From contig NZ_JAZDDH010000001.1 of assembly GCF_037081715.1 (NCBI RefSeq), forward strand, positions 1,054,001 through 1,118,000: a stretch of DNA of 64,000 nucleotides. Reading direction: 5' to 3'. This DNA is from Halalkalicoccus sp. CG83. GTDB taxonomy: Archaea; Halobacteriota; Halobacteria; Halobacteriales; Halalkalicoccaceae. The notes below the pieces were generated by a model. It did no database searches, was not told where the DNA came from, and was given only the letters and a program-made list of their open reading frames with translations. Position numbers and translations under genes: made by a program. Of the stretch, positions 1 to 64,000 are shown in pieces; within the stretch, counting starts at the first letter, position 1; each line of letters opens with the position of its first letter.

Positions 1-1
1 G

Positions 2-136
2 GCGTTGCTGGTCCGCGAGCTCACGCGAAGCGAGTTCCCGCGAATCGGAAATGAGACGCTCCGTGAACAGCTTCGTGAGACGGACGCCGAGGCGGGGATG
101 CGTGCGGCCGAGGTCTGGCCCGAGGGCTGGGATTAA
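2..136 (+). CDS. C-terminal end of an unidentified protein (partial)
   Basis: An open frame enters from the left edge and ends at a TAA at 134-136. About 44 residues are visible, ending in AAEVWPEGWD. The composition, rich in Glu, Arg and Asp and evenly amphipathic, looks like a real haloarchaeal protein and not a shadow frame. It runs convergently into truA and the two stop codons share bases. There is too little sequence to assign a family. Confidence 0.6.
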   Translation, partial: ALLVRELTRSEFPRIGNETLREQLRETDAEAGMRAAEVWPEGWD

Positions 137-939
137 CCCATCCGCTGCCCGATCCGAGCGGCGACCCGCGCGCCGGTCTCTCGCTCCACTCGCTTCGCCT
201 CGAACACCGCGCGAGCACTCTCCGCTGCCCGCTCGTCGACCTCGAACTCTACGTCGTAGTCGACGTCGCTCAGAACGAGCGGCTCCGGCGGAGCCGAGGC
301 GATCCCCTCCGGTCCCGACAGCCGCTCTTCCGAGAGGACGCGGTCGATGAACGCGAGGTCGCGCTCGCCCCTGCCGACTGCCTCGACCAGCGAGACGATC
401 CGTCGGACCAGTTGTCTCAGGAAACCGTCCGCGCACAGCGTCACGATCGCGTACGAGCCGTCGCGCTCGAGTCGCGCCTCGTAGATCGTTCGAGTGGTGT
501 CGCCCGAGTCGGACGTGAGGTTGTGGAGGTCGTGGGTGTCGACGAGCGCGCCGAGACACGCCCTCGCGCGTTCGTCGTCGAGGTCCGGAGCGTGGAGGTG
601 ATAGACGTACTCCCGCGAGCGGGCGTCGTAGGTGGCGTGAAACTCCTCGCCGACCTCCGTAGAGGCCCACGCTCGTACGTCGGCCGGGAGGTCGCCGTTG
701 AGCGCGGCCGGCGTGAGCCACTCGGGACAGTCGAGGGCGACCGTCTGGGCGAGCGCGGAGACGCCGGCATCGGTACGCCCGGCCGCGGCGTAGCCCTCCG
801 GTTTCTCGTCCTCGAGTACGCCGAGTTCGCGGAGCGCACGAAAGAGGGTGCCCTCGACGGTCGAAACGTCGGGCTGGCTCGGCTGGCGCTGAAATCCGTG
901 ATAGGGAGTTCCGTCGTATGCGACCCGAAACGCGCGCAT
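133..939 (-). CDS. truA: tRNA pseudouridine(38-40) synthase TruA
   Basis: This enzyme isomerises uridines 38-40 in the tRNA anticodon arm to pseudouridine. The 268-residue protein opens with a TruA-type beta strand (MRAFRVAYDGTPYHGFQRQP). It carries the signature AAGRTDAGVSA, in which Asp57 is the expected catalytic aspartate. Length is normal for archaeal TruA. It is the last of three same-strand genes (hisS, sulfatase, truA), lying 89 bp after the sulfatase, and it meets the partial upstream gene tail to tail. The identification is secure. Confidence 0.95.
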   Translation of the reverse strand: MRAFRVAYDGTPYHGFQRQPSQPDVSTVEGTLFRALRELGVLEDEKPEGYAAAGRTDAGVSALAQTVALDCPEWLTPAALNGDLPADVRAWASTEVGEEFHATYDARSREYVYHLHAPDLDDERARACLGALVDTHDLHNLTSDSGDTTRTIYEARLERDGSYAIVTLCADGFLRQLVRRIVSLVEAVGRGERDLAFIDRVLSEERLSGPEGIASAPPEPLVLSDVDYDVEFEVDERAAESARAVFEAKRVERETGARVAARIGQRMG

Positions 940-1028
940 ACGGACGCTACCGGAGCCGACCCGTATAGCGTTCCCGGCTCACACCTGACGGTTTCGGGGA
1001 CTCCGGCCGGAGGGTCCGACTCCGATGG

Positions 1029-2375
1029 TCAGTCGGACGGCCACGCCATGATCTCCTCGTCGAAATTGCTCGGCGGGACCGGCCCCGAGAGGAGGGGGTC
1101 ATCGGTCCCCTCCATCCACTCGCGGAGCTCCTCGCGAAGCTCCGCGGTCGTCCCCTCGTAGCCGTCGGCGTCGGCAACGTTCTCGCGTTCGTGGGGATCG
1201 GCCTCGAGGTCGTAGAGCTCCTCGTAGGGACGGTTCGGACGCTCGAACTCGTCGCGGACCTCCTCGCCCGAGGGGCTGTGGCGGACGTCGTGGGTGAGAT
1301 AGACGTTCGGAAGCCGCCAGAAGTTCCGGACGTACTTGAACCGCCGGGTGCGGATCGCACGTACCGGATTGTAGGCGTCGTGCCACGTCATTTCGGTGAA
1401 CAGACGCTCGCGGGCGTCGTACTCGTCTTCCTCCTCGCGTAGCAGCGGAAGGAAGCTCCGTCCCGAGATCCGCTCGGGGATCGGTTCGTCGAGCAGGTCG
1501 AGGATCGTCGGCAGCACGTCGACGTTGCTGATCAGTTCCTCGTACCGTGTCCCCGGTTCGATCGTACCGGGAAGCGACACGAGGAGGGCAATCTCGATGC
1601 CGGGATCGTAGAGCGAGCCCTTGGCTCGGGGCATCGCGAGTCCGTGCTCGGTCGTGAAGATCACGAGCGTCTCCTCGTCGATGCCGGCGTCCTCGAGGGC
1701 GTCGATGACCCGTCCAACTCCCCGATCGATCGCCCTGACCATCCCCTGCGCGTCGGCCAGGTCGCGTCGGATACCGGGCTCGTCGGGGAGGTACGACAGC
1801 GGCTCGACCTCGTCCGGATCGGACGGGTCGTAGGGATCGTCCGCGAAGAGGAACCGATCGTCGTCCTCGATGCGGTGGAGCTCGAAGAAGCCGATCGAGG
1901 CGAAGAAGGGATCGTCGAGTCCGCCGTCCTCCAGCCGGTCGGCGAACGTCCCGCTCACCTTCTCGGCGCGGTCGGTCTCGTGGATCGACGGCGGGACGTC
2001 CGGCGAGAGGAGCCGATCGGAGTGAAACTCGTCATAGCCGAGGCGTTCGGGGTTCTCGGTGACGTGCTGGAGCCCGAAGAGATGCGTCTCGTAGCCCGCC
2101 TCCGAGAGGTAGGTGGGCAGGACGCGCTCGTCGTCGTTGAGATCCGGCTCGTCGTGGGCGAGTCCCACCAACCCGTTCTCGTGAGGGCATCTGCCGGTCA
2201 TGAGACTGCCCCGGCTCGGCGAACACTGGGGCGCGGTGGCGAAGGCGTTCTCGAAGGTCGCACCCTCGGACGCCAGCGCGTCGATCCGCGGGGTCTCGAC
2301 GTCGGCCCCGTAGCACCCGAGGTAGCGTCCGAGATCGTGACAGTGGATCAGACAGACGTTGGGGCGATCGGACAC
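1029..2375 (-). CDS. sulfatase family hydrolase
   Basis: A 448-residue alkaline-phosphatase-superfamily sulfatase, which hydrolyses sulfate esters. The motif CSPSRGSLMTGR places Cys51 as the residue converted to formylglycine in active sulfatases, with the usual Arg55. The N-terminus (PNVCLIHCHDLG) replaces the common metal-binding DD pair by HD, a variant seen in arylsulfatase-like relatives. FTTEHG (around residue 240) supplies further metal or substrate contacts. No signal peptide is visible, so it is probably cytoplasmic. It sits between hisS and truA without an obvious functional link. The substrate cannot be predicted, and no formylglycine-generating enzyme is seen in the window. Confidence 0.88.
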   Translation of the reverse strand: MSDRPNVCLIHCHDLGRYLGCYGADVETPRIDALASEGATFENAFATAPQCSPSRGSLMTGRCPHENGLVGLAHDEPDLNDDERVLPTYLSEAGYETHLFGLQHVTENPERLGYDEFHSDRLLSPDVPPSIHETDRAEKVSGTFADRLEDGGLDDPFFASIGFFELHRIEDDDRFLFADDPYDPSDPDEVEPLSYLPDEPGIRRDLADAQGMVRAIDRGVGRVIDALEDAGIDEETLVIFTTEHGLAMPRAKGSLYDPGIEIALLVSLPGTIEPGTRYEELISNVDVLPTILDLLDEPIPERISGRSFLPLLREEEDEYDARERLFTEMTWHDAYNPVRAIRTRRFKYVRNFWRLPNVYLTHDVRHSPSGEEVRDEFERPNRPYEELYDLEADPHERENVADADGYEGTTAELREELREWMEGTDDPLLSGPVPPSNFDEEIMAWPSD

Positions 2376-2505
2376 GGACGCGGTTAAAGAAGTTCGCCTG
2401 AAAACGCCTGTGATATATGTCGAGGGGAGAATCTCGTCCCGGGACGGGACCGTTTTTGACGAGCGTTCGCGATCGGAGTCGGGATCGAGGTCGCCGGCGA
2501 TTCGA

Positions 2506-3804
2506 TCACTCGAAGTCGTCGTAGGTGGGTCGTTCGAACTCGCCGGGGAACGCGTCGACCGGAACCGCCGTCTGCTCGCCCGAGGCCATCCCCTTGACCG
2601 TGATCTCGTCGTTCGCGAGGTCGCGCTCGCCGACGATCACGACCGTCTCGGCGTCGATCGAGTCGGCGTAGTTCATCTGTGCGCCGAAGCTCCGCCCCGA
2701 GAGATCGGTCTCGACGACGTTGCCCCGCTCGCGCAGTTCGCGGGCGATCCGTGCGGCGACCGGACGGGTGTCGCCCACCCGGAGGACGTAGTAGTCGGTC
2801 TCGAGGGACTCGTCGGGCCAGACGCCGGCGCGCCGACACAGCTCCGAGAGGGTGGCGTGGCCGAGGGCGACGCCGACCGCGGGCGTGGGCTGGCCGCCGA
2901 AGCCCTCGATCAGGTCGTCGTAGCGTCCGCCGCCGAACACCGACCTACTAACCTCGCCGGTCGAGTCGAAACACTCGAAGACGACGCCGGTGTAGTAGTC
3001 GAGTCCGCGCGCGGTCTCGAGCGAGACCGAGCAGAACTCCCGGGCGCCGAGGTCCTCGACGGCCTCGAGCACGTTCTCGAGGTTCGCAACCGCGCGCTCG
3101 ACGCGCTCGGTGCCGGCGAACTCGACGAGCTCGTCCAGGTCGTCGGTGTCGAGCAGCGCGTCGAACTCCTCGGCCTGCTCCCGCGAGAGTCCGGCCTCCG
3201 TGAGCAGGGCGTGGTACTCCGTCCGCTTGACCTTCTCGCGTTTGTCGACCGCGCGGATCGCCTCGCGCGTCTCGACGTCTGCGTCGAACGACTCCAGCAG
3301 CCCGCCGAGGATGTCGCGATGCGAGACGCGGAACTCGAAGTCCTCGGCGGTGAGTCCCAGCCCGGAGAGGGCGTCGGCGCAGTAGGCGAGGATCTCGGCG
3401 TCGGCCTCGGGCTCCGCGGAGCCGAAGACGTCGACGTTGGTCTGGTAGAACTCGCGAAACCGACCCTGTTGGACCTGCTCGTACCGCCAGAACGGCCGGG
3501 TCGAGAACCACTTGATCGGCTTCGAGAGCTCCTGTTGTTTCGCGACGACCATCCGCGCGACCGTCGGGGTCAGCTCCGGCGTCATCGCGACGTCGCGTCC
3601 CCCGCGATCGGTGAAGCTGTAGAGCTCGTCGACGATCTCCTCGCCGCTCTTGTCGACGTACATCTCCGTGGGTTCGAGGGTGGGCGTCCCGATCTCCCGG
3701 AAGCCGTAGCGCCGCGCGGCAGCCTCTAGCTCGTCGATCACCACACGCCGGGCGCGCATCTCGCCGGGGTAGAAGTCACGAAAGCCCTTGATCCGCTCGT
3801 ACAT
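2506..3804 (-). CDS. hisS: histidine--tRNA ligase
   Basis: Class II histidyl-tRNA synthetase, 432 residues, charging tRNA-His. It begins with the HisRS signature IKGFRDFYPGEM and contains the class II motif 2 region (PFWRYEQVQQGRFREFYQ). The histidine-binding HisA motif is RGLDYYTGVVFE, and FGGGRYDDLI is motif-3-like. The C-terminal anticodon-binding domain runs from about residue 330 to the end. It is the first gene of a minus-strand run with the sulfatase and truA; the 130-bp gap after it suggests independent promoters may exist. Confidence 0.96.
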   Translation of the reverse strand: MYERIKGFRDFYPGEMRARRVVIDELEAAARRYGFREIGTPTLEPTEMYVDKSGEEIVDELYSFTDRGGRDVAMTPELTPTVARMVVAKQQELSKPIKWFSTRPFWRYEQVQQGRFREFYQTNVDVFGSAEPEADAEILAYCADALSGLGLTAEDFEFRVSHRDILGGLLESFDADVETREAIRAVDKREKVKRTEYHALLTEAGLSREQAEEFDALLDTDDLDELVEFAGTERVERAVANLENVLEAVEDLGAREFCSVSLETARGLDYYTGVVFECFDSTGEVSRSVFGGGRYDDLIEGFGGQPTPAVGVALGHATLSELCRRAGVWPDESLETDYYVLRVGDTRPVAARIARELRERGNVVETDLSGRSFGAQMNYADSIDAETVVIVGERDLANDEITVKGMASGEQTAVPVDAFPGEFERPTYDDFE

Positions 3805-4193
3805 GCGCGGGCCTTCGCGGCTCCGGCGCTTGAAGCTGTTCCTCTCCGTTCGTCACCGTGCCGGAGGGGTCGGCCGAACGCTCAGCCGCCGTCGACGGGT
3901 TCACGAGTGGCGCGAGCGACGCCGGTAACCGTCGACGATCGATCGCGGTTCGGGACGGGTACGATCGAGGAGGGAAGCCGATTCGCGACGGCTTCGTTCA
4001 TCCGGCGCGAACCGGCTGAATCCCGTGGTCGTTAGCGGCTTCCGTCCAAATTAGCTCGTTCGTGGTGATATTAGCGTTCGTTCACCCGATCTGTGTTATC
4101 TCGGATCGTTTTCATCGATGCATGTTATGTGGTATGGGGTAGTACACCCTCCACGGGCCGCCCCTCGAGAGGGTGGTCCGGGAGGAGATATCC
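3805..4193. other. intergenic region without a recognised gene
   Basis: This stretch of about 390 bp separates the divergent hisS and DUF4013 genes. It becomes less GC-rich towards 4040-4140, where several AT-rich tracts (TGATATTAGC, GTTATGTGGTATG) could hold the promoter of the rightward gene. A short hairpin CCCT-CGAG-AGGG lies at about 4162-4173. A GGAGG at 4181-4185 stands 8 nt before the ATG at 4194 and decides that start over the upstream GTG at 4173. I see no RNA gene. Confidence 0.5.
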
Positions 4194-4970
4194 ATGAGAG
4201 AAGACGATCCGAAACGCGGAACCGACCGGAGAGTAGCGAGCCACGGCGAGCGATCCGGAGTGATCGCGGGCGTCGAGAAGGCGATCAGGTATCCCACGGA
4301 GAGCGACGACGTCGTGCGAACCGTCGCCATCGGCGGCCTGCTGATGCTGTTCGGATTTCTCGTCGTCCCGCTGTTCGTCGTCGGGGGATACGCCATCAGG
4401 GTACTCGACCGTACCGCGAGCGGCGATGACGCCCCGCCGACGTTCGACGCGTGGGGAGAGATGACCGTGACCGGCCTCAAGGCGGTCGTCATCGGCTTCG
4501 TCTACATGCTGCTCCCGACGGTCGTGGGCGGGGGCGTCTTTCTCGTCGGCGTCCTCGGGGTGGGCGTCTCCGGTGACGGGGCGATCGCGGGTCTCGGGCT
4601 GCTCGGCGCGATGCTGGGGGGGCTGCTCTGGTTCGCTCTCTCGCTGCTGGTCGCCTACCTAGTTCCGGCGGCATTGGCGAACTTCGCCGAGACGCCCACG
4701 CTCGGCGCCGGATTCGACCTCGGAACGCTGAAGCCGGTCTGGCTGTCCCGGACGTACGCCCTCGGCTGGGCGACCGCGTTCCTCGTGTTGTTGATCGGCG
4801 GGCTCGTCACGGCGGTCCTCAACGTCGTTCCGGTTCTGGGGACGATCGCGGGGGCGTTCGTGGGGTTTTACTTCGCGATCGCGGCCTACTCCGTGATCGG
4901 CCACACCTGGGCGGACGTGTCTACGGTGCCGCGTCGCGACCACGAGACGCTGAACGATCCCGCCGTCTGA
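4194..4970 (+). CDS. DUF4013-type polytopic membrane protein
   Basis: A membrane protein of 258 residues with a basic N-terminus and about four to five hydrophobic segments. One lies near residue 50 (GGLLMLFGFLVVPLFVVGGY), then come long Gly/Val/Leu-rich segments and a final pair containing LGWATAFLVLLIGGLV. The motif VPAALANFAETPTLGAGFDL before the last helices is typical of the DUF4013 family, whose function is unknown. The ATG at 4194 is preferred because of its strong Shine-Dalgarno sequence. No partner gene is adjacent. Confidence 0.72.
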   Translation: MREDDPKRGTDRRVASHGERSGVIAGVEKAIRYPTESDDVVRTVAIGGLLMLFGFLVVPLFVVGGYAIRVLDRTASGDDAPPTFDAWGEMTVTGLKAVVIGFVYMLLPTVVGGGVFLVGVLGVGVSGDGAIAGLGLLGAMLGGLLWFALSLLVAYLVPAALANFAETPTLGAGFDLGTLKPVWLSRTYALGWATAFLVLLIGGLVTAVLNVVPVLGTIAGAFVGFYFAIAAYSVIGHTWADVSTVPRRDHETLNDPAV

Positions 4971-5137
4971 GATCCCTCTACCTTTTTCACCGCCGGTCCG
5001 TTCCGTGAACCGATAGGTGCCCGTTCGAGGGCGTTCTCGAGTCCGCTCGATCGCTCCGCCGTAGTGTCTCACGAGACGAGCGCCGCGAGCGAGGTGAGCG
5101 TATCGGTCGGCGCTGCGGGGAGGCCGACGTCCGTCGG

Positions 5138-6010
5138 TCAGATCGCGATCAGCGTCACGCCACAGATCGCGAGCGCCGCCGCGAACAGCCGGAGCGCGAA
5201 CGCCTCCTCGCGCAGCACCAGCCCCCCGAGCACGACCGCGACGATCGCCTGCGTGTTGATGATCGGCGAGGCGATGCTCGCCGGGAGGCTCGAGAAGGCG
5301 ATCGCGGTGGTGTGCTCGCCGACGGCGACGACGGCTCCCGCGGCGAGGAACTTCGGGAGATCGGCGCGAACGCCGCCGGGCCAGGTCCGGATCGCCTGCG
5401 GGGCGAGCACGATTGCCATCCCACCGAGCAGCGAGACGACCAACAGCGATGGCGGGACGGCGAGCTCCTGGAGGGTCACACGGCGGCCGACGTCGCCGAC
5501 GGCGTAGAGCGCCGCGCTCAGCAACGCGAACCCCGCGGCCCGCGAGCCCGCGGCCCGACGCAGCGGCGCGAGCCACGCGCCGCCCTGGAAGTTCGCGACG
5601 TACACCGCGACCGTCGCCAGCGCGATCCCCGCCAGCTGGAGCGAGGTGAGATGCTCGCCGAGCAGGAGGATCTCCAGCGGCAGAACGAACACCGGCACGA
5701 TCTTGCTGATCGGCGCGACGTAGGAGATCTCGCCGACCGCGATCGCGCGGATGAACGCCATGAACGCGAGCGAGTTCGAGACGACGATCACCGCGATACC
5801 GACGCCGCCGTCGAGCAACAGCCGGATCGGCGACGGGCCGGCCGCGGGCATCGAGCCGACCGCGACCGGCAGGTAGAGCGCGATCGCGAGGGGGTGGACG
5901 ACGGTGACGATGACGCTCGCGGAGTACGACGGGAAGTAGCGTTTCAGCGCGAACAGATAGCTACCCCAGACGCACGCGGCGAGCACGGCGACGGCGAGTC
6001 CGGGGTCCAT
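5138..6010 (-). CDS. EamA/DMT-superfamily transporter
   Basis: A 290-residue integral membrane protein with ten predicted hydrophobic segments in two repeats of five, the fold of the drug/metabolite transporter (EamA) family. The N-terminus has the family motif ACVWGSYLFALKRY, and the halves are joined near FQGGAWLAPLRRA. EamA proteins export or import small metabolites; substrate cannot be deduced. It stands alone, 36 bp downstream of the PP-loop ATPase gene on the same strand, so it could be the tail of the rps19e operon. Confidence 0.85.
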   Translation of the reverse strand: MDPGLAVAVLAACVWGSYLFALKRYFPSYSASVIVTVVHPLAIALYLPVAVGSMPAAGPSPIRLLLDGGVGIAVIVVSNSLAFMAFIRAIAVGEISYVAPISKIVPVFVLPLEILLLGEHLTSLQLAGIALATVAVYVANFQGGAWLAPLRRAAGSRAAGFALLSAALYAVGDVGRRVTLQELAVPPSLLVVSLLGGMAIVLAPQAIRTWPGGVRADLPKFLAAGAVVAVGEHTTAIAFSSLPASIASPIINTQAIVAVVLGGLVLREEAFALRLFAAALAICGVTLIAI

Positions 6011-6046
6011 ACCGGGCGCTCTCCCGCCCGGGCAAAGAGCGGTTCG

Positions 6047-6643
6047 TTATCGTGATCGGAAGCCGGTGACGGAGGTCTGTTCGTGGTCGGGAAAGACGTC
6101 GGCGACGGCCTCGGCTCCCGCCCTCTCCGCGAGCAGCGCACGGAGTTCGGCCTCGTAGTCGGCGCGCTCGATCGACTCGCTCGGACCGACCTCGACGGTC
6201 AGGTTCTCCTCGACCAGCCCGTCGACCGCACCTCGTCCGAACCCCGACAGCGGTGCGACGTAGTCGACGCCGTGGCGATCCTCGAGGCTCTGGGCCCGTG
6301 CCCGGGAGACCGAGGGGACGCGGTCGTCCCGACGGGTACCGTCCGCGACCGCGTTGAACTCCTCGCCCGCGAGCCGTTCCAGCGCGTGGACGTGGACCTG
6401 CTGGATGCCGTTTCGTGGGTAGCCGTCCTCGAGCATCCGTTCGACCGCGGCCTCGGCCACCGCCCGATCGAGCTCCAGGGGTCGGAAGTCGAACGCCGTT
6501 CCCTCCGCCGCTCGTTCCGCGTGTCGCCAGTCGTCGGTGATTCCGAAGCGGGCCGTCACGAGGGTGACGTCGTAGAAGGCCGAGAGCAAGAGCGCCGCGA
6601 GCGATGAGTCCTTGCCGCCGCTGTAGAGCAGCCCGAGATCCAT
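6047..6643 (-). CDS. PP-loop ATP-pyrophosphatase superfamily protein
   Basis: A 198-residue protein with the PP-loop SGGKDSSL at residues 8-15, which binds ATP in adenylating enzymes of the asparagine synthetase, TtuA and ThiI superfamily. A second motif, FNAVADGTRRDDR, matches the adenylation-site region of such enzymes. The cysteine pairs of TtuA-like thiolases are absent, so a simple amidotransferase-like or unknown nucleotidyl activity is more likely. It starts 7 bp after the PDCD5-like gene and is co-transcribed with it and S19e, suggesting a translation-linked or RNA-modification role. The exact reaction is unknown. Confidence 0.8.
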   Translation of the reverse strand: MDLGLLYSGGKDSSLAALLLSAFYDVTLVTARFGITDDWRHAERAAEGTAFDFRPLELDRAVAEAAVERMLEDGYPRNGIQQVHVHALERLAGEEFNAVADGTRRDDRVPSVSRARAQSLEDRHGVDYVAPLSGFGRGAVDGLVEENLTVEVGPSESIERADYEAELRALLAERAGAEAVADVFPDHEQTSVTGFRSR

Positions 6644-6650
6644 TCCGGCC

Positions 6651-7013
6651 TCAGCGCCGGCGAATGTCGTAGCTCTGGCTGTCCGGCGTGAGTTCGCGAA
6701 GCAGCTGTTTCATCTTCTCCTCGTCGATCTTGCCCTGGATGCGTCCGCTCTGGGCCAGCCCGAGGATCTGTCGCTCGACCTGGTCGGCGAAGTCGGGCTT
6801 GCTCATCCGGACGGAGTTGAGTCGTTGTCGTGCGCCGTCGGTGAGGTGTTTGCGGAGCATCGCCTTCTTCTGGGCGTCCGCCTGCTGCTGTTGTTGCTCC
6901 TGGGCCTGGGCTCGTGCCTCCTCGGAACCCGCGCCCTCCTGTTGCTCCTGAAGCTGTTCGAGCTTCTTCTGTCTGAGCTCCTCGAGCCGCTCGTCGTCGG
7001 GGCTTCCGCTCAT
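6651..7013 (-). CDS. PDCD5-like DNA-binding protein
   Basis: A 120-residue protein of the archaeal and eukaryotic PDCD5/TFAR19 family. The N-terminal half is a Gln-rich charged helix (residues 10-50). The C-terminal three-helix core carries the family signature [20 protein letters not shown] and ends [12 protein letters not shown]. Archaeal members bind DNA in vitro, but their cellular role is unclear. It lies between rps19e (61 bp upstream) and the PP-loop gene (7 bp downstream), the widely conserved archaeal S19e-PDCD5 arrangement. Confidence 0.93.
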
Positions 7014-7074
7014 GATGTGATAACGTTTCTACGCCGTCGACAAAACGATTACGGAGCCCGATCGGGGGGCCGGT

Positions 7075-7536
7075 TCAGGCGTAGCGTTCGAGCTCGGGAC
7101 GTTCCTCGACGAGCGAGGCGAGGACCTCGCCGGCGACGTCGTCGAGCAGGCTGCGGCCCTCGGCGGTGACCTCGCGGCCTTCCGAGCCGTGCTCGCCGAC
7201 TAACCCCTCCTCTTGGAGCTGCTGGAGGATGGTGCGGATGATCTTGTCGCTGCCGTCGCTCTGGCGGGGCGGTGCGACGCGATAGCGGTTCGAGCCGCGC
7301 TTCGCGCCGCCGTAGTGGGTCGCGAGTCGCTCGACGCCGACGGGGCCGTCGACGGCGACCCGCCGAAGCAGGCTCGCGGCGCGGACGTACCAGAAGTCCT
7401 CCTGCTCGGGGGGGAGTTCGCGGTCGGCGCTGGCCTTGGTGTAGGCGGCCCAGTCGGGCTCCTCGATTCGGTCGGCCAGTCGATCGGAGAGTTCCTCGAT
7501 GAGCGCGTCCGCCGGCACGTCGTAGAGCGTCGTCAT
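7075..7536 (-). CDS. rps19e: 30S ribosomal protein S19e
   Basis: Archaeal and eukaryotic small-subunit protein S19e, 153 residues. Family features are LYDVPADALIEEL, the winged-helix region FWYVRAASLLRRVAVDGPVGV, and THYGGAKRGSNR. The open frame extends upstream by 61 codons, but the start at 7536 (MTTLYDVPAD) matches the family and places the promoter in the 85-bp gap shared divergently with thiL. It heads the rps19e-PDCD5-PP-loop operon. Confidence 0.95.
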   Translation of the reverse strand: MTTLYDVPADALIEELSDRLADRIEEPDWAAYTKASADRELPPEQEDFWYVRAASLLRRVAVDGPVGVERLATHYGGAKRGSNRYRVAPPRQSDGSDKIIRTILQQLQEEGLVGEHGSEGREVTAEGRSLLDDVAGEVLASLVEERPELERYA

Positions 7537-7621
7537 TGGCGATCGTTCGCCGGTGTGACTGTTAAACCCATCGTCTTCCGCGGACCGGGTTGCTTTTCTC
7601 CGACGCTCGCACACCCCGTCC
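7537..7621. promoter_or_regulatory. divergent promoter region between rps19e and thiL
   Basis: An 85-bp spacer serves two divergent genes. On the leftward side, GTTAAACC on the plus strand (complement GGTTTAAC) at about 7560-7567 is a plausible TATA element for rps19e at a leaderless-type distance of about 25 nt. A T-rich GCTTTTCTCC near 7591 lies about 28 nt before the thiL ATG. These are assigned by position and base composition only. Confidence 0.4.
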
Positions 7622-8485
7622 ATGGACGAACGGGCCGCGCTGGGATCGATCGCCGCCGCGCTCGACCACGCGGGCGACGACGCCGCCGTGGTTGACGGAC
7701 AGGTGCTCACGACCGACATGCTCCACGAGACGACGGACTTCCCCGACGGGACGACCCGCTATACGGCGGGCTGGCGGGCGGTCGGTGCGTCGCTGTCGGA
7801 CGTCGCGGCGATGGGCGCGGAGGCGACGGCGGCGGTCGCCGTCTACGCCGCCCCGACGTTCGTCGAGCGCGAGCTCCTCGACTTCCTCGCGGGCGCACGC
7901 GACGTCTGCGAGGCCGTCGGCGCGGAGTACGTCGGCGGCGACCTCGACGCCAACGAGGAGTTCACCGTCGCGACGACGGCGCTCGGACGGACCGACGAGC
8001 CGATCCACCGTTCGGGGGCCCAGCCCGGCGAGGCCGTCTGCGTCACGGGAACGCTCGGTCGGAGCGCGGCCGCCCTTCGACTCTTCGAGCGCGGCGAGGC
8101 TGGACGAGCGAACGAGTGCTTTCGGTTCGTCCCCCGGGTCGCAGCCGGCCGTGCGCTCGCGCCGCACGCGAGCGCGATGATGGACTCGAGCGACGGCCTG
8201 GCGCGTTCGCTCCATCAGCTCGCCGAGGCGAGCGGCTGTGGCTTCGCGATAGAGCGCGACGCGATCCCGGTCGACGAGACGCTTCGGGAGGTCGCGGAAA
8301 GCGAGGCGACCACGCTCGCGACCACCTTCGGCGAGGACTTTGAACTGGTGTTCACGCTTCCCGAGCGGTCGAGCGGGCTCCTCGAAGGAGACGTCGAGGT
8401 CCCGATCACCGTCGTCGGCGAGGTGACCGAGTCGGATCTCACGATCGACGGCGAGGCGCTCCCGGACCGGGGCTTCACCCACTAA
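7622..8485 (+). CDS. thiL: thiamine-phosphate kinase
   Basis: ThiL phosphorylates thiamine monophosphate to thiamine diphosphate, the active cofactor. The 287-residue protein has the PurM/ThiL fold signatures GDDAAVVDG, TTDMLHETTDFP (metal-binding acidic motif), ASLSDVAAMGAEATAA and MDSSDGLARSLHQLA, and ends in a C-terminal region with GEDFELVF. It is slightly shorter than bacterial ThiL. It runs convergently into the M50 protease gene with a 4-bp overlap of the ends. Confidence 0.93.
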   Translation: MDERAALGSIAAALDHAGDDAAVVDGQVLTTDMLHETTDFPDGTTRYTAGWRAVGASLSDVAAMGAEATAAVAVYAAPTFVERELLDFLAGARDVCEAVGAEYVGGDLDANEEFTVATTALGRTDEPIHRSGAQPGEAVCVTGTLGRSAAALRLFERGEAGRANECFRFVPRVAAGRALAPHASAMMDSSDGLARSLHQLAEASGCGFAIERDAIPVDETLREVAESEATTLATTFGEDFELVFTLPERSSGLLEGDVEVPITVVGEVTESDLTIDGEALPDRGFTH

Positions 8486-9588
8486 CCCACGACCTGGATC
8501 GGCACCGGCGTGAAACAGAGCAGGCCGAGGACGAGCGTCGCGACCCCGACGACTACCCGTCCGGCGCCGAGCTCCCGGTCGTCGATCGGCGTGGCCGAGC
8601 CGACGAAGGAGAACACCAGCGCGAGAAAGCCCCAGAACGCCCAGATGAACGCGGCGTCGCCGGGGACGTCACGGACGTAGTAGAGATAGCCGGCCAGTCC
8701 GAACAGCACCGCGGGAACGAGCGCGGCGATCCGGTCCTGTTGATCGCCGAGGATCGCCCGGAGGACGTGCCCGCCGTCGAGCTGTCCGACCGGGAGCAGG
8801 TTGAGAAACGTGACGAACATCCCGACCCAGCCGCCGATCACCACCGGGTTGACCGACGTCGCGGGGTTGTCGTAGTGGAGCGGCTGATCGACGATCCACG
8901 CGAGCAGTTCGAGCAACGGCGGGTACCCCAGTTCGATCTGGACGGCGTTGGGATCACCTACGAGCGCCTGGGGCGCGGTGACCGGCGGGAGGTGGAGTCC
9001 GACGACGGTGACGACGACCGTCGCCACGAGCCCTGCGATCGGGCCGGCGATGCCGATGTCGAACAGCGCCTTCCGGCTGGGGATCTGTCCCTTCATCTTG
9101 ATCACCGCGCCCATGGTTCCGATCAGCGTCGGAATCGGGATGAAGTAGGGCAGCGAGGCGTTCACCCTGTGATACCGACTCAGCACGTAGTGGCCGAGCT
9201 CGTGGACGCCGAGAACGCCCATGATCGCGAGCGTGAACGGCCAGGCGTGAACGACCTCCGCCGAGAGCGGATCGAGGTGGTACCAGAGCGAGCCCGCGAA
9301 CAGCGTCGAGAGGACGGTCGCGACGAACAGCACGAGGTTGGTCCACGGGATCCCGTCGATCCCGAGATCGACGGGTTCGGCGACCAATACCCACTCGCCG
9401 TACTCGCGGGTGAGTCGGACCTCGTAGCCTCGCTCGCGGAACACGGGCCAGAGCTCCCGGAGAACGGTCCGACTCGAGGTTCGGGGACTACCGTAGTATC
9501 GTAGCGTCTCTCCGTCGGTCGCCGTCTCGTAAACGTTGAAAACGTGACCGAGTTCGGTGGGTGGTGGGCCCGCCCGGAGATCGCTCAT
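8482..9588 (-). CDS. site-2 protease (M50 family), no PDZ
   Basis: A membrane metalloprotease of 368 residues that would cleave substrates within the membrane. About 80 soluble N-terminal residues precede the transmembrane core. The zinc site HELGH spans residues 129-133 and the distal aspartate lies in LLPVGQLDGGH in a later helix. The region PSRKALFDIGIAGPIAGL is typical of the archaeal S2P-like family. No PDZ domain is present, unlike the second M50 protein at 13.7 kb. Its substrate is unknown. Confidence 0.92.
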   Translation of the reverse strand: MSDLRAGPPPTELGHVFNVYETATDGETLRYYGSPRTSSRTVLRELWPVFRERGYEVRLTREYGEWVLVAEPVDLGIDGIPWTNLVLFVATVLSTLFAGSLWYHLDPLSAEVVHAWPFTLAIMGVLGVHELGHYVLSRYHRVNASLPYFIPIPTLIGTMGAVIKMKGQIPSRKALFDIGIAGPIAGLVATVVVTVVGLHLPPVTAPQALVGDPNAVQIELGYPPLLELLAWIVDQPLHYDNPATSVNPVVIGGWVGMFVTFLNLLPVGQLDGGHVLRAILGDQQDRIAALVPAVLFGLAGYLYYVRDVPGDAAFIWAFWGFLALVFSFVGSATPIDDRELGAGRVVVGVATLVLGLLCFTPVPIQVVG

Positions 9589-9669
9589 CGGATCGGCTTA
9601 GGGTTGGGAGGGCATAAGCCTTGGATGATCCGGGCGGTGGAGGGCCGAAGCGTCAGCGGGACCGGTCGA

Positions 9670-9918
9670 TCACTGGGCGGGGGTTACGCGCCAGGTCGTC
9701 GCACTCGTGTAGGACCACTTCTCGATGTTCAGGTCGTCGGCCGAGTCGCGGAGCTTCACCATGATCGCGCCGATCTCCTTGGGCGAGAGGTCCACCTCGT
9801 CCGCGATGAACTTGCCCTTGAAGTACAGCTCGCCGCCGGCAGCGCGCTGGTTAAGGTACCGCTTAAGCCGTTCTTCCTTCGATTCCGCCGTCGTAGAGGG
9901 CTGCGTCGTTGTGCTCAT
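9670..9918 (-). CDS. small haloarchaeal winged-helix-like protein
   Basis: An 82-residue conserved-looking protein with a disordered Ser/Thr N-terminus. The core KGKFIADEVDLSPKEIGAIMVKL reads as a helix-turn-helix, followed by a wing (EKWSYTSATTWRVT). I recognise it as a haloarchaea-type short protein of unknown function, possibly a transcription factor. A perfect anti-SD complement stands 9 nt before its ATG and an inverted repeat lies 38 bp upstream, so it is probably well translated and regulated. Confidence 0.75.
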   Translation of the reverse strand: MSTTTQPSTTAESKEERLKRYLNQRAAGGELYFKGKFIADEVDLSPKEIGAIMVKLRDSADDLNIEKWSYTSATTWRVTPAQ

Positions 9919-9927
9919 CTTCTCCTC

Positions 9928-9979
9928 ATCACCTCCTTAACCCCCCACTAATGATATACCCTGAGGATGTTTAGGGTAT
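9928..9979 (-). promoter_or_regulatory. strong Shine-Dalgarno and upstream inverted repeat
   Basis: Read on the minus strand, GGAGGTGAT at 9936-9928 is a nine-base complement to the 16S rRNA tail, 9 nt from the ATG of the 82-residue protein. Upstream, ATACCCT (9956-9962) and AGGGTAT (9973-9979) form a 7-bp inverted repeat with a 10-bp spacer, separated by about one helical turn. This looks like an operator. The repeat geometry is seen directly; the regulatory role is inferred. Confidence 0.5.
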
Positions 9980-10148
9980 CTTTAACGTGAAGTAACTCGA
10001 AAGGAATCGTTCACGACGCTTCAAAAACGCCGTAGACGTTTTATAATCGGATTAGCGACGTTCGTTTACCACTACGAGTTCCGGACTTACGTATCTGTCG
10101 AATTCGCCTCGATCGCGGAGAGTTAACGACGCTTCGCCCGCGTTCGCG

Positions 10149-10970
10149 TCAGTCGCGGGTGTGGACCCAGAACTCCTCGTCGGTCGTGACCTCCTTTTTG
10201 AAGATGGGCACCTCGCTCTTCAGCCGATTGATGCCGTCCTCGACGGTGCGAAACGCCTCACCGCGGTGGCCCGCCAGGACGACGACGAAGACGATGTCCT
10301 CGCCCGTCGGGATGAGGCCCGTCCGGTGGTGCATGCGAACCTCGTAGACACCGTCGCGCGATTCGAGCTCCTCGCGGAGCGCGGTGAGACGTCGGTCTGC
10401 GACGCCTTCGTACGTCTCGAACTCGAGCGCCTCGGTCGGGGCGTCGTCCGCGCCGTCCTTCTCGCGCACCCGACCGGTGAAGGTGGCGATCGCACCCGCG
10501 CGGTCGGCCCGGGGCGAGCGCTTGACCCGCGAGACGAGCGTCTCGAGCGTGACGTGGGGCTCGGTCGACTCGAGCGCGTCGCAGACGCGCTCGACGTCCA
10601 CGTCCCCGGCGTCGGTCGCCTCGGCGAGCACCGGTCCACGGCCCCCGCGCTCCCCGAGCACCACCTGCGGGATCATGGCGTCGTCGAACCCCTCGACGAC
10701 CGCGTAGTCGTGTTCGGGAGCGAGATCGTCGAGGATCGCTTCGAGGCCTCGATCCGCCCCGGACGCGACCCAGCTTCCGTCGTCGGCGATCCCGTAGGTC
10801 GTCCCCATACTCGTCTCGCGCTCGTCGGCGTCGAGTCCGGTCGCGTCCGCCGGGGGTTCGTCCAGGCGTTCGACCGTCGCGACCCGGCCGCGCTCCGCGA
10901 GGTGTTCGGCGATCCGTCCTGTGAGGGCCGTCGTGGCGCCGGCGGGGCCGACGATTCCGAGCGTGTACAT
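10149..10970 (-). CDS. moaE: MobB-MoaE fusion, molybdopterin synthase large subunit
   Basis: A 273-residue two-domain protein of molybdenum cofactor synthesis. Residues 1-105 resemble the MobB GTP-binding domain (MYTLGIVGPAGATTALTGRIA), but the P-loop lacks the canonical GKT lysine, so nucleotide binding is uncertain. Residues 125-273 are MoaE, which with MoaD inserts sulfur into precursor Z: AGAIATFTGRVREKDG, MHHRTGLIPTGEDIVFVVV and HRGEAFRTVEDGINRLKSEVPIFKKE. No other moa genes are adjacent. The fusion is known in haloarchaea. Confidence 0.9.
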   Translation of the reverse strand: MYTLGIVGPAGATTALTGRIAEHLAERGRVATVERLDEPPADATGLDADERETSMGTTYGIADDGSWVASGADRGLEAILDDLAPEHDYAVVEGFDDAMIPQVVLGERGGRGPVLAEATDAGDVDVERVCDALESTEPHVTLETLVSRVKRSPRADRAGAIATFTGRVREKDGADDAPTEALEFETYEGVADRRLTALREELESRDGVYEVRMHHRTGLIPTGEDIVFVVVLAGHRGEAFRTVEDGINRLKSEVPIFKKEVTTDEEFWVHTRD

Positions 10971-11059
10971 ACGTGCGTAGACGTCCGGTGGTGGTTTGTA
11001 GGTGTCGCCGGAGTGAGTTGATAATCCTTAAGCCGCCGTCCGGGTAACCCGAAGCAAGC

Positions 11060-11785
11060 ATGAACGTGGTCGTTTCTATCGGCGGCAGCGTGCTCGCGCC
11101 GAATCTCGGCGACGACCGGGTCGAGGAGCACGCCGCCGTCATCGAGGACCTCGCCGACGACGGCTGTTCGATCGGCGCGGTGGTCGGCGGCGGCGGGGTA
11201 GCCCGCGCGTACATCGCCGCCGCCCGTGAGATCGGAGCCAACGAGATCGAGCTCGACACCATCGGAATCGACGTCACCCGGATCAACGCCCGGCTGTTGA
11301 TCGCCGCGCTCGGCGAGTCGGTCGCCCCTGCGCCCGCGACGAACTACGAGGACGCCGGAGAGGTGCTCCGGAACGGCGACGTCTGCGTGATGGGTGGGGT
11401 CGCCCCCGCGCAGACGACCGACGCGGTCAGCGCCGCGCTCGCGGAGTACGTCAACGCGGACCTGCTCGTCTACGCCACGAGCGTCCCGGGCGTCTTCGAC
11501 GCCGATCCGCAGGAGGACGACGACGCAGAGCGGTTCGACCGGATCACCGCGAGCGAGCTCGTCGACACCATCGCGGACATCGAGATGACCGCCGGCTCCT
11601 CGGCGCCCGTGGACCTGCTCGCCGCGAAGATCATCGAGCGCTCGGGGATGCGCACGATCGTCCTCGACGGCACCGAGCCCGCGCGGATCACGAGCGCCGT
11701 CCGATACGGGGATCACGACGGAACCGACGTGATCCCCGAGGGCGTCGGCGACGAACCCACCTACTGGGCGGAGAATGAACGCTGA
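11060..11785 (+). CDS. pyrH: UMP kinase
   Basis: Archaeal UMP kinase (amino-acid-kinase fold), 241 residues, making UDP from UMP. It shows the phosphate-binding VSIGGSVLAP at the N-terminus and VVGGGGVARAYI. The nucleotide-site region is LLVYATSVPGVFDADP, and PVDLLAAKIIERSGM lies near the end. An AT-rich TATA-like element (TAATCCTTAAG) sits about 30 nt before the ATG, consistent with a short or absent leader. The stop overlaps the lysS start by 11 bp, so the two genes are translationally coupled. Confidence 0.94.
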   Translation: MNVVVSIGGSVLAPNLGDDRVEEHAAVIEDLADDGCSIGAVVGGGGVARAYIAAAREIGANEIELDTIGIDVTRINARLLIAALGESVAPAPATNYEDAGEVLRNGDVCVMGGVAPAQTTDAVSAALAEYVNADLLVYATSVPGVFDADPQEDDDAERFDRITASELVDTIADIEMTAGSSAPVDLLAAKIIERSGMRTIVLDGTEPARITSAVRYGDHDGTDVIPEGVGDEPTYWAENER

Positions 11786-13442
11786 GACCGACGCGGACCC
11801 GTACACGCTCCACGAGGACGAGCCGAACGAGGGACGGCGAGGCTACGTCTTCTGGGCCGACGAGATCGCCGACGAGATCGAGGGGAGGAACCCCGACGAG
11901 CCGATCATCGTCAAGGGCGGCATCTCCCCCTCCGGCGTGCCGCACCTGGGCAACGTCAACGAGATCCTCCGGGGCTACTTCGTCGCCGAGGTGTTGCGCC
12001 AGCGCGGCCACGAGGTCCGGCAGGTGTTCACCGCGGACGACCGTGACCGCCTCAGAGGGCTGCCCCGCAAGCTCGCGGATCTCGACGGCGAGATCGTCGA
12101 TCTCGGCGAGGTCGACGCGGGCGCGCTCGGGCGCAACCTCGGCAGACCCTACACCGACGTCCCCGATCCCTTCGGCTGCTGTGAGTCCTACGGCGCACAC
12201 TTCTCCGAACTGATCCGACGCAGCGCCGAGGCGATCGACGTTCCGCTCGAGATCGCCTCGAACACCCGAATGTACGAGGAGGGCGAGTTCGAGGACGCGA
12301 CCCGCCGGCTGCTCGCAAACCGCGAGCACGCCCGCGAGGTGCTCTCTGCGTACCAGGGCGGCGTCGACGAGGAGTACGTGCCGTTCCTCGCGCGATGTGA
12401 GAGCTGCGGCCACCTGACCGACCGGGTGACCGCCGTGGATCTCGAGGCGGGGACCGTCGAGTACGAGTGCGTCGACGTCGAGGCCGGCGAGCAGATCATC
12501 GAGGGCTGTGGCCACGAGGGAACCGCCACGCTACGCGAGGGAAAGCTCCCCTGGCGCTTCGAGTGGGTCGCCCAGTGGGAGATCCTCGGCGTCGACTTCG
12601 AGCCGTTCGGGAAGGACCACGCGGAGGGATCGTGGCCGAGCGGGGTCGACATCGCGCGAAACGTCTTCGAATTCGAGCCGCCGGTGCCGATGGTCTACGA
12701 GTGGTTCACGCTCAACGGCGAGCCCTTCTCCTCCTCGGCGGGCAACGTGATGCTCGTCTCGGAGGTGCTGGAGCTGATCGAGCCCGAAGTGCTTCGCTAC
12801 TTCTTCGCGAAGGACCCCAGCCGCGCCCGGGACTTCGACGTCGAACGCATCGATCTCCTCGTGGACGAGTTCGACCGGCTCGAACGGATCTACTTCGGCG
12901 AGGAGGAGGCGAGCGAGCGCGAGCGAGCGCGCGCAGAACGGGTCTATCCGTTCTGCGTCGAGGAGGTACGCGAGGACCGGATCCGTCTGCCGTACACGTT
13001 CGCGGCCGTGCTGGGCATGACCGACGATCCCGACCTCCGCGAGGAGATCGCCCGCCGTGAGGGACACATCTCCGCGGAGACCCCCGAATGGGCGATCGAG
13101 GAGGCGCTCTCGCGCGTCGAACGGGCCCGCACCTGGGCGCGGCAGACCGGAAACGAGTACGACTACGAGCTCCAGCGGACCGAGCTACCCGCAGTCGATC
13201 TCGACCCTGCCGTCGAGCGGGCGCTCTCGGAGCTCGCGGACTTCGTCGAGGACCACGACGACCCCGAGGCGATCCAGGGCGAGATCTACGAGACCGCGAA
13301 GCGCCACGACGTACCGGTCGGCGAGTTCTTCGCGACCGGCTATCGGCTCTTCTTCGACCAGGAGCAGGGGCCGAAGCTCGGCCCGTTCCTCGCGAAGCTC
13401 GACCGCGAGTTCGTCCTCGCGCGGCTGCGTCGCGAGCGTTGA
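11775..13442 (+). CDS. lysS: lysine--tRNA ligase, class I
   Basis: Class I LysRS, the archaeal type unrelated to bacterial LysS, 555 residues. The HIGH-like motif is ISPSGVPHLGNVNE near residue 53 and the KMSKS-equivalent is FSSSAGNVM near residue 320. A Cys cluster (CESCGH and CGHEG) fits the zinc-binding insertion, and a C-terminal helical anticodon-binding bundle follows. It is the second gene of the pyrH-lysS operon. Confidence 0.95.
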   Translation: MNAETDADPYTLHEDEPNEGRRGYVFWADEIADEIEGRNPDEPIIVKGGISPSGVPHLGNVNEILRGYFVAEVLRQRGHEVRQVFTADDRDRLRGLPRKLADLDGEIVDLGEVDAGALGRNLGRPYTDVPDPFGCCESYGAHFSELIRRSAEAIDVPLEIASNTRMYEEGEFEDATRRLLANREHAREVLSAYQGGVDEEYVPFLARCESCGHLTDRVTAVDLEAGTVEYECVDVEAGEQIIEGCGHEGTATLREGKLPWRFEWVAQWEILGVDFEPFGKDHAEGSWPSGVDIARNVFEFEPPVPMVYEWFTLNGEPFSSSAGNVMLVSEVLELIEPEVLRYFFAKDPSRARDFDVERIDLLVDEFDRLERIYFGEEEASERERARAERVYPFCVEEVREDRIRLPYTFAAVLGMTDDPDLREEIARREGHISAETPEWAIEEALSRVERARTWARQTGNEYDYELQRTELPAVDLDPAVERALSELADFVEDHDDPEAIQGEIYETAKRHDVPVGEFFATGYRLFFDQEQGPKLGPFLAKLDREFVLARLRRER

Positions 13443-13484
13443 CGCCGACCGAAGCTTTTTGCCAATCGGTATCACACGACGTCC

Positions 13485-13667
13485 ATGGACGAGACGTTCG
13501 TCCGGCTCATCTGTCCCGGCTGTCAGACGACCTGGAAACGGCCGCCCGGCGAACTGCCCACCCACGACCACGACTTCGCGTGTCACGACTGTGAGACCGA
13601 GCGCCGTCTTTCGGAGTTCACCCGGACCGATCACGACCTCGCGGTGTTGAAGCAGTTCCAGGGGTAG
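13485..13667 (+). CDS. small CxxC zinc-binding protein
   Basis: A 60-residue protein with two CxxC pairs, LICPGCQ and FACHDCE, plus His residues between them, a compact zinc-ribbon layout. The acidic remainder and short length match families of tiny haloarchaeal zinc proteins, most of unknown role. It begins 42 bp after lysS and may be read from the same transcript. Its function is unknown; nucleic-acid or protein binding is plausible. Confidence 0.72.
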   Translation: MDETFVRLICPGCQTTWKRPPGELPTHDHDFACHDCETERRLSEFTRTDHDLAVLKQFQG

Positions 13668-13714
13668 TCCGCCCATCACAACCCATTTGAGCGCCGCCCG
13701 CCGAAAGAGGGACA

Positions 13715-15463
13715 ATGAGTACGCTCACGTGGGTGCTGCTCGGCGTCGTCGTCTACTGGACGGCGCTGCTCGCGCTCCGTAACCGGGGCGCGCTGCCGGG
13801 CTACGTCGGCACCCAGGGCCCGATAATTACCCTCCACACCAAACGCGGTCGAGCGGTGCTCGATCGCCTCTCGCGACCGAAGCGGTTCTGGCGGGCGTTC
13901 AGCAACGTCGGCGTCGGAATCGCGCTCGTCGTGATGATGCTGTCGTTCGTCTTCGTCCTCTTCGCGGCGATCTCGGCGCTGTACGCCTCCGAACAGACCG
14001 CCGTCACCGAGCCCAGAAACGTCGTCGTCATCCCCGGCGTCAACGACTTCCTCCCCCTCTCGGTCGCCCCCGAGATCGTCTTCGGCCTGCTCGTCGCGCT
14101 GGTCGTCCACGAGGGCGCCCACGGACTGCTCTGTCGGGTCGAGGGGATCGAGATCGACTCGATGGGGATCGCCCTCCTGGCGATCGTCCCGATCGGCGCG
14201 TTCGTCGAACCGGACCAGGAGAGCCAGCGGCGCGCCGACCGCGGCGGCAAGACGCGGATGTTCGCCGCCGGCGTCACCGCGAACATGGTCGTGATGATCG
14301 TCGCCTTCGGGCTCCTGTTCGGCCCGGTGACGGGTGCGATCGCGGTCGCTCCCGGCGCGGCCGTCGGCGGCACGTTCCCGGGATCGCCGGCCGCAGAGGC
14401 GGGGATCGACGCCGGCGACCGGATCACCGCGATCGACGGCGAACCGATCGACGACGAGGCCGCCCTCGAGTCGGCAGTCGCGGAGGGCGACGCGACGGCG
14501 ACCGTCACCGTCGATGGCGAACGCGAGGTGACCGTCGAGCGTTCTGCGTTCGTCGTCGGGGCCGCCGAGGACGGCCCCGCGGGGCTCTCGACCAGTGACA
14601 CGATCGTCGCAGTCGACGGCGAGCCAGTGACCACCGAGAGCGAGTTCCGCAGCGCCATCTCCGAGGAGGGGGTCGTCACCGTCGAGACCGACGACGGCCA
14701 GGAGCACACCTTCCCCGCAGGGGCGCTCTCGACCGTCAGCGAGGACGGCGCCGCGAGCGAGACCGGGATGCCGACGGGCGAGCAGGTAGTGATAACGGCG
14801 ATCGACGGCGAACGAGTCGTCGACAGCAGCGCGCTGACCGCCGCCCTCCAGGAGACCGAGCCCGGACAGACCGTCGAGGTCGAGGCCTACGTCGACGGCG
14901 AACCAGCGACGTACACGGTCGAACTCGGCGAGCACCCCGAGGGTGACCACGGCGCCATAGGAATACAGGTACAGCCAGGCGTCACCGGCGTCGTGGTCAA
15001 CGACTTCGGGATCCAGCCCTATCCGGCGAACGCGTTCCTCTCGATGCTCGGCGGCGGGGAGGGGGGAACGAGCACGTTCATCAGCGCGATCGGCGTCGCG
15101 CTCCTGCTGCCGATCGCCTCCGTCACCGGGTTCGCGACGTTCAACTTCGCGGGGTTCACGGGCTACGTGACGAACTTCTACGTCGTCGAGGGCGCGTTGG
15201 CACCGCTGGGCGGCGGCGTCTTCCTGCTCGCGAACCTGCTGTTCTGGACCGGCTGGATCAACCTCAACCTCGCCTTCTTCAACTGCATCCCCGCCTTCCC
15301 GCTCGACGGCGGACACATCCTCCGGACCAGCACCGAGGCGATCGTCTCACGGCTGCCGTTCGAGGCGAGCTACGAACTCACGAAGACGGTGACGATCTCC
15401 GTCGGCGTCACGATGCTCGTCGGACTGCTCGTGATGATCTTCGGCCAGGGACTGCTGGTGTGA
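13715..15463 (+). CDS. site-2 protease (M50 family) with internal PDZ domains
   Basis: A 582-residue membrane protease. After two N-terminal helices, the zinc motif HEGAH occupies residues 132-136. A long extracytoplasmic insert (about residues 215-420) contains two to three PDZ-like repeats, recognisable from AGIDAGDRITAIDGEPI and SDTIVAVDGEPVTTES. The second metal-binding segment, FFNCIPAFPLDGGH, follows in the C-terminal membrane part. This is the RseP/S2P layout, in which PDZ domains gate substrates. Its target regulator is not in the window. An AGAGGG ribosome-binding-site-like sequence lies before the ATG. Confidence 0.93.
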   Translation: MSTLTWVLLGVVVYWTALLALRNRGALPGYVGTQGPIITLHTKRGRAVLDRLSRPKRFWRAFSNVGVGIALVVMMLSFVFVLFAAISALYASEQTAVTEPRNVVVIPGVNDFLPLSVAPEIVFGLLVALVVHEGAHGLLCRVEGIEIDSMGIALLAIVPIGAFVEPDQESQRRADRGGKTRMFAAGVTANMVVMIVAFGLLFGPVTGAIAVAPGAAVGGTFPGSPAAEAGIDAGDRITAIDGEPIDDEAALESAVAEGDATATVTVDGEREVTVERSAFVVGAAEDGPAGLSTSDTIVAVDGEPVTTESEFRSAISEEGVVTVETDDGQEHTFPAGALSTVSEDGAASETGMPTGEQVVITAIDGERVVDSSALTAALQETEPGQTVEVEAYVDGEPATYTVELGEHPEGDHGAIGIQVQPGVTGVVVNDFGIQPYPANAFLSMLGGGEGGTSTFISAIGVALLLPIASVTGFATFNFAGFTGYVTNFYVVEGALAPLGGGVFLLANLLFWTGWINLNLAFFNCIPAFPLDGGHILRTSTEAIVSRLPFEASYELTKTVTISVGVTMLVGLLVMIFGQGLLV

Positions 15464-15541
15464 GTCCGACCGACTCGGTTCCGTCCCCGTCCCCGTTTCC
15501 GGCGGCGACAATCACGACCCACCGGAGACCGTATCACTAGC

Positions 15542-15823
15542 ATGGACGATCACGACGTGGTTCGCGTCTGGCTCGTCGAGCGGACCTACTCGGACGACGA
15601 GCAGAACGTCATCATCCTCACCTACGCGACGCCCGACGGCGAACGCGAGTTCCGAAAGGAGCGCGCCCTCACGAGCTTCAGCGGCGGGGACCGACCGACG
15701 ACGGCGGCGGTGGAGGGCGATCCTGACAACCTGGGAAGCGTCAGCGACCCCGAGACCCGCGAGCGGTACGCGGCCGAAGTCGAGCGCGTCCGGGAGCGCC
15801 ACGACCCCGACGACGCCGTGTAG
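15542..15823 (+). CDS. hypothetical haloarchaeal protein, 93 aa
   Basis: A short acidic protein with no cysteine pairs or membrane segment. Residues 1-40 look like a beta-hairpin (VRVWLVERTYSDDEQNVIILTY) and the C-terminus is a charged helix ending HDPDDAV. Composition and codon use are those of a real gene, and it lies 36 bp before the HemQ-like gene on the same strand, so co-transcription is likely. No family is recognised; it may be an accessory to the heme protein next to it. Confidence 0.65.
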   Translation: MDDHDVVRVWLVERTYSDDEQNVIILTYATPDGEREFRKERALTSFSGGDRPTTAAVEGDPDNLGSVSDPETRERYAAEVERVRERHDPDDAV

Positions 15824-15858
15824 AAAGGTCCTTCCCGCCCGCGTCCGAACCGCCGCAC

Positions 15859-17637
15859 ATGTCACGACGCGAGCCGCCCCGGACCGAGGAGGGGCTGTAC
15901 GTGCTACACGACCTGCGGAGCGTGGACTGGGACGCCTGGCGTGGGGCCGCCGAGCGCGACCGGGAGGCAGCGATCGAGGAGGGCGTCGCATTCCTCGAGT
16001 CCCACGTCGACACGGAGGAGGGCGACTCGGCGGTGTTCAGCGTGCTCGGACACAAGGCCGACCTGCTGATCCTGCATCTCCGGCCGACCCTCGCCGAACT
16101 CGACACCGCCGAGCGGGAGTTCGAGGGCTGTGCGCTCGCGGAGTTCACCGACCGGGCGAGTTCCTACGTCTCGGTGACGGAGGCGTCGGGCTACACCGAC
16201 GCCGCCGCCGACTACTTCGACCCCGACGCGGAGGCCGACCCCGGACTCCGGCGCTACATGGACTCGCGGCTCTACCCCAAGCTCCCCGACACGGAGTTCG
16301 TCAGCTTCTACCCGATGTCGAAGCGCCGAGACCCGGAGTACAACTGGTACGACCTCCCGTTCGAGGAGCGCGCGGAGCTGATGGGGGCCCACGGCGACAT
16401 CGGCCGGGAGTACGCGGGGAAGGTGACCCAGATCATCTCCGGCAGCGTCGGCATGGACGACCACGAGTGGGGCGTGACGCTCTTCGCCGACGACATGACC
16501 GAGATCAAACACCTGCTTTACGAGATGCGCTTCGACCCCTCCTCCTCGAAGTACGCGGAGTTCGGCCGCTTCTACACCGGCCGGCGCTTCCCACCCGCCG
16601 ACCTGGAGGCGTTCCTCGCCGGCGAGGCGGTACCGGTCGACGACACGGACGACACTGCCGACGATATCGACGCCGGCTTCGCCGGGACGCTCGCGGACCT
16701 CGGCGTCGAGATCGACGCGCCCGCGGGCGCCCACGGACTGGTGCTTCGCTCGGAGGCCGACGTCGAGACCGTCCGCGAGGAGGTCGACGGGCTCCGAGGC
16801 AACTTCGAGCACTACGACAGCCACGTGCTGACGGAGGTGTACGATGGCGATTCGACGACGGTCGTCAGCGTCTGGGAGACCGAGCGCGCCGCCGACACCG
16901 CGCGGGGCTTCCTCGAGGAGCTTCCGGGCGTCACGGAAGTGATCGCGGGCGCGCTCGGCGGGGACGTCGAACCCGCAGAGACCGGCGAGTCCGGATCGGA
17001 GGACGACATCCGCGGCGAACTCGCCGACCTCGACATCTACGCGGGCAAGCCCCACGGCGAGGACGTCTACGCGATGGTGCTCTACTCGGAGGCCGACCCC
17101 GAGGAGCTCCGACCCGAGGTCGAGGACCTCGCCGAGGGGTTCGACCGCTACGACACCCACGTCAAGACCGCCACCTACCGGGCGAGCGACGGCGGCCGGT
17201 CCGCGGTCGTGAGCATCTGGGAGACGGCCGACGCCGCCGACACCGCCGGCGGCTTTCTCGCCGACCTCCCGGGGATCGTCGCCCGCGCGGGACAGGGTCC
17301 CGCGGAGGAAACGAGCGGGGAGGAACGACCCGCGAGTCGCGCGGGCCAGGAGCCGGGCTTCGGGACGATGGGGATGTTCTACACCGTGAAGCCCGAACAC
17401 AGAGAGGAGTTCGTCGATAAGTTCGGCACCGTCGGCGGTCTCCTCGAGGAGATGGAGGGCCACCACGAGACCGCCCTGATGGTGAACGTCGGCGACGAGA
17501 ACGACATGTTCATCGCCAGCCAGTGGCGCTCGCGGGAGGACGCGATGGCCTTTTTCCGTTCGGATGCCTTCCGCGACACCGTCCAGTGGGGCCGTGACGT
17601 GCTCGCGGATCGCCCGCGCCACGTCTTCCTCGCATGA
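15859..17637 (+). CDS. HemQ/chlorite-dismutase-like heme protein fused to ABM domain
   Basis: A 592-residue multidomain protein. Residues 1-250 belong to the HemQ/chlorite dismutase family, with YPMSKRR, NWYDLPFEERAELM, HGDIGREYAGKV (His178) and DDHEWGVTLFADD. HemQ proteins bind heme and, in bacteria, convert coproheme to heme b. Next come two similar segments (about 270-365 and 385-475), each with the pattern LxLRSEAD/LYSEAD, a FEHYDSHV/FDRYDTHV motif and a VVSVWET/VVSIWET strand. Residues 500-592 form an antibiotic-biosynthesis-monooxygenase (ABM) domain related to heme-degrading enzymes. A Cld-ABM fusion is known in haloarchaea (PitA of Haloferax). A membrane protein gene overlaps its stop. 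Confidence 0.9.
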   Translation: MSRREPPRTEEGLYVLHDLRSVDWDAWRGAAERDREAAIEEGVAFLESHVDTEEGDSAVFSVLGHKADLLILHLRPTLAELDTAEREFEGCALAEFTDRASSYVSVTEASGYTDAAADYFDPDAEADPGLRRYMDSRLYPKLPDTEFVSFYPMSKRRDPEYNWYDLPFEERAELMGAHGDIGREYAGKVTQIISGSVGMDDHEWGVTLFADDMTEIKHLLYEMRFDPSSSKYAEFGRFYTGRRFPPADLEAFLAGEAVPVDDTDDTADDIDAGFAGTLADLGVEIDAPAGAHGLVLRSEADVETVREEVDGLRGNFEHYDSHVLTEVYDGDSTTVVSVWETERAADTARGFLEELPGVTEVIAGALGGDVEPAETGESGSEDDIRGELADLDIYAGKPHGEDVYAMVLYSEADPEELRPEVEDLAEGFDRYDTHVKTATYRASDGGRSAVVSIWETADAADTAGGFLADLPGIVARAGQGPAEETSGEERPASRAGQEPGFGTMGMFYTVKPEHREEFVDKFGTVGGLLEEMEGHHETALMVNVGDENDMFIASQWRSREDAMAFFRSDAFRDTVQWGRDVLADRPRHVFLA

Positions 17638-17828
17638 GGAACGTCGAGCCCACCGAGGGCCATAGTGCTGGGAGGCTCCGAATCGCCGTGCTCGCGGGCT
17701 TTCCACTCCTGGTCGCGGCGCTGATCGGCGCGCTCTCGGGGAACGTCCGTTCGGGGCTGGTGATCGGCGCGGGGATCGGTTTCGGGCTCGCGCTGTCGGT
17801 CGCCGTCCACGACCGGCTGACCGGCTGA
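17634..17828 (+). CDS. small two-helix membrane protein
   Basis: A 64-residue protein with two hydrophobic segments (LAGFPLLVAALIGALSG and LVIGAGIGFGLALSVAV) separated by a short basic turn, and a charged N-terminus. Its ATG overlaps the TGA of the HemQ-ABM gene (ATGA), a sign of translational coupling. It may anchor or assist that heme protein at the membrane, but this rests on gene order only. Confidence 0.7.
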   Translation: MRNVEPTEGHSAGRLRIAVLAGFPLLVAALIGALSGNVRSGLVIGAGIGFGLALSVAVHDRLTG

Positions 17829-17914
17829 GCCGGCTCGCGATCGTTCGCCTATCGGTCATACTGGCCGGAACGTCGCGATTGATCACGGTTCCTGACGACC
17901 GTTAGTAACGTTCG

Positions 17915-20629
17915 ATGGCTCACGATGACTCGGGATCAGCGGAGGCGAATCGGTTCTCGGACGCGCCGATCTCGCGCCGGGGTTTCGTCCGACTCTCGGC
18001 AGCGACGGCCGGTGCGATCGCCCTCCCGGGCGAGGCGGTTGCACGGCTCGACGCGCCCCGGTCGACCGACCGCCACCGGTTCGTCGCCGAACACACCGAG
18101 GAGGGGTACGCCGTTCCGACGCTCGTTCGCGCGGGTTCGGATGCACTCGAGACGCTCGAGGGGATCGACGGGATCGACCGAACGACGACCGAGCCCGAAC
18201 CCGCCGCGTACGGCCGGCTCACGGCCGGGACGATCGAGGAGATCAACGCCGTCGAGGGCGTCGAGCGCTTGGAGTACTCCCCGGGCGCGAACCCGTGGTG
18301 GCGACTCGACGCCTACCCGCAGGGCGTCTTCCCCGAGCCCGAAGCGAGCGTCGATCACGTCGGCTTCGAGGAACACGTCCGCGGGATGGAACACCTCGCG
18401 GACGAACACGCGGACCGACTTCGCTTCTTCTCGATCGGCGACAGCCCCGGTCACGAGAACCGCCACGAGGGGGAGGATCAACCCAAGCCGATCCACGTCG
18501 CGGAGCTGACCAACGACGTCGACGACCGGACGGCGTTTCGGGAGAAGGAGACCGTGACGTTCGTCGCGTCGATCCACGGTGACGAGCGGACCGGCGTCGA
18601 GGCGGGTTCGCGGCTGATCGAGCGGACCCTCGCGGATGAGGAGCCCGAACTCGACGCGCTCCTCGACGAGGTGGCGCTCGTGTTCGTCTACGCGAATCCG
18701 GACGGCTGGGTGGCCCGCGAGCCGATCTACGGGAGCGATCGGCCGGCGTTCCAGCGGACCACCGCCACCGGCGTCGACCCGGCCCGCCAGTGCCCGACCG
18801 CGGGCTGGATCGATCCGAACCACGATCCGGCGGAGCCCGACGGCGCGAACCTCACGGACGACCAACCCGACGAGATCGACGACGACGTGCCCGATCGAAT
18901 CGCCGAACGGGTGCCGGATACGCTCTCGATCGTCGAGCACCTCCGTACCTACGAGAACGCGAACTACCTCGTCGATCTCCACGGCATGCAGTGGTCCGAC
19001 GAGTTCGTCCTCGGGCTGGTCCCGGACGCCCAGTACGACCACGAGGCGCTCCACGACGTCGACGCGATGAACCGCTCGATCGAGGAGGCGATCGCGGGGG
19101 AACTGGGCACCGTAGAGGAGAACGTCGACGCGCTCTCGCGAGGGGCCGAGCGATACGACGCGGTCCGCGATGAGACGGCCCACGAGATACCCGCCGTCGA
19201 GGGGATGCTCCCCGACCGGTGGTACGACTGGGGGACGATCCACGACGCGCTGGGCTACGGCACGACCGGCGGCCTCATCGCCTGGGCCGCCCACCCCGAG
19301 GAGTTCGGCGGGCTGGGAGCCCGCTCGATCGGCCTGGAGATCGCGTTCGGGAACACGATCGCGTCGACGGACGAGGAGTACGCCTCGGAGCTCGTCGGGC
19401 TACAGGTTCGGGCGTACACCGCTTCGATCCGGACGGTCGCGGATCACGCCGCCAGCGAGGCCACCGCGTGGATCGAGACCGGCGATCGATCGACGGCGGT
19501 CGTCCACGCCGAGGCTCGGACGAGGTCGTCCGCCGATCTGGCGTTCGCCGAGACGACCGACGAGGAGGCGTGTCGAACCGTCACCGTCGACGCGGGCGGC
19601 TTCGCCGAGGAGGTCGCCGTCGACGAGGGGGCCTGGGAGCTGTCGATCACGGCGAATCCGCGGGAGGACGTGGCGCTCGAGGCGACGTTGCTCGACCCGA
19701 ACGGCGACTTCGTCCGCACGCACCGACCGACCGACGAACGAGACGGTCCGGACTGGACGATCGGCCGCCCCGAGCCGGGAACGTGGACGATACGGCTCGA
19801 GGACTTCGGACCGAACGCCGACACGGGCGGCGGAGCCGTCGAGCTCTGTACCGACGCGCTCGTCGCTGAGAGCGAGGGCGTCCCGAACCCGCGGGACGTG
19901 GTGGGATACGCCCAGCGCGACTACGAGGCGACGCCGTTCGAGTACTTCGAGTCCTACGCCGAGCACGCACGGGTCGAACGGGGAGGAGCGTCCTCTCCGT
20001 TCGATACGCTCTCGGTCGAGGAGGTCCGCGACGGCGCGCTCCGTCGCGAGGGGGACGCAGCCTACGACGACGTCGTCGTTATCCACGACGAGGGGGACGA
20101 CGCGTACGTCGAGGAACTGTCGGCGTTCGTCGAGGCGGGTGGGTCGCTCCTGCTCACCGATGGCGGCGTCTCGCTGCTGGAGGGGCTCGACGACGGCCTC
20201 GCGGACAGCGTGGCGAGCGACCGTCGCGCGTTCGCTGCGCTCGACGAGAAGCGCGATCACCCACTGCTCGAGGGAACTCGCTCGATTCAGGACGAACTCT
20301 GGACGGTCGCACCGCTGGGGTACGCGACCGACGAGGAGGCGCCCGTCACGCTCGTCGAGCGGGAGGCGTTCGAGGCGGCGGGCGGAACGGTCGGCGCGGC
20401 GATGGAGCGCGAGGGCGAGGGCGAGGGTGAATCGGCCTCCGGCGTCGCCGTCGGCTCGCTGTCCCACGGCGACGGCGAGATCAACGTCATCGGTTCGCTG
20501 CTCCCGACGGCGAGGCAGTCGCATCTCCACCCGTTCGGCGTGCTCGATCACTCGACGACGATGCTCGGCCACGCGCTGGTGACGAACGCGCTCGGCCACC
20601 GACGGCGTCGCTCGGTCGACGAGAGCTGA
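17915..20629 (+). CDS. Tat-exported M14 zinc carboxypeptidase, multidomain
   Basis: A secreted protein of 904 residues. The twin-arginine signal SRRGFVRLS (Arg21-Arg22) precedes a hydrophobic stretch. The M14 catalytic domain spans about 120-520. The zinc ligands are visible in SIHGDERTG (His221, Glu224) and LVDLHGMQW (His356). A beta-sandwich follows (about 540-665: DEEACRTVTVDAGG, GTWTIRLEDFG), resembling peptidase C-terminal domains. The last 230 residues contain YDDVVVIHDEGDD and FVEAGGSLLLTDGG, a GATase-like alpha/beta fold. At three times the size of typical M14 domains, it probably trims extracellular proteins or peptides. The start ATG follows an untranslated gap of 86 bp. Confidence 0.88.
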   Translation: MAHDDSGSAEANRFSDAPISRRGFVRLSAATAGAIALPGEAVARLDAPRSTDRHRFVAEHTEEGYAVPTLVRAGSDALETLEGIDGIDRTTTEPEPAAYGRLTAGTIEEINAVEGVERLEYSPGANPWWRLDAYPQGVFPEPEASVDHVGFEEHVRGMEHLADEHADRLRFFSIGDSPGHENRHEGEDQPKPIHVAELTNDVDDRTAFREKETVTFVASIHGDERTGVEAGSRLIERTLADEEPELDALLDEVALVFVYANPDGWVAREPIYGSDRPAFQRTTATGVDPARQCPTAGWIDPNHDPAEPDGANLTDDQPDEIDDDVPDRIAERVPDTLSIVEHLRTYENANYLVDLHGMQWSDEFVLGLVPDAQYDHEALHDVDAMNRSIEEAIAGELGTVEENVDALSRGAERYDAVRDETAHEIPAVEGMLPDRWYDWGTIHDALGYGTTGGLIAWAAHPEEFGGLGARSIGLEIAFGNTIASTDEEYASELVGLQVRAYTASIRTVADHAASEATAWIETGDRSTAVVHAEARTRSSADLAFAETTDEEACRTVTVDAGGFAEEVAVDEGAWELSITANPREDVALEATLLDPNGDFVRTHRPTDERDGPDWTIGRPEPGTWTIRLEDFGPNADTGGGAVELCTDALVAESEGVPNPRDVVGYAQRDYEATPFEYFESYAEHARVERGGASSPFDTLSVEEVRDGALRREGDAAYDDVVVIHDEGDDAYVEELSAFVEAGGSLLLTDGGVSLLEGLDDGLADSVASDRRAFAALDEKRDHPLLEGTRSIQDELWTVAPLGYATDEEAPVTLVEREAFEAAGGTVGAAMEREGEGEGESASGVAVGSLSHGDGEINVIGSLLPTARQSHLHPFGVLDHSTTMLGHALVTNALGHRRRRSVDES

Positions 20630-20654
20630 CGGAGTCCAGTCTCCCCGACCGGCC

Positions 20655-21755
20655 TCAGTCGGCGGGTTCGGCGTCGACGCCCGCAGCGCGGAGGTCCTCG
20701 CCGTCCACGGACGAGCGGAGGCTGTCCATCCCGTCATCGCGATCGATTCGGAAGTTCTCGGCGTAGAGGTCGGCGACGCGCCGTAGCTCCTCCTCGGAGA
20801 GCGGCGGCGTCTCGCTGGCCGCAGCCCACTCGTCGATGTCGGCCTCGGTGCGGAACGTCGGGGTGACGGTGGCGACGGGATCGTGGGCGAGCAGCCACTG
20901 GATGGCAGCCTGGCCCATCGTTCTCTCTCCGTCCTTCCCGGCCCGCGTTCGGGAGCCAGTCGAGGTCCCCTCGGCGCTGCGTTCGAGGAAACGCAGCGTC
21001 TCGATCTTCTCCCAGCCCGTCTCGTACCACTCGTCGGGTCGGAAGCCGCGGTGGTCGCCCTCACCCAGTTCGGTCTCGGGGGTGACCTGCTCGTTGAGCA
21101 GTCCCGAGGAGTGCGGTACTCGTGGAACGAGGCTCGTCCCGCTTCCGGTCCGTTCGATCGTCTCGAGGAAGTGATTTCCTACTTCTTGTTCGAGGAGGTT
21201 CCAGACCAGCTGGACCGCGTCGAACTCCTCCTCGATCGCCCGATCGCCCTCCGCGAGCCAGCCGATCGAGGGGCCGAGCGCCCAGCCCGTCGCGCGGACC
21301 AGCCCCTCCTCGCGGAGCTCGTCGAGCGTCTCGAGGACGTCCCGATCGACCTCCTCGACGTCCGCGTTGTGGAGCTGGAGGACGTCAACGTAGTCCGTGT
21401 CGAGGCGTTCGAGGCTCTTCTCGGTCGCCTCGCGGACGTAGTCGGCGGTGATCTCCTTGGGGAGTTCGCCGTGGCCTGCCTGCGGGTTGTTGTAGAAGTC
21501 GTAGCCGACCTTGGTGGCGATCGTCACCTCATCGCGCCGATCCGCGAACGCCTCGCCGACGAGCTCCTCCGAGCGCCCGTGGCCGTAGACGTCGCCGGTG
21601 TCGAAGTAGGTGATCCCCCGATCGAGCGCGTGTTCGAGCATGCCGATCGCCTGCTGCTCGCTGCGGTCACCCCACCAGTCGGTACCGACGACCCACGCGC
21701 CGAAGCCGACCTCGCTTACCTCCACGTCCGAGGCGCCGAGCGTCCGATAGTGCAT
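20655..21755 (-). CDS. aldo/keto reductase
   Basis: An NAD(P)H-dependent oxidoreductase of 366 residues with the AKR barrel motifs. The N-terminus is MHYRTLGASDVEVSEVGFG, and GITYFDTGDVYGHGRSEE holds the catalytic Asp and Tyr. TKVGYD supplies the Lys and LQLHNAD the His. It ends with a characteristic LSEEELRRVADL helix. The open frame continues upstream far beyond this point, but the family start is the ATG at 21755; the extension is a GC-rich shadow of the next gene. Substrate is unknown. It converges on the M14 peptidase gene. Confidence 0.92.
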   Translation of the reverse strand: MHYRTLGASDVEVSEVGFGAWVVGTDWWGDRSEQQAIGMLEHALDRGITYFDTGDVYGHGRSEELVGEAFADRRDEVTIATKVGYDFYNNPQAGHGELPKEITADYVREATEKSLERLDTDYVDVLQLHNADVEEVDRDVLETLDELREEGLVRATGWALGPSIGWLAEGDRAIEEEFDAVQLVWNLLEQEVGNHFLETIERTGSGTSLVPRVPHSSGLLNEQVTPETELGEGDHRGFRPDEWYETGWEKIETLRFLERSAEGTSTGSRTRAGKDGERTMGQAAIQWLLAHDPVATVTPTFRTEADIDEWAAASETPPLSEEELRRVADLYAENFRIDRDDGMDSLRSSVDGEDLRAAGVDAEPAD

Positions 21756-21902
21756 GTCCGACGGTAGGGAGCGAGGGCACTTATCGGGTGCGGACCGCCG
21801 CGTTCGACGGGAGCCGGCCGAGCGGTCCGAACCGAACGGCGGCCCGCAACGAGGGTGGCCCGTAACCGAACCCATTTGAAGGCGCGAGCCGAACGGATCG
21901 GC

Positions 21903-22805
21903 ATGACGAAGCGCCACGTCTCGCTCCCGGAGGACGCCAACGCGGGAGTAGAGACGTTCATCGAGGAGGTCGACGAGCGACTCGCGAGCGACGAGGACAC
22001 CTGCAACGTCGTTCGCGACGTGCTCGTCGACCTCTACGGCGACCGGGACGCCTACGAACGCTGGCAGGACGGCGGAGAGGTCTCGCCGGCGGAACGGGTC
22101 AGGCTCCAGGGGTACGACCCGTGTAACGCGACGCTCGAGAGCGAGTACTACGCCGAGAAGAACGAGGAGAAGTTCAGACGGTCGAAACACCTCCAGTGGC
22201 TCTGGCGACAGTTCGACGCCACGCCGATGGCCGACAACGTCGAGTTCGCGCTCCGGTTCCGTCGGATGCTCGCTGACCACCTGTTCGAGGAGTGTGGCGA
22301 GGACTGTCGGTTCTTCAAGGGAATCACGTTCACCTACGGCCACAACCTCACGGTCGGGGACAACGTCGTCGTCCACGACGACGTCCACCTCGACGACCGC
22401 GGCCGTCTGGAGATCGGCGACCGCGTCTCGGTCTCCGACGGCGTCCACCTCTACAGCCACGACCACGACATCGTCGACCAGACCGAGGTCCGGAACTTCG
22501 AGACGGTCGTCGAGGACGACGCCCGCGTCACCTACGACGCGATGGTGCGTGCGGGCTGTCGGATCGGCGAGAACTCGATCGTCGGCGCGCGCGCAGTCGT
22601 TCAGGGCGACGTTCCTGCCCACCACGTCGTCGTGGGGATGCCCGCCCGGTCGGTGCGGGTGAAGCCGGGCTGGGAGGAGGTCGCGGAGCCGCTGGAGGAC
22701 GCGAACCCCAGCCGCCAGGGCGAACGGGAGATCGAGTACGATCTCCCCGAGAACCTCGATCGGTTCGATGAGTTCCAGCGCGACCTGACCCCCCCTGGAC
22801 GGTAA
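21903..22805 (+). CDS. hexapeptide-repeat acyltransferase
   Basis: A 300-residue protein with an N-terminal helical domain (about 1-140). A left-handed beta-helix follows, in which repeats such as LTVGDNVVVHDDVHLDD and RLEIGDRVSVSDGVHLYSH recur every six residues. The segment HDHDIVDQTEV holds the putative catalytic histidine seen in maltose O-acetyltransferase relatives. CRIGENSIVGARAVVQGDVPAHHVVVG closes the helix. Expected activity is acetyl-CoA-dependent O-acetylation of a sugar or cell-surface compound. The ATG at 21903 is chosen because the upstream 16 codons lack family character. Confidence 0.88.
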   Translation: MTKRHVSLPEDANAGVETFIEEVDERLASDEDTCNVVRDVLVDLYGDRDAYERWQDGGEVSPAERVRLQGYDPCNATLESEYYAEKNEEKFRRSKHLQWLWRQFDATPMADNVEFALRFRRMLADHLFEECGEDCRFFKGITFTYGHNLTVGDNVVVHDDVHLDDRGRLEIGDRVSVSDGVHLYSHDHDIVDQTEVRNFETVVEDDARVTYDAMVRAGCRIGENSIVGARAVVQGDVPAHHVVVGMPARSVRVKPGWEEVAEPLEDANPSRQGEREIEYDLPENLDRFDEFQRDLTPPGR

Positions 22806-22838
22806 CGCCAGGTACCGCGATACCGGATCACACGAGTG

Positions 22839-23090
22839 ATGGTGAACCCGGTGGGGCTGCTCTCGCTTGCCGTCTGTGGAGCGAGCCTGTCGACGATGTT
22901 CGCCTACCGACGGCTCCTCGACGACGGCTCGCTCGCGGCCGACGGTCGGCCCGCCGATCCGGACGGGGCGGCGGGAGACGCTACCGGCGCCGGCGGCGAT
23001 GGCGTTCGCCGTCCGTACTGCGGGAGCGAGAACAACGTCCATCCGAACGTGACGTTCCGTCGGCGTCGTCTCGGACGATTGACCGACTGA
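22839..23090 (+). CDS. small membrane protein with decayed zinc ribbon
   Basis: An 83-residue protein: one transmembrane segment (NPVGLLSLAVCGASLSTMFAYRRLL), an acidic Gly/Asp-rich linker, and a tail reading VRRPYCGSENNVHPNVTFRRRRLGRL. That tail has the layout of the haloarchaeal zinc ribbon CPxC...FCRxC, but three of the four cysteine positions are arginine (CGT, one transition from TGT). Zinc binding is therefore probably lost. A GTG codon lies just before the ATG. Confidence 0.5.
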   Translation: MVNPVGLLSLAVCGASLSTMFAYRRLLDDGSLAADGRPADPDGAAGDATGAGGDGVRRPYCGSENNVHPNVTFRRRRLGRLTD

Positions 23091-23164
23091 GCCGGACGAC
23101 CGCGACGGTTCCCTGGCAGGGGCCGGTCGTGCTTTTAACCGGCCGGGAGTCCTAACCAGAATCG

Positions 23165-23905
23165 ATGATGAAAATCGGACAGTACGTACCGCTGGTGACG
23201 GCGGTCGACGCGGACGACGGAAGCGACATCGACGAACAGCTCGACGAGAAGATCGAGGAGATCGACCGGAGGCTCCCCGAGGAGGTCAGCTCCGTGCTCG
23301 AGACGCTCCGCCCGATCGTCGTGAAACACGGACAGCTCGGCACGCTCTCGCTGGTCGCCGGCGGCTGGGCGGTCCTCAAGGGACTCGGGGCGCTGCGAAA
23401 GAGCCCGGCCCGGGCCGTAAAACAGCTCACCGTCGGCGCGGCCTGGATCGCGATCGGCCGCGCCCAACAGCAGGCAAGCGACGAGGACCCCGAAGCAGCC
23501 CTCCGCGAGGACGTCGCGGAGTTCGAGGAGTCCGTCGACGAGGAGTTCAACGTCGGCACGGACGGGAACGGGGACGAGGACGAACCCAAGGAGGAGGAGA
23601 GCGGCGTGATCGCCGAGTCGAACGCGCAGGAGCCGCGCGACTTCGGCAACCCCGGGACGGGCGACACGCCCGAATCCGCAGAGCAGGGCGCCGGCGAGGA
23701 GGCGGAGATCGCCGGCCCGAGCTCCGGCGACGCGGTCCCGGAGAACACCAAGGAGGGCGGTTCCGAGGGTCACCCTGCCGACGACGTCGAGATGGTCGAC
23801 GCCGACGAGGACGACCTCAACGAGGGAAGCCTCCAGAGCGACGAGGAGGAGGAGGACGTGGCCTCGGACGAGCCGGATACCGACGACGAGAGCGGCGTTC
23901 GCTAG
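23165..23905 (+). CDS. hypothetical protein with long acidic tail
   Basis: A 246-residue protein with a folded N-terminal third and a very acidic, low-complexity C-terminal half (from about residue 110). Residues 20-60 form a charged helix (IDEQLDEKIEEIDRRLPEEVSS). Residues 60-105 contain a Gly-rich hydrophobic stretch (LGTLSLVAGGWAVLKGLG) that may be membrane-associated. The tail is mostly Glu, Asp, Ser and Gly, with no motif. Start chosen at the tandem ATG-ATG. No known function; co-transcription with neighbours is unclear. Confidence 0.68.
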   Translation: MMKIGQYVPLVTAVDADDGSDIDEQLDEKIEEIDRRLPEEVSSVLETLRPIVVKHGQLGTLSLVAGGWAVLKGLGALRKSPARAVKQLTVGAAWIAIGRAQQQASDEDPEAALREDVAEFEESVDEEFNVGTDGNGDEDEPKEEESGVIAESNAQEPRDFGNPGTGDTPESAEQGAGEEAEIAGPSSGDAVPENTKEGGSEGHPADDVEMVDADEDDLNEGSLQSDEEEEDVASDEPDTDDESGVR

Positions 23906-24040
23906 GGAGCTTCGGAGACGAGCCGCGGAGCCGCGGTCTCGTCTCCGTCGTCCGGGACCGAACCGGAAGCCGTAACGAACGTTCTTCGCGTCGTTCGATG
24001 CCGATACCGTCCGTCCAGTGGCGGCCGAGGCCGGTGCATC

Positions 24041-24078
24041 GACCGACGCCGGCGACCTCGACCGACGCCGGCGACCTC
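24041..24078 (+). repeat. 19-bp tandem duplication
   Basis: The unit GACCGACGCCGGCGACCTC is present twice head to tail (24041-24059 and 24060-24078) in the roughly 290-bp non-coding gap between the acidic protein gene and aIF1A. This gap holds no other feature that I recognise. Confidence 0.7.
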
Positions 24079-24190
24079 AACAGTGGACGAGACGCAGGCT
24101 ACGGAACGTCGTCGCGGTGGGAGCGCTCGAAGGCGTACTCGTCTGCGGGGTGTGCATGCCGACCGAAGCGTGGCCTCGATCGTCGCGGCT

Positions 24191-24195
24191 AAAAA
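24191..24195 (-). terminator. oligo-T terminator after aIF1A
   Basis: Read on the minus strand, the aIF1A stop codon is followed after three bases by TTTTT. Such U-tracts are the usual archaeal termination signal and fit the end of a monocistronic transcript here. Confidence 0.5.
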
Positions 24196-24198
24196 GGG

Positions 24199-24483
24199 TT
24201 AGTCGATGTGGCCTTCGCGTCGGAGCTGTGCGGCGTCCTGGCCCTTGTAGCGCCACTCGATGTCGGCCTTCTCGTCCTGCCAGTCCCACGGCTCGATGAG
24301 GACGACGTCGTCCTCGTTGATCCAGGTACGGAACCGCATTCGGCCGGGGATCCGACCCATGCGTTCTTTACCGTCGTTGCACTGCAACCTAACGCGTCCG
24401 CCGCCGAGCATGTCGGTCACGACGGCGAACATCTCGTTCTCATCGGGCATCCGAAGGTTCCGGCGCCCAGATTCTTCACTCAC
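24199..24483 (-). CDS. eif1A: translation initiation factor aIF-1A
   Basis: Archaeal initiation factor 1A, 94 residues, an OB-fold protein that binds the ribosomal A site region and guides start selection. The core shows [33 protein letters not shown] and [12 protein letters not shown], all canonical. It is single-gene, with the tRNA-Gly gene upstream on the same strand and a T-tract just after the stop. Confidence 0.96.
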
Positions 24484-24646
24484 AGTCGGATTAGGTTCGG
24501 AGAACGGTTAAGTTCTAGCATTTTTATGGGGGGGTGAAACGGCCGCTATCCGGCGTAGAACGGGTACCGGCCGTGCTGGAGGCTCGCACGGTCACGAGAA
24601 GACGGTGGAACGAAACGGTCCGTCGGTCGAGTTCACGCTGCAGGAA

Positions 24647-24717
24647 TGCGCTGGCCGGGAATTGAACCCGGGCTATGAGCTTGGGAAGCTCATGTCCTAC
24701 CACTAGACCACCAGCGC
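24647..24717 (-). tRNA. tRNA-Gly (anticodon CCC)
   Basis: The minus strand folds as a complete cloverleaf of 71 nt without encoded CCA. The acceptor stem is GCGCTGG/CCAGCGC with discriminator A, and the D arm is GTC-TAGTGGTAG-GAC. The anticodon stem TGAGC/GCTCA encloses loop TTCCCAA (anticodon CCC). The T arm is CCGGG-TTCAATT-CCCGG. No intron is present. Confidence 0.95.
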
Positions 24718-24892
24718 ACGGTTCGTCCGCGCGACGACTCACGGAAGCCCGATCCGGTCGTCCGCGCTCACACGCCGGTAGCCCATCGTGGCACTTGAAC
24801 GTAGCGCTTCAGCGCTCGAGACGGCTGGACGACCGTTCGGTTTCCACGGTCGTGCAGGTGGCTATTAGGGTCCAGGCGTCCAACGCCCCGAC

Positions 24893-25681
24893 ATGGTCGA
24901 CCTGCGATTCTCGGAGGAGGAACTCGAGACGGTCAACGAACGCATCACCGATTTCATCGCCGACACGGTTCGGGAGGCGGGGGCCGACGGCGCGGTGCTC
25001 GGGCTCTCGGGCGGGATCGACAGCACGTTGACTGCGCATCTCGCCGTCGACGCGCTCGGTACCGACCGGCTCCACGGCCTCGTCCTGCCCGCGACGGTGA
25101 GCAGCGAGGACAACATGAGCGACGCCGAGCGGGTCGCGCGCGAACTCGGCATCTCCTACGACGTGATCGAGATCGAGCCGATCGTCGACGCGTTCGTCGG
25201 GGCGCTTCCGGAGGTCGAGGGCGACCACGTCGCCGTCGGAAACGCCCGCGCACGGGTTCGGGCGGTGCTCAACTACCTGCTCGCGAACCACGAGAACCGC
25301 CTCGTGCTCGGCACCGGCAACCGTGCGGAGGCCGCCGTCGGCTACTTCACGAAGTACGGCGACGGCGCGGTCGACTGCCACCCGATCGGCAACCTCTACA
25401 AACAGCAGGTTCGCCAGCTCGCCCACCACGTCGGCATCGCCGAGGACCTGGCGGAGAAGACCCCTACCGCCGAACTCTGGGCCGACCAAACCGACGAGTC
25501 GGAGATGGGCGTCGACTACGACACCCTCGACGCCGTCCTCGCGCTCCACGTCGACGGCCCGCTCTCGAAGGCCGCGACGGCGCGGGCGGTCGGCTGCGAG
25601 TCCGACGCCGTCGACCGGATCGTCGGCATGTACGAACGAAGCGCCCACAAGCGCCGGGTGCCGCCGGCGCCGGAACGCTAG
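24893..25681 (+). CDS. nadE: NAD(+) synthase (ammonia type)
   Basis: A 262-residue NadE that adenylates and amidates nicotinic acid adenine dinucleotide to NAD+. The PP-loop SGGIDS is at residues 39-44. The family motif VLGTGNRAEAAVGYFTKYGDG lies near residue 145, followed by NLYKQQVRQLA and KTPTAELWADQTDESEMG. No glutaminase domain is fused, so it should use ammonia. The end overlaps that of the crotonase gene by 4 bp, tail to tail. Confidence 0.95.
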   Translation: MVDLRFSEEELETVNERITDFIADTVREAGADGAVLGLSGGIDSTLTAHLAVDALGTDRLHGLVLPATVSSEDNMSDAERVARELGISYDVIEIEPIVDAFVGALPEVEGDHVAVGNARARVRAVLNYLLANHENRLVLGTGNRAEAAVGYFTKYGDGAVDCHPIGNLYKQQVRQLAHHVGIAEDLAEKTPTAELWADQTDESEMGVDYDTLDAVLALHVDGPLSKAATARAVGCESDAVDRIVGMYERSAHKRRVPPAPER

Positions 25682-26364
25682 CGGTCCTCGGGCTCGTATC
25701 GCGCGATCAGCTCCGCGAACGCCTCGGCTTCGCGTTCCTCCTGCTCCGCGACCGGGCGGTCGTCGCGAAGCCGCCGTTTGGTCGCGGCCAGCGCGTAGGG
25801 GTCGTTCCGAGCGATCCCGGTGGCGACGGTCCACGGATCGTCGACGATCCGCGAGACCAGCCCCATTCGGAGGGCCTCCTCGGCGTCGACGACCCGGCCC
25901 GACAGCGCGAGGTCCATCGCCGCACCCTCCCCGAGCACGCGGGGAAGCCGGACGGTGCCGCCCCACGCGCCGAACAGCCCGAAGGTGACCCCCGGCTCGC
26001 CGAACGTCGCCTCGGGAGTCGCCACGCGGAGGTCACAGGCCAGCGCGAGTTCGAGCCCGCCGCCCCGCGCCGGACCGTCGATCGCCGCCAGCACGACGCC
26101 GTCGGTCTCGCCGATCGCCCGGGCGGTCCGCTGGCCCCGGCGGGCGAACTCGGCGGCCCCCTCCCGACCGAGGTCGGCGACCTCGTCGAGGTCGGCGCCG
26201 GCACAGAACGCGGAGCCCGCGCCGCGGATCACGATCACGGACGCGTCCGCCTCCTCGACGGTTCGGCGGAGCGCGTCGAGGCCGGCGGAGGTGAGCGCGT
26301 TTCGCCGCTCGGGCCGGTCGATCGTTACCCGTCTGACGTCGTCCACGAGGTCGGTCGTGATCAT
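25678..26364 (-). CDS. enoyl-CoA hydratase/isomerase (crotonase) family
   Basis: A crotonase-fold protein of 228 residues, short for the family. The oxyanion-hole segments are GAGSAFCAGADLDEVADL and GPARGGGLELALACDLRV, and the trimerisation region is GLFGAWGGTVRLPRVLG. Members hydrate or isomerise enoyl-CoA esters in fatty-acid breakdown. The catalytic glutamates are not clear by eye, so the reaction is uncertain. The ATG at 26364 fits the family; the frame extends upstream as a shadow. No other beta-oxidation gene is adjacent. Confidence 0.85.
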   Translation of the reverse strand: MITTDLVDDVRRVTIDRPERRNALTSAGLDALRRTVEEADASVIVIRGAGSAFCAGADLDEVADLGREGAAEFARRGQRTARAIGETDGVVLAAIDGPARGGGLELALACDLRVATPEATFGEPGVTFGLFGAWGGTVRLPRVLGEGAAMDLALSGRVVDAEEALRMGLVSRIVDDPWTVATGIARNDPYALAATKRRLRDDRPVAEQEEREAEAFAELIARYEPEDR

Positions 26365-26416
26365 GCCGAACCCTGGTTTCCAAAGGTCTTTGCCCCTTCC
26401 ATCCCTACCGCCGTCA

Positions 26417-27085
26417 ATGGAACAGGCCGTGCTGGCTCGCCGTGGCGCGCGCGAGGCGGTCGCCGACATCGAGCCGCGCGAACTACACGAACGGATCGAC
26501 TCCATCCTCGCCGACGCCTCGATGGTTCCCGGTGTTCTCGTGATCCTCAGCGCCCAGTCGGTCGACCCGGAGATCGATCCGTCCAGCGTCGAGGACCGCG
26601 CCGCGGGCGTCCAGCTGATCTACGAGGGGCTCCGGCTCACCCGGACGCTCGCCCACGCCGAGCCGTGGGCCGACGCCGACCCCGCCGACGCCGATACCGA
26701 CGCCGACATCGCGGTCCTCGCGGCTGACGTGCTGGTCGCCCGCGGGTTCTACCTGCTCGCGATGACCGACGCCGCGGGGCAGGCCGTCGAGACCGTTCGG
26801 TCGTTCGGCCGCGACCAGACCCGCCGACGCGAGCCCGACGCCGACCGGGAGGCGCTCGATCGGAGCCTGGAGGCCGACGTCTTCGAGCTCGCGGCCGTCG
26901 CTGGCACGACCGTCGTCGACGCCCCGCCCGGCGACGCGGTCCGGGTCGCGATCAACGAACTAGCCGGCTCGACCGAGGGCGAGCCGCTGCCCGACGCCGC
27001 CGTCCTGTTCGGCGCCGACGCGAGTCCGCCGCTGGCGTCGGACCCGATCGACGACCTCGCCCGACCGTCGGCGACCGACCCGTAA
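26417..27085 (+). CDS. polyprenyl-synthetase-like protein lacking the catalytic aspartates
   Basis: A 222-residue helical protein. The segment around AAGVQLIYEGLRLTRTLAH resembles the helix carrying the first aspartate-rich motif in trans-isoprenyl diphosphate synthases. The segment DIAVLAADVLVARGFYLLA resembles their LAGDYLLARAF helix. The first DDxxD motif is absent: at the matching place the protein has HAEPWADADPADAD. It could be an inactive partner subunit or a structural relative. It lies 42 bp before tRNA-Thr. The fold assignment is by eye and moderate. Confidence 0.6.
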   Translation: MEQAVLARRGAREAVADIEPRELHERIDSILADASMVPGVLVILSAQSVDPEIDPSSVEDRAAGVQLIYEGLRLTRTLAHAEPWADADPADADTDADIAVLAADVLVARGFYLLAMTDAAGQAVETVRSFGRDQTRRREPDADREALDRSLEADVFELAAVAGTTVVDAPPGDAVRVAINELAGSTEGEPLPDAAVLFGADASPPLASDPIDDLARPSATDP

Positions 27086-27127
27086 TCGAAACCCATAAAG
27101 AGCCATCCGGCAAAGACAGCGATGCGC

Positions 27128-27199
27128 GCCTGGGTAGCTTAGCGGTAAAGCGCGTCCTTGGTAAGGACGAGAGCCCGGGTTCAAATCCCGGCCTAGGCT
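27128..27199 (+). tRNA. tRNA-Thr (anticodon GGT)
   Basis: A 72-nt cloverleaf. The acceptor stem GCCTGGG/CCTAGGC contains one G-T pair, with discriminator T. The D arm includes AGCGGTAA, the anticodon stem CGTCC/GGACG encloses loop TTGGTAA (anticodon GGT), and the T arm is CCGGG-TTCAAAT-CCCGG. No CCA is encoded and no intron is seen. The GC-poor accessory tract starts immediately downstream. Confidence 0.95.
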
Positions 27200-27459
27200 T
27201 CGATCGTTTCCTTCACCTCCCACATTCACTACGCCTAGCTCTGCGAACACGGTCGATCAGGCTGGGCGAGCTGTGGCCGCGCAGAGGTAGTCAGCGTGAG
27301 TATCGAATCGGCACCGGTCAGCGAGGTTAGTCCAGCAGAACCCTCTGCTGGTAATGGGACGATTCAAAAGTCCCGTCCAGCACCGGTATCTCACGGTGTT
27401 GGTGTCTCGGCAACTCTCGATGACGATGTTGTCACATATAACGCGTTTGAGAGCTATGG

Positions 27460-28014
27460 CGAGAGCGCGACCTTTCGCCGGGCGACGGGATTCTTCTCGT
27501 CGAGGACTTCGACGCGCTTGAAGCTGCCTTCGACGATGATCCGACAGTCGAACGTCTGGAGACGCTTTCCGAAATGAACGAAGCGTTCGTATCAGATGAC
27601 GTGAATCGGATCGATTGGGCAGATCGTTCCACTGTTGACGCACCACGAGGGGACGGTCACTCATGCAAGCGGCTCGGCTGATGGATGGCGTCTTCGTGTC
27701 CTATCCTCGGATCATGACTCCCTCTCGAAGGTCCATGACTATCTCCAGAAAGCCGATTTTCGCTGACAATCCAAGCGATCTACGAGCCACAAGACGATGG
27801 CCATATTCAGTACGGACTCACCGAAACACAGCGTGATACGCTCGTAGCGGCGTTTAACGTCGGTCATTTCGAGGTTCCACGATAGAGCTCATTGAGTGAC
27901 GTATCAAACCAAATGGACTTATCACATCAGGCGCTCTCGGAACGGTTACGCCGAGCGGCGAACAGCCTTGTCGAGTCAACACCGATCGTTGGTGATGAGA
28001 CGGACGATCCATGA
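27460..28014 (+). pseudogene. broken Bat-type HTH transcriptional regulator
   Basis: Three pieces in two frames rebuild one protein of the bacterio-opsin activator (HTH_10) type. First is ILLVEDFDALEAAFDDDPTV (frame 1). Then comes SADGWRLRVLSSDHDSLSKV (frame 2, ending at a TGA at 27764). Finally, in frame 1 again, come IQAIYEPQDDGHIQYGLTETQ and the HTH piece SHQALSERLRRAANSLVE. A TAG at 27883-27885 interrupts the last piece right after VGHFEVPR. With at least two frameshifts and one stop, it cannot make the full regulator. A further N-terminal part may lie in the frame upstream (27296-27485). It shows that this tract is decaying. Confidence 0.75.
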
Positions 28015-28365
28015 GTCGTGAGACGGTGTATACCTCCTATAGGGCTGTTTTCATCTCAGCGTGAACTCTCCGAGTAAGTACTATTGCGAATCGGCCATCA
28101 CTATTTCCATTACTTACCACTCCTGCTTGCCGTAGCCCGCTACATACGCTGTAAGAAGATCGTGATTCAACGACCGGACCCGTTACCAGCCGGTCCGCGT
28201 TCGTGTCGCTTCGCTGTTCGTTGACAGGGTCTAGTACTACCGTGACCTTCCGTTGAGTGATATCTCTCCTTCTCGTTGAGTTCCTCTCATCATCAACGAT
28301 ATCCGTCACGGGCGGAGGACGGATACAACGACCACGTTTAGAGGAGGGACTCGACCTTCGCTTCA
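28015..28365. other. intergenic, low-GC, no recognisable gene
   Basis: About 350 bp between the broken regulator and the membrane gene pair. A minus-strand open frame of 110 codons exists, but its Arg/Ser-rich composition looks random. The sequence has lower GC than the flanks and may be eroded mobile-element DNA; I cannot identify a transposase or terminal repeats. Confidence 0.4.
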
Positions 28366-29007
28366 TCACTCATCGTCGTTCGAGCGGATCCGCCGTCTGA
28401 GGAACGGAACGAAATCGACGAAGTATCCGGTCCCCCAGATCGCTACGATCACTGCCCCTACCGTGTTGAATACCATGTCCGTCACGATATCATCGATACC
28501 GAAGACACGGACGGGAGAGCCGATACCGAGTCTTTGAGACAGCCAGACGGCTCCGAACTCGAAGACCTCCCAAATGACGCCGAACGCGAGTACGAAGACG
28601 AGAATGAACACCGCCCGGAATCTCGACGGCACGGCGATCTCATCGGAGTGACACTCGAACGCCCGGAGAACGGCATAGCCGATACCGGCGACGAGGATCG
28701 CCGAGACCGTATGCGTCACCTCGTCGTACCACGAGAACCACCTGTAGGGGCCGAGCGAGCCAAGGACGTGAAGGAAGATCGCGATCGTGATCAGAAGCAC
28801 GAGTCCGGCATCCATCGAATATCCATACTCCCGGCGCAACAATGCTGGGAGGAACGTCACCACCAGCGGAAGCCCCGCGTTCGCTACCATTCGTAACTGG
28901 AGCGTCACCAACCCATAGACGACCAGACTCCCCAGGACGAACTGTAAACTCCGTGCGAACAGCTGTTCCTGAGACTCGGACAGACCCAGGGTATCACTGA
29001 GGGTCAT
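28366..29007 (-). CDS. polytopic membrane protein (YjdF/DUF2238-like)
   Basis: A membrane protein of 213 residues with five to six hydrophobic helices. The motif SWYDEVTHTVSAILVAGIGYAV, a conserved D-x-x-x-H in a helix, followed by FGVIWEVFEFGAVWL and GIDDIVTDMVFNTVGA, is the layout of the YjdF/DUF2238 and VanZ-like membrane families. The ATG at 29007 is 2 bp after the stop of the upstream gene, which argues for it over the longer frame. Function unknown. Confidence 0.75.
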   Translation of the reverse strand: MTLSDTLGLSESQEQLFARSLQFVLGSLVVYGLVTLQLRMVANAGLPLVVTFLPALLRREYGYSMDAGLVLLITIAIFLHVLGSLGPYRWFSWYDEVTHTVSAILVAGIGYAVLRAFECHSDEIAVPSRFRAVFILVFVLAFGVIWEVFEFGAVWLSQRLGIGSPVRVFGIDDIVTDMVFNTVGAVIVAIWGTGYFVDFVPFLRRRIRSNDDE

Positions 29008-29009
29008 GC

Positions 29010-29594
29010 TCACTCGGATAAGTCGATCGGGGACGTATGTGATCCCACGTGCTCCATCTTCTCGAAGTACCATTCAAAAAGCACACCCATCGCGATTCCG
29101 ATGCCCGTGACGATGACAATGTCCAGCTGAAGTTCCCTCTGAGAGTGAAGGAACCCCGTTCCTAACCAGAGATCCGAATAGTACTGGGCGATCGTCCAGA
29201 TCCCCTGGACTGCGAGGGTCATTAGGGCGGCGAAAGCAACGGCGAAGCGTCGAGTCATTTCGACGAGGGTGAACGCGTCGAGCTCGATGACCACGATGAG
29301 CGCAAGCGTCGCGATAGCGAAATACCCTGCTATCTCACCGTAGATCCCGAGCGCCCGAACGATCATGGCCGCGGCCGCGACCAACGGGAGCGGCCAGGGA
29401 ACCATCACGGTCCACTCTCCGGTTACCACTGTAGGCACGGCGATAACGACGACGACGAGAAGTGCAACTCCGCCCCAGAGGAAGGCACCCGTCAGGAGGC
29501 TTTCCACGGCTGTGAGAGCCACAATGCCCGTTAGCATCCAGCCGATGAGAGCGTTCATCCGTTCGTCGTGAACGACTGCCCGTAGCCGTACCAT
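29010..29594 (-). CDS. membrane protein paired with the downstream YjdF-like gene
   Basis: A 194-residue protein with about five transmembrane helices. It shares layout with its neighbour: a conserved acidic residue in a helix (VVIELDAFTLVEMTRRF), IWTIAQYYSDLW, and DIVIVTGIGIAMGVLFEWYFEK, which parallels the last helix of the other gene. They may be diverged partners forming one complex. The start at 29594 precedes an N-terminal basic segment; the internal Met at residue 13 is an alternative. Function unknown. Confidence 0.72.
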   Translation of the reverse strand: MVRLRAVVHDERMNALIGWMLTGIVALTAVESLLTGAFLWGGVALLVVVVIAVPTVVTGEWTVMVPWPLPLVAAAAMIVRALGIYGEIAGYFAIATLALIVVIELDAFTLVEMTRRFAVAFAALMTLAVQGIWTIAQYYSDLWLGTGFLHSQRELQLDIVIVTGIGIAMGVLFEWYFEKMEHVGSHTSPIDLSE

Positions 29595-29798
29595 ACCGGA
29601 TCTACGTGAACGGAACGGATAAATCGAAAGCCATGGCGATCCTCGTTCGACGACGTCCCGATCGCCGGGACCATTGAGGACGGCCTCGTGGACTCGACGT
29701 CATGGAGTCCGGACGGTCAGGATCTCGGGGGTTGCTAGCGCGTTCACGCCGAGATACGGACGGTCGTACCGCTTCGTCCCGGCGGGGGACATCGCCCG

Positions 29799-30242
29799 TC
29801 AGGCCTCCATGGTCGGGTCCGTGGTGACTGGGACCAACAGAACCGGTATCCGCTGCGTGTCGAGAACGGCTTCGGACATGCTCGATAAGACGAACTCCTC
29901 GATCGGTCCCTGTTCGACGTTACCCATCACGACGTACTCGTAGTCGCAGTCCTCTGCCATGATCGTATCGAGCAGCTGTTTGCGTTTCGAAACCCTCGAT
30001 CGCTCGTACTCGCCTTCCTGCGTATCGAGATCGTCGATCGACACCTCGAAATCGACGTCGGGAGCCGTTCGCCGCATCGCCTCCTGGACCTCGGTTCGGA
30101 GCCGGTCGTCGGGCGGATCCTCTTGTTCGCGGATGTGATAGACGAAGAGATCATCGCCGGTGGCCGCCGCGCGCTGTGCTGCGAACTCGAGTACCGGTTT
30201 TCGAGACGACTCCTTCCCGTACGCGACGAACAGGGTCCCCAT
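29799..30242 (-). CDS. universal stress protein-like
   Basis: A 147-residue alpha/beta protein starting MGTLFVAYGKESSRKPVLEFA, with a UspA-like pattern: a first strand, a helix, then VFVYHIRE-like strand 2 and a C-terminal VMGNVEQGPIEEFVLSSMSEAVL region. The last strand is RIPVLLVPV. The ATP-binding G-2x-G-9x-G(S/T) motif of UspA is not intact, so it is probably of the non-ATP-binding type. It may act under stress; neighbours give no clue. Confidence 0.8.
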   Translation of the reverse strand: MGTLFVAYGKESSRKPVLEFAAQRAAATGDDLFVYHIREQEDPPDDRLRTEVQEAMRRTAPDVDFEVSIDDLDTQEGEYERSRVSKRKQLLDTIMAEDCDYEYVVMGNVEQGPIEEFVLSSMSEAVLDTQRIPVLLVPVTTDPTMEA

Positions 30243-30542
30243 ACCTCACTCTCGTTTAGTCCGGTGCTTTACTCTGTCCCCGATCGACCCCCATTCACGA
30301 GAGTTCGTCGATGCCCTCCGTTTGACCAGCAGGAGCGGATGGGAGGCCAGACGACTATCGCTCACCACGATCGGAACCAGAGTGGCCCGGTTTCGAGACG
30401 GTGCAGTCGATGCGATGGACGATGTCTGCTGGATGATGCTTGAGCGTAATCGACGGGCGCAACGAGTACTGCCCTACATGAGATTCGTCGAGCGTCGGTC
30501 ATCCGCCCCGTCTATCTCTCTTCGTTCGATCTCCTCGAGTCA
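30243..30542. other. intergenic region
   Basis: About 300 bp between the stress protein and the lipid kinase, both on the minus strand. A rightward open frame crosses it, but with no typical haloarchaeal composition. Probably the promoter of the stress protein (minus strand) lies near 30245-30275. I see no other element. Confidence 0.4.
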
Positions 30543-31484
30543 TCACTCGACCTGAGGAACGTATTCGTCTCCCACGCGAACGCTGAGGGCTCGTGGCCGT
30601 ACCGAGATCCGGACCGTCTCGTAGCTCCGTATCTCCCCGTCGAGACTGTACGTCACCCGTGCGTCATCCAGTTCGATGATTTCGAGCTGATCGGATTGCA
30701 GATCCGTCACGTGCGACGTCTCTCGGTGGAGGAGCCGCCGTGTTACGCTCTCGATGACCGCGTCGATCCCCGACAGCGGTTCGACGATGGTGATCTCCAG
30801 CGTCCCGTCCTCGGCGTTCGCCCGCTCGTTTGCCTCCATGAACCGCCGAAGGTTTCCGGCGAACACGGACAGGGCGTTCCCCTTCCAGGTGATCTCCTCG
30901 CCTTCGGAGATGGCATCCACCTCCACCCGGAGATCGCCGGATCTCCTGGCCTTCTGGATCCCCTCGATCACGAACCCGAGCCGTCCCAGCCGGTTTTTCA
31001 GCCCGGGTGAGACGCTGGCGCTCGCCTCCGCCGGCACTCCGACGACGGCCGAAATTACGAACGGCTCGTCGTTGGCGACCCCGAGATCGAGCCGTCTCGT
31101 GTCGCCGCTCTCGGCCAGCTTGAATCTGTGTCGCATGCCGCGGATCCCCAGCCCGTCGGCCAAGATGTTCACCGTCCCGGCAGGGACGACACAGAGGGTC
31201 ACCGAGTCGAGGGCCTCGGCCGCGACGAGTCCTTGAATGACCTCGTGAACGGTGCCGTCGCCACCACAGACGGCGAGCAGGTCGACCCCGTCGGCTGCGG
31301 CCCGTTTGGCTAGTTCCATGCCGTGTCCTGTGTGATCAGTCTCGATGACTGAAAACCCATAGGACTGTGCGAGTTGGTGGGCTTGCTCGGTGTGGCCACC
31401 ACCTCCGCTGACTGGATTCAAAACGAGTTGCCGTGTTTCCTGCGTCTCTCTATCCGGTGTTTCTCCGTCCCCATGGTCCATCAC
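30543..31484 (-). CDS. diacylglycerol/lipid kinase family protein
   Basis: A 313-residue protein of the DAGK catalytic family, phosphorylating a lipid alcohol with ATP. The phosphate-binding motif NPVSGGGG near residue 25 and the signature GGDGTVHEVIQGL near residue 75 are intact, as is VPAGTVNILADGLGI. The C-terminal half (LDLGVANDEPFVIS, VFAGNLRRFMEAN) has the beta-sandwich fold of YegS-like enzymes. Archaeal members act on isoprenoid glycerols or sphingosine-like alcohols. There are tandem ATG codons at the start. Confidence 0.9.
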   Translation of the reverse strand: MMDHGDGETPDRETQETRQLVLNPVSGGGGHTEQAHQLAQSYGFSVIETDHTGHGMELAKRAAADGVDLLAVCGGDGTVHEVIQGLVAAEALDSVTLCVVPAGTVNILADGLGIRGMRHRFKLAESGDTRRLDLGVANDEPFVISAVVGVPAEASASVSPGLKNRLGRLGFVIEGIQKARRSGDLRVEVDAISEGEEITWKGNALSVFAGNLRRFMEANERANAEDGTLEITIVEPLSGIDAVIESVTRRLLHRETSHVTDLQSDQLEIIELDDARVTYSLDGEIRSYETVRISVRPRALSVRVGDEYVPQVE

Positions 31485-31698
31485 GAGGATCTATGGAATG
31501 CGCACGCTAATACCCTGTGTCGACGCTGATACGCAAGCGACTAGTACCGTCGATTCGCCATCGGGCCACTACCGTGCGTGGCTGTGTGGCCAAATGAGGG
31601 AGGGATACGATGATCTCTCTGCATGACTCCCAAATCGGGGTATCCCGATGTCGGTGACATGTTCATGATGTACTTACATCCACCTACCATTTGATAAT

Positions 31699-32190
31699 CG
31701 AGATGGGTCTATAGCGCCAGATGCCGCTGAAATACTCCATCGTGCAGTCGAGGAAGGTGAACGGCGCCGTGACCAATAGCTGCTTGAACTCGTCTCGACG
31801 AGTTTCACCGCGGGGCTCGCGATCGTCTTCGGTATCGTCGCACTCGGAATCGTTCACGCACTGGTCGAACCACGTTTCGGTGACGTTGCTCGGATCGCAG
31901 GCGCACTCGTCTTCTCTGTCGAAGGTGTCCTTCCCAGAGGGAAGGCGGACGGACTGAGTAAGGTTGCCGAGGAGATCGTGCATCGGAGAGCTCTCGCTGG
32001 GTTTGCGAGTGCCATCATCGGGGTTTCACTCGTGAGCTCACCCTCGTTCCTCCTGGAGAGCGTTAATAGCGTATCGAGCCGGATCACCAGGGCCTATATC
32101 GTTGGAGTAGTATTGATCCTCGGGCCCTTCGACCACGTCATCGTTACTGCGCTCTACGTCTTTTTCGGGATTTTGTCCGGTGCCGCGGTC
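31699..32190 (+). pseudogene. remnant of a formate/nitrite (FNT) type transporter
   Basis: In frame, DAAEILHRAVEEGERRRDQ is followed by a TAG at 31777-31779. Then come LELVSTSFTAGLAIVFGIVAL, GDVARIAGALVFSVEGVL and, after a gap, VSSRITRAYIVGVVLILG and HVIVTALYVFFGILSG. These match the start, helix 1-2 and late helices of haloarchaeal FNT channels, but the central helices are missing. The frame then runs straight into a CNNM-type gene fragment. The stop codon and internal deletion mark it as non-functional. Confidence 0.6.
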
Positions 32191-32767
32191 GGCGACGCTC
32201 AAGCTGTTCGGCGTCGAGATGACCGGGGCGTGGCTCGAGACCGAACAGGACGTCATCGAGAGCCGTGCCGACCTCAGAAACCGGATGGACTCGCTGCTCG
32301 CGGAGGGCGACCTCGACGAGGAGCGCCACGAGGAGGTCCTCGGCGCGCTCGCAGTCGGCCGGATGACCGTCGAGGACGTCATGGTCGACCGCGAGGAGGG
32401 GGTCTTCCTCTCGACGGAGATCCCCCTCTCGAAGAACCTCGATCGACTTTCCGGGTCGCTGCACAACCGCTATCCGCTGATCGGCGACGATCCAGATGAC
32501 TTCCGGGGAATCGTATATGTCTCAGCCGCCCTCGACCGGATCGACGACCTTCGGTCGGGTGATACGACCTTGGAGGAGCTCGCGGCGCCGCCGATGACCG
32601 TCTCCACTGACATCAGCGTGAGCGACGTTATCGATCGGTTCCAGACCGAGAGCCAGGAGTTGGCGCTTGTCGTCTCGGATGAGGAGGTCGTCGGGCTGGT
32701 GACCGCCACGGACGCGATGGAGGCGGTCGTCGGGGAACTCGAGGACCCACTCGACGAGGGTGGATAG
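32180..32767 (+). pseudogene. truncated CNNM/DUF21 transporter, CBS-domain half only
   Basis: An intact 195-residue frame, but it corresponds only to the cytosolic part of a CorC/CNNM ion transporter. It opens with the linker ATLKLFGVEMTGAWLETE and RADLRNRMDSLL, followed by TVEDVMVDREEG (first CBS) and ALVVSDEEVVGLVTATDAME (second CBS). The DUF21 membrane domain (about 180 residues) that should precede it is absent and replaced by the FNT remnant. The GTG at 32180 is a possible new start. It could still be expressed as a soluble CBS protein; codon use is GC-rich, unlike the sequence upstream. Confidence 0.65.
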
Positions 32768-33037
32768 CTGCCTTCTGAAGTCGTACTGCTTCGAGGCAAT
32801 TAACGGTAGATTCAGCAATCTCGTCGATCAGATGATCGATTTCAGCTACTACCGTTGTATCTCCTACATCGGAAAACATCACTCTCCTTTTTTCCTAAGG
32901 TTTCGAGGGCCGTAGAGGCTCTGTTCTTGGACATCTAAACTCGGAATCGGAAGGGTGCTCAGAGAGCGGTACGAGCCGGAAGAAAAATTCGTCACCTTCA
33001 GCTGGTGTGTTTCCTGCTCTCGTGCTCCCCTTCAGAC

Positions 33038-33065
33038 GAGCGCCTGAGTTCCTAATCAGGCGCTC
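33038..33065. repeat. 10-bp perfect hairpin; word repeated at 33137
   Basis: GAGCGCCTGA (33038-33047) and TCAGGCGCTC (33056-33065) are exact complements around an 8-nt loop. A further copy of TCAGGCGCTC is at 33137-33146. Confidence 0.7.
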
Positions 33066-33158
33066 TGTACTACTAGGGGGCTGAACCCGATGTACCCTTT
33101 CCATGCTGCCACGAGCTGAGAGCGTCCACAAGAAACTCAGGCGCTCAAACAGGCCCGA

Positions 33159-33184
33159 CTCGACTTACGCCTGAGCAAGTCGAG
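33159..33184. repeat. 8-bp hairpin CTCGACTT / AAGTCGAG
   Basis: CTCGACTT at 33159-33166 pairs perfectly with AAGTCGAG at 33177-33184 across a 10-nt loop (ACGCCTGAGC). The loop holds CGCCTGAGC, close to the word of the neighbouring hairpin, so the two structures seem related. Confidence 0.6.
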
Positions 33185-33430
33185 CAGGTTCGCGACGAGG
33201 AGCGGCTACCGGCGGTTTCGAGGTCGCCGAACGTAGCTCCGGTTCAGTTGCGAGCAGTACGTCTCTACGGACGTCCCTCCTCGATCGAGATCCCTACGGC
33301 GCTACCCGGTTGGAGACGATCCACGGAGTATCGAACCGGTGAGCGCGTATCTCGGTACTCATCCGCTCTGTACGGACACTCATCTCTCAGGACCTCCGTT
33401 AGAAGAGCGGCGTTGCCCTTTGCTACCGTG

Positions 33431-33505
33431 TTAATATGATACATATATACAAACTAGGAGTATTAAATGTATATGGGTAGAACTTATACGTGTAACCACC
33501 ATCGA
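33431..33505 (+). promoter_or_regulatory. very AT-rich promoter/operator region
   Basis: This tract (TTAATATGATACATATATAC, TATTAAATGTATATG) is the most AT-rich stretch in the window and lies directly before the small winged-helix gene. CATATAC-like and GTATATG words face each other about 20 bp apart. ACTTATACG at about 33482 is a TATA candidate some 35 bp from the ATG. Autoregulation by the encoded protein is plausible but inferred. Confidence 0.5.
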
Positions 33506-33519
33506 TTCAGGTAGTCACA

Positions 33520-33780
33520 ATGAGCCCAGCAACACTCGCCCAGGCGGAGACGACCGCGACTGCGACCAAGACCACGACGATCACCCCGATTCCCGCGACG
33601 CTCGACTCACCCAACTCGAAGCTCGTCTACCTCTATCTCGCGACCGTCGAAGAGGCAACGATCGGCGACCTCCAGTCGGCGCTGGAGATGCAGCAGCTCG
33701 CGCTGTTTCCCACGCTGGACACCCTCGAAGGCGAGGACCTCATCGAGCGCGACGGCGAGACGTTCACCGTCGCCGCGTAA
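33520..33780 (+). CDS. small winged-helix (TrmB/MarR-like) protein
   Basis: An 86-residue protein with a Thr/Ala-rich N-terminus (residues 1-28). A winged helix follows: SKLVYLYLATVEEATIGDLQSAL and LALFPTLDTLEGEDLIERDG then a short wing. This is the helix-turn-helix part of TrmB-like regulators without an effector domain. Haloarchaea contain many such short proteins; targets unknown. A strongly AT-rich upstream region supports controlled transcription. Confidence 0.8.
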   Translation: MSPATLAQAETTATATKTTTITPIPATLDSPNSKLVYLYLATVEEATIGDLQSALEMQQLALFPTLDTLEGEDLIERDGETFTVAA

Positions 33781-34402
33781 GGCCCCGTTCGCAGCGGAAC
33801 GGTTCGGTGGGGTCTCTTCTCACCGGACTATTCGGAGACCCCGATGGAGATCAACGATGGATTCTCTTCACGACTCTTTCGAGCGGTACGATCGCTGGTA
33901 TCTTGCACATCTACCGGATTCCATTCGGCAAGCGGTCGGGGCAGAGCTCTGACCACATCACCGGATTCCAACGGAATCCGGCCAGCAGCTGGAAATCTGT
34001 GATTTCCGGCGACATCATCGGAACGCTTCGGGTTCGAGTCGGCATCCGAGCACCCGTGATCGCTGACGACGAACGCGAGTAGGCTTTCCGTTCGTCAGCC
34101 GGCTCTACCGCTGATCCGCTCACTCGTTCGCGGTCGTTTCGAGTCTCCTCCGGAGGAGGTGGGAGGCGCGATCCGATCGAACGGCGGCCTCGTTCGAATG
34201 CGCGAGAGCTCCTATCGGCTGATTCGACGCATCCGTTCCTCGGATCTCCGATATCGGCCTGCTTTCGGATCCAGTGGCGATGATCTCACGTCGGTACTCA
34301 CTGGGACCACGAACGGGGGCTGCGTTCGATCCCGACCCGCCGTGGGACGTCTCACCAAAGGTTAAGACCCAGCGTATCGAGAGTGGTTCACGAGGACACG
34401 CC
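33781..34402. other. gene-poor region with tandem hairpins before gvpA
   Basis: About 620 bp. A 91-codon rightward frame (33807-34082) is weak in coding character. CCGGATTCC/GGAATCCGG (33961-33981) and GGAAATC/GATTTCC (33991-34007) form two adjacent hairpins, and CTCCTCCGGAGGAG (34145-34158) is a perfect palindrome. The last 50 bp contain AAGGTTAAGACC, a TATA candidate about 35 bp ahead of the gvpA ATG. Confidence 0.5.
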
Positions 34403-34690
34403 ATGAGTCTCTCCGAGAAGAAGGCCGGCCGCCGTAGTCGCCGGCCAAGCACGACGAGTCTGGCGGAGGTGCTCGATCGGATCCTGGACAAGGGTGCGGT
34501 CATCGACCTCTGGGCTCGCGTCTCGCTGGTGGGAATCGAGATCCTCACCATCGAGGCCCGAGTGGTGATCGGGTCCGTCGACACCTTCCTCCACTACGCG
34601 AGGGAGATCTCGAAGATCGAGGCCGCCGAGGAGGAGGGCGACCTCGACGACCTCGAGGACGTCGAGATCGAGGCCAGTGGGGCGGCGTAG
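34403..34690 (+). CDS. gvpA: gas vesicle major protein GvpA-like, solitary
   Basis: A 95-residue protein. Residues 18-70 are a nearly canonical GvpA core: [55 protein letters not shown]. GvpA is the small amphipathic protein whose ribs build the gas vesicle wall. Two departures stand out: a basic N-terminal extension ([12 protein letters not shown]) where normal GvpA has only a few residues, and an acidic tail. No gvpC, N, O, F-M, D or E gene lies anywhere in the window, so vesicle assembly cannot be supported from here. The ATG at 34403 is preferred because upstream sequence lacks coding character. Confidence 0.85.
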
Positions 34691-34925
34691 CCCGGTAGCC
34701 CGCCACTGACCCTCCGCCCCCCGTCGAGTACGGCGTTTCATAGTCCCGTTCGGGACGGATCGAGAGCGCTGCCGATCCAGCGGTTCACCTCCCGATCCGC
34801 CGACGTCGAAGGCCGGTCCGAAACGATCGGTCGTCGGACTCCGCGGTTCCTCGATCGGTCCGACAGGACGGCCTCCTTTCAGGTGACGGGCCAAGGCATT
34901 AGTGATCGAGCAGTCAACTACCGGT

Positions 34926-35009
34926 ATGAACGTAGGACTCAAAAGCCTGCTCAAGCGAATCCTCACCCTCAAAGCGCTCCGGAAGCTCCTGAAGAGGTTC
35001 CGCAGGTAG
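34926..35009 (+). CDS. 27-residue cationic amphipathic peptide ORF
   Basis: ATG to TAG gives a peptide whose middle reads LKSLLKRILTLKALRKLLKRF. It has ten Lys/Arg, nine Leu/Ile and no Asp or Glu. Basic residues recur every three to four positions, so it would form an amphipathic helix. That is opposite to the acidic haloarchaeal proteome and to the Arg/Ser/Pro-rich shadow frames of GC-rich DNA. A strong hairpin followed by TTT stands 34 bp after the stop. Whether it is translated is unknown; it could be membrane-active or a nucleic-acid binder. No clear Shine-Dalgarno is seen. Confidence 0.4.
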   Translation: MNVGLKSLLKRILTLKALRKLLKRFRR

Positions 35010-35043
35010 CGACGACGGGTCGTTCGCCCGCTCGATCACCGTC

Positions 35044-35069
35044 CCGTCGGCCGTGCTGGCCGACGGTTT
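35044..35069 (+). terminator. hairpin terminator after the cationic peptide ORF
   Basis: CCGTCGGCC (35044-35052) pairs perfectly with GGCCGACGG (35058-35066) across a 5-nt loop and is followed by TTT. It suits the end of a rightward transcript. Confidence 0.45.
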
Positions 35070-35158
35070 CGACCGCGATCTAGCCGCGCGTCCCGTCGCC
35101 GTCGAAGCGTCTCGCCGATCGATCGTGGAGCCGATCGATCACGAGTCCGTACCGTCGA

Positions 35159-35512
35159 TCACTCCGGCGCGTACTCCTCGTGGATCCGGTCCATCCGGGC
35201 GGCCATCACGAAGTCGGTCTTGTGGAGACCGTCGATCTTGTGGGTCCACATCTCGACGCGCACCTCGCCCCATGAGAGGTGGAGGTCGGGATGGTGCCAC
35301 TCCTCCTCGGCGAGCTCGCCGACCTCGTAGGTGAACTCGAGGGCATCGCGGAAGTCCTCGAACGCGTAGGTGCCCTCGAGGTGGTGATCGTCGACCACCT
35401 CCCAGACCTCGTCGTCGAGCTGGGCGAGGTACTCCGCGTACTCGCCCTCCGAGAGCGGCTCGTTATCCGAGGTACACGCCTCACACTCCTGGTCCGCGAG
35501 CTCCTGAGCCAT
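35159..35512 (-). CDS. 4a-hydroxytetrahydrobiopterin dehydratase (PCD family)
   Basis: Pterin-4a-carbinolamine dehydratase family, 117 residues. The family signature [24 protein letters not shown] is complete, with the paired histidines and the following histidine that form the active site. The N-terminus carries a CEAC pair not usual in the family. In bacteria and eukaryotes it recycles the cofactor of aromatic hydroxylases; in archaea without known hydroxylases the role is open. No hydroxylase gene is near. Confidence 0.92.
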
Positions 35513-35635
35513 GTCCGAGCGTACGCAACGGCGTCGCTTGTAGTTTCGGCCTGACCGCTCTCGCGCTACTCGTTCTCGATCCGCCGGACGCCGACTACCG
35601 GAACCCTCGGGCGGTGGACGGCCGCCTCGGCGACG

Positions 35636-36457
35636 TCACGCGGTCATATCCGTCGATTCGTCGTCCGACGCGCCGACGATCTCGGTGCTGAACCGCCGTA
35701 TCGCGTCGGTGAACGTCTCCGGCCGGTGGAGGTTAGCGATGTGCCCGACGCCGTCGATGGAGGCGAGGTAGGAGTCGTTCGCGGCCGAGGCGTGATCCTC
35801 TGCCCCTCGCTGCATGACGAGGTCTCGCGACCCGTTGAGGACGAGCGTCGGCCCGGGATAGGTGGCCAGGGCAGCCCGGAAGTCCTTCCCTTCGAGATCC
35901 GGGCCCGCCTCGCCGAACTGCCGTGGGTAGATCCCGGCATCGATGATCTCCTCCTTGATCTCGGGGGAGAGGTCGCGCTCCCGGACCCACTTCTCCCCGG
36001 CGTTCCGGACGCGTTGCTCGACGCGATCGCTCCTGGTCGCGAGACGCGAGACGCCGCCGACGGCCCGCGTGACCAATTTCATCCGGCCGACGGGGTTGGC
36101 GCTGCTTCCCGTGACCACGAGCCCGTCGACCTTCTCGGGGTGGCGGCTCGCGTACTCGGTCGAGACGTAGCCGCCGAGCGAGAGGCCGACTAGGATCGCG
36201 TGGCCGCCGGCTAACGTGTCGATCACCTCGTCGAGCAGGTCCAGCGCCGGCTCCAGCCGGAACGTCTCGTCCGACCGCGCGCCGTGGCCCGGGAGATCAG
36301 GTGCGATCACCCGGAACTCCTCGGAGAGCGCGTCGCGCTGTGGCGCCCACATCTTTCCCGTGAACATCGCACCGTGGACGAACACGATCGGTTGGGCGTC
36401 CGCCGGCCCGGCGACGTCGACTCCCTCGATCTCCGTCTCTCGCTCTACTTGGTTCAC
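35636..36457 (-). CDS. alpha/beta hydrolase
   Basis: A 273-residue alpha/beta hydrolase. The oxyanion HG motif is VFVHGAMFTGKMW and the nucleophile elbow GLSLGGY places Ser near residue 105. The later Asp (NGSRDLVM) and His (GVGHIANLHRPE) complete the triad. The hydrolysed ester or amide is unknown. A second, unrelated-by-context hydrolase lies at 42.6 kb. Confidence 0.9.
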   Translation of the reverse strand: MNQVERETEIEGVDVAGPADAQPIVFVHGAMFTGKMWAPQRDALSEEFRVIAPDLPGHGARSDETFRLEPALDLLDEVIDTLAGGHAILVGLSLGGYVSTEYASRHPEKVDGLVVTGSSANPVGRMKLVTRAVGGVSRLATRSDRVEQRVRNAGEKWVRERDLSPEIKEEIIDAGIYPRQFGEAGPDLEGKDFRAALATYPGPTLVLNGSRDLVMQRGAEDHASAANDSYLASIDGVGHIANLHRPETFTDAIRRFSTEIVGASDDESTDMTA

Positions 36458-36712
36458 AGTACGTCGACTCGATGCACGTCCTTAGTCACTGGGCCGGCAG
36501 TCTCACCCACCCTTACGTGTGGTCCCCCATTCCGCTCCGACGGCGGGGCTGGTCGACCGACGGGGGATCGAGGCCGAACACGTCGTCCTCGAACGCGAGA
36601 GAGGGCGTGCACCGCGGGGATCGCGACTCGAGTAGCCTCCCCCGCCTCACCCATCCGGATTCCGCATCGAGCCGGGTGAGCGTTTTTTACCGAGGTCGCC
36701 GTATCGTGGTGC

Positions 36713-37078
36713 ATGCTAACTGCAAACATTCGCCGGAAGGTCGATCGAGTCGTCCTTCCCGAGGCGCTGATCGACGAGCGCATCGTCGACCCGGGAGAGC
36801 TGGTGTTCTGGGCGTACTCAGAGGCGGACGACGCGGCGGCGATCTCGAAGCACCGCGAGCCGTTTCTAGAGGACGAGTGGTTCCATTCGATCTCCTACTC
36901 GACGCTGGACGAGAACCGCTCGATAACCGTCCCCAGGGAGTTCTTCCCGAGATACGACGGGCCGGCGACCTCGGTACCGCTGTTCGAGCGGGGCGAGACG
37001 GTGGAGTTCGTGCTCGACGACGAGCTGGCCGAGCGGTCGGTCTGTCTGGTGCGACCGTTTCGCGGCTCCCGGGAGTGA
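36713..37078 (+). CDS. hypothetical protein with an AbrB-like strand pattern
   Basis: A 121-residue protein. Its central part, YSTLDENRSITVPREFFPRY, followed by RGETVEFVLDDE, has the look of the swapped-hairpin AbrB/SpoVT DNA-binding fold (strand, turn, ITVP, loop, GDxVxF). The rest is unrecognised. If correct it would be a small transcription factor or antitoxin-like protein, but no toxin gene is adjacent. The ATG follows a TTTTTTAC tract that may be its TATA region. Confidence 0.65.
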   Translation: MLTANIRRKVDRVVLPEALIDERIVDPGELVFWAYSEADDAAAISKHREPFLEDEWFHSISYSTLDENRSITVPREFFPRYDGPATSVPLFERGETVEFVLDDELAERSVCLVRPFRGSRE

Positions 37079-37141
37079 CCCCGACGTCTCCCCGTCGACG
37101 CCGACCGCCGTCGTTCGGCGAGGCCGACCGCCCGACGATCC

Positions 37142-37324
37142 TCACTTCGCGGGACGACGGTCGGATGTGTCGTCAGTCGAATCCTGTGATCGTGCCGGTG
37201 GCGAACGGGAGACGACGGTGTGTCCCGTTTCGACGTGGTGTTCGATCGCTCGCAGGTTCCGTTCGTGCTCGCTGACGTGACCGGTCCCCTCCGTCGACCA
37301 GCCACATTCAGTGCAGTAGTGCAT
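37142..37324 (-). CDS. small C2H2-like zinc finger protein
   Basis: A 60-residue protein opening MHYCTECGWSTEG, then His-rich helix HVSEHERNLRAIEHHVETGH. Cys4-Cys7 with His residues in the following helix make a classical CxxC...HxxxxH zinc finger. The C-terminal 25 residues are disordered and polar. The long upstream extension of the frame is shadow sequence; ATG 37324 starts exactly at the finger. Role unknown. Confidence 0.75.
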   Translation of the reverse strand: MHYCTECGWSTEGTGHVSEHERNLRAIEHHVETGHTVVSRSPPARSQDSTDDTSDRRPAK

Positions 37325-37652
37325 GTCTCGTGCCACCTCTCGAACCGCGTTCCGCGTCCGACTTCCCGGTAGAGACGTTCTGCGAGTCCGTAATATGCGT
37401 TTCCATGTCGCCGCGGGCCGAACTGGACCGGCGTCCGCCCATCCGCGACGGCGGCTCCGCTCGAACCGTCCGTGGCGACGCCGTCTCGATAGCGGTTCCG
37501 CCGCGCCGGTCGATCGACTCCGGCCGTTCCTCGAGTTCACGGTTATGCGCGCGATAACGCACGACGACGCTTCGAGCGCGAACCGTGATCTACGGGGGGC
37601 CTCCCGCACGTAGGCGACGAGTAATAACGACCCTCCGTGGCGAACGACGCGT
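37325..37652. other. intergenic region between divergent small genes
   Basis: About 330 bp, GC-rich, between the zinc-finger gene (minus) and the 42-residue protein gene (plus). TGCGAGTCCGTAATATGCG near 37390 is the only AT-leaning element and could include the minus-strand promoter. The overlapping frames in this stretch have Arg-rich shadow composition. Confidence 0.4.
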
Positions 37653-37781
37653 ATGGCCACCGGACTCGACGCGGTCGACCGCATCACGGCGTACTACCGC
37701 AACGACGGGCTCGAACTCCGCTCGGGAGCGTCGGCCGAGGCGTGGCTGTTCGCCGCCCAACCGGTCGATATCGAGCAGTAG
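37653..37781 (+). CDS. small haloarchaeal protein, 42 aa
   Basis: The frame reads MATGLDAVDRITAYYRNDGL, then LRSGASAEAWLFAAQPVDIEQ. Short haloarchaeal proteins with a similar D-x-I-x-Y-Y start and EAWLxS-like core are common and of unknown function. The gene ends 1 bp before the stop of the convergent 127-residue protein gene. A TAATAACG element sits about 30 bp before the ATG, typical of a leaderless promoter, which supports it being real. Confidence 0.6.
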   Translation: MATGLDAVDRITAYYRNDGLELRSGASAEAWLFAAQPVDIEQ

Positions 37782-37782
37782 C

Positions 37783-38166
37783 CTACACCTCCGTCGCCCA
37801 GACCGCGTACCCCTCCCGCCGTCCGTACACTTCGCGGAAACAGCGTTCGATCAGCATCGCGATGCGTTCCTCGTCGGCGTACGCGCTGATCCTGACGTTC
37901 GTCCCCTCGGCGCTCTCGGGGCGGTTGAGCTCCTCGATCGTGAACGCCGGGAACGACTCGAGCAGCCCCTCCAGCCTGTCGAGCTCCTCGTCGGAACAGT
38001 CGAGGTTCACCGTTCCGTCGCCGAACTGGATCCAGGCGGGCTCCTCGTCCTCCGCCGTCTCGAGTTCGAACGTACAGAAGGGGCTGGCGCGCTCGCGATG
38101 GGCCGAGAGGGCGTCGGCGAACAGCGCCTCGCGTTCGTCGGGCGAGTCGGCGCGAAATCGGCTCAC
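37783..38166 (-). CDS. hypothetical protein, 127 aa
   Basis: A 127-residue acidic alpha/beta protein. Strands EPAWIQFGDGTVNLDC and TNVRISAYADEERIAMLIERCF flank a helical part, and it ends VYGRREGYAVWATEV. The composition is fully coding-like. No family is recognised. It is 48 bp downstream of yeiH, on the same strand, so it may be the last gene of that transcript. Confidence 0.68.
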   Translation of the reverse strand: MSRFRADSPDEREALFADALSAHRERASPFCTFELETAEDEEPAWIQFGDGTVNLDCSDEELDRLEGLLESFPAFTIEELNRPESAEGTNVRISAYADEERIAMLIERCFREVYGRREGYAVWATEV

Positions 38167-38214
38167 GTACGGGTCTACGGCGGCCCGGACAAAAGGCCGA
38201 CGAAGCCGCCGGCG

Positions 38215-39204
38215 TCAGAGCACCGTCCGGACGGCCAGTAGCGTAGCCCCACTGATGAGACAGAACGCACACAGGACGATCGCCACCGGCGCCAGCCCGC
38301 TCTCGCGCATTCGCGTCGGGCGGATCTCGAGGCCGAGGCCGACGAACGCGAGCACGAACAGCCACTCGGAGACCCGGCCGATCGCGTCGATCGAGGCGGC
38401 GGTGAGCGCGCCGCTGTTCGCGATCAGCGCCACCAGCAGGAAACCGACGAGGAACTTCGGGAACTGGAGCCACAGGCGCTTCACGCCGGGATCGTTCGCC
38501 TTTCGCGTGGCGTACGCGAGCGAGTACGCCACGACGACGCCGCCCAGCAGCGTGTTGCGCGCGAGCTTCGTCACGGTCGCCCACTGACCCGCTTCCGGCG
38601 AGTGGGCGAACCCCGCGGCGGCGACGGGGCCGGTGCTGAACATGCTCAGGCCGGCCCAGACGCCGAACTCGCGCGGGCCCAGCCCGAGCAGCCCGCCGAG
38701 GGCGGGGTAGACCGCCAGCGTCATCGCGTCGAAGAGGACGATCGTCGCGGCCGCGTAGGTGAGCTGGTCGCCGCGCGCGTCGATCACCTGCCCGACCGCC
38801 GCGACCGCCGAGACGCCACAGATGCTCGTTCCCGCCGCGAGCAGCGATGCGGTCCGTTCGCGCAGGCCGAACGCGCCGCGAGCGATCGCCTCGACGAGCA
38901 CGAGGCTGAACGCGACCGTGGCGACGACGAGCCCGAGCACCCGCGGACCGGCGCCGATCAGGTCGTCGATCGCGATCGACGCGCCGAGCAGCACGATCCC
39001 GGTCTCGAGGAAGAGGGAGTGGTTCCGGACGCCGGGGGCTGCCCACGCGGGCGTGCCGAGCGCGTTCCCGATGGCCACGCCCGCGAGGATCGCGAGCACG
39101 AGTGCGTTCCCGCCGACGGTCGCGGCGACGGCCTGGGCCGTCACGCCAATGCCGAGGAGGAGCCCGAGTCCCGGGAGCTGTCCTCGGAGGGTTCGATCGG
39201 CCAT
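38215..39204 (-). CDS. YeiH family sulfate-exporter-type membrane protein
   Basis: A 329-residue polytopic protein of the YeiH (DUF/UPF0324) family with about ten helices. Characteristic segments are VLLGASIAIDDL, LAAGTSICGVSAVAAVG (family hallmark), FGVWAGLSMFSTGPVAAAGFA and GRVSEWLFVLAFVGLGLEI. Members are annotated as putative sulfate exporters, based on limited experimental work. A short membrane protein gene ends one base before its start, suggesting coupling. Confidence 0.9.
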   Translation of the reverse strand: MADRTLRGQLPGLGLLLGIGVTAQAVAATVGGNALVLAILAGVAIGNALGTPAWAAPGVRNHSLFLETGIVLLGASIAIDDLIGAGPRVLGLVVATVAFSLVLVEAIARGAFGLRERTASLLAAGTSICGVSAVAAVGQVIDARGDQLTYAAATIVLFDAMTLAVYPALGGLLGLGPREFGVWAGLSMFSTGPVAAAGFAHSPEAGQWATVTKLARNTLLGGVVVAYSLAYATRKANDPGVKRLWLQFPKFLVGFLLVALIANSGALTAASIDAIGRVSEWLFVLAFVGLGLEIRPTRMRESGLAPVAIVLCAFCLISGATLLAVRTVL

Positions 39205-39363
39205 TCAGACGGCCTGAACGAGCAACTGCGTGGCGACGATCCCCAATCCCAGAAGCACCGCCTGCCAGCCCCGATCGAGCCGGCACCAGCGCTCCACGAG
39301 CCGGTCGCCGACCGCCTGGAGCGGGCCGAAGGGACCCGATTCGCTTCGCTGGCTCGGTGTCAT
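39205..39363 (-). CDS. small single-helix membrane protein upstream of yeiH
   Basis: A 52-residue protein: polar N-terminus (MTPSQRSESGPFGPLQAVGD), then RLVERWCRLDRG and a C-terminal transmembrane helix (WQAVLLGLGIVATQLLVQAV). It ends at 39205, next to the yeiH ATG at 39204, and would be translated just before it. It could be a partner or regulator subunit; this is inference from gene order. Confidence 0.6.
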   Translation of the reverse strand: MTPSQRSESGPFGPLQAVGDRLVERWCRLDRGWQAVLLGLGIVATQLLVQAV

Positions 39364-39477
39364 CCGTTGGTAAGAGGATCGCCCGTCGCGGACTTCACCG
39401 TGTCGTTTCCGTTCGGAGGGTCGCAAGCCATGCTGGGTCCTGTATCTCTTTAACGCTGGACGGGATTGGCCCCTGAT

Positions 39478-40101
39478 ATGGGAGACCAACAGATACTGAT
39501 CATCGGCGCCCCCGGTGCGGGCAAGGGAACCCAGAGCAAGCGACTGGCCGAGGAGTACGGCCTCGAGCACGTCACGACGGGCGACGCGCTCCGCGAGAAC
39601 AAGGACGTGGAGACCGAACACGGCACGCCCCGCGAGTACATGGAGGCCGGCGAGCTCGTCCCCGACGAGCTGGTCAACGAGATCGTCAAGGAGGCGCTCG
39701 AGTCGGCGGACGGCTACGTCCTCGACGGCTACCCGCGAAACGAGTCGCAGGTCGAGTACCTCGAGGGCATCACCGAGCTCGACGTCGTGCTCCACCTCGA
39801 GGTCGGAGAGGAGACGCTGGTCGACCGGCTCACGGGCCGGCGCGTCGACCCGGAGACGGGCGACAACTACCACGTCGAGTTCGACATGCCCGACGACGAG
39901 GAGATCCGCGAACGGCTCGAACAGCGCGACGACGACACCGAGGAGACGGTGCGAGAGCGGCTTCGCGTCTTCGAGGAGAACACGAAGCCGGTGATCGAGA
40001 ACTACGAGGACCACGAGGGCTACGTCCGGATCGACGGCGAGCAGAGTCCTGATGAAGTCTGGGACGACATCCGTGAGGCGGTCAACGAACGGACGGCGTA
40101 G
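39478..40101 (+). CDS. adk: adenylate kinase
   Basis: A 207-residue adenylate kinase converting ATP and AMP to two ADP. The P-loop is [18 protein letters not shown]-site motifs are TTGDALREN and [11 protein letters not shown], and the lid is [17 protein letters not shown] without zinc cysteines. A TATA-like TCTCTTTAACG lies about 30 bp before the ATG at 39478, pointing to a leaderless mRNA and to this start over the CTG-type upstream one. First gene of the adk-EMC3-cmk-cbf5 cluster. Confidence 0.96.
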
Positions 40102-40159
40102 GTCGGACGAAAGCCCAGACGAACAGGTTGATTAGCCCCGATTTCCTACGGACGGGATA

Positions 40160-41071
40160 ATGGGACGAACCGCGGGGAAGGTGGAATCGCTCGTCGAGAC
40201 GAACCCCGACATGGCCGACGCCGTCGCGGTCGTTCTTCGGGAGACCGACGGCGGCCAGCACGAGGTCGAGTGGGCGGACGTCCGCGACGACATCACGAGC
40301 GGCCAGTGGGGCCGCATGATCGAGAAGGGGCTGCTGGTCGACGGCACACACGGCTTCGAGCTTCGGGACCCAGACGAGGTCCGCTCGGTCGTAAACGAGT
40401 CCGGGGAGACCGTCTCGACGACCGAGAGCGCCACCAGCGACGCCGACGACGAGGACGCCTCCTGGACGAAGTGGGACAAGGTCGCCGCGGGCGGCGTCGC
40501 GCTGACCTTCCTCGGCTACGCGTGGGGGCCCGCGCGAAGCGCGATCGGCGGCGCGATGGACACGTTCATCGGTCCGCTCAACGCCGTACTGCCCTTCTAC
40601 GCCGTGATCCTGGTGCTCGCGCTCTTCACGGGGCTCTACTCGACGCTGCTTCAGGCGAACCTGATGGATACCTCGAAGATGAGCGAGTACCAGGAGCAGA
40701 TGAAGGCGATCCAGGAGAAACGCGAGCGCGCGAAGGAGCGCGGCGACGACGAGGCGATGGAGCGCATCCAGCAGGAGCAGATGGAGGCGATGGGCGATCA
40801 GCTCGACATGTTCAAGACCCAGTTCCGGCCGATGGTGTGGATCATGCTGCTCACCATCCCCGTCTTCCTCTGGATGTACTGGAAGCTGCTCGACGGCGAT
40901 CCGTCGACGCTGGAGACGGCGGTCTTCCCCATCGTGGGCGAGATCGAGAGCTGGCGTTCGGGCGTGATCGGGCCGATGGAGGCGTGGATCGTCTGGTACT
41001 TCGTCTGCTCGATGGCGTTCACCCAGATCCTCCGCAAGTCGCTCAACGTCAGCACGTCGCCGACCGGCTGA
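40160..41071 (+). CDS. EMC3/TMCO1-related membrane insertase (DUF106)
   Basis: A 303-residue membrane protein of the archaeal DUF106 family, now related to YidC, EMC3 and TMCO1, which insert proteins into membranes. The N-terminal 100 residues are soluble and acidic. A helix (LPFYAVILVLALFTGLYSTLLQ) is followed by a charged coiled coil (SEYQEQMKAIQEKRERAKER, residues about 177-215). The final helices are FRPMVWIMLLTIPVFLWMYW and AWIVWYFVCSMAFTQILRK. The adk-EMC3-cmk order is common in archaea near secY. Confidence 0.92.
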   Translation: MGRTAGKVESLVETNPDMADAVAVVLRETDGGQHEVEWADVRDDITSGQWGRMIEKGLLVDGTHGFELRDPDEVRSVVNESGETVSTTESATSDADDEDASWTKWDKVAAGGVALTFLGYAWGPARSAIGGAMDTFIGPLNAVLPFYAVILVLALFTGLYSTLLQANLMDTSKMSEYQEQMKAIQEKRERAKERGDDEAMERIQQEQMEAMGDQLDMFKTQFRPMVWIMLLTIPVFLWMYWKLLDGDPSTLETAVFPIVGEIESWRSGVIGPMEAWIVWYFVCSMAFTQILRKSLNVSTSPTG

Positions 41072-41107
41072 CGAAACCTCTTTCAACCTCTCGGCAAGAG
41101 ATCGGAT

Positions 41108-41686
41108 ATGTTACTGACCGTTTCGGGCCCGGCAGGCAGCGGCAAGAGCACGACGGCCGCCGCGCTCGCCGACGCGCTCAGCTACGAGCACGTCAGCGGA
41201 GGCGACGTCTTTCGCGACCTCGCCGAGGAACGAGGCATGTCGCTCGGCGAGTTCAACGCGCTCGCCGAGGAGGACGACTCGATCGACCGCGACCTGGATC
41301 GGCGGCTTCGCGAGATCGGGGAGACGCGCGAGGAGGTCGTTCTCGAGTCACGGCTCTCGGGCTGGATGGCCGCCGAACACGCCGACCTGCGGATCTGGCT
41401 CGACGCCCCTCTCGACGTGCGCGCCGAACGGATCGCGGCGCGCGAGGACAAGCCGATCGACCAGGCCCGCGAGGAGACCGTCACCCGGGCCGAGAGTGAG
41501 GCACTTCGCTACCGGGAGTACTACGGCATCGACATCGACGACCTCTCGATCTACGACTTGACGTTGAACACCGCCCGGTGGGGCCCCGCGGAGACGACCG
41601 AACTCCTCGTCGCGGTCGCCGAGGCATACGATCCTCAGACCGACGAGGGAGCGTTCCCCGTCGACGGGGTCCGCTACGAGTTCTGA
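41108..41686 (+). CDS. cmk: cytidylate kinase
   Basis: Archaeal (d)CMP kinase, 192 residues, phosphorylating CMP to CDP. P-loop [16 protein letters not shown], then [21 protein letters not shown], which is the archaeal Cmk signature, and ESRLSGWMA with [21 protein letters not shown]. It overlaps cbf5 by a shared ATGA, so the two are translationally coupled. Confidence 0.95.
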
Positions 41687-42558
41687 TGGCGCTTCGCGGC
41701 CCGCCCGAGGAACGTTCGCTCGCGGAACTGCGGGAGTTCGGCGTCGTCAACCTCGACAAGCCGGCCGGCCCCTCGGCCCACCAGGTCGCCGGCTGGATTC
41801 GCGACGCGCTCGGCGTCGAAAAGGCCGCCCACGCGGGTACCCTCGACCCGAAGGTGACCGGCTGTCTGCCCGCGTTGACCGGCACGGCTACCCGGCTCGC
41901 ACAGGTCTTCCTCGAGGGAGAGAAGGAGTACGTCGCGGTGCTCGAACTCCACGGGCCGGCGCCGACTGACGTCGAGAACGTCGTCGCGGAGTTCGAGGGC
42001 GAGATCTACCAGAAGCCGCCCAGAAAGAGCGCCGTCTCGCGTCGACTTCGAACCCGCAGGATCCACGCGCTCGACCTCCTCGAGGTCCGGGACCGTCAGG
42101 CGCTGCTGCGCATTCGATGCGAGAGCGGTACCTACGTCCGGAAGCTCTGTCACGACGTCGGCCTCGCGCTCGGCACGGGCGCGCACATGGGCCACCTGCG
42201 GCGGACGGCGACCGACCCCTTCGACGACACCGACCTGCGCTCGATGCACGACCTCGTCGACGCGATCGAGTTCGCCGAGGGGGGTGATGAGGAGCCGTTT
42301 CGAGAGACGCTTCGACCCGCCGAGGACGCGCTCGTCCACCTCCCGCGGGTGACGATCGCGCCGAGCGCGGCCCGCGAGGTGGCCAACGGCGCACAGGTGT
42401 ACGCGCCGGGCGTGATCGACTCGGAGGGCGATCCCGACGAGGAACCGTTGGTCGCCTGCTACACCCCCGACGGCGCGGCGGTCTGTCTGGGCCGGCTGGT
42501 CGGCGATCCCGACGCCGACGCCGGACGGGCGGTCGCACTCGAGCGCGTGCTGGTCTAG
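41686..42558 (+). CDS. cbf5: Cbf5/TruB-type tRNA/rRNA pseudouridine synthase
   Basis: Cbf5 is the catalytic subunit of the H/ACA RNP and can also make pseudouridine 55 in tRNA. The 290-residue protein contains VVNLDKPAGPSAHQVAGWIR, the catalytic motif HAGTLDPKVTGCLP (Asp54) and SGTYVRKLCHDVGLALGTGAHM. A C-terminal PUA domain starts about residue 215. The ATG overlaps the cmk stop. The protein is compact for Cbf5 but has the PUA domain. The end overlaps the convergent hydrolase by 4 bp. Confidence 0.94.
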   Translation: MALRGPPEERSLAELREFGVVNLDKPAGPSAHQVAGWIRDALGVEKAAHAGTLDPKVTGCLPALTGTATRLAQVFLEGEKEYVAVLELHGPAPTDVENVVAEFEGEIYQKPPRKSAVSRRLRTRRIHALDLLEVRDRQALLRIRCESGTYVRKLCHDVGLALGTGAHMGHLRRTATDPFDDTDLRSMHDLVDAIEFAEGGDEEPFRETLRPAEDALVHLPRVTIAPSAAREVANGAQVYAPGVIDSEGDPDEEPLVACYTPDGAAVCLGRLVGDPDADAGRAVALERVLV

Positions 42559-43400
42559 GCGAAGAACTCGAGCAGTCGATCGTTCACCGCGGCGGGACGC
42601 TCGCGGGGGACCAGGTGACCGCAGTTCTCGAGGAGCAGCGATTCGCCGTCCGCGATCCGAGCGGCGCGTTCGGACCACTCGGCCGGGAACACCTCGTCCT
42701 CGGTGCCGTGAACGAACAGGGTCGGCATCTCGAGCCCCTCCAGCCGGTCGGTGTAGTCCGTTCGGAAGCCCCTCACACCGACCTCGTTTCGTCGCCAGCT
42801 CCGGTAGCCGCGCCCGGCGTTCGGGAGCCGCGCGAGCTCCTGGACCTGCTCGACGAGTTCGTCGTCGATGCTCGCGGAGTCGGCCGCGAGCGCCGCGAGC
42901 CCGGCTCTCGTCACCGCACGACTGCGCGCGAGCAGTGCGACCGAGAGCCGGTTGGTGGCTCCCTGACGCGAGATGAGGTAGGTGAGCTTCCCGTTCGGGA
43001 GGTCCCGGCCGAGGCCGTGGCTCGCGACGGTCGCGAGCCGTGACACCCGATCGGGTGATCGGAGCGCGAGGCCGATCCCGATCCCCCCGCCCATCGAGAC
43101 GCCCGCCACGCGCGCCCGGTCGAGATCGACCGCGTCCATGAACCCCTCGACCATCGTGACGTGGCGTTCGGTGGTGTAGGGGACGTCGGGCGCGTCGCTG
43201 TAGCCGTAGCCGAGCAGGTCGGGGACGAACACCCGGTGGCGTTCGGCGAGCGGTTCGATCGCCTCCCCCCAGATGACGTGGGCGGCGTCGATCTGCCCGC
43301 CGTGGAGCAGGAGCACCGGCGATCCGCTCTCGCCCGCGCGCAGATATCGAAGTTCGTGCCCGTCGACCTCGATCCGTCGTCGCTCGGTCGGGTCGGTCAT
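42555..43400 (-). CDS. alpha/beta hydrolase
   Basis: A 281-residue alpha/beta hydrolase. Motifs: LLLHGGQIDAAHVIWGEA (oxyanion), PDLLGYGYSDAP, nucleophile elbow GVSMGGGIG, Asp in VHGTEDEVFP and His in NCGHLVPRERP. Close to meta-cleavage-type or epoxide-hydrolase-like families, but substrate is not predictable. It is the only gene on this strand between cbf5 and tRNA-Pro. Confidence 0.9.
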   Translation of the reverse strand: MTDPTERRRIEVDGHELRYLRAGESGSPVLLLHGGQIDAAHVIWGEAIEPLAERHRVFVPDLLGYGYSDAPDVPYTTERHVTMVEGFMDAVDLDRARVAGVSMGGGIGIGLALRSPDRVSRLATVASHGLGRDLPNGKLTYLISRQGATNRLSVALLARSRAVTRAGLAALAADSASIDDELVEQVQELARLPNAGRGYRSWRRNEVGVRGFRTDYTDRLEGLEMPTLFVHGTEDEVFPAEWSERAARIADGESLLLENCGHLVPRERPAAVNDRLLEFFA

Positions 43401-43462
43401 GTCTCCGACTAGCTGGCCCGACGGTTAGTTCGTTTCCCCGGCGTGCGAGACGGGAAGCGAAG

Positions 43463-43476
43463 CGCTTAATTAAGCG
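43463..43476 (+). promoter_or_regulatory. palindromic TATA element of tRNA-Pro
   Basis: CGCTTAATTAAGCG is a perfect 14-bp palindrome centred about 27 bp before the first base of the tRNA, where the TATA box of an archaeal stable-RNA gene should be. Confidence 0.6.
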
Positions 43477-43496
43477 ACTCCCCTCGTCCAGAACAC

Positions 43497-43567
43497 GGGA
43501 CCGTGGGGTAGTGGTATCCTCTGCCGATGGGGTCGGTAGGACCTGAGTTCGACTCTCAGCGGTCCCA
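43497..43567 (+). tRNA. tRNA-Pro (anticodon GGG)
   Basis: A 71-nt cloverleaf with acceptor stem GGGACCG/CGGTCCC and discriminator A. The D arm contains GTAGTGGTATCC. The anticodon stem TGCCG/CGGTA encloses loop ATGGGGT (anticodon GGG, with G37 as usual for tRNA-Pro). The T arm is CTGAG-TTCGACT-CTCAG. No intron or CCA. Its 3' end is copied 150 bp downstream. Confidence 0.93.
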
Positions 43568-43698
43568 CTGATCGCGCGGCGCACTTTCGTTCCGCGCCGA
43601 TCCGTTACGAACGACGAGCGTCGCCTCGACGCGGAGCGGCCGATGTCGGCCGAGCGAAGCGAGGCCGAAGCTCGTCGTGAGCGGAGCGAAACGACGGT

Positions 43699-43720
43699 GT
43701 TCGACTCTCGGCGGTCCCAC
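43699..43720 (+). repeat. copy of the tRNA-Pro 3' end (att-like)
   Basis: GTTCGACTCTCGGCGGTCCC and the following AC match the tRNA-Pro 3' end (43547-43568) at 21 of 22 positions. The interval of 130 bp contains no gene. A direct repeat of a tRNA end is the hallmark of integration by a tyrosine-recombinase element, so this may be an empty or eroded attachment site. Confidence 0.65.
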
Positions 43721-43788
43721 CCCTTCGGGGCGACGCGAACGGAGGAGCACCCGCCGCGTTGATCGCCCCCTCGGCGGCCGACCGTCGT

Positions 43789-44817
43789 CTACCGGTCGGT
43801 CTTCGAGGGCTTGTTCAGTCTGATCCGGAACTCCGCCCCCTCCGAGCGGTCGGTATCGACGTCGATGTCGCCGTTGTAGCTCTTCACCACGGTGTCGGCG
43901 AAGAAGAGACTGATGCCGCTCCCGTGGTGGAGTTGGTCCAGTTCCTCGCGGCCGAAGATCAGGTCCGCCGTTCCCTCCGGCACGCCGGGGCCGTTGTCGG
44001 TCACGCGCACGACGACGTCCTCCTCGCGTTCCTCGACGTCGACGTCGACGATCGGCGAGTCCGCGTCGTTGTGGATCACGGCGTTCTCGAGGACGGCGCT
44101 GAAGACGGTTCTGAGCAGGTGGTCCGCCACGACGTGGATCTCGGGGAACGTCTCGAAGCGAAAGTGGGCGTCCTCGAACCGGTTGATCGCCTCGATGAGC
44201 GCCTCGTGTAACACCTGGTCGAGCCGGACGGGTCGGTTGTCGAGCTCGTGGGCCTGCTCGAGGAGCGCCCCCAGGTTCCGGGCTCGCTCGCTTCTGTTGA
44301 TCACGCGGGACAGGGCCACCTCCACCTGCTCGAGAGCGTCGGAGACGTCCTCGTCGTCAGCCTGCGACTGTGCGTTCTGGAGGTGGCCGTACGCCACGTT
44401 CAGGTCGTTTCGCAGGTCGTGTCGTAGCAGGCGATTCAGGACGTCCATCGCGTTCTCGTAGCGACGCTGTCTGGTCGTGTCGATGAACACCGCCACGTAG
44501 CCCTTCGTCTCCCCGTCCAGCACCACGGGGGCGACGGAGCCCTGGCCGAACACGGTGTCTCCCCCCTTCGTCCGGAGCTCGAAGTCCCCGCTCCACGGCT
44601 CGTCGTCGAGGATGGTCTCGACGATCTCGGCGTAGATCTCCTCGTCCTCCGAAATGAGGGTCGCCGACTGTCCGACGAACTCCTCGTACTCGTAGCCCGT
44701 GAACGCCAGGCCCGCCTCGTTTACGTCCCGAATCACGAGCCCGGTGTCGGTGATGAGCGCCGGGGTGTCGATGCTCCGGAAGGCGCTCTCGTACACCCGG
44801 ACGTCGAAGCCGGTCAT
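43789..44817 (-). CDS. PAS-domain sensor histidine kinase
   Basis: A 342-residue cytoplasmic kinase. A PAS sensor domain fills residues 10-120 (ESAFRSIDTPALITD, FVAVFIDTTRQ-like end). A HisKA-type dimerisation helix follows, with LLRHDLRNDL and phospho-acceptor His133. The HATPase domain (about 210-335) has ENAVIHND (N box), TDNGPGVP (G1) and GSGISLFFAD (G2). No membrane helix and no response regulator nearby, so signal and output are unknown. It follows an unknown protein by 6 bp in one transcript. Confidence 0.93.
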   Translation of the reverse strand: MTGFDVRVYESAFRSIDTPALITDTGLVIRDVNEAGLAFTGYEYEEFVGQSATLISEDEEIYAEIVETILDDEPWSGDFELRTKGGDTVFGQGSVAPVVLDGETKGYVAVFIDTTRQRRYENAMDVLNRLLRHDLRNDLNVAYGHLQNAQSQADDEDVSDALEQVEVALSRVINRSERARNLGALLEQAHELDNRPVRLDQVLHEALIEAINRFEDAHFRFETFPEIHVVADHLLRTVFSAVLENAVIHNDADSPIVDVDVEEREEDVVVRVTDNGPGVPEGTADLIFGREELDQLHHGSGISLFFADTVVKSYNGDIDVDTDRSEGAEFRIRLNKPSKTDR

Positions 44818-44823
44818 GGTCGT

Positions 44824-45555
44824 TCACTCATTCGATCGAAGCCCGAAGACCTCCCGGTAGTACTCCGCGACGAGTTCGATCGCCTCGCGGAGGTCGTTCG
44901 ACTCGTTCCGGTGGCTCCAGCCGTCGTGAATCCTCACGCCGTCGACGAACCGGGCACCCGTCCGCTCGACGACCTCGTTCGGCGGGTCCTCGACCATCGC
45001 CCGTAGTTTGTACTCGTGTGCCTCGAGCGCGAGCTCCTCCCAGTACTCGTCGAGCTGTCCGTGGAGCAGCCAGAACTCCGTCTGTCTCTCGGCGTAGCGC
45101 TCGTCGATCCCCGTTCGCTCGCAGGCCTCCCGGAGGTAGGTCTTGACGAGTCCCCACCGGACGTCGGCCGCGGGGTTCGACCCGTACGACGCGCTCGGGT
45201 CGCTCACCAGCACGTCGCCGAGATCGGACCTGGCCTCGCGCCGCAACAGCTCCCAGTTCTCGATCTCGTCCTGGACGAACAACGCCCGCATGAACGACTC
45301 GCCGGCCCGGCGCGCTCGACGCCGATCGACGTGGGGGAACTCCACCTCGTAGGTGGTCGCCATCCGGTCGAGCGCCCTCGCCCCGGCGGCCGCCGCCTCC
45401 TGGGGCTTTCCGAGTAGGAGACACCCTTCCCGCTCGTCCTGTAGGTAGTACGCCTCGAGCAGCGTACGGGCGGTGGCCGTCGGCCCCAGGTCGGACCGGT
45501 CCGCGTCGAGCGTGTCCGCTTCGGACGACGAACCGGTTTCGCGAAGCGTTCTCAT
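44824..45555 (-). CDS. unknown protein co-transcribed with the histidine kinase
   Basis: A 243-residue soluble, helix-rich acidic protein. Features include TARTLLEAYYLQDEREGCLL, a helical core with FVQDEIENWELLRREAR, and LREACERTGIDERYAERQTE. No catalytic motif or known domain is visible. Its ATG (45555) lies 20-25 bp downstream of an AT-rich TATA-like AATAAAATTTG, and the kinase begins 6 bp after its stop, so it probably acts in that signalling pathway. Confidence 0.72.
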   Translation of the reverse strand: MRTLRETGSSSEADTLDADRSDLGPTATARTLLEAYYLQDEREGCLLLGKPQEAAAAGARALDRMATTYEVEFPHVDRRRARRAGESFMRALFVQDEIENWELLRREARSDLGDVLVSDPSASYGSNPAADVRWGLVKTYLREACERTGIDERYAERQTEFWLLHGQLDEYWEELALEAHEYKLRAMVEDPPNEVVERTGARFVDGVRIHDGWSHRNESNDLREAIELVAEYYREVFGLRSNE

Positions 45556-45754
45556 GAATTGGACATTCAAATTTTATTCGATACTTGTCGCAAAAAGTGC
45601 ATCGGCCGAACGCGAGCACGAGCACCGTTCGACTCGGTACCCCGGACGTCCCCGGCCGCGAGGCGGGTCTCGAGCCCCGGTCGAGGTGCACGCGGAAGTT
45701 CCCCCGTCGAGTGGCCACGAGTCGTTTATAGCTCGAGCGGGCATAGACCGCTCC

Positions 45755-46660
45755 ATGACCCTCCCCTTCGTCTCCCGACGGCGCCTGCTGACGAGCATCG
45801 GGTCCGGAACGCTCGGTGCGCTCGCCGGCTGCATCGACGATAGCGGCGCCTCCGGCGGGACGGACGGCTCGAACGACACCGACGACGCGAACGACTCGAC
45901 GAACGAGTCGTCCGGACTCGATCGGGAGACGTACGCGATCATGGAGGGGACCGAGTACGAGACGGACGTTCACGTGCTCGATGCGGGCGCCGGTCCGACG
46001 GGGATGGTGCTGGGCGGGGTCCACGGGAACGAGGTCGGCGGGATCGAGGCGGCGCGCCTCGTCCCCGACTACGGACTCTCCGCGGGACGGCTGGTCGTGA
46101 TCCCCGAGGCGAACGCGCCGGCGGTCGAGACGCGCGAGCGCGAGGGCCCCGACGGCAACCTGAACCGCCAGTTCCCGGTCGGCGAGGAGCCGACCACCGA
46201 GATCGCCCGGGCGCTCTGGGACGAACTCGAGCGCCACGACCCCGACTGTCTGATCGACATGCACACCTCCCGGGGGGTCTATCGGCTCCACTCCGGATCG
46301 GTCGGCCAGGCGATCTTTCCCGCACGAACCGACGGCTCGGTCGAGGACGCCGAGGTCGCCGCCGAGTACGCGAACGGCTATCTGAAGGAGCGACTCGACG
46401 GCGACCTGGAGGGCTACGAGTTCGTCGTTATCGATCTCGAGGGCCAGGACGACATCGCCCAGAGCGACGAGGCCGACACGATGCTCGTTCACAAGGCCGG
46501 CGCCGACCTCGAAACGGTGGGCTGGATCACCGAGGTGACCTACCGCGGGCTCGACGTCGACGAGCAGCGTTTCCTCCACGATCGGCTGGCGGTCCGTCTG
46601 CTCGCGGAGAACGGGCTCGACGTCGAGAGCCCGCTCGACGACGGGCCCAACCCGCTGTAG
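45755..46660 (+). CDS. Tat lipoprotein of the succinylglutamate desuccinylase/aspartoacylase family
   Basis: A 301-residue exported protein. The signal SRRRLLTSIGSGTLGALAGC unites a twin-arginine motif and a lipobox Cys near residue 26, so it should be an anchored lipoprotein. A disordered Asp/Asn/Thr linker precedes the M14-like zinc core: GGVHGNEVGGIEAARL (zinc His and Glu), NRQFPVGEEPTTE, DCLIDMHTSRGVYRLHSG. Family members remove acyl groups from amino acids; location outside the cell suggests scavenging. It converges on the Gfo/Idh gene 2 bp away. Confidence 0.88.
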   Translation: MTLPFVSRRRLLTSIGSGTLGALAGCIDDSGASGGTDGSNDTDDANDSTNESSGLDRETYAIMEGTEYETDVHVLDAGAGPTGMVLGGVHGNEVGGIEAARLVPDYGLSAGRLVVIPEANAPAVETREREGPDGNLNRQFPVGEEPTTEIARALWDELERHDPDCLIDMHTSRGVYRLHSGSVGQAIFPARTDGSVEDAEVAAEYANGYLKERLDGDLEGYEFVVIDLEGQDDIAQSDEADTMLVHKAGADLETVGWITEVTYRGLDVDEQRFLHDRLAVRLLAENGLDVESPLDDGPNPL

Positions 46661-46662
46661 CG

Positions 46663-47736
46663 CTATAGCTCGATCCGCTCGCCGCGCTCGGCAGCCTCGT
46701 AGACCGCCTCGATCGCGCGGACGTCGCCGACACCGTGTTCGCCGCTCGGATCGGGCTCCGTCTCGGTCAACAGGCAGTGGGCGAAGTAGTCGAACTCCTC
46801 TCGCATCTGGTTTCGTTGATCGAAGGTGACGTGCGAGCGCGTTCCCTCGCGTTCGACGACGAGTTCCCGCGGTCGCCCGGGGAAGAAGATCCGATCGAGC
46901 AGGAGCTGCCCGTCGGTGCCGACGACGCGGAGGTGGCTCTCCTCGCACGCGCTGTGGCTCACCGATCCGGTGAGGAGGACGCCGTCCTCGAACTCGAACT
47001 CGAAGCTGGCGTGCTCGTCGACGCCCTCGAACTCCGGCTGGTCGCTCCGCGTGCGGCCGTACGCGGAGACGGGCTCGGCGTCGAGCAGGAACCGCGTCGT
47101 GTTGAGGGGATAGATCCCGATGTCGAGCATCGTCGTCCCGCCCGAGAGCTCGGGATCGAGGCGCCAGTGATCGGGGTCGTCGACGAAGCTCAGCATCTCG
47201 TCGGACATCCCGCCGTGGACGCTCACGGGCTCGCCGATCACCCCATCGCGGAGGAGTTCGCGCGCCCGCCGCGCGGCGGGGTCGGTCTGGACGCGGTAGG
47301 CGATCATCAGCGCGACGTCCTCCTCCTCACAGACCGCCGTCAGTCCGCGGGCGCGCTCGGTCGAGACCTCCATCGGCTTCTCACAGAGGACGTCCTTCCC
47401 CAGTTCGGCGGCCACACGGACGTGATCGAGGTGCATCGCGTTGGGCGTACAGACGTATACCGCGTCGTAGGCGTCTGCCGCCTCGCCCGCCACGAACTCC
47501 TCGTAGTCGATCGCGCGCTCGACGTCGGTCGCCTCCACCTCGCTCGGATCCGAGACGGAGCCGCTGACGGCGACGGTCGTCTCGCAGAAGTCGCTCCCCA
47601 CGACCGCGGGGATCGCCTCCTCGGTGGTCCACCAGCCCATCCCGACCATCGCGAAGCGAACCCGCTCGCTCCCGTCGGCGTCGATCTCCTGCCAGTCGCG
47701 CTCGGTGAACCCCTCGAGAAACGCGTCGATGGACAT
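46663..47736 (-). CDS. gfo6: Gfo/Idh/MocA oxidoreductase, xylose-dehydrogenase-like
   Basis: A 357-residue NAD(P)-dependent sugar dehydrogenase. It starts MSIDAFLEGFTERDWQEID and has the dinucleotide-binding VGMGWWTTEEAIPA, the catalytic-lysine motif VLCEKPMEVS and GGTTMLDIGIYPLNTTRFL. This N-terminus and length agree with haloarchaeal D-xylose 1-dehydrogenase (Gfo6/XacA), the first step of oxidative pentose degradation. No other xac gene is seen next to it. Assignment is by memory of the family, so the sugar specificity is a good guess only. Confidence 0.82.
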   Translation of the reverse strand: MSIDAFLEGFTERDWQEIDADGSERVRFAMVGMGWWTTEEAIPAVVGSDFCETTVAVSGSVSDPSEVEATDVERAIDYEEFVAGEAADAYDAVYVCTPNAMHLDHVRVAAELGKDVLCEKPMEVSTERARGLTAVCEEEDVALMIAYRVQTDPAARRARELLRDGVIGEPVSVHGGMSDEMLSFVDDPDHWRLDPELSGGTTMLDIGIYPLNTTRFLLDAEPVSAYGRTRSDQPEFEGVDEHASFEFEFEDGVLLTGSVSHSACEESHLRVVGTDGQLLLDRIFFPGRPRELVVEREGTRSHVTFDQRNQMREEFDYFAHCLLTETEPDPSGEHGVGDVRAIEAVYEAAERGERIEL

Positions 47737-47836
47737 CGATCCGGCGTTCGGCGGCCGCCCGCTTATATCTTCGTCGGCCGCGCCGAAACCCGTCGACGCG
47801 TTTCGAGGACGAGTCCATCGGGGTGGAGCCGACCGT

Positions 47837-49870
47837 CTACCGCAGCCGGAGGAACCGTCGATCGTCGTCGCGCTTCGCCCGTGCGGGGTAGACGACGATG
47901 AAGCTCCCCTCGAACAGCGTCGAGACGCTCTTGGGCAGCGTCTGGAGCTGCGGGTGCCACCCCAGGCTGCCGCGACGAGCGCTCATGCAGACCACGAGAT
48001 CGCTCGGAGAGAGCTCGTCGCGAAGCAGCGCGAGCAGCGCCTTCCAGTCGGCGACGCGCTCGAACGTCGCCGAGACCTCGGGCTCGATCCGGTCGAACAA
48101 CGGCTCGTAACGCTCGGGGTCGTCCTCGACGACGACGGCCCGCACCCGCGCGCCGGTGTGGCCGGCGACGACGCTCACGGCGTGGAGTGCCTCCGCGATG
48201 CCGGCGTTGGCGTCGATCCCGGGCGGGAGCAGGAGGACGATCCGGCGGGCGGTGTTGAGCGGATCGCGGACGCGCGAGACCAACACCAGCCGGTCGGTCC
48301 GCCGGAGTACCTGGTCGATCGTGTCGCCGAAGACGCGTTGGCGTCGCGAGCGCGCGCCGTCCCACCCGATCACCAGCGTCGTGATCCGGTTCTCGACGCT
48401 CGCGTTGACGATCCCCGAGGCGACGTTGTGGTTGATCCGCGTCTGCGTGTTCACCGGCACCTCCGCACCGGCGGCGTGCTCCGCCGACCGTTCGAGCGCT
48501 CGTTCCGCCCGCGCAACCCCGGCCTCCGCGTGCTCGCCGGGTCGGACGACGGTGAGCGCGCGGAGCGGCTCGACGGATCGTGGATCGCGGATCGCCAGCG
48601 CGAGGTCGACCAGCTTCTCGCGGTGCTCCGAGTCCGTCGAGAGCGGAATCAGGATCCGTTGGGGTGCGGCGTCGGGATCGTAGCCTCCGCGGTCGGTCGA
48701 GCGGGCGATCCCTCGCCCGGCGCGTTCGACGACGGCGGGGCTGACGAGGCTCGCGACGAGGATCATCAGCACGACGGCGTTGATCATCTCCTGATCGAAG
48801 CCGTCGATCCCGAGTTCGAACCCGATGAGGACGATCGCGAGCGCGGCGGCGGCCTGCCCGAGCGAGAGGCCGAACATCGAGAGCACCTGGTCGGTGCTGT
48901 AGCCGTAGAGCGCGCCGGTCAGCCAGGCGGCCGCGAGCTTCGTCGCCAGCACCGAGACGACGAGCACCGCCGTGATCACCAGCGTCCTCGGCCCGTCCGC
49001 GAGCGCACCCAGATCGACGAGCATCCCCACCGAGAGCAGGAAGAAGGGGATGAACAGCGCGTTGCCGACGAACTCGATGCGGTTCATCAACGGCCCGCTC
49101 TCGGGGATCAGCCGGTTCAACACGAGCCCCGCCAGGAAGGCGCCGACGATCGGCTCGACGCCCGCGACCTCCGCGAGGTACGCACAGACGAACAGCACCG
49201 CCATCACGAACAGGAACTCGAAGTAGCTCTCCTCGTCCAGCGTCCGGAAGAACCACTCGCCGAGACGGGGGACGATCACCCAGACGCCCGCGAAGAAGAG
49301 CGTCAGGCCGACGACGAGGCGAACCCAGAACGCGGCGTCGAGCGCGCCCTGTGCCGAGGCGGCGACTACCGCGAGCACCAGCAGCGCGAGCGTGTCCGTC
49401 AGGATGGTGCCCCCGATCGAGACCGTCACCGCCTCGTCGCCCACGATCCCCAACCTGTTGGCAACCGGGTAGGCCAACAGCGTATGCGAGGCGAAGATCG
49501 ACGCGAACAGCGCGGCGGACGGCACCGAGAGATCGAGCACCCAGACGCCGGCTACCATTCCCACGGCCTGCGGCACGACGAACGAGAGCAGCCCGAAGAC
49601 GGCGCTCCGGTCGGCCTTCGCGAAGAACTGATCGAGGTTGATCTCGAGGCCGGCGACGAACATTAGGTAGATCAGCCCGACCTGTCCGAGCAGCACGATC
49701 GTCTCGTCGCGCTCGAGAACGCCGAGCGCGTTGGGCCCGATCGCCGCGCCGACGAGGATGACCCCCACGATCCCGGGGAGCTCGTATCGCTGGAGGACGA
49801 GCGGCGCGACGAGGAAGACGATCATCGCGAGCCCGAAGATCAACACGGGATCGTGGACGGGCAGGGTCAT
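47837..49870 (-). CDS. CPA2-type cation:proton antiporter with USP-like C-terminal domains
   Basis: A 677-residue protein. Residues 1-385 form a Kef/CPA2 membrane domain of about 12 helices (ELPGIVGVILVGAAIGPNAL, VPQAVGMVAGVWVLDLSVPSAALFASIF). The cytosolic remainder contains two universal-stress-protein-like modules, starting near RILIPLSTDSEH and RRIVLLLPPG. Antiporters of this kind exchange Na+ or K+ for protons; the USP modules probably bind a nucleotide and regulate activity. No TrkA-N domain is present. Confidence 0.88.
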   Translation of the reverse strand: MTLPVHDPVLIFGLAMIVFLVAPLVLQRYELPGIVGVILVGAAIGPNALGVLERDETIVLLGQVGLIYLMFVAGLEINLDQFFAKADRSAVFGLLSFVVPQAVGMVAGVWVLDLSVPSAALFASIFASHTLLAYPVANRLGIVGDEAVTVSIGGTILTDTLALLVLAVVAASAQGALDAAFWVRLVVGLTLFFAGVWVIVPRLGEWFFRTLDEESYFEFLFVMAVLFVCAYLAEVAGVEPIVGAFLAGLVLNRLIPESGPLMNRIEFVGNALFIPFFLLSVGMLVDLGALADGPRTLVITAVLVVSVLATKLAAAWLTGALYGYSTDQVLSMFGLSLGQAAAALAIVLIGFELGIDGFDQEMINAVVLMILVASLVSPAVVERAGRGIARSTDRGGYDPDAAPQRILIPLSTDSEHREKLVDLALAIRDPRSVEPLRALTVVRPGEHAEAGVARAERALERSAEHAAGAEVPVNTQTRINHNVASGIVNASVENRITTLVIGWDGARSRRQRVFGDTIDQVLRRTDRLVLVSRVRDPLNTARRIVLLLPPGIDANAGIAEALHAVSVVAGHTGARVRAVVVEDDPERYEPLFDRIEPEVSATFERVADWKALLALLRDELSPSDLVVCMSARRGSLGWHPQLQTLPKSVSTLFEGSFIVVYPARAKRDDDRRFLRLR

Positions 49871-49962
49871 TGACGGTCTCGACGAGCCGGCGAAGCGACA
49901 TAAACGCCGCCGGTTTCGACGCCCGGCGACGGGTTGATGCCGGCGGCGTCCTACGCGTCGGC

Positions 49963-50124
49963 ATGGAAAAACGGTCGATCGCGATCAGCCTGTTCCTGCT
50001 CGGTCTCGGCTTCGTCGGCGTCGTCCACACCATCGCCGACGTCGCGTTCGGCACCGGTCTCTCGGGGATCGGAATAGTTCTCGCCGGGGTCGCGCTGATC
50101 GGGATCGTCCTGGTCAATCGGTGA
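49963..50124 (+). CDS. small membrane protein, 53 aa
   Basis: A short protein with two hydrophobic helices: EKRSIAISLFLLGLGFVGVV and LSGIGIVLAGVALIGIVLV. It starts at ATG 49963; the longer frame upstream is shadow. It is divergent from the antiporter gene, possibly sharing its regulatory region, and points towards ilvD. Function unknown. Confidence 0.6.
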   Translation: MEKRSIAISLFLLGLGFVGVVHTIADVAFGTGLSGIGIVLAGVALIGIVLVNR

Positions 50125-50154
50125 GGCGGGTTCGGCCCCGCCGCCACCGGCTTC

Positions 50155-51915
50155 TCACTGCTCGTTCGCCTCGCGCTTCACGCCGGGGTTGGTCACCGCG
50201 CCGTTGGCGGCCGAACCGAACGTGGCGCCGTACTTCGCGAGGACGCCGTTCTCGTACGCCGGCGACGGCGTCTCCCAGCGATCGCGCCGGGAATCGAGTT
50301 CCTCCTCGCTCAGGTCGACCGACAGGGTACGATCGGAGATGTCCACGGTGACGGTATCGCCCTCCTCGAGCAGCGCGATCGGACCGCCCGCCGCGGCCTC
50401 GGGCGCGACGTGGCCGATCATCGGACCCCGCGTGGCCCCTGAGAACCGCCCGTCGGTCAGCAGCGCCACGTCGTCCTCGTGGCCCTGGCCGACCACGGCG
50501 GCGGTGACGCCGAGCATCTCGCGCATGCCGGGCCCGCCGCGGGGCCCCTCGTTTCTGATGACGATCACGTCGCCCGACTCGATGTAGCCCTCCTGGACGT
50601 ACTTCATCGCCGCCTCCTCGCCCTCGAAGACGCGGGCGGGCCCCTCGTGGTGGAACTTGTCGTCGCCGGTGACCTTCAGGACCGCGCCGTCGGGCGCGAG
50701 GTTCCCGGTGAGGATCTTGATCGCGCCCTCCTCCTGGTAGGGCTCCTGGGTGGTGTAGATGAAGTCGGCGTCGACCGCCTCGTCGTCCGGGATCGCGCCC
50801 TCCTCCTCCAGGTGCGAGAGCTCCTCGGCAATCGTCCGTCCGGTGACGGTCATCGCGTCGCCGTGGACGTGGCCGGCCTCGAGCAGCCGTCGGATTACGA
50901 CGGGGACGCCGCCCTGGTCGTTGAGGTCCTTCATCACCCGCGTGCCGCCGGGCTGGAGGTTCGCGATCTTCGGCGTTCTCCTCGAAATTTCGTCGAACTC
51001 CTCGATCCCGAGGTCGACCCCCGCCTCGGCGGCCATCGCGAGCAGGTGGAGCACGGCGTTGGTCGAGCCGCCCATCGCCACCTGGACCGCGATGGCGTTC
51101 TCGAAGCTCTCCTTCGAGAGGATCTCCGAGGGGGTACGGTCGTTCTCGACGCAGTCGAGGGCGATCTCGCCGGCCTCGCGGGCGACCTCGTGGCGCTCGT
51201 CGCTCTCGGCGGGCGGACCGGCGCTTCCCAGCGGCGCGAGCCCGATCGCCTCGCTGATCGAGGCCATCGTGTTCGCGGTGAACATCCCGCCGCAGGAGCC
51301 TGCGCCGGGGCAGGCCTCGCGCTCGAGTTCGTCGAGTTCGTCCTCGCTCATCTCGCCGCTCGAGACCGCCCCGACGCCCTCGAAGACGTTCTGGATCGTC
51401 ACTTCCCTCCCTTGGTGCTCGCCGGGCATGATCGAGCCGCCGTAGAGGAACACCGACGGGAGGTCCGTTCGGATCGCGGCCATCATCATCCCGGGGAGGT
51501 TCTTATCACAGCCCGCGACCGTCACGAGGGCGTCCATCCGCTCGCCGAAGGCGACGAGTTCGACGCTGTCGGCGATCACCTCCCGCGAGATCAGGCTGGC
51601 CTTCATCCCCTCGGTCCCCATCGAGATCGCGTCGCTGATGGTGATCGTGCCGAACTCGATCGGCATCCCCTCGGCGTCGTCGATTCCCTCGATCGCGCTG
51701 TCCGCGACCTCGCCCAGGTGGACGTTACACGGCGTGACGTCCGCCGCCGGGTTGGCGACGCCGACCATCGGCGAGGCGAGGTCCTCGTCGTCGTAGCCCA
51801 TCGCGCGGAACATCGCGCGGTGGGGTGCGCGCTCGGTCCCCTCCGTCACCTCGCGACTCGGCAGCTCCTCCGGTTTCTCGCGCTCCCGGCGTTCCTGCTG
51901 TGGCGTGTTACTCAT
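50155..51915 (-). CDS. ilvD: dihydroxy-acid dehydratase
   Basis: IlvD makes the 2-keto acids of valine and isoleucine from dihydroxy acids. The 586-residue protein carries the iron-sulfur cysteine motifs [25 protein letters not shown] and [16 protein letters not shown]. The C-terminal region has GGPGMREML and [15 protein letters not shown]. Canonical length and motif order favour branched-chain synthesis over the related sugar-acid dehydratases, though the carbohydrate genes downstream keep that alternative open. No ilvBC genes are near. Confidence 0.94.
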
Positions 51916-52001
51916 ACTCGATCGGCCGGTTCGGAGGAATTAATACCTGCCGATAGCCCGACTCCGAGGCTCCCGGTTCCGGCGTCTCCGAACCCGGCCA
52001 C

Positions 52002-52062
52002 ATTCATATTCTAAAATATGAATAGAGCTAAATTTATCACCGGTACTGAGTGACGTTCACTC
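52002..52062 (+). promoter_or_regulatory. two palindromes framing the promoter of the GH97 gene
   Basis: ATTCATATT (52002-52010) and AATATGAAT (52015-52023) are exact inverted repeats with a 4-bp spacer. CTAAATTTATC at about 52028-52038 is a TATA candidate some 30 bp before the ATG at 52067, which suits a leaderless transcript. GAGTGA (52048-52053) and TCACTC (52057-52062) form a second palindrome ending 4 bp before the ATG. Both look like binding sites for a repressor or activator. Confidence 0.6.
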
Positions 52063-52066
52063 GCGA

Positions 52067-55000
52067 ATGAATGAGAACCCATCACAAGAGAGGGGCGCCG
52101 AGTCGAGTCGTCGGGGCTTTCTCGGCGGCGTCGGGGCGCTCATCGCCGCGGCGGCGTACACCCGGGACGTTCCCGCGGCGGTGGCCGCTCGGGTGACGAA
52201 CGAGGAAGACGACGCGATCCAGCGCGTCGAGTCGCCCGACGGGTCGATCACCGTGACCGTCGACGTCTCTGAGGGCGTTCCGAGCTACGAGGTCGCCCAT
52301 GGCGACGACACCTACATCGAGCCCTCGACGCTGGGTTTCGACTTCCGGAACCAGCCGACGTTCGGCGCGTCGGCCGACGGGGGCGCCGGCGCCGGGATCG
52401 AGGTCACGGGCAGCGAACGCGAGTCGCAAACCGAGGAGTGGGAGCCCGTCTGGGGCGAGTTCGGTGACGTCTCGGCCGAGTACGAGTCGCTGGTCGTCGG
52501 CCTGGAGGAGGTCGAGGGGCCGGGCCGCTCGGCCAACCTCGAACTCCGCGTCTTCGACGACGGGTTCGGATTCCGGGTCGTCCTCGACGAGGGGTTCGCG
52601 AGCAACTCGGAGAGAGCGGTCGTCACGAGCGAGAACACCGCCGTCGAGTTCGCAGCCGACTACACCGCGTGGTGGATCCGCAACGAGGTCACCAACCCCC
52701 GGTACGAACAGGAGTACGAGGAGACGCGGCTCTCCGAGATCCCCGGCGGGACGCGCGAGACGCGGCCCACCGACACCCCGCTTCGAAACGGCGCGCACAC
52801 GCCGCTGACCGTCGAGGCGGCCGACGTCTATCTGAGCGTCCACGAGGCGAACCTCGAGGACTACGCCTCGGCGACGCTCGCGGCGCCCGAGGGGAGCGGG
52901 ACGGCGTTCACGACCGAGCTCACGCCGCTACCCGACGGGACGAAGGCGTCGCTCTCTCTGCCGGCGATGACGCCCTGGCGAACGGTCCAGATCGGCGAGA
53001 GCCCGGGCGACCTGATCGAGTCACAGCTGATTCCTCTCCTAGCTGACCCGCTCGACGAGTCGGCGCTGCCGACCGCCGGCGGCGAGCCCGATACGGACTG
53101 GATCACCCCGCGAAAGTACGTCGGCATCTGGTGGACGATGATCGCGGGCTCCGCCAACTGGGAGTACCGAGACGACGACTCCTTCGAGAGCCCCGAGGAG
53201 GCGGCGGGCTACGTCCACGGTGCGCGGACCGAGCGGATGAAGCGCTACATGGCGTTCGCGGGCGAGAACGGCATCGACAGCGTGCTCGTCGAGGGCTGGA
53301 ACGAGGGCTGGGACACCTACCCCGGCGACGGTTCCGGACTCGAGTTCGGCGTCGACGACTCGTATCCCGACTTCGACGTGCGGGAGGTGACGGAGTTCGG
53401 GCAGGGGCTCGACGGCGGGGTGGAGATGACGATCCACAACGAGACGGCGGGGAACCTCCCGAACTACGAGGAGCAGATCCTCGATGACGACGTCTTCGAG
53501 CAGTACGAGGACGTGGGGATCCGCTCGATCAAGAACGGCTACGTCTCGGACGCGGGGCTGGGGATCGACGGCGACGGCTCCGAGCCGACTCATAACCAGC
53601 ACAACCAGCTGGCGGTCAACCACCATCGACTGGTCATCCAGGAGGCGGCGAGCGACCGCCAGATGCTCGAGATCCACGAGGCCATCCCGCCGACGGGGGA
53701 GATCCGGACGTACCCCAACGTGGCGAACCGCGAGGTGGTCCGAGCCCAGGAGTTCGACGGGTTCGGCCAACTGGGATCGGACGTTGGCCGGGAACACCAC
53801 GTCACGCTGCCCTTTACGCGGATGTTGGCGGGTCCGACCAGCTTCCAGCCCGGCATCTTCGACCTCACGTTCAACGACGATCGGGGCGGCCAGATCCAGA
53901 CGACGCGGGCGAAACAGCTCGCGATGTACCCGAACTACCTCAGCGGGCTGCAGATGGCCGCCGACCGGCTCGAGGCGTACGTCGACGGCGGGTTCGAGGT
54001 CGGCGAGCTCGTCCAGGCGGCCTCGGGTGAGCTCGAGGGCATGATCACGCTCGACGAGTGGCGAAACGCCTTCGGGACGAACTACGTCGCGGTCGACCCC
54101 AACCGGGTTCCGAGCGGGTCGTCGGTCGCCTTCACCGTCAGGGACGTCGACGCCGCCGGTACGTACGACCTCCACCTCCGCTACGCGAGCGCGCCGGAGG
54201 ACAACGCGGGGCGAGTCGTCGAGGCCGGTGCGCCGCGGGCGACCCTCCGGGTCAACGACTCGACCGAGACGATCGAGCCCTCGTTCACGGAGTACTGGGA
54301 CGAGTGGGAGGTGTTCACGACCGAGGTAGAACTCGAGGCGGGCGACAACGAGGTCGCGATCGAGCTGGAGTACGACGACGGCGAGACCTTCGAGGACGAC
54401 GTCGGCGGGTTCAACCTGAACACGGTCGCGGTCACCGAGGCCGGCGAACCCTCGCCGGTCCCCGCAGCGTACGAGGGTTACACCCCCGAGAACGAGAACT
54501 TCGACGCGGAGCCGGAGTTCGAGTTCATCGAGGAGGTCCCCGCTGCCGGTTGGGACGAAACCCGGGTCGTCGACGCGGAGATCGGTGATTACGTCGTCAC
54601 CGCCCGACGGAAGGGCGAGGAGTGGTACGTCGGCGCGATGACCGACGAGGGCGGGCGCGCACTCGACGTTCCCTTGGACTTCCTCGCGCCCGGCGAGTCC
54701 GGCGGGGCTGGTCAGGGCAATCGACAGGGGCCGAACTACGTCGCCGAGATCTACTCCGACGGGATCGGCGGCGGGGTCGACGCCGATCCCACCAGCGTGC
54801 GGATCGACGAGGCGATCGTGAACCCGGATTCCACGATGCTGGCCTCGATGGCGCCGAGCGGCGGGACCGCGATCCGGCTCCGACGCGCGCGCGGCAGAGA
54901 GAGCAAGGATCTTCCCGACTACGAGCGTCCCCAACAGGAGCTCACCTACTCGATCGCGTCGGAGGTCGAGCTGAACGAGCCAGCCATCACCGCGACCGGC

Positions 55001-55879
55001 TCGAACGACGCGGCGTTCGTCGGCGGGACGACCGTCGAGATCGAAGTCGACGGGGAGCTCGCGACCGTCGACAACGTCCGGCTCCCGCCGGGCGCATCGG
55101 ACGAAACGGTCGAGCTGGGCTATCGGATCAGCTCGATCGGGAGCTACGACGTCGTCGTGCGCGATCCCGAGGACGGAAGCGAGCTCGCGTCGGGCACCGT
55201 CACCGTCGAACCCGGCGAGCTGATCGCCGAGCTCGACGATCCGGGCGGCGATGACGACGGCCCCGGCGAGTACGTCTACCCGACCGACGACGCGTTCGAG
55301 GACGGCGCGTTCGACCTGCTGTCGCTCGACGTCTACGAGTCGGAGGAGGAGTTCCTGTTCGCCTTCGAGGTCGAGAACCTCTACGACGCCTTCGGCGGCG
55401 AGTTCTCGCCCCACTACTTCGTCCTCTACCTGCGCGATCCCTCGCGGTCGGACGGGCGGACGAGCGACCTCGGCGACCTCGAACTCACCGCCGAGTTCGA
55501 CGAGGCGTGGCACTACCGGATCGACGCCAGCGGCTTCGGACGGGGCGTCGTCGATGCCGAGGGGACCGACCTCGGGACGCCGGAAACGCTCGCCGACTTC
55601 GAGAGCGGTACGGCGATCGTCACGGTCGAGAAGGACCTACTCTCCGATCTGGACCTCGCCGATGCCGAGGTCGCGCCGGTCGTCGGAAGCGAGGACCGGG
55701 GAACGCTCCGCGGGGTCGATATCGAGGCCGGACCGTTCACTTTCGGCGGCGCACGCGAGGGCGCGGTCGAGAATGCCCCGCGAATCGTCGATCTCCTGAC
55801 GCCGGAGGGCGTCGACCAGACCGACGCGCTCGACTACGACGAAGGGTCGCTCGCCTCGGTGCCGTTCACGCCGCTGTAG
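52067..55879 (+). CDS. secreted GH97-type glycosidase with carbohydrate-binding modules
   Basis: A 1270-residue exported enzyme. The Tat signal SSRRGFLGGVG (Arg15-Arg16) leads into a GH97 N-terminal domain (about 50-310). The catalytic barrel (about 320-640) includes VLVEGWNEGW (Glu409), IHNETAG (Glu459) and VRAQEFDGFG (Glu562). These are the GH97 glutamates expected in the inverting alpha-glucosidase type. Residues about 650-790 form a CBM6-like beta-sandwich and about 800-945 the GH97 C-terminal barrel cap. An Ig-like domain (960-1060) and a glucodextranase C-terminal, DOMON-like module (from 1068, YVYPTDDAFEDGAFDL) complete the protein. It should release sugars from an extracellular glycan. 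It precedes the acid-sugar operon. Confidence 0.85.
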   Translation: MNENPSQERGAESSRRGFLGGVGALIAAAAYTRDVPAAVAARVTNEEDDAIQRVESPDGSITVTVDVSEGVPSYEVAHGDDTYIEPSTLGFDFRNQPTFGASADGGAGAGIEVTGSERESQTEEWEPVWGEFGDVSAEYESLVVGLEEVEGPGRSANLELRVFDDGFGFRVVLDEGFASNSERAVVTSENTAVEFAADYTAWWIRNEVTNPRYEQEYEETRLSEIPGGTRETRPTDTPLRNGAHTPLTVEAADVYLSVHEANLEDYASATLAAPEGSGTAFTTELTPLPDGTKASLSLPAMTPWRTVQIGESPGDLIESQLIPLLADPLDESALPTAGGEPDTDWITPRKYVGIWWTMIAGSANWEYRDDDSFESPEEAAGYVHGARTERMKRYMAFAGENGIDSVLVEGWNEGWDTYPGDGSGLEFGVDDSYPDFDVREVTEFGQGLDGGVEMTIHNETAGNLPNYEEQILDDDVFEQYEDVGIRSIKNGYVSDAGLGIDGDGSEPTHNQHNQLAVNHHRLVIQEAASDRQMLEIHEAIPPTGEIRTYPNVANREVVRAQEFDGFGQLGSDVGREHHVTLPFTRMLAGPTSFQPGIFDLTFNDDRGGQIQTTRAKQLAMYPNYLSGLQMAADRLEAYVDGGFEVGELVQAASGELEGMITLDEWRNAFGTNYVAVDPNRVPSGSSVAFTVRDVDAAGTYDLHLRYASAPEDNAGRVVEAGAPRATLRVNDSTETIEPSFTEYWDEWEVFTTEVELEAGDNEVAIELEYDDGETFEDDVGGFNLNTVAVTEAGEPSPVPAAYEGYTPENENFDAEPEFEFIEEVPAAGWDETRVVDAEIGDYVVTARRKGEEWYVGAMTDEGGRALDVPLDFLAPGESGGAGQGNRQGPNYVAEIYSDGIGGGVDADPTSVRIDEAIVNPDSTMLASMAPSGGTAIRLRRARGRESKDLPDYERPQQELTYSIASEVELNEPAITATGSNDAAFVGGTTVEIEVDGELATVDNVRLPPGASDETVELGYRISSIGSYDVVVRDPEDGSELASGTVTVEPGELIAELDDPGGDDDGPGEYVYPTDDAFEDGAFDLLSLDVYESEEEFLFAFEVENLYDAFGGEFSPHYFVLYLRDPSRSDGRTSDLGDLELTAEFDEAWHYRIDASGFGRGVVDAEGTDLGTPETLADFESGTAIVTVEKDLLSDLDLADAEVAPVVGSEDRGTLRGVDIEAGPFTFGGAREGAVENAPRIVDLLTPEGVDQTDALDYDEGSLASVPFTPL

Positions 55880-55950
55880 GTCGCTCCCGATCCGCCGGCG
55901 ATCCGGTTCCGTGACGGGATCGTTTTCAGCCGGGCGATCGAAGCGTCCGC

Positions 55951-57243
55951 ATGCCACGCGCGCTGGTCGCCGCCGACGACCTCACCGGCGCGACCGACAC
56001 CGCCCACGCGTTCGCGAAGCGCGGCTATCGCACGGCGGTACAGGTCGATCCCGACGGAGCGCCGCCCGATGCGACGGTTCTGGCCGTGAACACCGACTCG
56101 CGGTACGTCGATCCCGAGACGGCCGCCGATCGGGTCGGCCGAGCGATCGAGGCGAGCGACGCCCGCGTCGTCTACGGGAAGGTCGACTCGACGCTGCGGG
56201 GGAACGTCGCGAGCGAGGTCGGGGCCGCGATGGACCGCGGGTTCGACCTCGGGTTGGTCGCGCCCGCCTCGCCCGCGGTCGGCCGGATCACCGCGAGCGG
56301 CTACCACCTCGTCGACGGTCGACTGCTCTCGGACACCGAGTACGCGGACGACCCGAACGGCCCCCGTTCCTCGCGTCTCCCGACGCTGTTCGAGGGGGCG
56401 GATCGGTCCGTCCGCCACCTCGACGCGGGAACGGTCGCCGCCGGCCCCGGGGCCGTCCGCGAGGCGGTCGTCGGCACCCCCTCGGGAACGCTTTTCACCT
56501 GCGACGTGACCCACGACCGGCACCTCGAGGCGATCGCACGGGCAGGCAGCGACATCGACCGACGGGTACTCTACGTCGGCAGCGCCGGTCTCGCGGAACA
56601 CGTGATCGTTCCGGGCGAACCCGATCGCGAACCTCTCGAAATCGTCGGCGACGGCGGCGCGCTGGGGATCGTCGGCAGCGTCAGCGAACGATCGCTGGAG
56701 CAGCTCGCGGCGCTCCCGGGGGACTGGGTGATCGCCCTCGAACCGGAGGAGCTGCTCTCCGACCCGGAGTCCGCGGGTCAGGAGGCGGGCCGGCGAGCCG
56801 CAGAGCGCCTCGCGGCGGGCGAGCACGCCGTCGTCACGGCGGCACCGGATCGGGAGACGGTCGATCGGACGCTCGCCGTCGGTCGGGAGGCGGGGCTCGA
56901 TGAGGGACCGATCCGGGATCGAGTCGCCAGCGCGCTCGCGAGCGCGACACGGGCGGGGTTCGACGTTGTCGGACAGCGTCCGACCGCCAGCGGAGCACCG
57001 CTCCGCGCTGCCGATCCCGCGGGCCTGTTCGTCACCGGCGGCGACGTGGCGATGGCGGCCTTCGACGCGCTCGGCGTCAGCGCGCTGTCGCTCTCGGGCG
57101 AGGCGATCGAGGCGGGGATCCCCGTCAGCCGTCTCGAGGGCGGGCCGGCTGACGGCACGCCGGTCGTCACGAAGGCCGGCGGGTTCGGGGGGAAGGAGAC
57201 AGCGGTTAACTGCCTCCGGTACCTCGGTGGCGACCATGAGTAA
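55951..57243 (+). CDS. four-carbon acid sugar kinase (DUF1537)
   Basis: A 430-residue kinase of the DUF1537 family, whose characterised members phosphorylate D-threonate, D-erythronate and related acids. N-terminal motif AADDLTGATDTAHAFAKRG, then KVDSTLRGNVASEVG and, in the ATP-binding C-terminal domain, LFVTGGDVAMAAFDALG. It is the first gene of the operon and overlaps the PdxA-like gene by 8 bp. With PdxA2 beside it the closest known match is DtnK (D-threonate), but substrate is unproven. Confidence 0.88.
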   Translation: MPRALVAADDLTGATDTAHAFAKRGYRTAVQVDPDGAPPDATVLAVNTDSRYVDPETAADRVGRAIEASDARVVYGKVDSTLRGNVASEVGAAMDRGFDLGLVAPASPAVGRITASGYHLVDGRLLSDTEYADDPNGPRSSRLPTLFEGADRSVRHLDAGTVAAGPGAVREAVVGTPSGTLFTCDVTHDRHLEAIARAGSDIDRRVLYVGSAGLAEHVIVPGEPDREPLEIVGDGGALGIVGSVSERSLEQLAALPGDWVIALEPEELLSDPESAGQEAGRRAAERLAAGEHAVVTAAPDRETVDRTLAVGREAGLDEGPIRDRVASALASATRAGFDVVGQRPTASGAPLRAADPAGLFVTGGDVAMAAFDALGVSALSLSGEAIEAGIPVSRLEGGPADGTPVVTKAGGFGGKETAVNCLRYLGGDHE

Positions 57244-58261
57244 ACCCACGATCGGGATCACGATGGGCGATCCCGCGGGGATCGGCCCGGAGATCGTCGT
57301 GAAGGGATATCGCGAGCTCCTCGAGGTCGCGAACCCGCTGGTGATCGGCGACGCCGGCACCGTGGAGGCCGCTTGCGGGATCTGCGGGTCGGACCTCGGG
57401 ATCCAGCGGATCTCGGCTCCCGCCGACGCCTCGTTCGACTCGGACGAAATCCCGGTGCTCGACCTCGAGAACGTCGACGATCTGGAGCGAGGCGTCGTCC
57501 GCGAGGCCTACGGCGCGGCGAGCCTGGAGTACGTCGAGCGGGCGATCGAACTCGCCCTCGACGAACGGATCGACGCCATCACCACGGCGCCGATCAACAA
57601 GCAGTCGACGAAGCTGGCGGGCAGCGAGTACGCGGGCCACACGGGGATGCTCGCGGACTACACAGGTACAGAAAGCTACTCGATGATGCTGATCGAGGAG
57701 CCACTGCGCGTGAGTCACGTCAGTACGCACGTTCCCCTGCGCGAGGCCTGCGACCTCGTGACCCGCGAGAACGTGCTCGAGACGATCCGAGTGACCGACG
57801 AGGCGCTCCGCGAGTTGGGGATCGAGGAGCCGACGGTGGCGGTTGCGGGGCTCAACCCCCACGCCAGTGACGGGGGCCTGCTCGGCGAGGAGGACGGTCG
57901 GGAGATCGAACCCGCGGTCGAAGACGCTCGCGAGGAGGGGATCGACGCTCTCGGACCGGAGTCACCCGACACGGTGTACGTCCAGGCGGCCCGTGGCGCG
58001 GCCGACTGCGTCGTCTCGATGTACCACGACCAGGGCCACATCCCGATCAAGACGCTCGGCTTCGCCGAGGGCGGCGCCGTTTCGGGCGTGAACGTCACGA
58101 TCGGACTGCCGATCATCAGAACGAGCGTCGACCACGGCACCGCCTTCGACATCGCCGGCGAGGGGGTCGCGAGCGAGCGAAGCCTACTCGACGCCGTCGA
58201 GGTCGCGAGCGAGATGGCTCGCCGGCGGACGCGGGCCGAAGCGGACGGTGGTGAGCCATGA
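57236..58261 (+). CDS. PdxA-family dehydrogenase (PdxA2-like)
   Basis: A 341-residue member of the 4-hydroxythreonine-4-phosphate dehydrogenase family: PTIGITMGDPAGIGPEIVVK, TTAPINKQSTKLAG, GHTGMLADYTG (metal His), PHASDGGLLGEED and MYHDQGHIPIKTLGF. True PdxA works in bacterial vitamin B6 synthesis; archaea generally use Pdx1/2 instead. Beside a DUF1537 kinase, the PdxA2 role is expected: oxidation and decarboxylation of a 4-phosphorylated C4 acid to dihydroxyacetone phosphate. It overlaps its neighbours by 8 and 4 bp. Confidence 0.9.
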   Translation: MSKPTIGITMGDPAGIGPEIVVKGYRELLEVANPLVIGDAGTVEAACGICGSDLGIQRISAPADASFDSDEIPVLDLENVDDLERGVVREAYGAASLEYVERAIELALDERIDAITTAPINKQSTKLAGSEYAGHTGMLADYTGTESYSMMLIEEPLRVSHVSTHVPLREACDLVTRENVLETIRVTDEALRELGIEEPTVAVAGLNPHASDGGLLGEEDGREIEPAVEDAREEGIDALGPESPDTVYVQAARGAADCVVSMYHDQGHIPIKTLGFAEGGAVSGVNVTIGLPIIRTSVDHGTAFDIAGEGVASERSLLDAVEVASEMARRRTRAEADGGEP

Positions 58262-59562
58262 ACGTCGAGTTTCCGGACGCCGAGACGCTTCGAGGGGCGA
58301 ACGACGTCGAACGCGAGGACCTCCCGCGATTCGCGAGCGTCAGCCGCGAGCGCGACCTCGACTCGATCGAGGACGTCGAGGGTGCGGCCCGGAAGGCCGT
58401 TTCGGAACTGCCGCTCGACTCGCTCGCACCCGGCGCGGAGGTGGCGATCACCGCCGGCAGTCGGGGGATCCACGACATGCCCGTGCTGCTGGAGGGCGCG
58501 GTCGACGAGCTTCGAGAGCGGGGGTTCGAGCCGTCGGTGATCGCGGCGATGGGCTCGCACGGCGGGGCGACGAGCGAGGGCCAGCGCGAGACCCTCGAGG
58601 CGCTCGACATCACCGAAGATCGAATGGGCTGTCCGATCCGGACCTCGATGGCCGTCGAGGCGGTCGGCGAGGACTCGCTGGGCAGGGAGGTGCTCGTCGC
58701 CGAGGACGCCCTCGCAGCCGACGCCGTGATCCTCGCGAACCGGATCAAGCCCCACACCGACTTCCACGGCCCCGTCGAGAGCGGCCTCTGTAAGATGGCG
58801 GTGATCGGCCTCGGGAAACACCGCGGGGCGGAGTCGCTACACAACGCCGGGCTCGCCGCCGATTTCAGCGAGGTCATCGAGGAACGCGCTGCACTGATAA
58901 TCGAGGAGAGTCCGGTCGTCGGCGGGATCGGCCTGATCGAGAACGCCGCGGACCGCGCGACCCACGTCAAGGGGATCCCCGCCGACGCGATCCTCGATCG
59001 CGAACCCGAACTGCTCGATCGCGCGCGCGAGGAACTCCCCACGCTCCCGGTCGACGACCTCGACCTGCTGATCGTCGACGAGCTCGGAAAGGAGATCTCG
59101 GGGACGGGCATGGACACCAACGTGATCGGGCGGGTGCTGTTCCACGGGGAGCGCGAACCCGATTCGCCCGCGATCACCCGGATCTATGCCCGCTCGCTCA
59201 CGCCGGCCTCCCACGGCAACGGCCTCGGACTGGGACTCGCGGACTTCGTCCACCGGGACGTCGTCGAGGACCTCGAACTCTCGGACATGTACGTCAACAT
59301 CGCCACAAGCGGCGAGCCATCGCGGGCGCGGATCCCCTTCACCGTTCCCGACGACCTGACCGCGCTGGTCCTGGCCTGCTCGACGACCGGCGTCGCTGAC
59401 CCGTCCGAACTGCGGGTCGCCCGGATCGAGAGCACGATGGAGCCCGACGACCTGCTGGTTTCCGAGCCGGTCGTCCGCGAACTCGAGGGTCGTGAGGACG
59501 TCTCGGTCGGCGAGCCACGGCCGCTCGCCCTCGAGGACGGGACGTTGCCCCCGCTCGAGTGA
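58258..59562 (+). CDS. LarA-family (lactate racemase domain) protein
   Basis: A 434-residue protein of the LarA superfamily (DUF2088). Visible motifs are AITAGSRGIHDMP, AAMGSHGGATSEGQRE (His101), NRIKPHTDFHG (His166) and GLCKMAVIGLGKHRGAES, the last holding lysines where LarA binds its nickel-pincer cofactor. Family members racemise or epimerise 2-hydroxy acids. The ATG overlaps the pdxA stop, so it belongs to the acid-sugar pathway and not to lactate metabolism. The cofactor genes larB, larC and larE are not in the window. Confidence 0.88.
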   Translation: MNVEFPDAETLRGANDVEREDLPRFASVSRERDLDSIEDVEGAARKAVSELPLDSLAPGAEVAITAGSRGIHDMPVLLEGAVDELRERGFEPSVIAAMGSHGGATSEGQRETLEALDITEDRMGCPIRTSMAVEAVGEDSLGREVLVAEDALAADAVILANRIKPHTDFHGPVESGLCKMAVIGLGKHRGAESLHNAGLAADFSEVIEERAALIIEESPVVGGIGLIENAADRATHVKGIPADAILDREPELLDRAREELPTLPVDDLDLLIVDELGKEISGTGMDTNVIGRVLFHGEREPDSPAITRIYARSLTPASHGNGLGLGLADFVHRDVVEDLELSDMYVNIATSGEPSRARIPFTVPDDLTALVLACSTTGVADPSELRVARIESTMEPDDLLVSEPVVRELEGREDVSVGEPRPLALEDGTLPPLE

Positions 59563-59615
59563 TCCGGGTTACCGGGACGCCAACCTCTTTGGCCGTGGTA
59601 CCCGGAACGTAGCGT

Positions 59616-60503
59616 ATGACGGCGCTCGACGGTTCGTTCAACGGCGTACTGTGTCCGATCGTCACCCCCCTCGACGATGGCGAGGTCGACGAGGAGGCGC
59701 TCGCCTCGCTCACGGAGTTCATCCTCGACGGCGGGGTCGACGGACTGTTTCCCTGTGGCACCACCGGCGAGTTCGCGAGCCTCTCGCCCGAGGAACGAGC
59801 GCGGGTGATCGGTACCGTCGCCGAAGCCGCCGGCGACGCGCCCGTGATCGCCGGTGCGGCGGGAACGAGCGTTCCCGAAACCCTGAGCCGGATCGAGGAG
59901 GCAGAGGCGGCGGGGGCCGACGCCGCGGCGATCGTCGGCCCGTACTTCCACACGGCGAACGGCCCCGATGGGACGCGGCGCTTCTTCGAGGCGGTCGCCG
60001 AGGAGAGCGCGCTGCCGCTGTATCTCTACAACATCCCGATGTACGTCGGTGACGGCATCGACGCCGAAACCGTGGGGACGCTCGCGGAGCACGAGTCGGT
60101 ACGGGGCATGAAGGACACCAGCGGCGATCTCTCCTACTTCCTCTCGGTCGACCGCCACACGCCGGAGGAGTTCGTACTGATGCAGGGGTTCGACACGCTC
60201 CTGGTTCCCGCCCTCCGGATGGGCTCGAACGGCGGGGTCCACGCGCTCGGGAACGTGATTCCCGAGGTGTTCGCCGAACTGCTCGACTCGGCCGACGAGG
60301 AGCGGGGATCCGAGCTTCAGCGCGAGGCGATCGCGCCGCTGTTCGAACTCTGCGTCGAACACGGCTTCGCGCCCGCGACGAAGGCCGCGCTCGTCCACCG
60401 CGACGTCATTCCGAGCGACGAGGTCAGGCCGCCGCTGGTCGAACTCGACGACGAGGCGAAGGAGGCGATCGCCGACGCGGTCGATCGGGCGCTGTCGATC
60501 TAG
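59616..60503 (+). CDS. DapA/KDG-aldolase family lyase
   Basis: A 295-residue class I aldolase of the dihydrodipicolinate synthase superfamily. GTTGEFASLSPEER is the substrate-binding loop, YNIPMYVG holds the conserved Tyr138 and GMKDTSGD the Schiff-base Lys166. A role in lysine synthesis is unlikely here; its neighbours suggest cleavage or dehydration of a 2-keto-sugar acid, like KDG aldolase. It begins 53 bp after the LarA-like gene and probably shares its transcript. Confidence 0.87.
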   Translation: MTALDGSFNGVLCPIVTPLDDGEVDEEALASLTEFILDGGVDGLFPCGTTGEFASLSPEERARVIGTVAEAAGDAPVIAGAAGTSVPETLSRIEEAEAAGADAAAIVGPYFHTANGPDGTRRFFEAVAEESALPLYLYNIPMYVGDGIDAETVGTLAEHESVRGMKDTSGDLSYFLSVDRHTPEEFVLMQGFDTLLVPALRMGSNGGVHALGNVIPEVFAELLDSADEERGSELQREAIAPLFELCVEHGFAPATKAALVHRDVIPSDEVRPPLVELDDEAKEAIADAVDRALSI

Positions 60504-61879
60504 AGGGGAACGAGCGTCGAGAGGGCGAGGACGATCAACAGCCCCGAGACCGACATGATCGTCGAGGTCGCTGAGTAGGTCTTGAACGTCTCCATCTGGG
60601 TGATGCCTGCGACCTCGCTGATGATCCAGAAGCCGCTGTCGTTGTACCACGGTGCGATCATTCCGCCGAAGCCGATCGCCATCATCAGATAGACCGGGTT
60701 GGCGGCGAGCCCGCCCGCGAGCGGCGCCATGATCGCCGCGCCGGTGAGGATCGCGACCGTGCCCGAACCCTGGGCGACGCGGATCACGGCGGCGATGAGC
60801 CACCCCGCGAAGAGCAGGCCGAAGCCGAGCTCTTGGAGCCCGCCGGCGATGTACTCGCCGACGCCCGCCGCCGCGAGCATCGCGCCGAAGGTGCCGCCGG
60901 CGGCGGTGATCGCGATGATGTTACCGCCGCTCTTGATCGCCTCGGTCAGTTCGTCGCCGAAGCGGTCACGGTCGCCGGCCATCTCCATGCGGAAGAAGGT
61001 GTACGCAGAGAGCATCGCGGCCGCCGTCAGCGCGAAGTTCGCGTCGCCGAGAAACGAGGTCAGCGGGACGACGACACCGTCCTCGGCGACGGCGCCCGCG
61101 TCGGCGAGCACGTCCCCGATCGTGTTCGAGGCGATGAGGACTACTGGAACGGCGATCGGCAGCGACGACTCCAGCAATCCGGGCAGCTCGCTCGTGGGCC
61201 GCTGGGTCTTCTCCTGGAGGTCCTCCGGCGAGGAGCCCATCGCCTCCCGGAGCGGGAAGTCCTCGCGGCTATGGAGGAATCGCCCGTAGACCACCCCGCC
61301 CAGAAGCGCCGCCGGCAGCGCGACGACCGCGCCGACGACGATCGCCAGACCCAGATCGACGCCCAGCTCGGCGGCCATCGCGAGCGGGCCGGGCGTCGGG
61401 GGGACGAGCATGTGCGTCGCGAGCGCGCCCGCCGCCAGTACCGAGATGTACAGCGAGAACTTCACGCCCGTACGGGCCTTCATCGAGCGGCCCAGCGGCG
61501 CGAGCAGGTAGAAGACGTTGTCGAAGAACACCGGGATCGACAGCACGAAGCTCGAGCCGAACAGCGCGTACTCCGAACGGTCCTCGCCGGTCAGCGAGAG
61601 GAAGGCTCGAACGATCCGATCGGCGGCCCCGCTGTCCATCAGCGTCTTGCCGATGATCGCGGCCATCAGGATGGGGATCCCGATCGCGACCATCACGTCG
61701 CCGAACGACTCGGCGATCTCCGCCGGCACCTCGGCGAACGGGACCTCCGGCGTGGCGATCCCGATCGCCATCGCGGCGATGATCAGCCCGACGAACGCGG
61801 GCAGCTTCAGCAGGACGAGCAGCGCGACGACCGTGACTACGCCGATCGCGAACGGTACGAGCGGGGTATCGAGTACCAT
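60500..61879 (-). CDS. GntP-family sugar-acid permease
   Basis: A 459-residue membrane protein of the GntP (gluconate permease) family with 12 to 14 helices. Family features: SIPVFFDNVFYLLAPLGRSM, THMLVPPTPGPLAMA, RVAQGSGTVAILTGAAIMAPL and IAPWYNDSGFWIISEVAG. Members import gluconate or other acid sugars with protons. It converges on the aldolase gene (4-bp overlap), so it is transcribed separately but fits as the importer for the neighbouring operon. Confidence 0.92.
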   Translation of the reverse strand: MVLDTPLVPFAIGVVTVVALLVLLKLPAFVGLIIAAMAIGIATPEVPFAEVPAEIAESFGDVMVAIGIPILMAAIIGKTLMDSGAADRIVRAFLSLTGEDRSEYALFGSSFVLSIPVFFDNVFYLLAPLGRSMKARTGVKFSLYISVLAAGALATHMLVPPTPGPLAMAAELGVDLGLAIVVGAVVALPAALLGGVVYGRFLHSREDFPLREAMGSSPEDLQEKTQRPTSELPGLLESSLPIAVPVVLIASNTIGDVLADAGAVAEDGVVVPLTSFLGDANFALTAAAMLSAYTFFRMEMAGDRDRFGDELTEAIKSGGNIIAITAAGGTFGAMLAAAGVGEYIAGGLQELGFGLLFAGWLIAAVIRVAQGSGTVAILTGAAIMAPLAGGLAANPVYLMMAIGFGGMIAPWYNDSGFWIISEVAGITQMETFKTYSATSTIMSVSGLLIVLALSTLVPL

Positions 61880-61992
61880 GCTATGGATCGCCGTTCAGAG
61901 TCGGCCGTATTAACGCTTGATGTGTCGTCCCGTCTCGGTATCGGTCGCTCGCCGTCCCAGCAGTTATGTGGGTGTTGGTCGACGTATCCGAC

Positions 61993-62451
61993 GTGTACGA
62001 CCGAATCCTCGTTCCGACCGACGGCAGCGAACAGTCCGCGCGCGCGACGGATCACGCCCTCGAGATCGCCCGACAGTTCGGAAGCGCCGTTCACGCGATC
62101 CACGTCGTCGACGATCGGGGCGCGGGCCGCGCCGCGGAGGCGGTGAGCGATCTCTCGCCGAACTCCCCCGAGCGGCAGGCGATGGACGAACGCCGCAAGG
62201 AGGCGGGCAACGAACTGACGGCCGCCATCACCGAACGCGCCCGCGAGGCCGGCCTCGACACCCACGGCGAGGTCATACACGGCGAGCCGGCCGACGAGAT
62301 CACGGAGTACGCCCGAACGAACGACGTGGACCTCATCGTGATCGGTGCACGCGGGCGGAGCGCGGTCGGGAAGTTCCTGCTCGGAAGCGTCGCCGGCAAG
62401 GTCTCGAGACACGCTTCGACGCCAGTGATGCTGGTCAGACCCGACCAGTAA
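61993..62451 (+). CDS. universal stress protein (UspA family)
   Basis: A 152-residue USP: YDRILVPTDGSEQSARATDHALEIA at the start and the ATP-binding motif GARGRSAVGKFLLGSVAGKVSRH near the end, with VMLVRPDQ closing. Unlike the protein at 29.8 kb, the nucleotide-binding motif is intact. I chose the GTG at 61993, giving the usual MYDRILVPTDGS start; an ATG at 61966 in frame is the alternative. Divergent from gntP, 110 bp away. Confidence 0.88.
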   Translation: MYDRILVPTDGSEQSARATDHALEIARQFGSAVHAIHVVDDRGAGRAAEAVSDLSPNSPERQAMDERRKEAGNELTAAITERAREAGLDTHGEVIHGEPADEITEYARTNDVDLIVIGARGRSAVGKFLLGSVAGKVSRHASTPVMLVRPDQ

Positions 62452-62506
62452 GCGGCGGATTGCCACCGTCGAAACTCCCTTTCCTCGCCCCCACGAACCA
62501 CCGCAG

Positions 62507-63481
62507 ATGGCAGTTCGCGTCAAGACCGGAAGCCGGCTCCACTTCGGCTTCCAGAACCTCTCGCTGGCCCACGAGCGCCTCTACGGTAGCCTGGGCCTCG
62601 CGCTCGACGCTCCCCGACTGGTCCTCGAGTGCGAGCGCGCCGAGCGAGTCGTGGCCGACCACCCCGACGTCGAGCGCTACGCCCGTCGGGTCGTCGACCT
62701 GCTCGACCTCCCCGGCGCACGCGTGCGAGTGAGCGAGGCGCTTCCCCGCCACGTCGGCCTCGGCAGCGGCACGGGGTTCGCGCTCGCGACCCTCGCGGGG
62801 ATCGCCCGGGCGTACGGCTGCGACTCCCGGATACGCGAACGGGCGCCGGCGTTGGGTCGCGGCGGGCGGAGCGGGGTCGGCATCGCCGCCTTCGAGGCGG
62901 GCGGGTTCGTCCTCGATGCGGGCCACCCGACGACCCGCTTCACCGCCGAACGGCCGCGCGACGGCGCGTGGACGGTCCCCGCCGTGACCGCACGTCACCC
63001 GATCCCCGAGGCGTGGCGTTTCGTCCTCGTCCTCCCCGACGTCGAACCGGGGCGCAGCGGCGAGCAGGAGGACGCGAGCATGCGATCCGTGGTCGAGCGT
63101 GCCAGTCCCTCGATCGCGGACGAGGTCGCGACGATCTGCGCCCGGCGTGTCCTCCCGTCGATCGCCGAGGGTGACCTCCCGACGTTCGCCGACGCGGTCG
63201 CGGAGGTCGGCCGGCTCAACGGCGCGTGGTACGCCGACAGCCAGGGCGGGGTGTACCGCCCGCCGGTCGGCGAGGTCGTCCGCTCGCTGGAGTCCTCGTC
63301 GGCGATCGACGGCGCGGGCCAGTCCTCGTGGGGACCCGCGGTGTACGGCCTCACCGACCGCGACCGCACCGAGACGGCTCGGGAGGCCGCAAAGGGGGCG
63401 CTCGAGGCCGCCGACGTCGACGGCGACGTTCGGATCGCCCGCGGACGCAACGTCGGCGCCTCGATCGATCACGAGCGGTGA
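62507..63481 (+). CDS. beta-ribofuranosylaminobenzene 5'-phosphate synthase family (GHMP fold)
   Basis: A 324-residue GHMP-kinase-superfamily protein: VRVKTGSRLHFGFQNL (family N-terminus), PRHVGLGSGTGFALATLAGIA (phosphate-binding) and GRGGRSGVGIAAFEAGGFVLDAG, all typical of the RFAP synthase family. In methanogens this enzyme joins p-aminobenzoate to phosphoribosyl pyrophosphate in methanopterin synthesis. Haloarchaea are not methanogens, so its product here (folate-like or other) is open. It is preceded by the stress protein gene at 55 bp. Confidence 0.85.
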   Translation: MAVRVKTGSRLHFGFQNLSLAHERLYGSLGLALDAPRLVLECERAERVVADHPDVERYARRVVDLLDLPGARVRVSEALPRHVGLGSGTGFALATLAGIARAYGCDSRIRERAPALGRGGRSGVGIAAFEAGGFVLDAGHPTTRFTAERPRDGAWTVPAVTARHPIPEAWRFVLVLPDVEPGRSGEQEDASMRSVVERASPSIADEVATICARRVLPSIAEGDLPTFADAVAEVGRLNGAWYADSQGGVYRPPVGEVVRSLESSSAIDGAGQSSWGPAVYGLTDRDRTETAREAAKGALEAADVDGDVRIARGRNVGASIDHER

Positions 63482-63716
63482 TCGAGCGCTACGTTCGGTG
63501 TGGTGCGTTCCTTCGGTAGAGGCGCGTCAGTCCCGCGTTCGGCGTCGCTGGAGGGCGATTTTCCCATGGCTCCGATCCCTCCTTGTTCGATCCTTCACGA
63601 CCCTTCATCGTCCTCCCCGGATCTTCATTCCAACACGGATATGCCTGTGAAGAACCCTGACAGAAATGTCACCGGACCGAGAGACTTTTACCCGTCCGGC
63701 CAGTATTAACTCGTGT

Positions 63717-63806
63717 ATGAGTAAGACACAGAACTACCGACGATTCGCACAGGACGCAAAGAAGTGGGCCTCGAAGAAGATCAACGGCGACCAGCGCCGG
63801 TACTGA
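63717..63806 (+). CDS. 29-residue basic protein ORF
   Basis: ATG to TGA encodes a short protein starting MSKTQNYRRFAQDAKKWASK and ending DQRRY. Nine Lys/Arg and two Asp make it basic. ACTTTTACCC at about 63684-63693 is a TATA candidate 25-30 bp before the ATG, the leaderless spacing seen for other genes here, which supports expression. Its neighbour is transcription factor S, so a nucleic-acid role is conceivable but unproven. Confidence 0.5.
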   Translation: MSKTQNYRRFAQDAKKWASKKINGDQRRY

Positions 63807-63958
63807 AGCGGCTCGCACTCTTCTCCCCGATCTCCTCTCCCCGTCTCACCCGGTCCGATTTTCCACCTCGGTCGTCGACGCCGCGAGCGAGGCGGCTCCG
63901 ACGCCGGCTCGCCGTTCGAAGCGTTGTTAGTCCCCGCGGGCGTAGGTCGGCAAGACCG

Positions 63959-64000
63959 ATGAAGTTCTGCGAGGACTGCGGCTCGATGATGAAGGCCGAG
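63959..64000 (+). CDS. tfs: transcription factor S, N-terminus (partial)
   Basis: The last 42 bp encode MKFCEDCGSMMKAE. The CxxCG with MMK is the first zinc ribbon of archaeal TFS, the TFIIS/Rpb9-like transcript cleavage factor of RNA polymerase. The gene leaves the window. Confidence 0.85.
   Translation, partial: MKFCEDCGSMMKAE

Follow-up and report, generated by a model that had tools for sequence, protein, structure and literature searches.

Gene organization of the locus

The locus occupies positions 55,951 to 61,879 of the window, the whole stretch of 64,000 nucleotides of Halalkalicoccus sp. CG83 DNA that was analysed. The first gene encodes a DUF1537 four-carbon acid-sugar kinase of the D-threonate-kinase (DtnK) branch (55951..57243, + strand), with the Pfam domains SBD_N and NBD_C above cut-off, and is followed by genes for a predicted PdxA2-type decarboxylating dehydrogenase (57236..58261, +; Pfam PdxA, 349 bits) and for a LarA homologue of nickel-pincer-nucleotide isomerase group 22 (58258..59562, +). 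A DapA-family aldolase of the DHDPS superfamily (59616..60503, +; Pfam DHDPS, 195 bits) comes next, and a GntP-family acid-sugar permease (60500..61879, -; Pfam GntP_permease, 307 bits against a cut-off of 22.5) lies on the opposite strand. In a profile search all five proteins pass their Pfam cut-offs. The kinase and PdxA genes overlap by 8 bp, the PdxA and LarA-like genes by 4 bp, and a gap of 53 bp separates the LarA-like gene from the DapA-like gene. The positions, overlaps and gap given for these genes in an earlier note, drawn up from the sequence alone, are all confirmed, as is its remark that GntP faces the operon: the permease gene is convergent to it, and the 3' ends of the GntP and DapA-like genes overlap by 4 bp.

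The best NCBIfam model for the kinase is that of D-threonate kinase, with 229 bits compared with 78 bits for 3-oxo-tetronate kinase, both scores lying below the equivalog cut-offs (450 bits in the case of DtnK, NF047819). The PdxA protein likewise falls under the equivalog cut-off of D-threonate 4-phosphate dehydrogenase (NF002891; 304 vs 583 bits) and exceeds that of the general pdxA model. It scores 268-271 bits against Salmonella PdxA2 / D-threonate 4-phosphate dehydrogenase, as against 168 bits for Escherichia coli PdxA, and its nearest solved structures include PdxA2. On these scores the two proteins are filed as a DtnK-like member of the DUF1537 family and a PdxA2-like member of the PdxA family.

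Group-22 LarA and its predicted nickel cofactor

The LarA-like protein belongs to the NCBIfam family 'nickel pincer cofactor-dependent isomerase, group 22' (NF052515; 491 bits, cut-off 400), which is named by number alone. Searches of PDB sequences with phmmer and profiles gave no useful match, and structural alignments put its identity to solved LarA chains at about 12-15%. Useful matches came only from fold comparison with its AlphaFold model (mean pLDDT 91): the top 12 PDB matches are all LarA-family chains (Z 18.8-20.7), with 307-326 residues aligned at rmsd 3.4-5.3, and the first unrelated entry follows at Z 7.2. The model has the overall two-domain LarA fold. The nickel cofactor of LarA is made by LarB, LarC and LarE, and a profile search found all three above cut-off in the same genome, with 228, 427 and 285 bits, respectively.

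Five residues, R69, H101, H166, K179 and H195, show no variation among 35 group-22 sequences or among 18 bacterial ones. Alignment to a classical LarA by hhalign places R69, H101 and H166, and the roles of K179 and H195 were assigned from their 16-residue K-to-H spacing, as in LarA, whose cofactor lysine and nickel-binding histidine are K184 and H200 in the literature. By sequence comparison, H101 and H166 are the two catalytic histidines, K179 the cofactor lysine, H195 the nickel histidine and R69 the phosphate-binding arginine. A one-histidine LarA subfamily (LarA Sp, LarA Bw; PMC12611868) shares the fold and a carbohydrate gene context with the protein described here; as both catalytic histidines are retained in the latter, membership of that subfamily is ruled out.

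Epimerisation at C2 is known for LarA homologues that act on gluconate and on 4-deoxy-threonate/erythronate (PMC11770544; PMC7583248 for GntE, the D-gluconate 2-epimerase). The group-22 protein resembles GntE and other LarA homologues (PMC7583248, PMC11770544) in fold, in the two catalytic histidines, the cofactor lysine and the nickel-binding histidine, and in the C2 inversion of a hydroxyacid predicted for it. It differs from them in the specificity residues, which are T-D (T167 and D168, after the second catalytic histidine) rather than E-V or F-F, and in adjoining a kinase and PdxA2. The LarA-like protein is predicted to be an acid-sugar C2-epimerase. In open-licence papers no literature was found on the function of group 22 or on group 22 together with a DUF1537 kinase.

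Distribution in haloarchaea

Among the 391 haloarchaeal genomes surveyed, DUF1537 proteins are encoded at 75 places in 64 genomes, and for the 74 places other than the window's own the surrounding genes were retrieved. The kinase type of the window is found at 62 places, the window counted, and PdxA adjoins it at all but two. At two loci the kinase and LarA stand together with no PdxA next to them. The LarA subfamily was defined by at least 55% identity to the LarA of the window, all other matches having at most 50%, and a search with the window's protein gave 48 matches in 46 of the 391 genomes. The PdxA-linked kinase type is present in 45 of these 46 genomes and in only 10 of the 345 others (contingency 45/1/10/335; nominal Fisher P 5e-48, with shared ancestry ignored), and the forty-sixth genome possesses the other DUF1537 type. 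The dependency is lopsided, in that the LarA subfamily scarcely occurs without the kinase while the kinase does occur without the LarA subfamily.

Thirty-three of the 48 LarA-subfamily copies adjoin the kinase. Of the 15 unlinked copies, 11 share a contig with the kinase at a distance of 8-81 kb, three come from kinase-bearing genomes in which the two genes are on different contigs, and the last, from genome G232, is near the other DUF1537 type. In the phylogenetic tree the kinase-linked LarA copies form one clade (SH-aLRT 97) that spans seven family codes, and the LarA paralogues with 43-50% identity fall outside it. The orientation of LarA relative to the kinase is variable (same strand, divergent or convergent), and the link between the two has therefore been re-formed or kept through rearrangement.

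Bacterial counterparts

The three genes are also neighbours in Bacteria. In Rubrobacter indicoceani the kinase, PdxA and group-22 LarA genes stand in the same order with the same 4 bp overlap of PdxA and LarA, and the trio is found as well in an Armatimonadaceae bacterium, a Bacillota bacterium, where PanB lies in between, and an unplaced bacterium. The surrounding genes differ: the Rubrobacter trio adjoins lactate-oxidation genes, and the neighbours at the Bacillota locus are UxaA, PanB, another LarA and a TRAP transporter. Different lineages may therefore use the trio on different acids. In the tree, for which unlinked LarA copies were picked mostly from the best-scoring matches, the bacterial copies stand on a branch apart from the haloarchaeal clade, and the kinase-LarA link is thus either ancient or has arisen twice. 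In a small sample, Arg356 is common to the kinase-linked LarA copies of both domains and absent from most unlinked ones, being found also in one Armatimonadetes copy and in copies from Kribbella whose neighbour is an IlvD-family dehydratase.

Since many haloarchaeal genomes and some bacteria share the kinase-PdxA-LarA core, the cluster is not a product of chance and represents a real conserved operon. The conserved unit is a three-gene core of kinase, PdxA and LarA, with optional partners. The earlier note had proposed to check the co-occurrence of five families across Halobacteria; the trio does recur, and the full set of five is genus-specific. There is good support for its proposal that a DUF1537 kinase and PdxA2 are the basis of an operon for acid-sugar catabolism, and the LarA-like gene is strongly tied to the operon.

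Proposed pathway

The operon probably lets this archaeon consume four-carbon sugar acids. The reading we favour, and hold with moderate confidence, is that a C4 aldonate is degraded to dihydroxyacetone phosphate, the group-22 LarA epimerising C2 before the kinase and PdxA2 act. The acid would be imported by GntP, and the group-22 LarA, holding the nickel-pincer nucleotide supplied by LarB, LarC and LarE, would invert C2, most likely converting D-erythronate into D-threonate. From the activities of their families, the DUF1537 kinase would then phosphorylate O4, and PdxA2 would oxidise C3 and decarboxylate the product to dihydroxyacetone phosphate. D-threonate has the geometry at C2 and C3 of 4-hydroxy-L-threonine, the natural type of PdxA substrate, and D-erythronate does not; the step from D-erythronate to D-threonate is proposed because only D-threonate has this geometry. 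The earlier note had the LarA-like protein and the aldolase extending the substrate range; for LarA this may be made more precise, as a C2-epimerase that supplies the stereoisomer usable by PdxA2, and an epimerase of this type would open D-erythronate to use with no detour through a dehydrogenase and an isomerase. Several observations speak against the favoured reading: the scores of the kinase and PdxA under their equivalog cut-offs, the unlike neighbours of the trio in Rubrobacter and the Bacillota bacterium, the LarA copies located 8-81 kb away from the kinase, and the two loci with kinase and LarA but no adjoining PdxA.

Zhang et al., whose work is cited in PMC10971088 and PMC9997740, reportedly described in 2016 a route from D-threonate to dihydroxyacetone phosphate by means of a DUF1537 D-threonate kinase and PdxA2. 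The present operon is like the DtnK-PdxA2 pathway in its kinase and PdxA of the same branch, encoded by adjacent and overlapping genes, and in the predicted product dihydroxyacetone phosphate. It is unlike that pathway in being haloarchaeal, in having a nickel-pincer LarA homologue as third core gene and in that its substrate is a predicted one. The Den and Ltn routes for D-erythronate and L-threonate also use DUF1537 kinases and finish at dihydroxyacetone phosphate, as the proposed route does, but the operon has an epimerase and PdxA2 in place of their dehydrogenase/isomerase pair. The operon represents the known DUF1537/PdxA2 pathway in a new form, its third core enzyme being a predicted nickel-pincer epimerase. 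No literature on the use of threonate by haloarchaea was found among open-licence papers.

A wider generalisation, put forward tentatively, is that the enzymes of group 22, or at least those of the kinase-linked subfamily, are C4-aldonate 2-epimerases, and that haloarchaea and some bacteria share a route in which three enzymes take D-erythronate to dihydroxyacetone phosphate, in place of the dehydrogenase/isomerase steps. If true, this would give a testable function to a group of nickel-cofactor enzymes so far named by number, bring nickel-pincer chemistry into sugar-acid catabolism in haloarchaea, and explain how a C4 acid could be used in either C2 configuration by organisms that have no erythronate dehydrogenase/isomerase pairs.

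Alternative functions

The alternative that survives best, although unlikely, is that the aldonate whose C2 is inverted by the group-22 LarA is a C5, C6 or branched one, and that the kinase and PdxA would turn its phosphate into a keto-sugar phosphate. A larger substrate would agree with the scores of both enzymes under the threonate equivalog cut-offs, with neighbours in other haloarchaea that include aldolases for sugar acids of larger size and proteins of the enolase-superfamily and altronate-dehydratase-like kinds, with the DapA-like aldolase as a recurrent partner, and with gluconate as the best-known substrate of GntP permeases. The nearest characterised relatives, however, have C4 acids as substrates.

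It is decidedly unlikely that LarA racemises an unrelated 2-hydroxyacid, such as lactate, glycerate, malate or tartrate, and is merely co-regulated with the kinase and PdxA. The lactate-oxidation genes beside the Rubrobacter trio and a gene of the isocitrate/isopropylmalate-dehydrogenase family in a Haloferax LarA neighbourhood would suit such a role. Lactate racemases, however, have F-F after the second catalytic histidine (PMC11770544), where T-D is found here, the LarA subfamily is almost never without the kinase, and the Arg356 shared by bacterial and archaeal kinase-linked copies, small as that sample is, also counts against it.

The earlier note had joined all five proteins in one pathway. 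That they form an obligate pathway, with the DapA-like aldolase cleaving an intermediate, is very unlikely, and as a conserved unit the five-part set is not borne out, for the five genes stand together only in Halalkalicoccus, in 5 of its 6 genomes; in the sixth the DapA-like gene is on another contig. Two genera, Halalkalicoccus and that coded g55 (which includes Natronococcus), account for the 12 places where GntP adjoins the trio. Outside Halalkalicoccus the DapA-like gene does recur 0.5-1.3 kb from this LarA, in six genomes belonging to three genera, where the kinase is not adjacent, and it adjoins a kinase in one further genome, but the surroundings of most trios lack a DapA-like gene, and relatives of the gene occur in 165 haloarchaeal genomes, most of them without this LarA. 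With relatives so common in haloarchaea, the DapA-like aldolase counts as a partner that recurs but stands outside the core. It scores 181 bits with the dapA model TIGR00674, below the cut-off of 206, and carries the motif YNIPMYVG instead of YNVPSRT, the substrate-binding arginine of the latter being replaced, with the context KDT of the Schiff-base lysine retained. The protein is probably not a dihydrodipicolinate synthase, a true DapA being rejected on the score under cut-off and the missing arginine of the DHDPS motif.

A role of the kinase and PdxA in making vitamin B6 or in the salvage of 4-hydroxythreonine is scarcely credible: 4-hydroxy-L-threonine is a possible substrate of a DUF1537 kinase (PMC10971088) and the PdxA reaction is within reach of PdxA2 (PMC9997740), but the genome encodes PdxS and a search of it for PdxJ found none, so that the PdxA branch is without a known outlet and B6 synthesis is rejected as the main role, and the kinase is absent from most haloarchaea.

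Flanking genes

Upstream, IlvD and GH97 genes were considered as parts of the pathway and rejected, as they adjoin the operon only in its own genus and GH97 is absent from some congeners. On the other side, beyond GntP, lies a gene for a universal stress protein (61966..62451, +; Pfam Usp), a recurrent bystander near group-22 LarA, DapA and GntP genes; Usp-like genes adjoin the same gene families in the Haloferax and Halegenticoccus loci.

Gene settings of group-22 LarA and of DUF1537 kinases

Group-22 LarA (NCBIfam nickel pincer cofactor-dependent isomerase group 22) is encountered in several other gene settings. In the Kribbella loci L225 and L227, its gene immediately adjoins that of an IlvD/EDD-family dehydratase, and this adjacency again suggests acid-sugar epimerisation. 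The Bacillota locus L226 carries a run of genes in a single direction (20-11834), encoding an Fe-S oxidoreductase, a UxaA-like dehydratase, a classical LarA, a TRAP transporter, group-22 LarA, PanB, a DUF1537 kinase and PdxA. The neighbours of a further same-genome group-22 LarA paralogue (L146, 9183-10508) resemble, as judged by eye, siderophore-synthesis genes and not sugar genes.

Adjoining kinase and group-22 LarA genes with no PdxA gene are found at L094 (7486-10136) and L120 (7411-10154); the genome of L094 has a separate kinase-PdxA pair at another site. DUF1537 kinases of a second type, with no adjoining PdxA, occupy 13 of the 75 haloarchaeal places (L071, L072, L075, L076, L083-L085, L088, L089, L101, L102, L105 and L109). 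In one genome with such a kinase, G232, a LarA of the kinase-linked subfamily is still present, 10 kb from this kinase.

Other features of the window

A GH97 glycosidase (52067-55879), whose C-terminal module is of the glucodextranase type, is encoded 71 bp upstream of the kinase; some congeners have it and others lack it. The gene of a beta-ribofuranosylaminobenzene 5'-phosphate synthase family protein (62507-63481) is kept next to the cluster in several congeners. Positions 28001-34000, possibly an integrated element, have a lower G+C content (0.58-0.61 versus about 0.68), and a tRNA-Thr gene lies shortly before them, at 27128.
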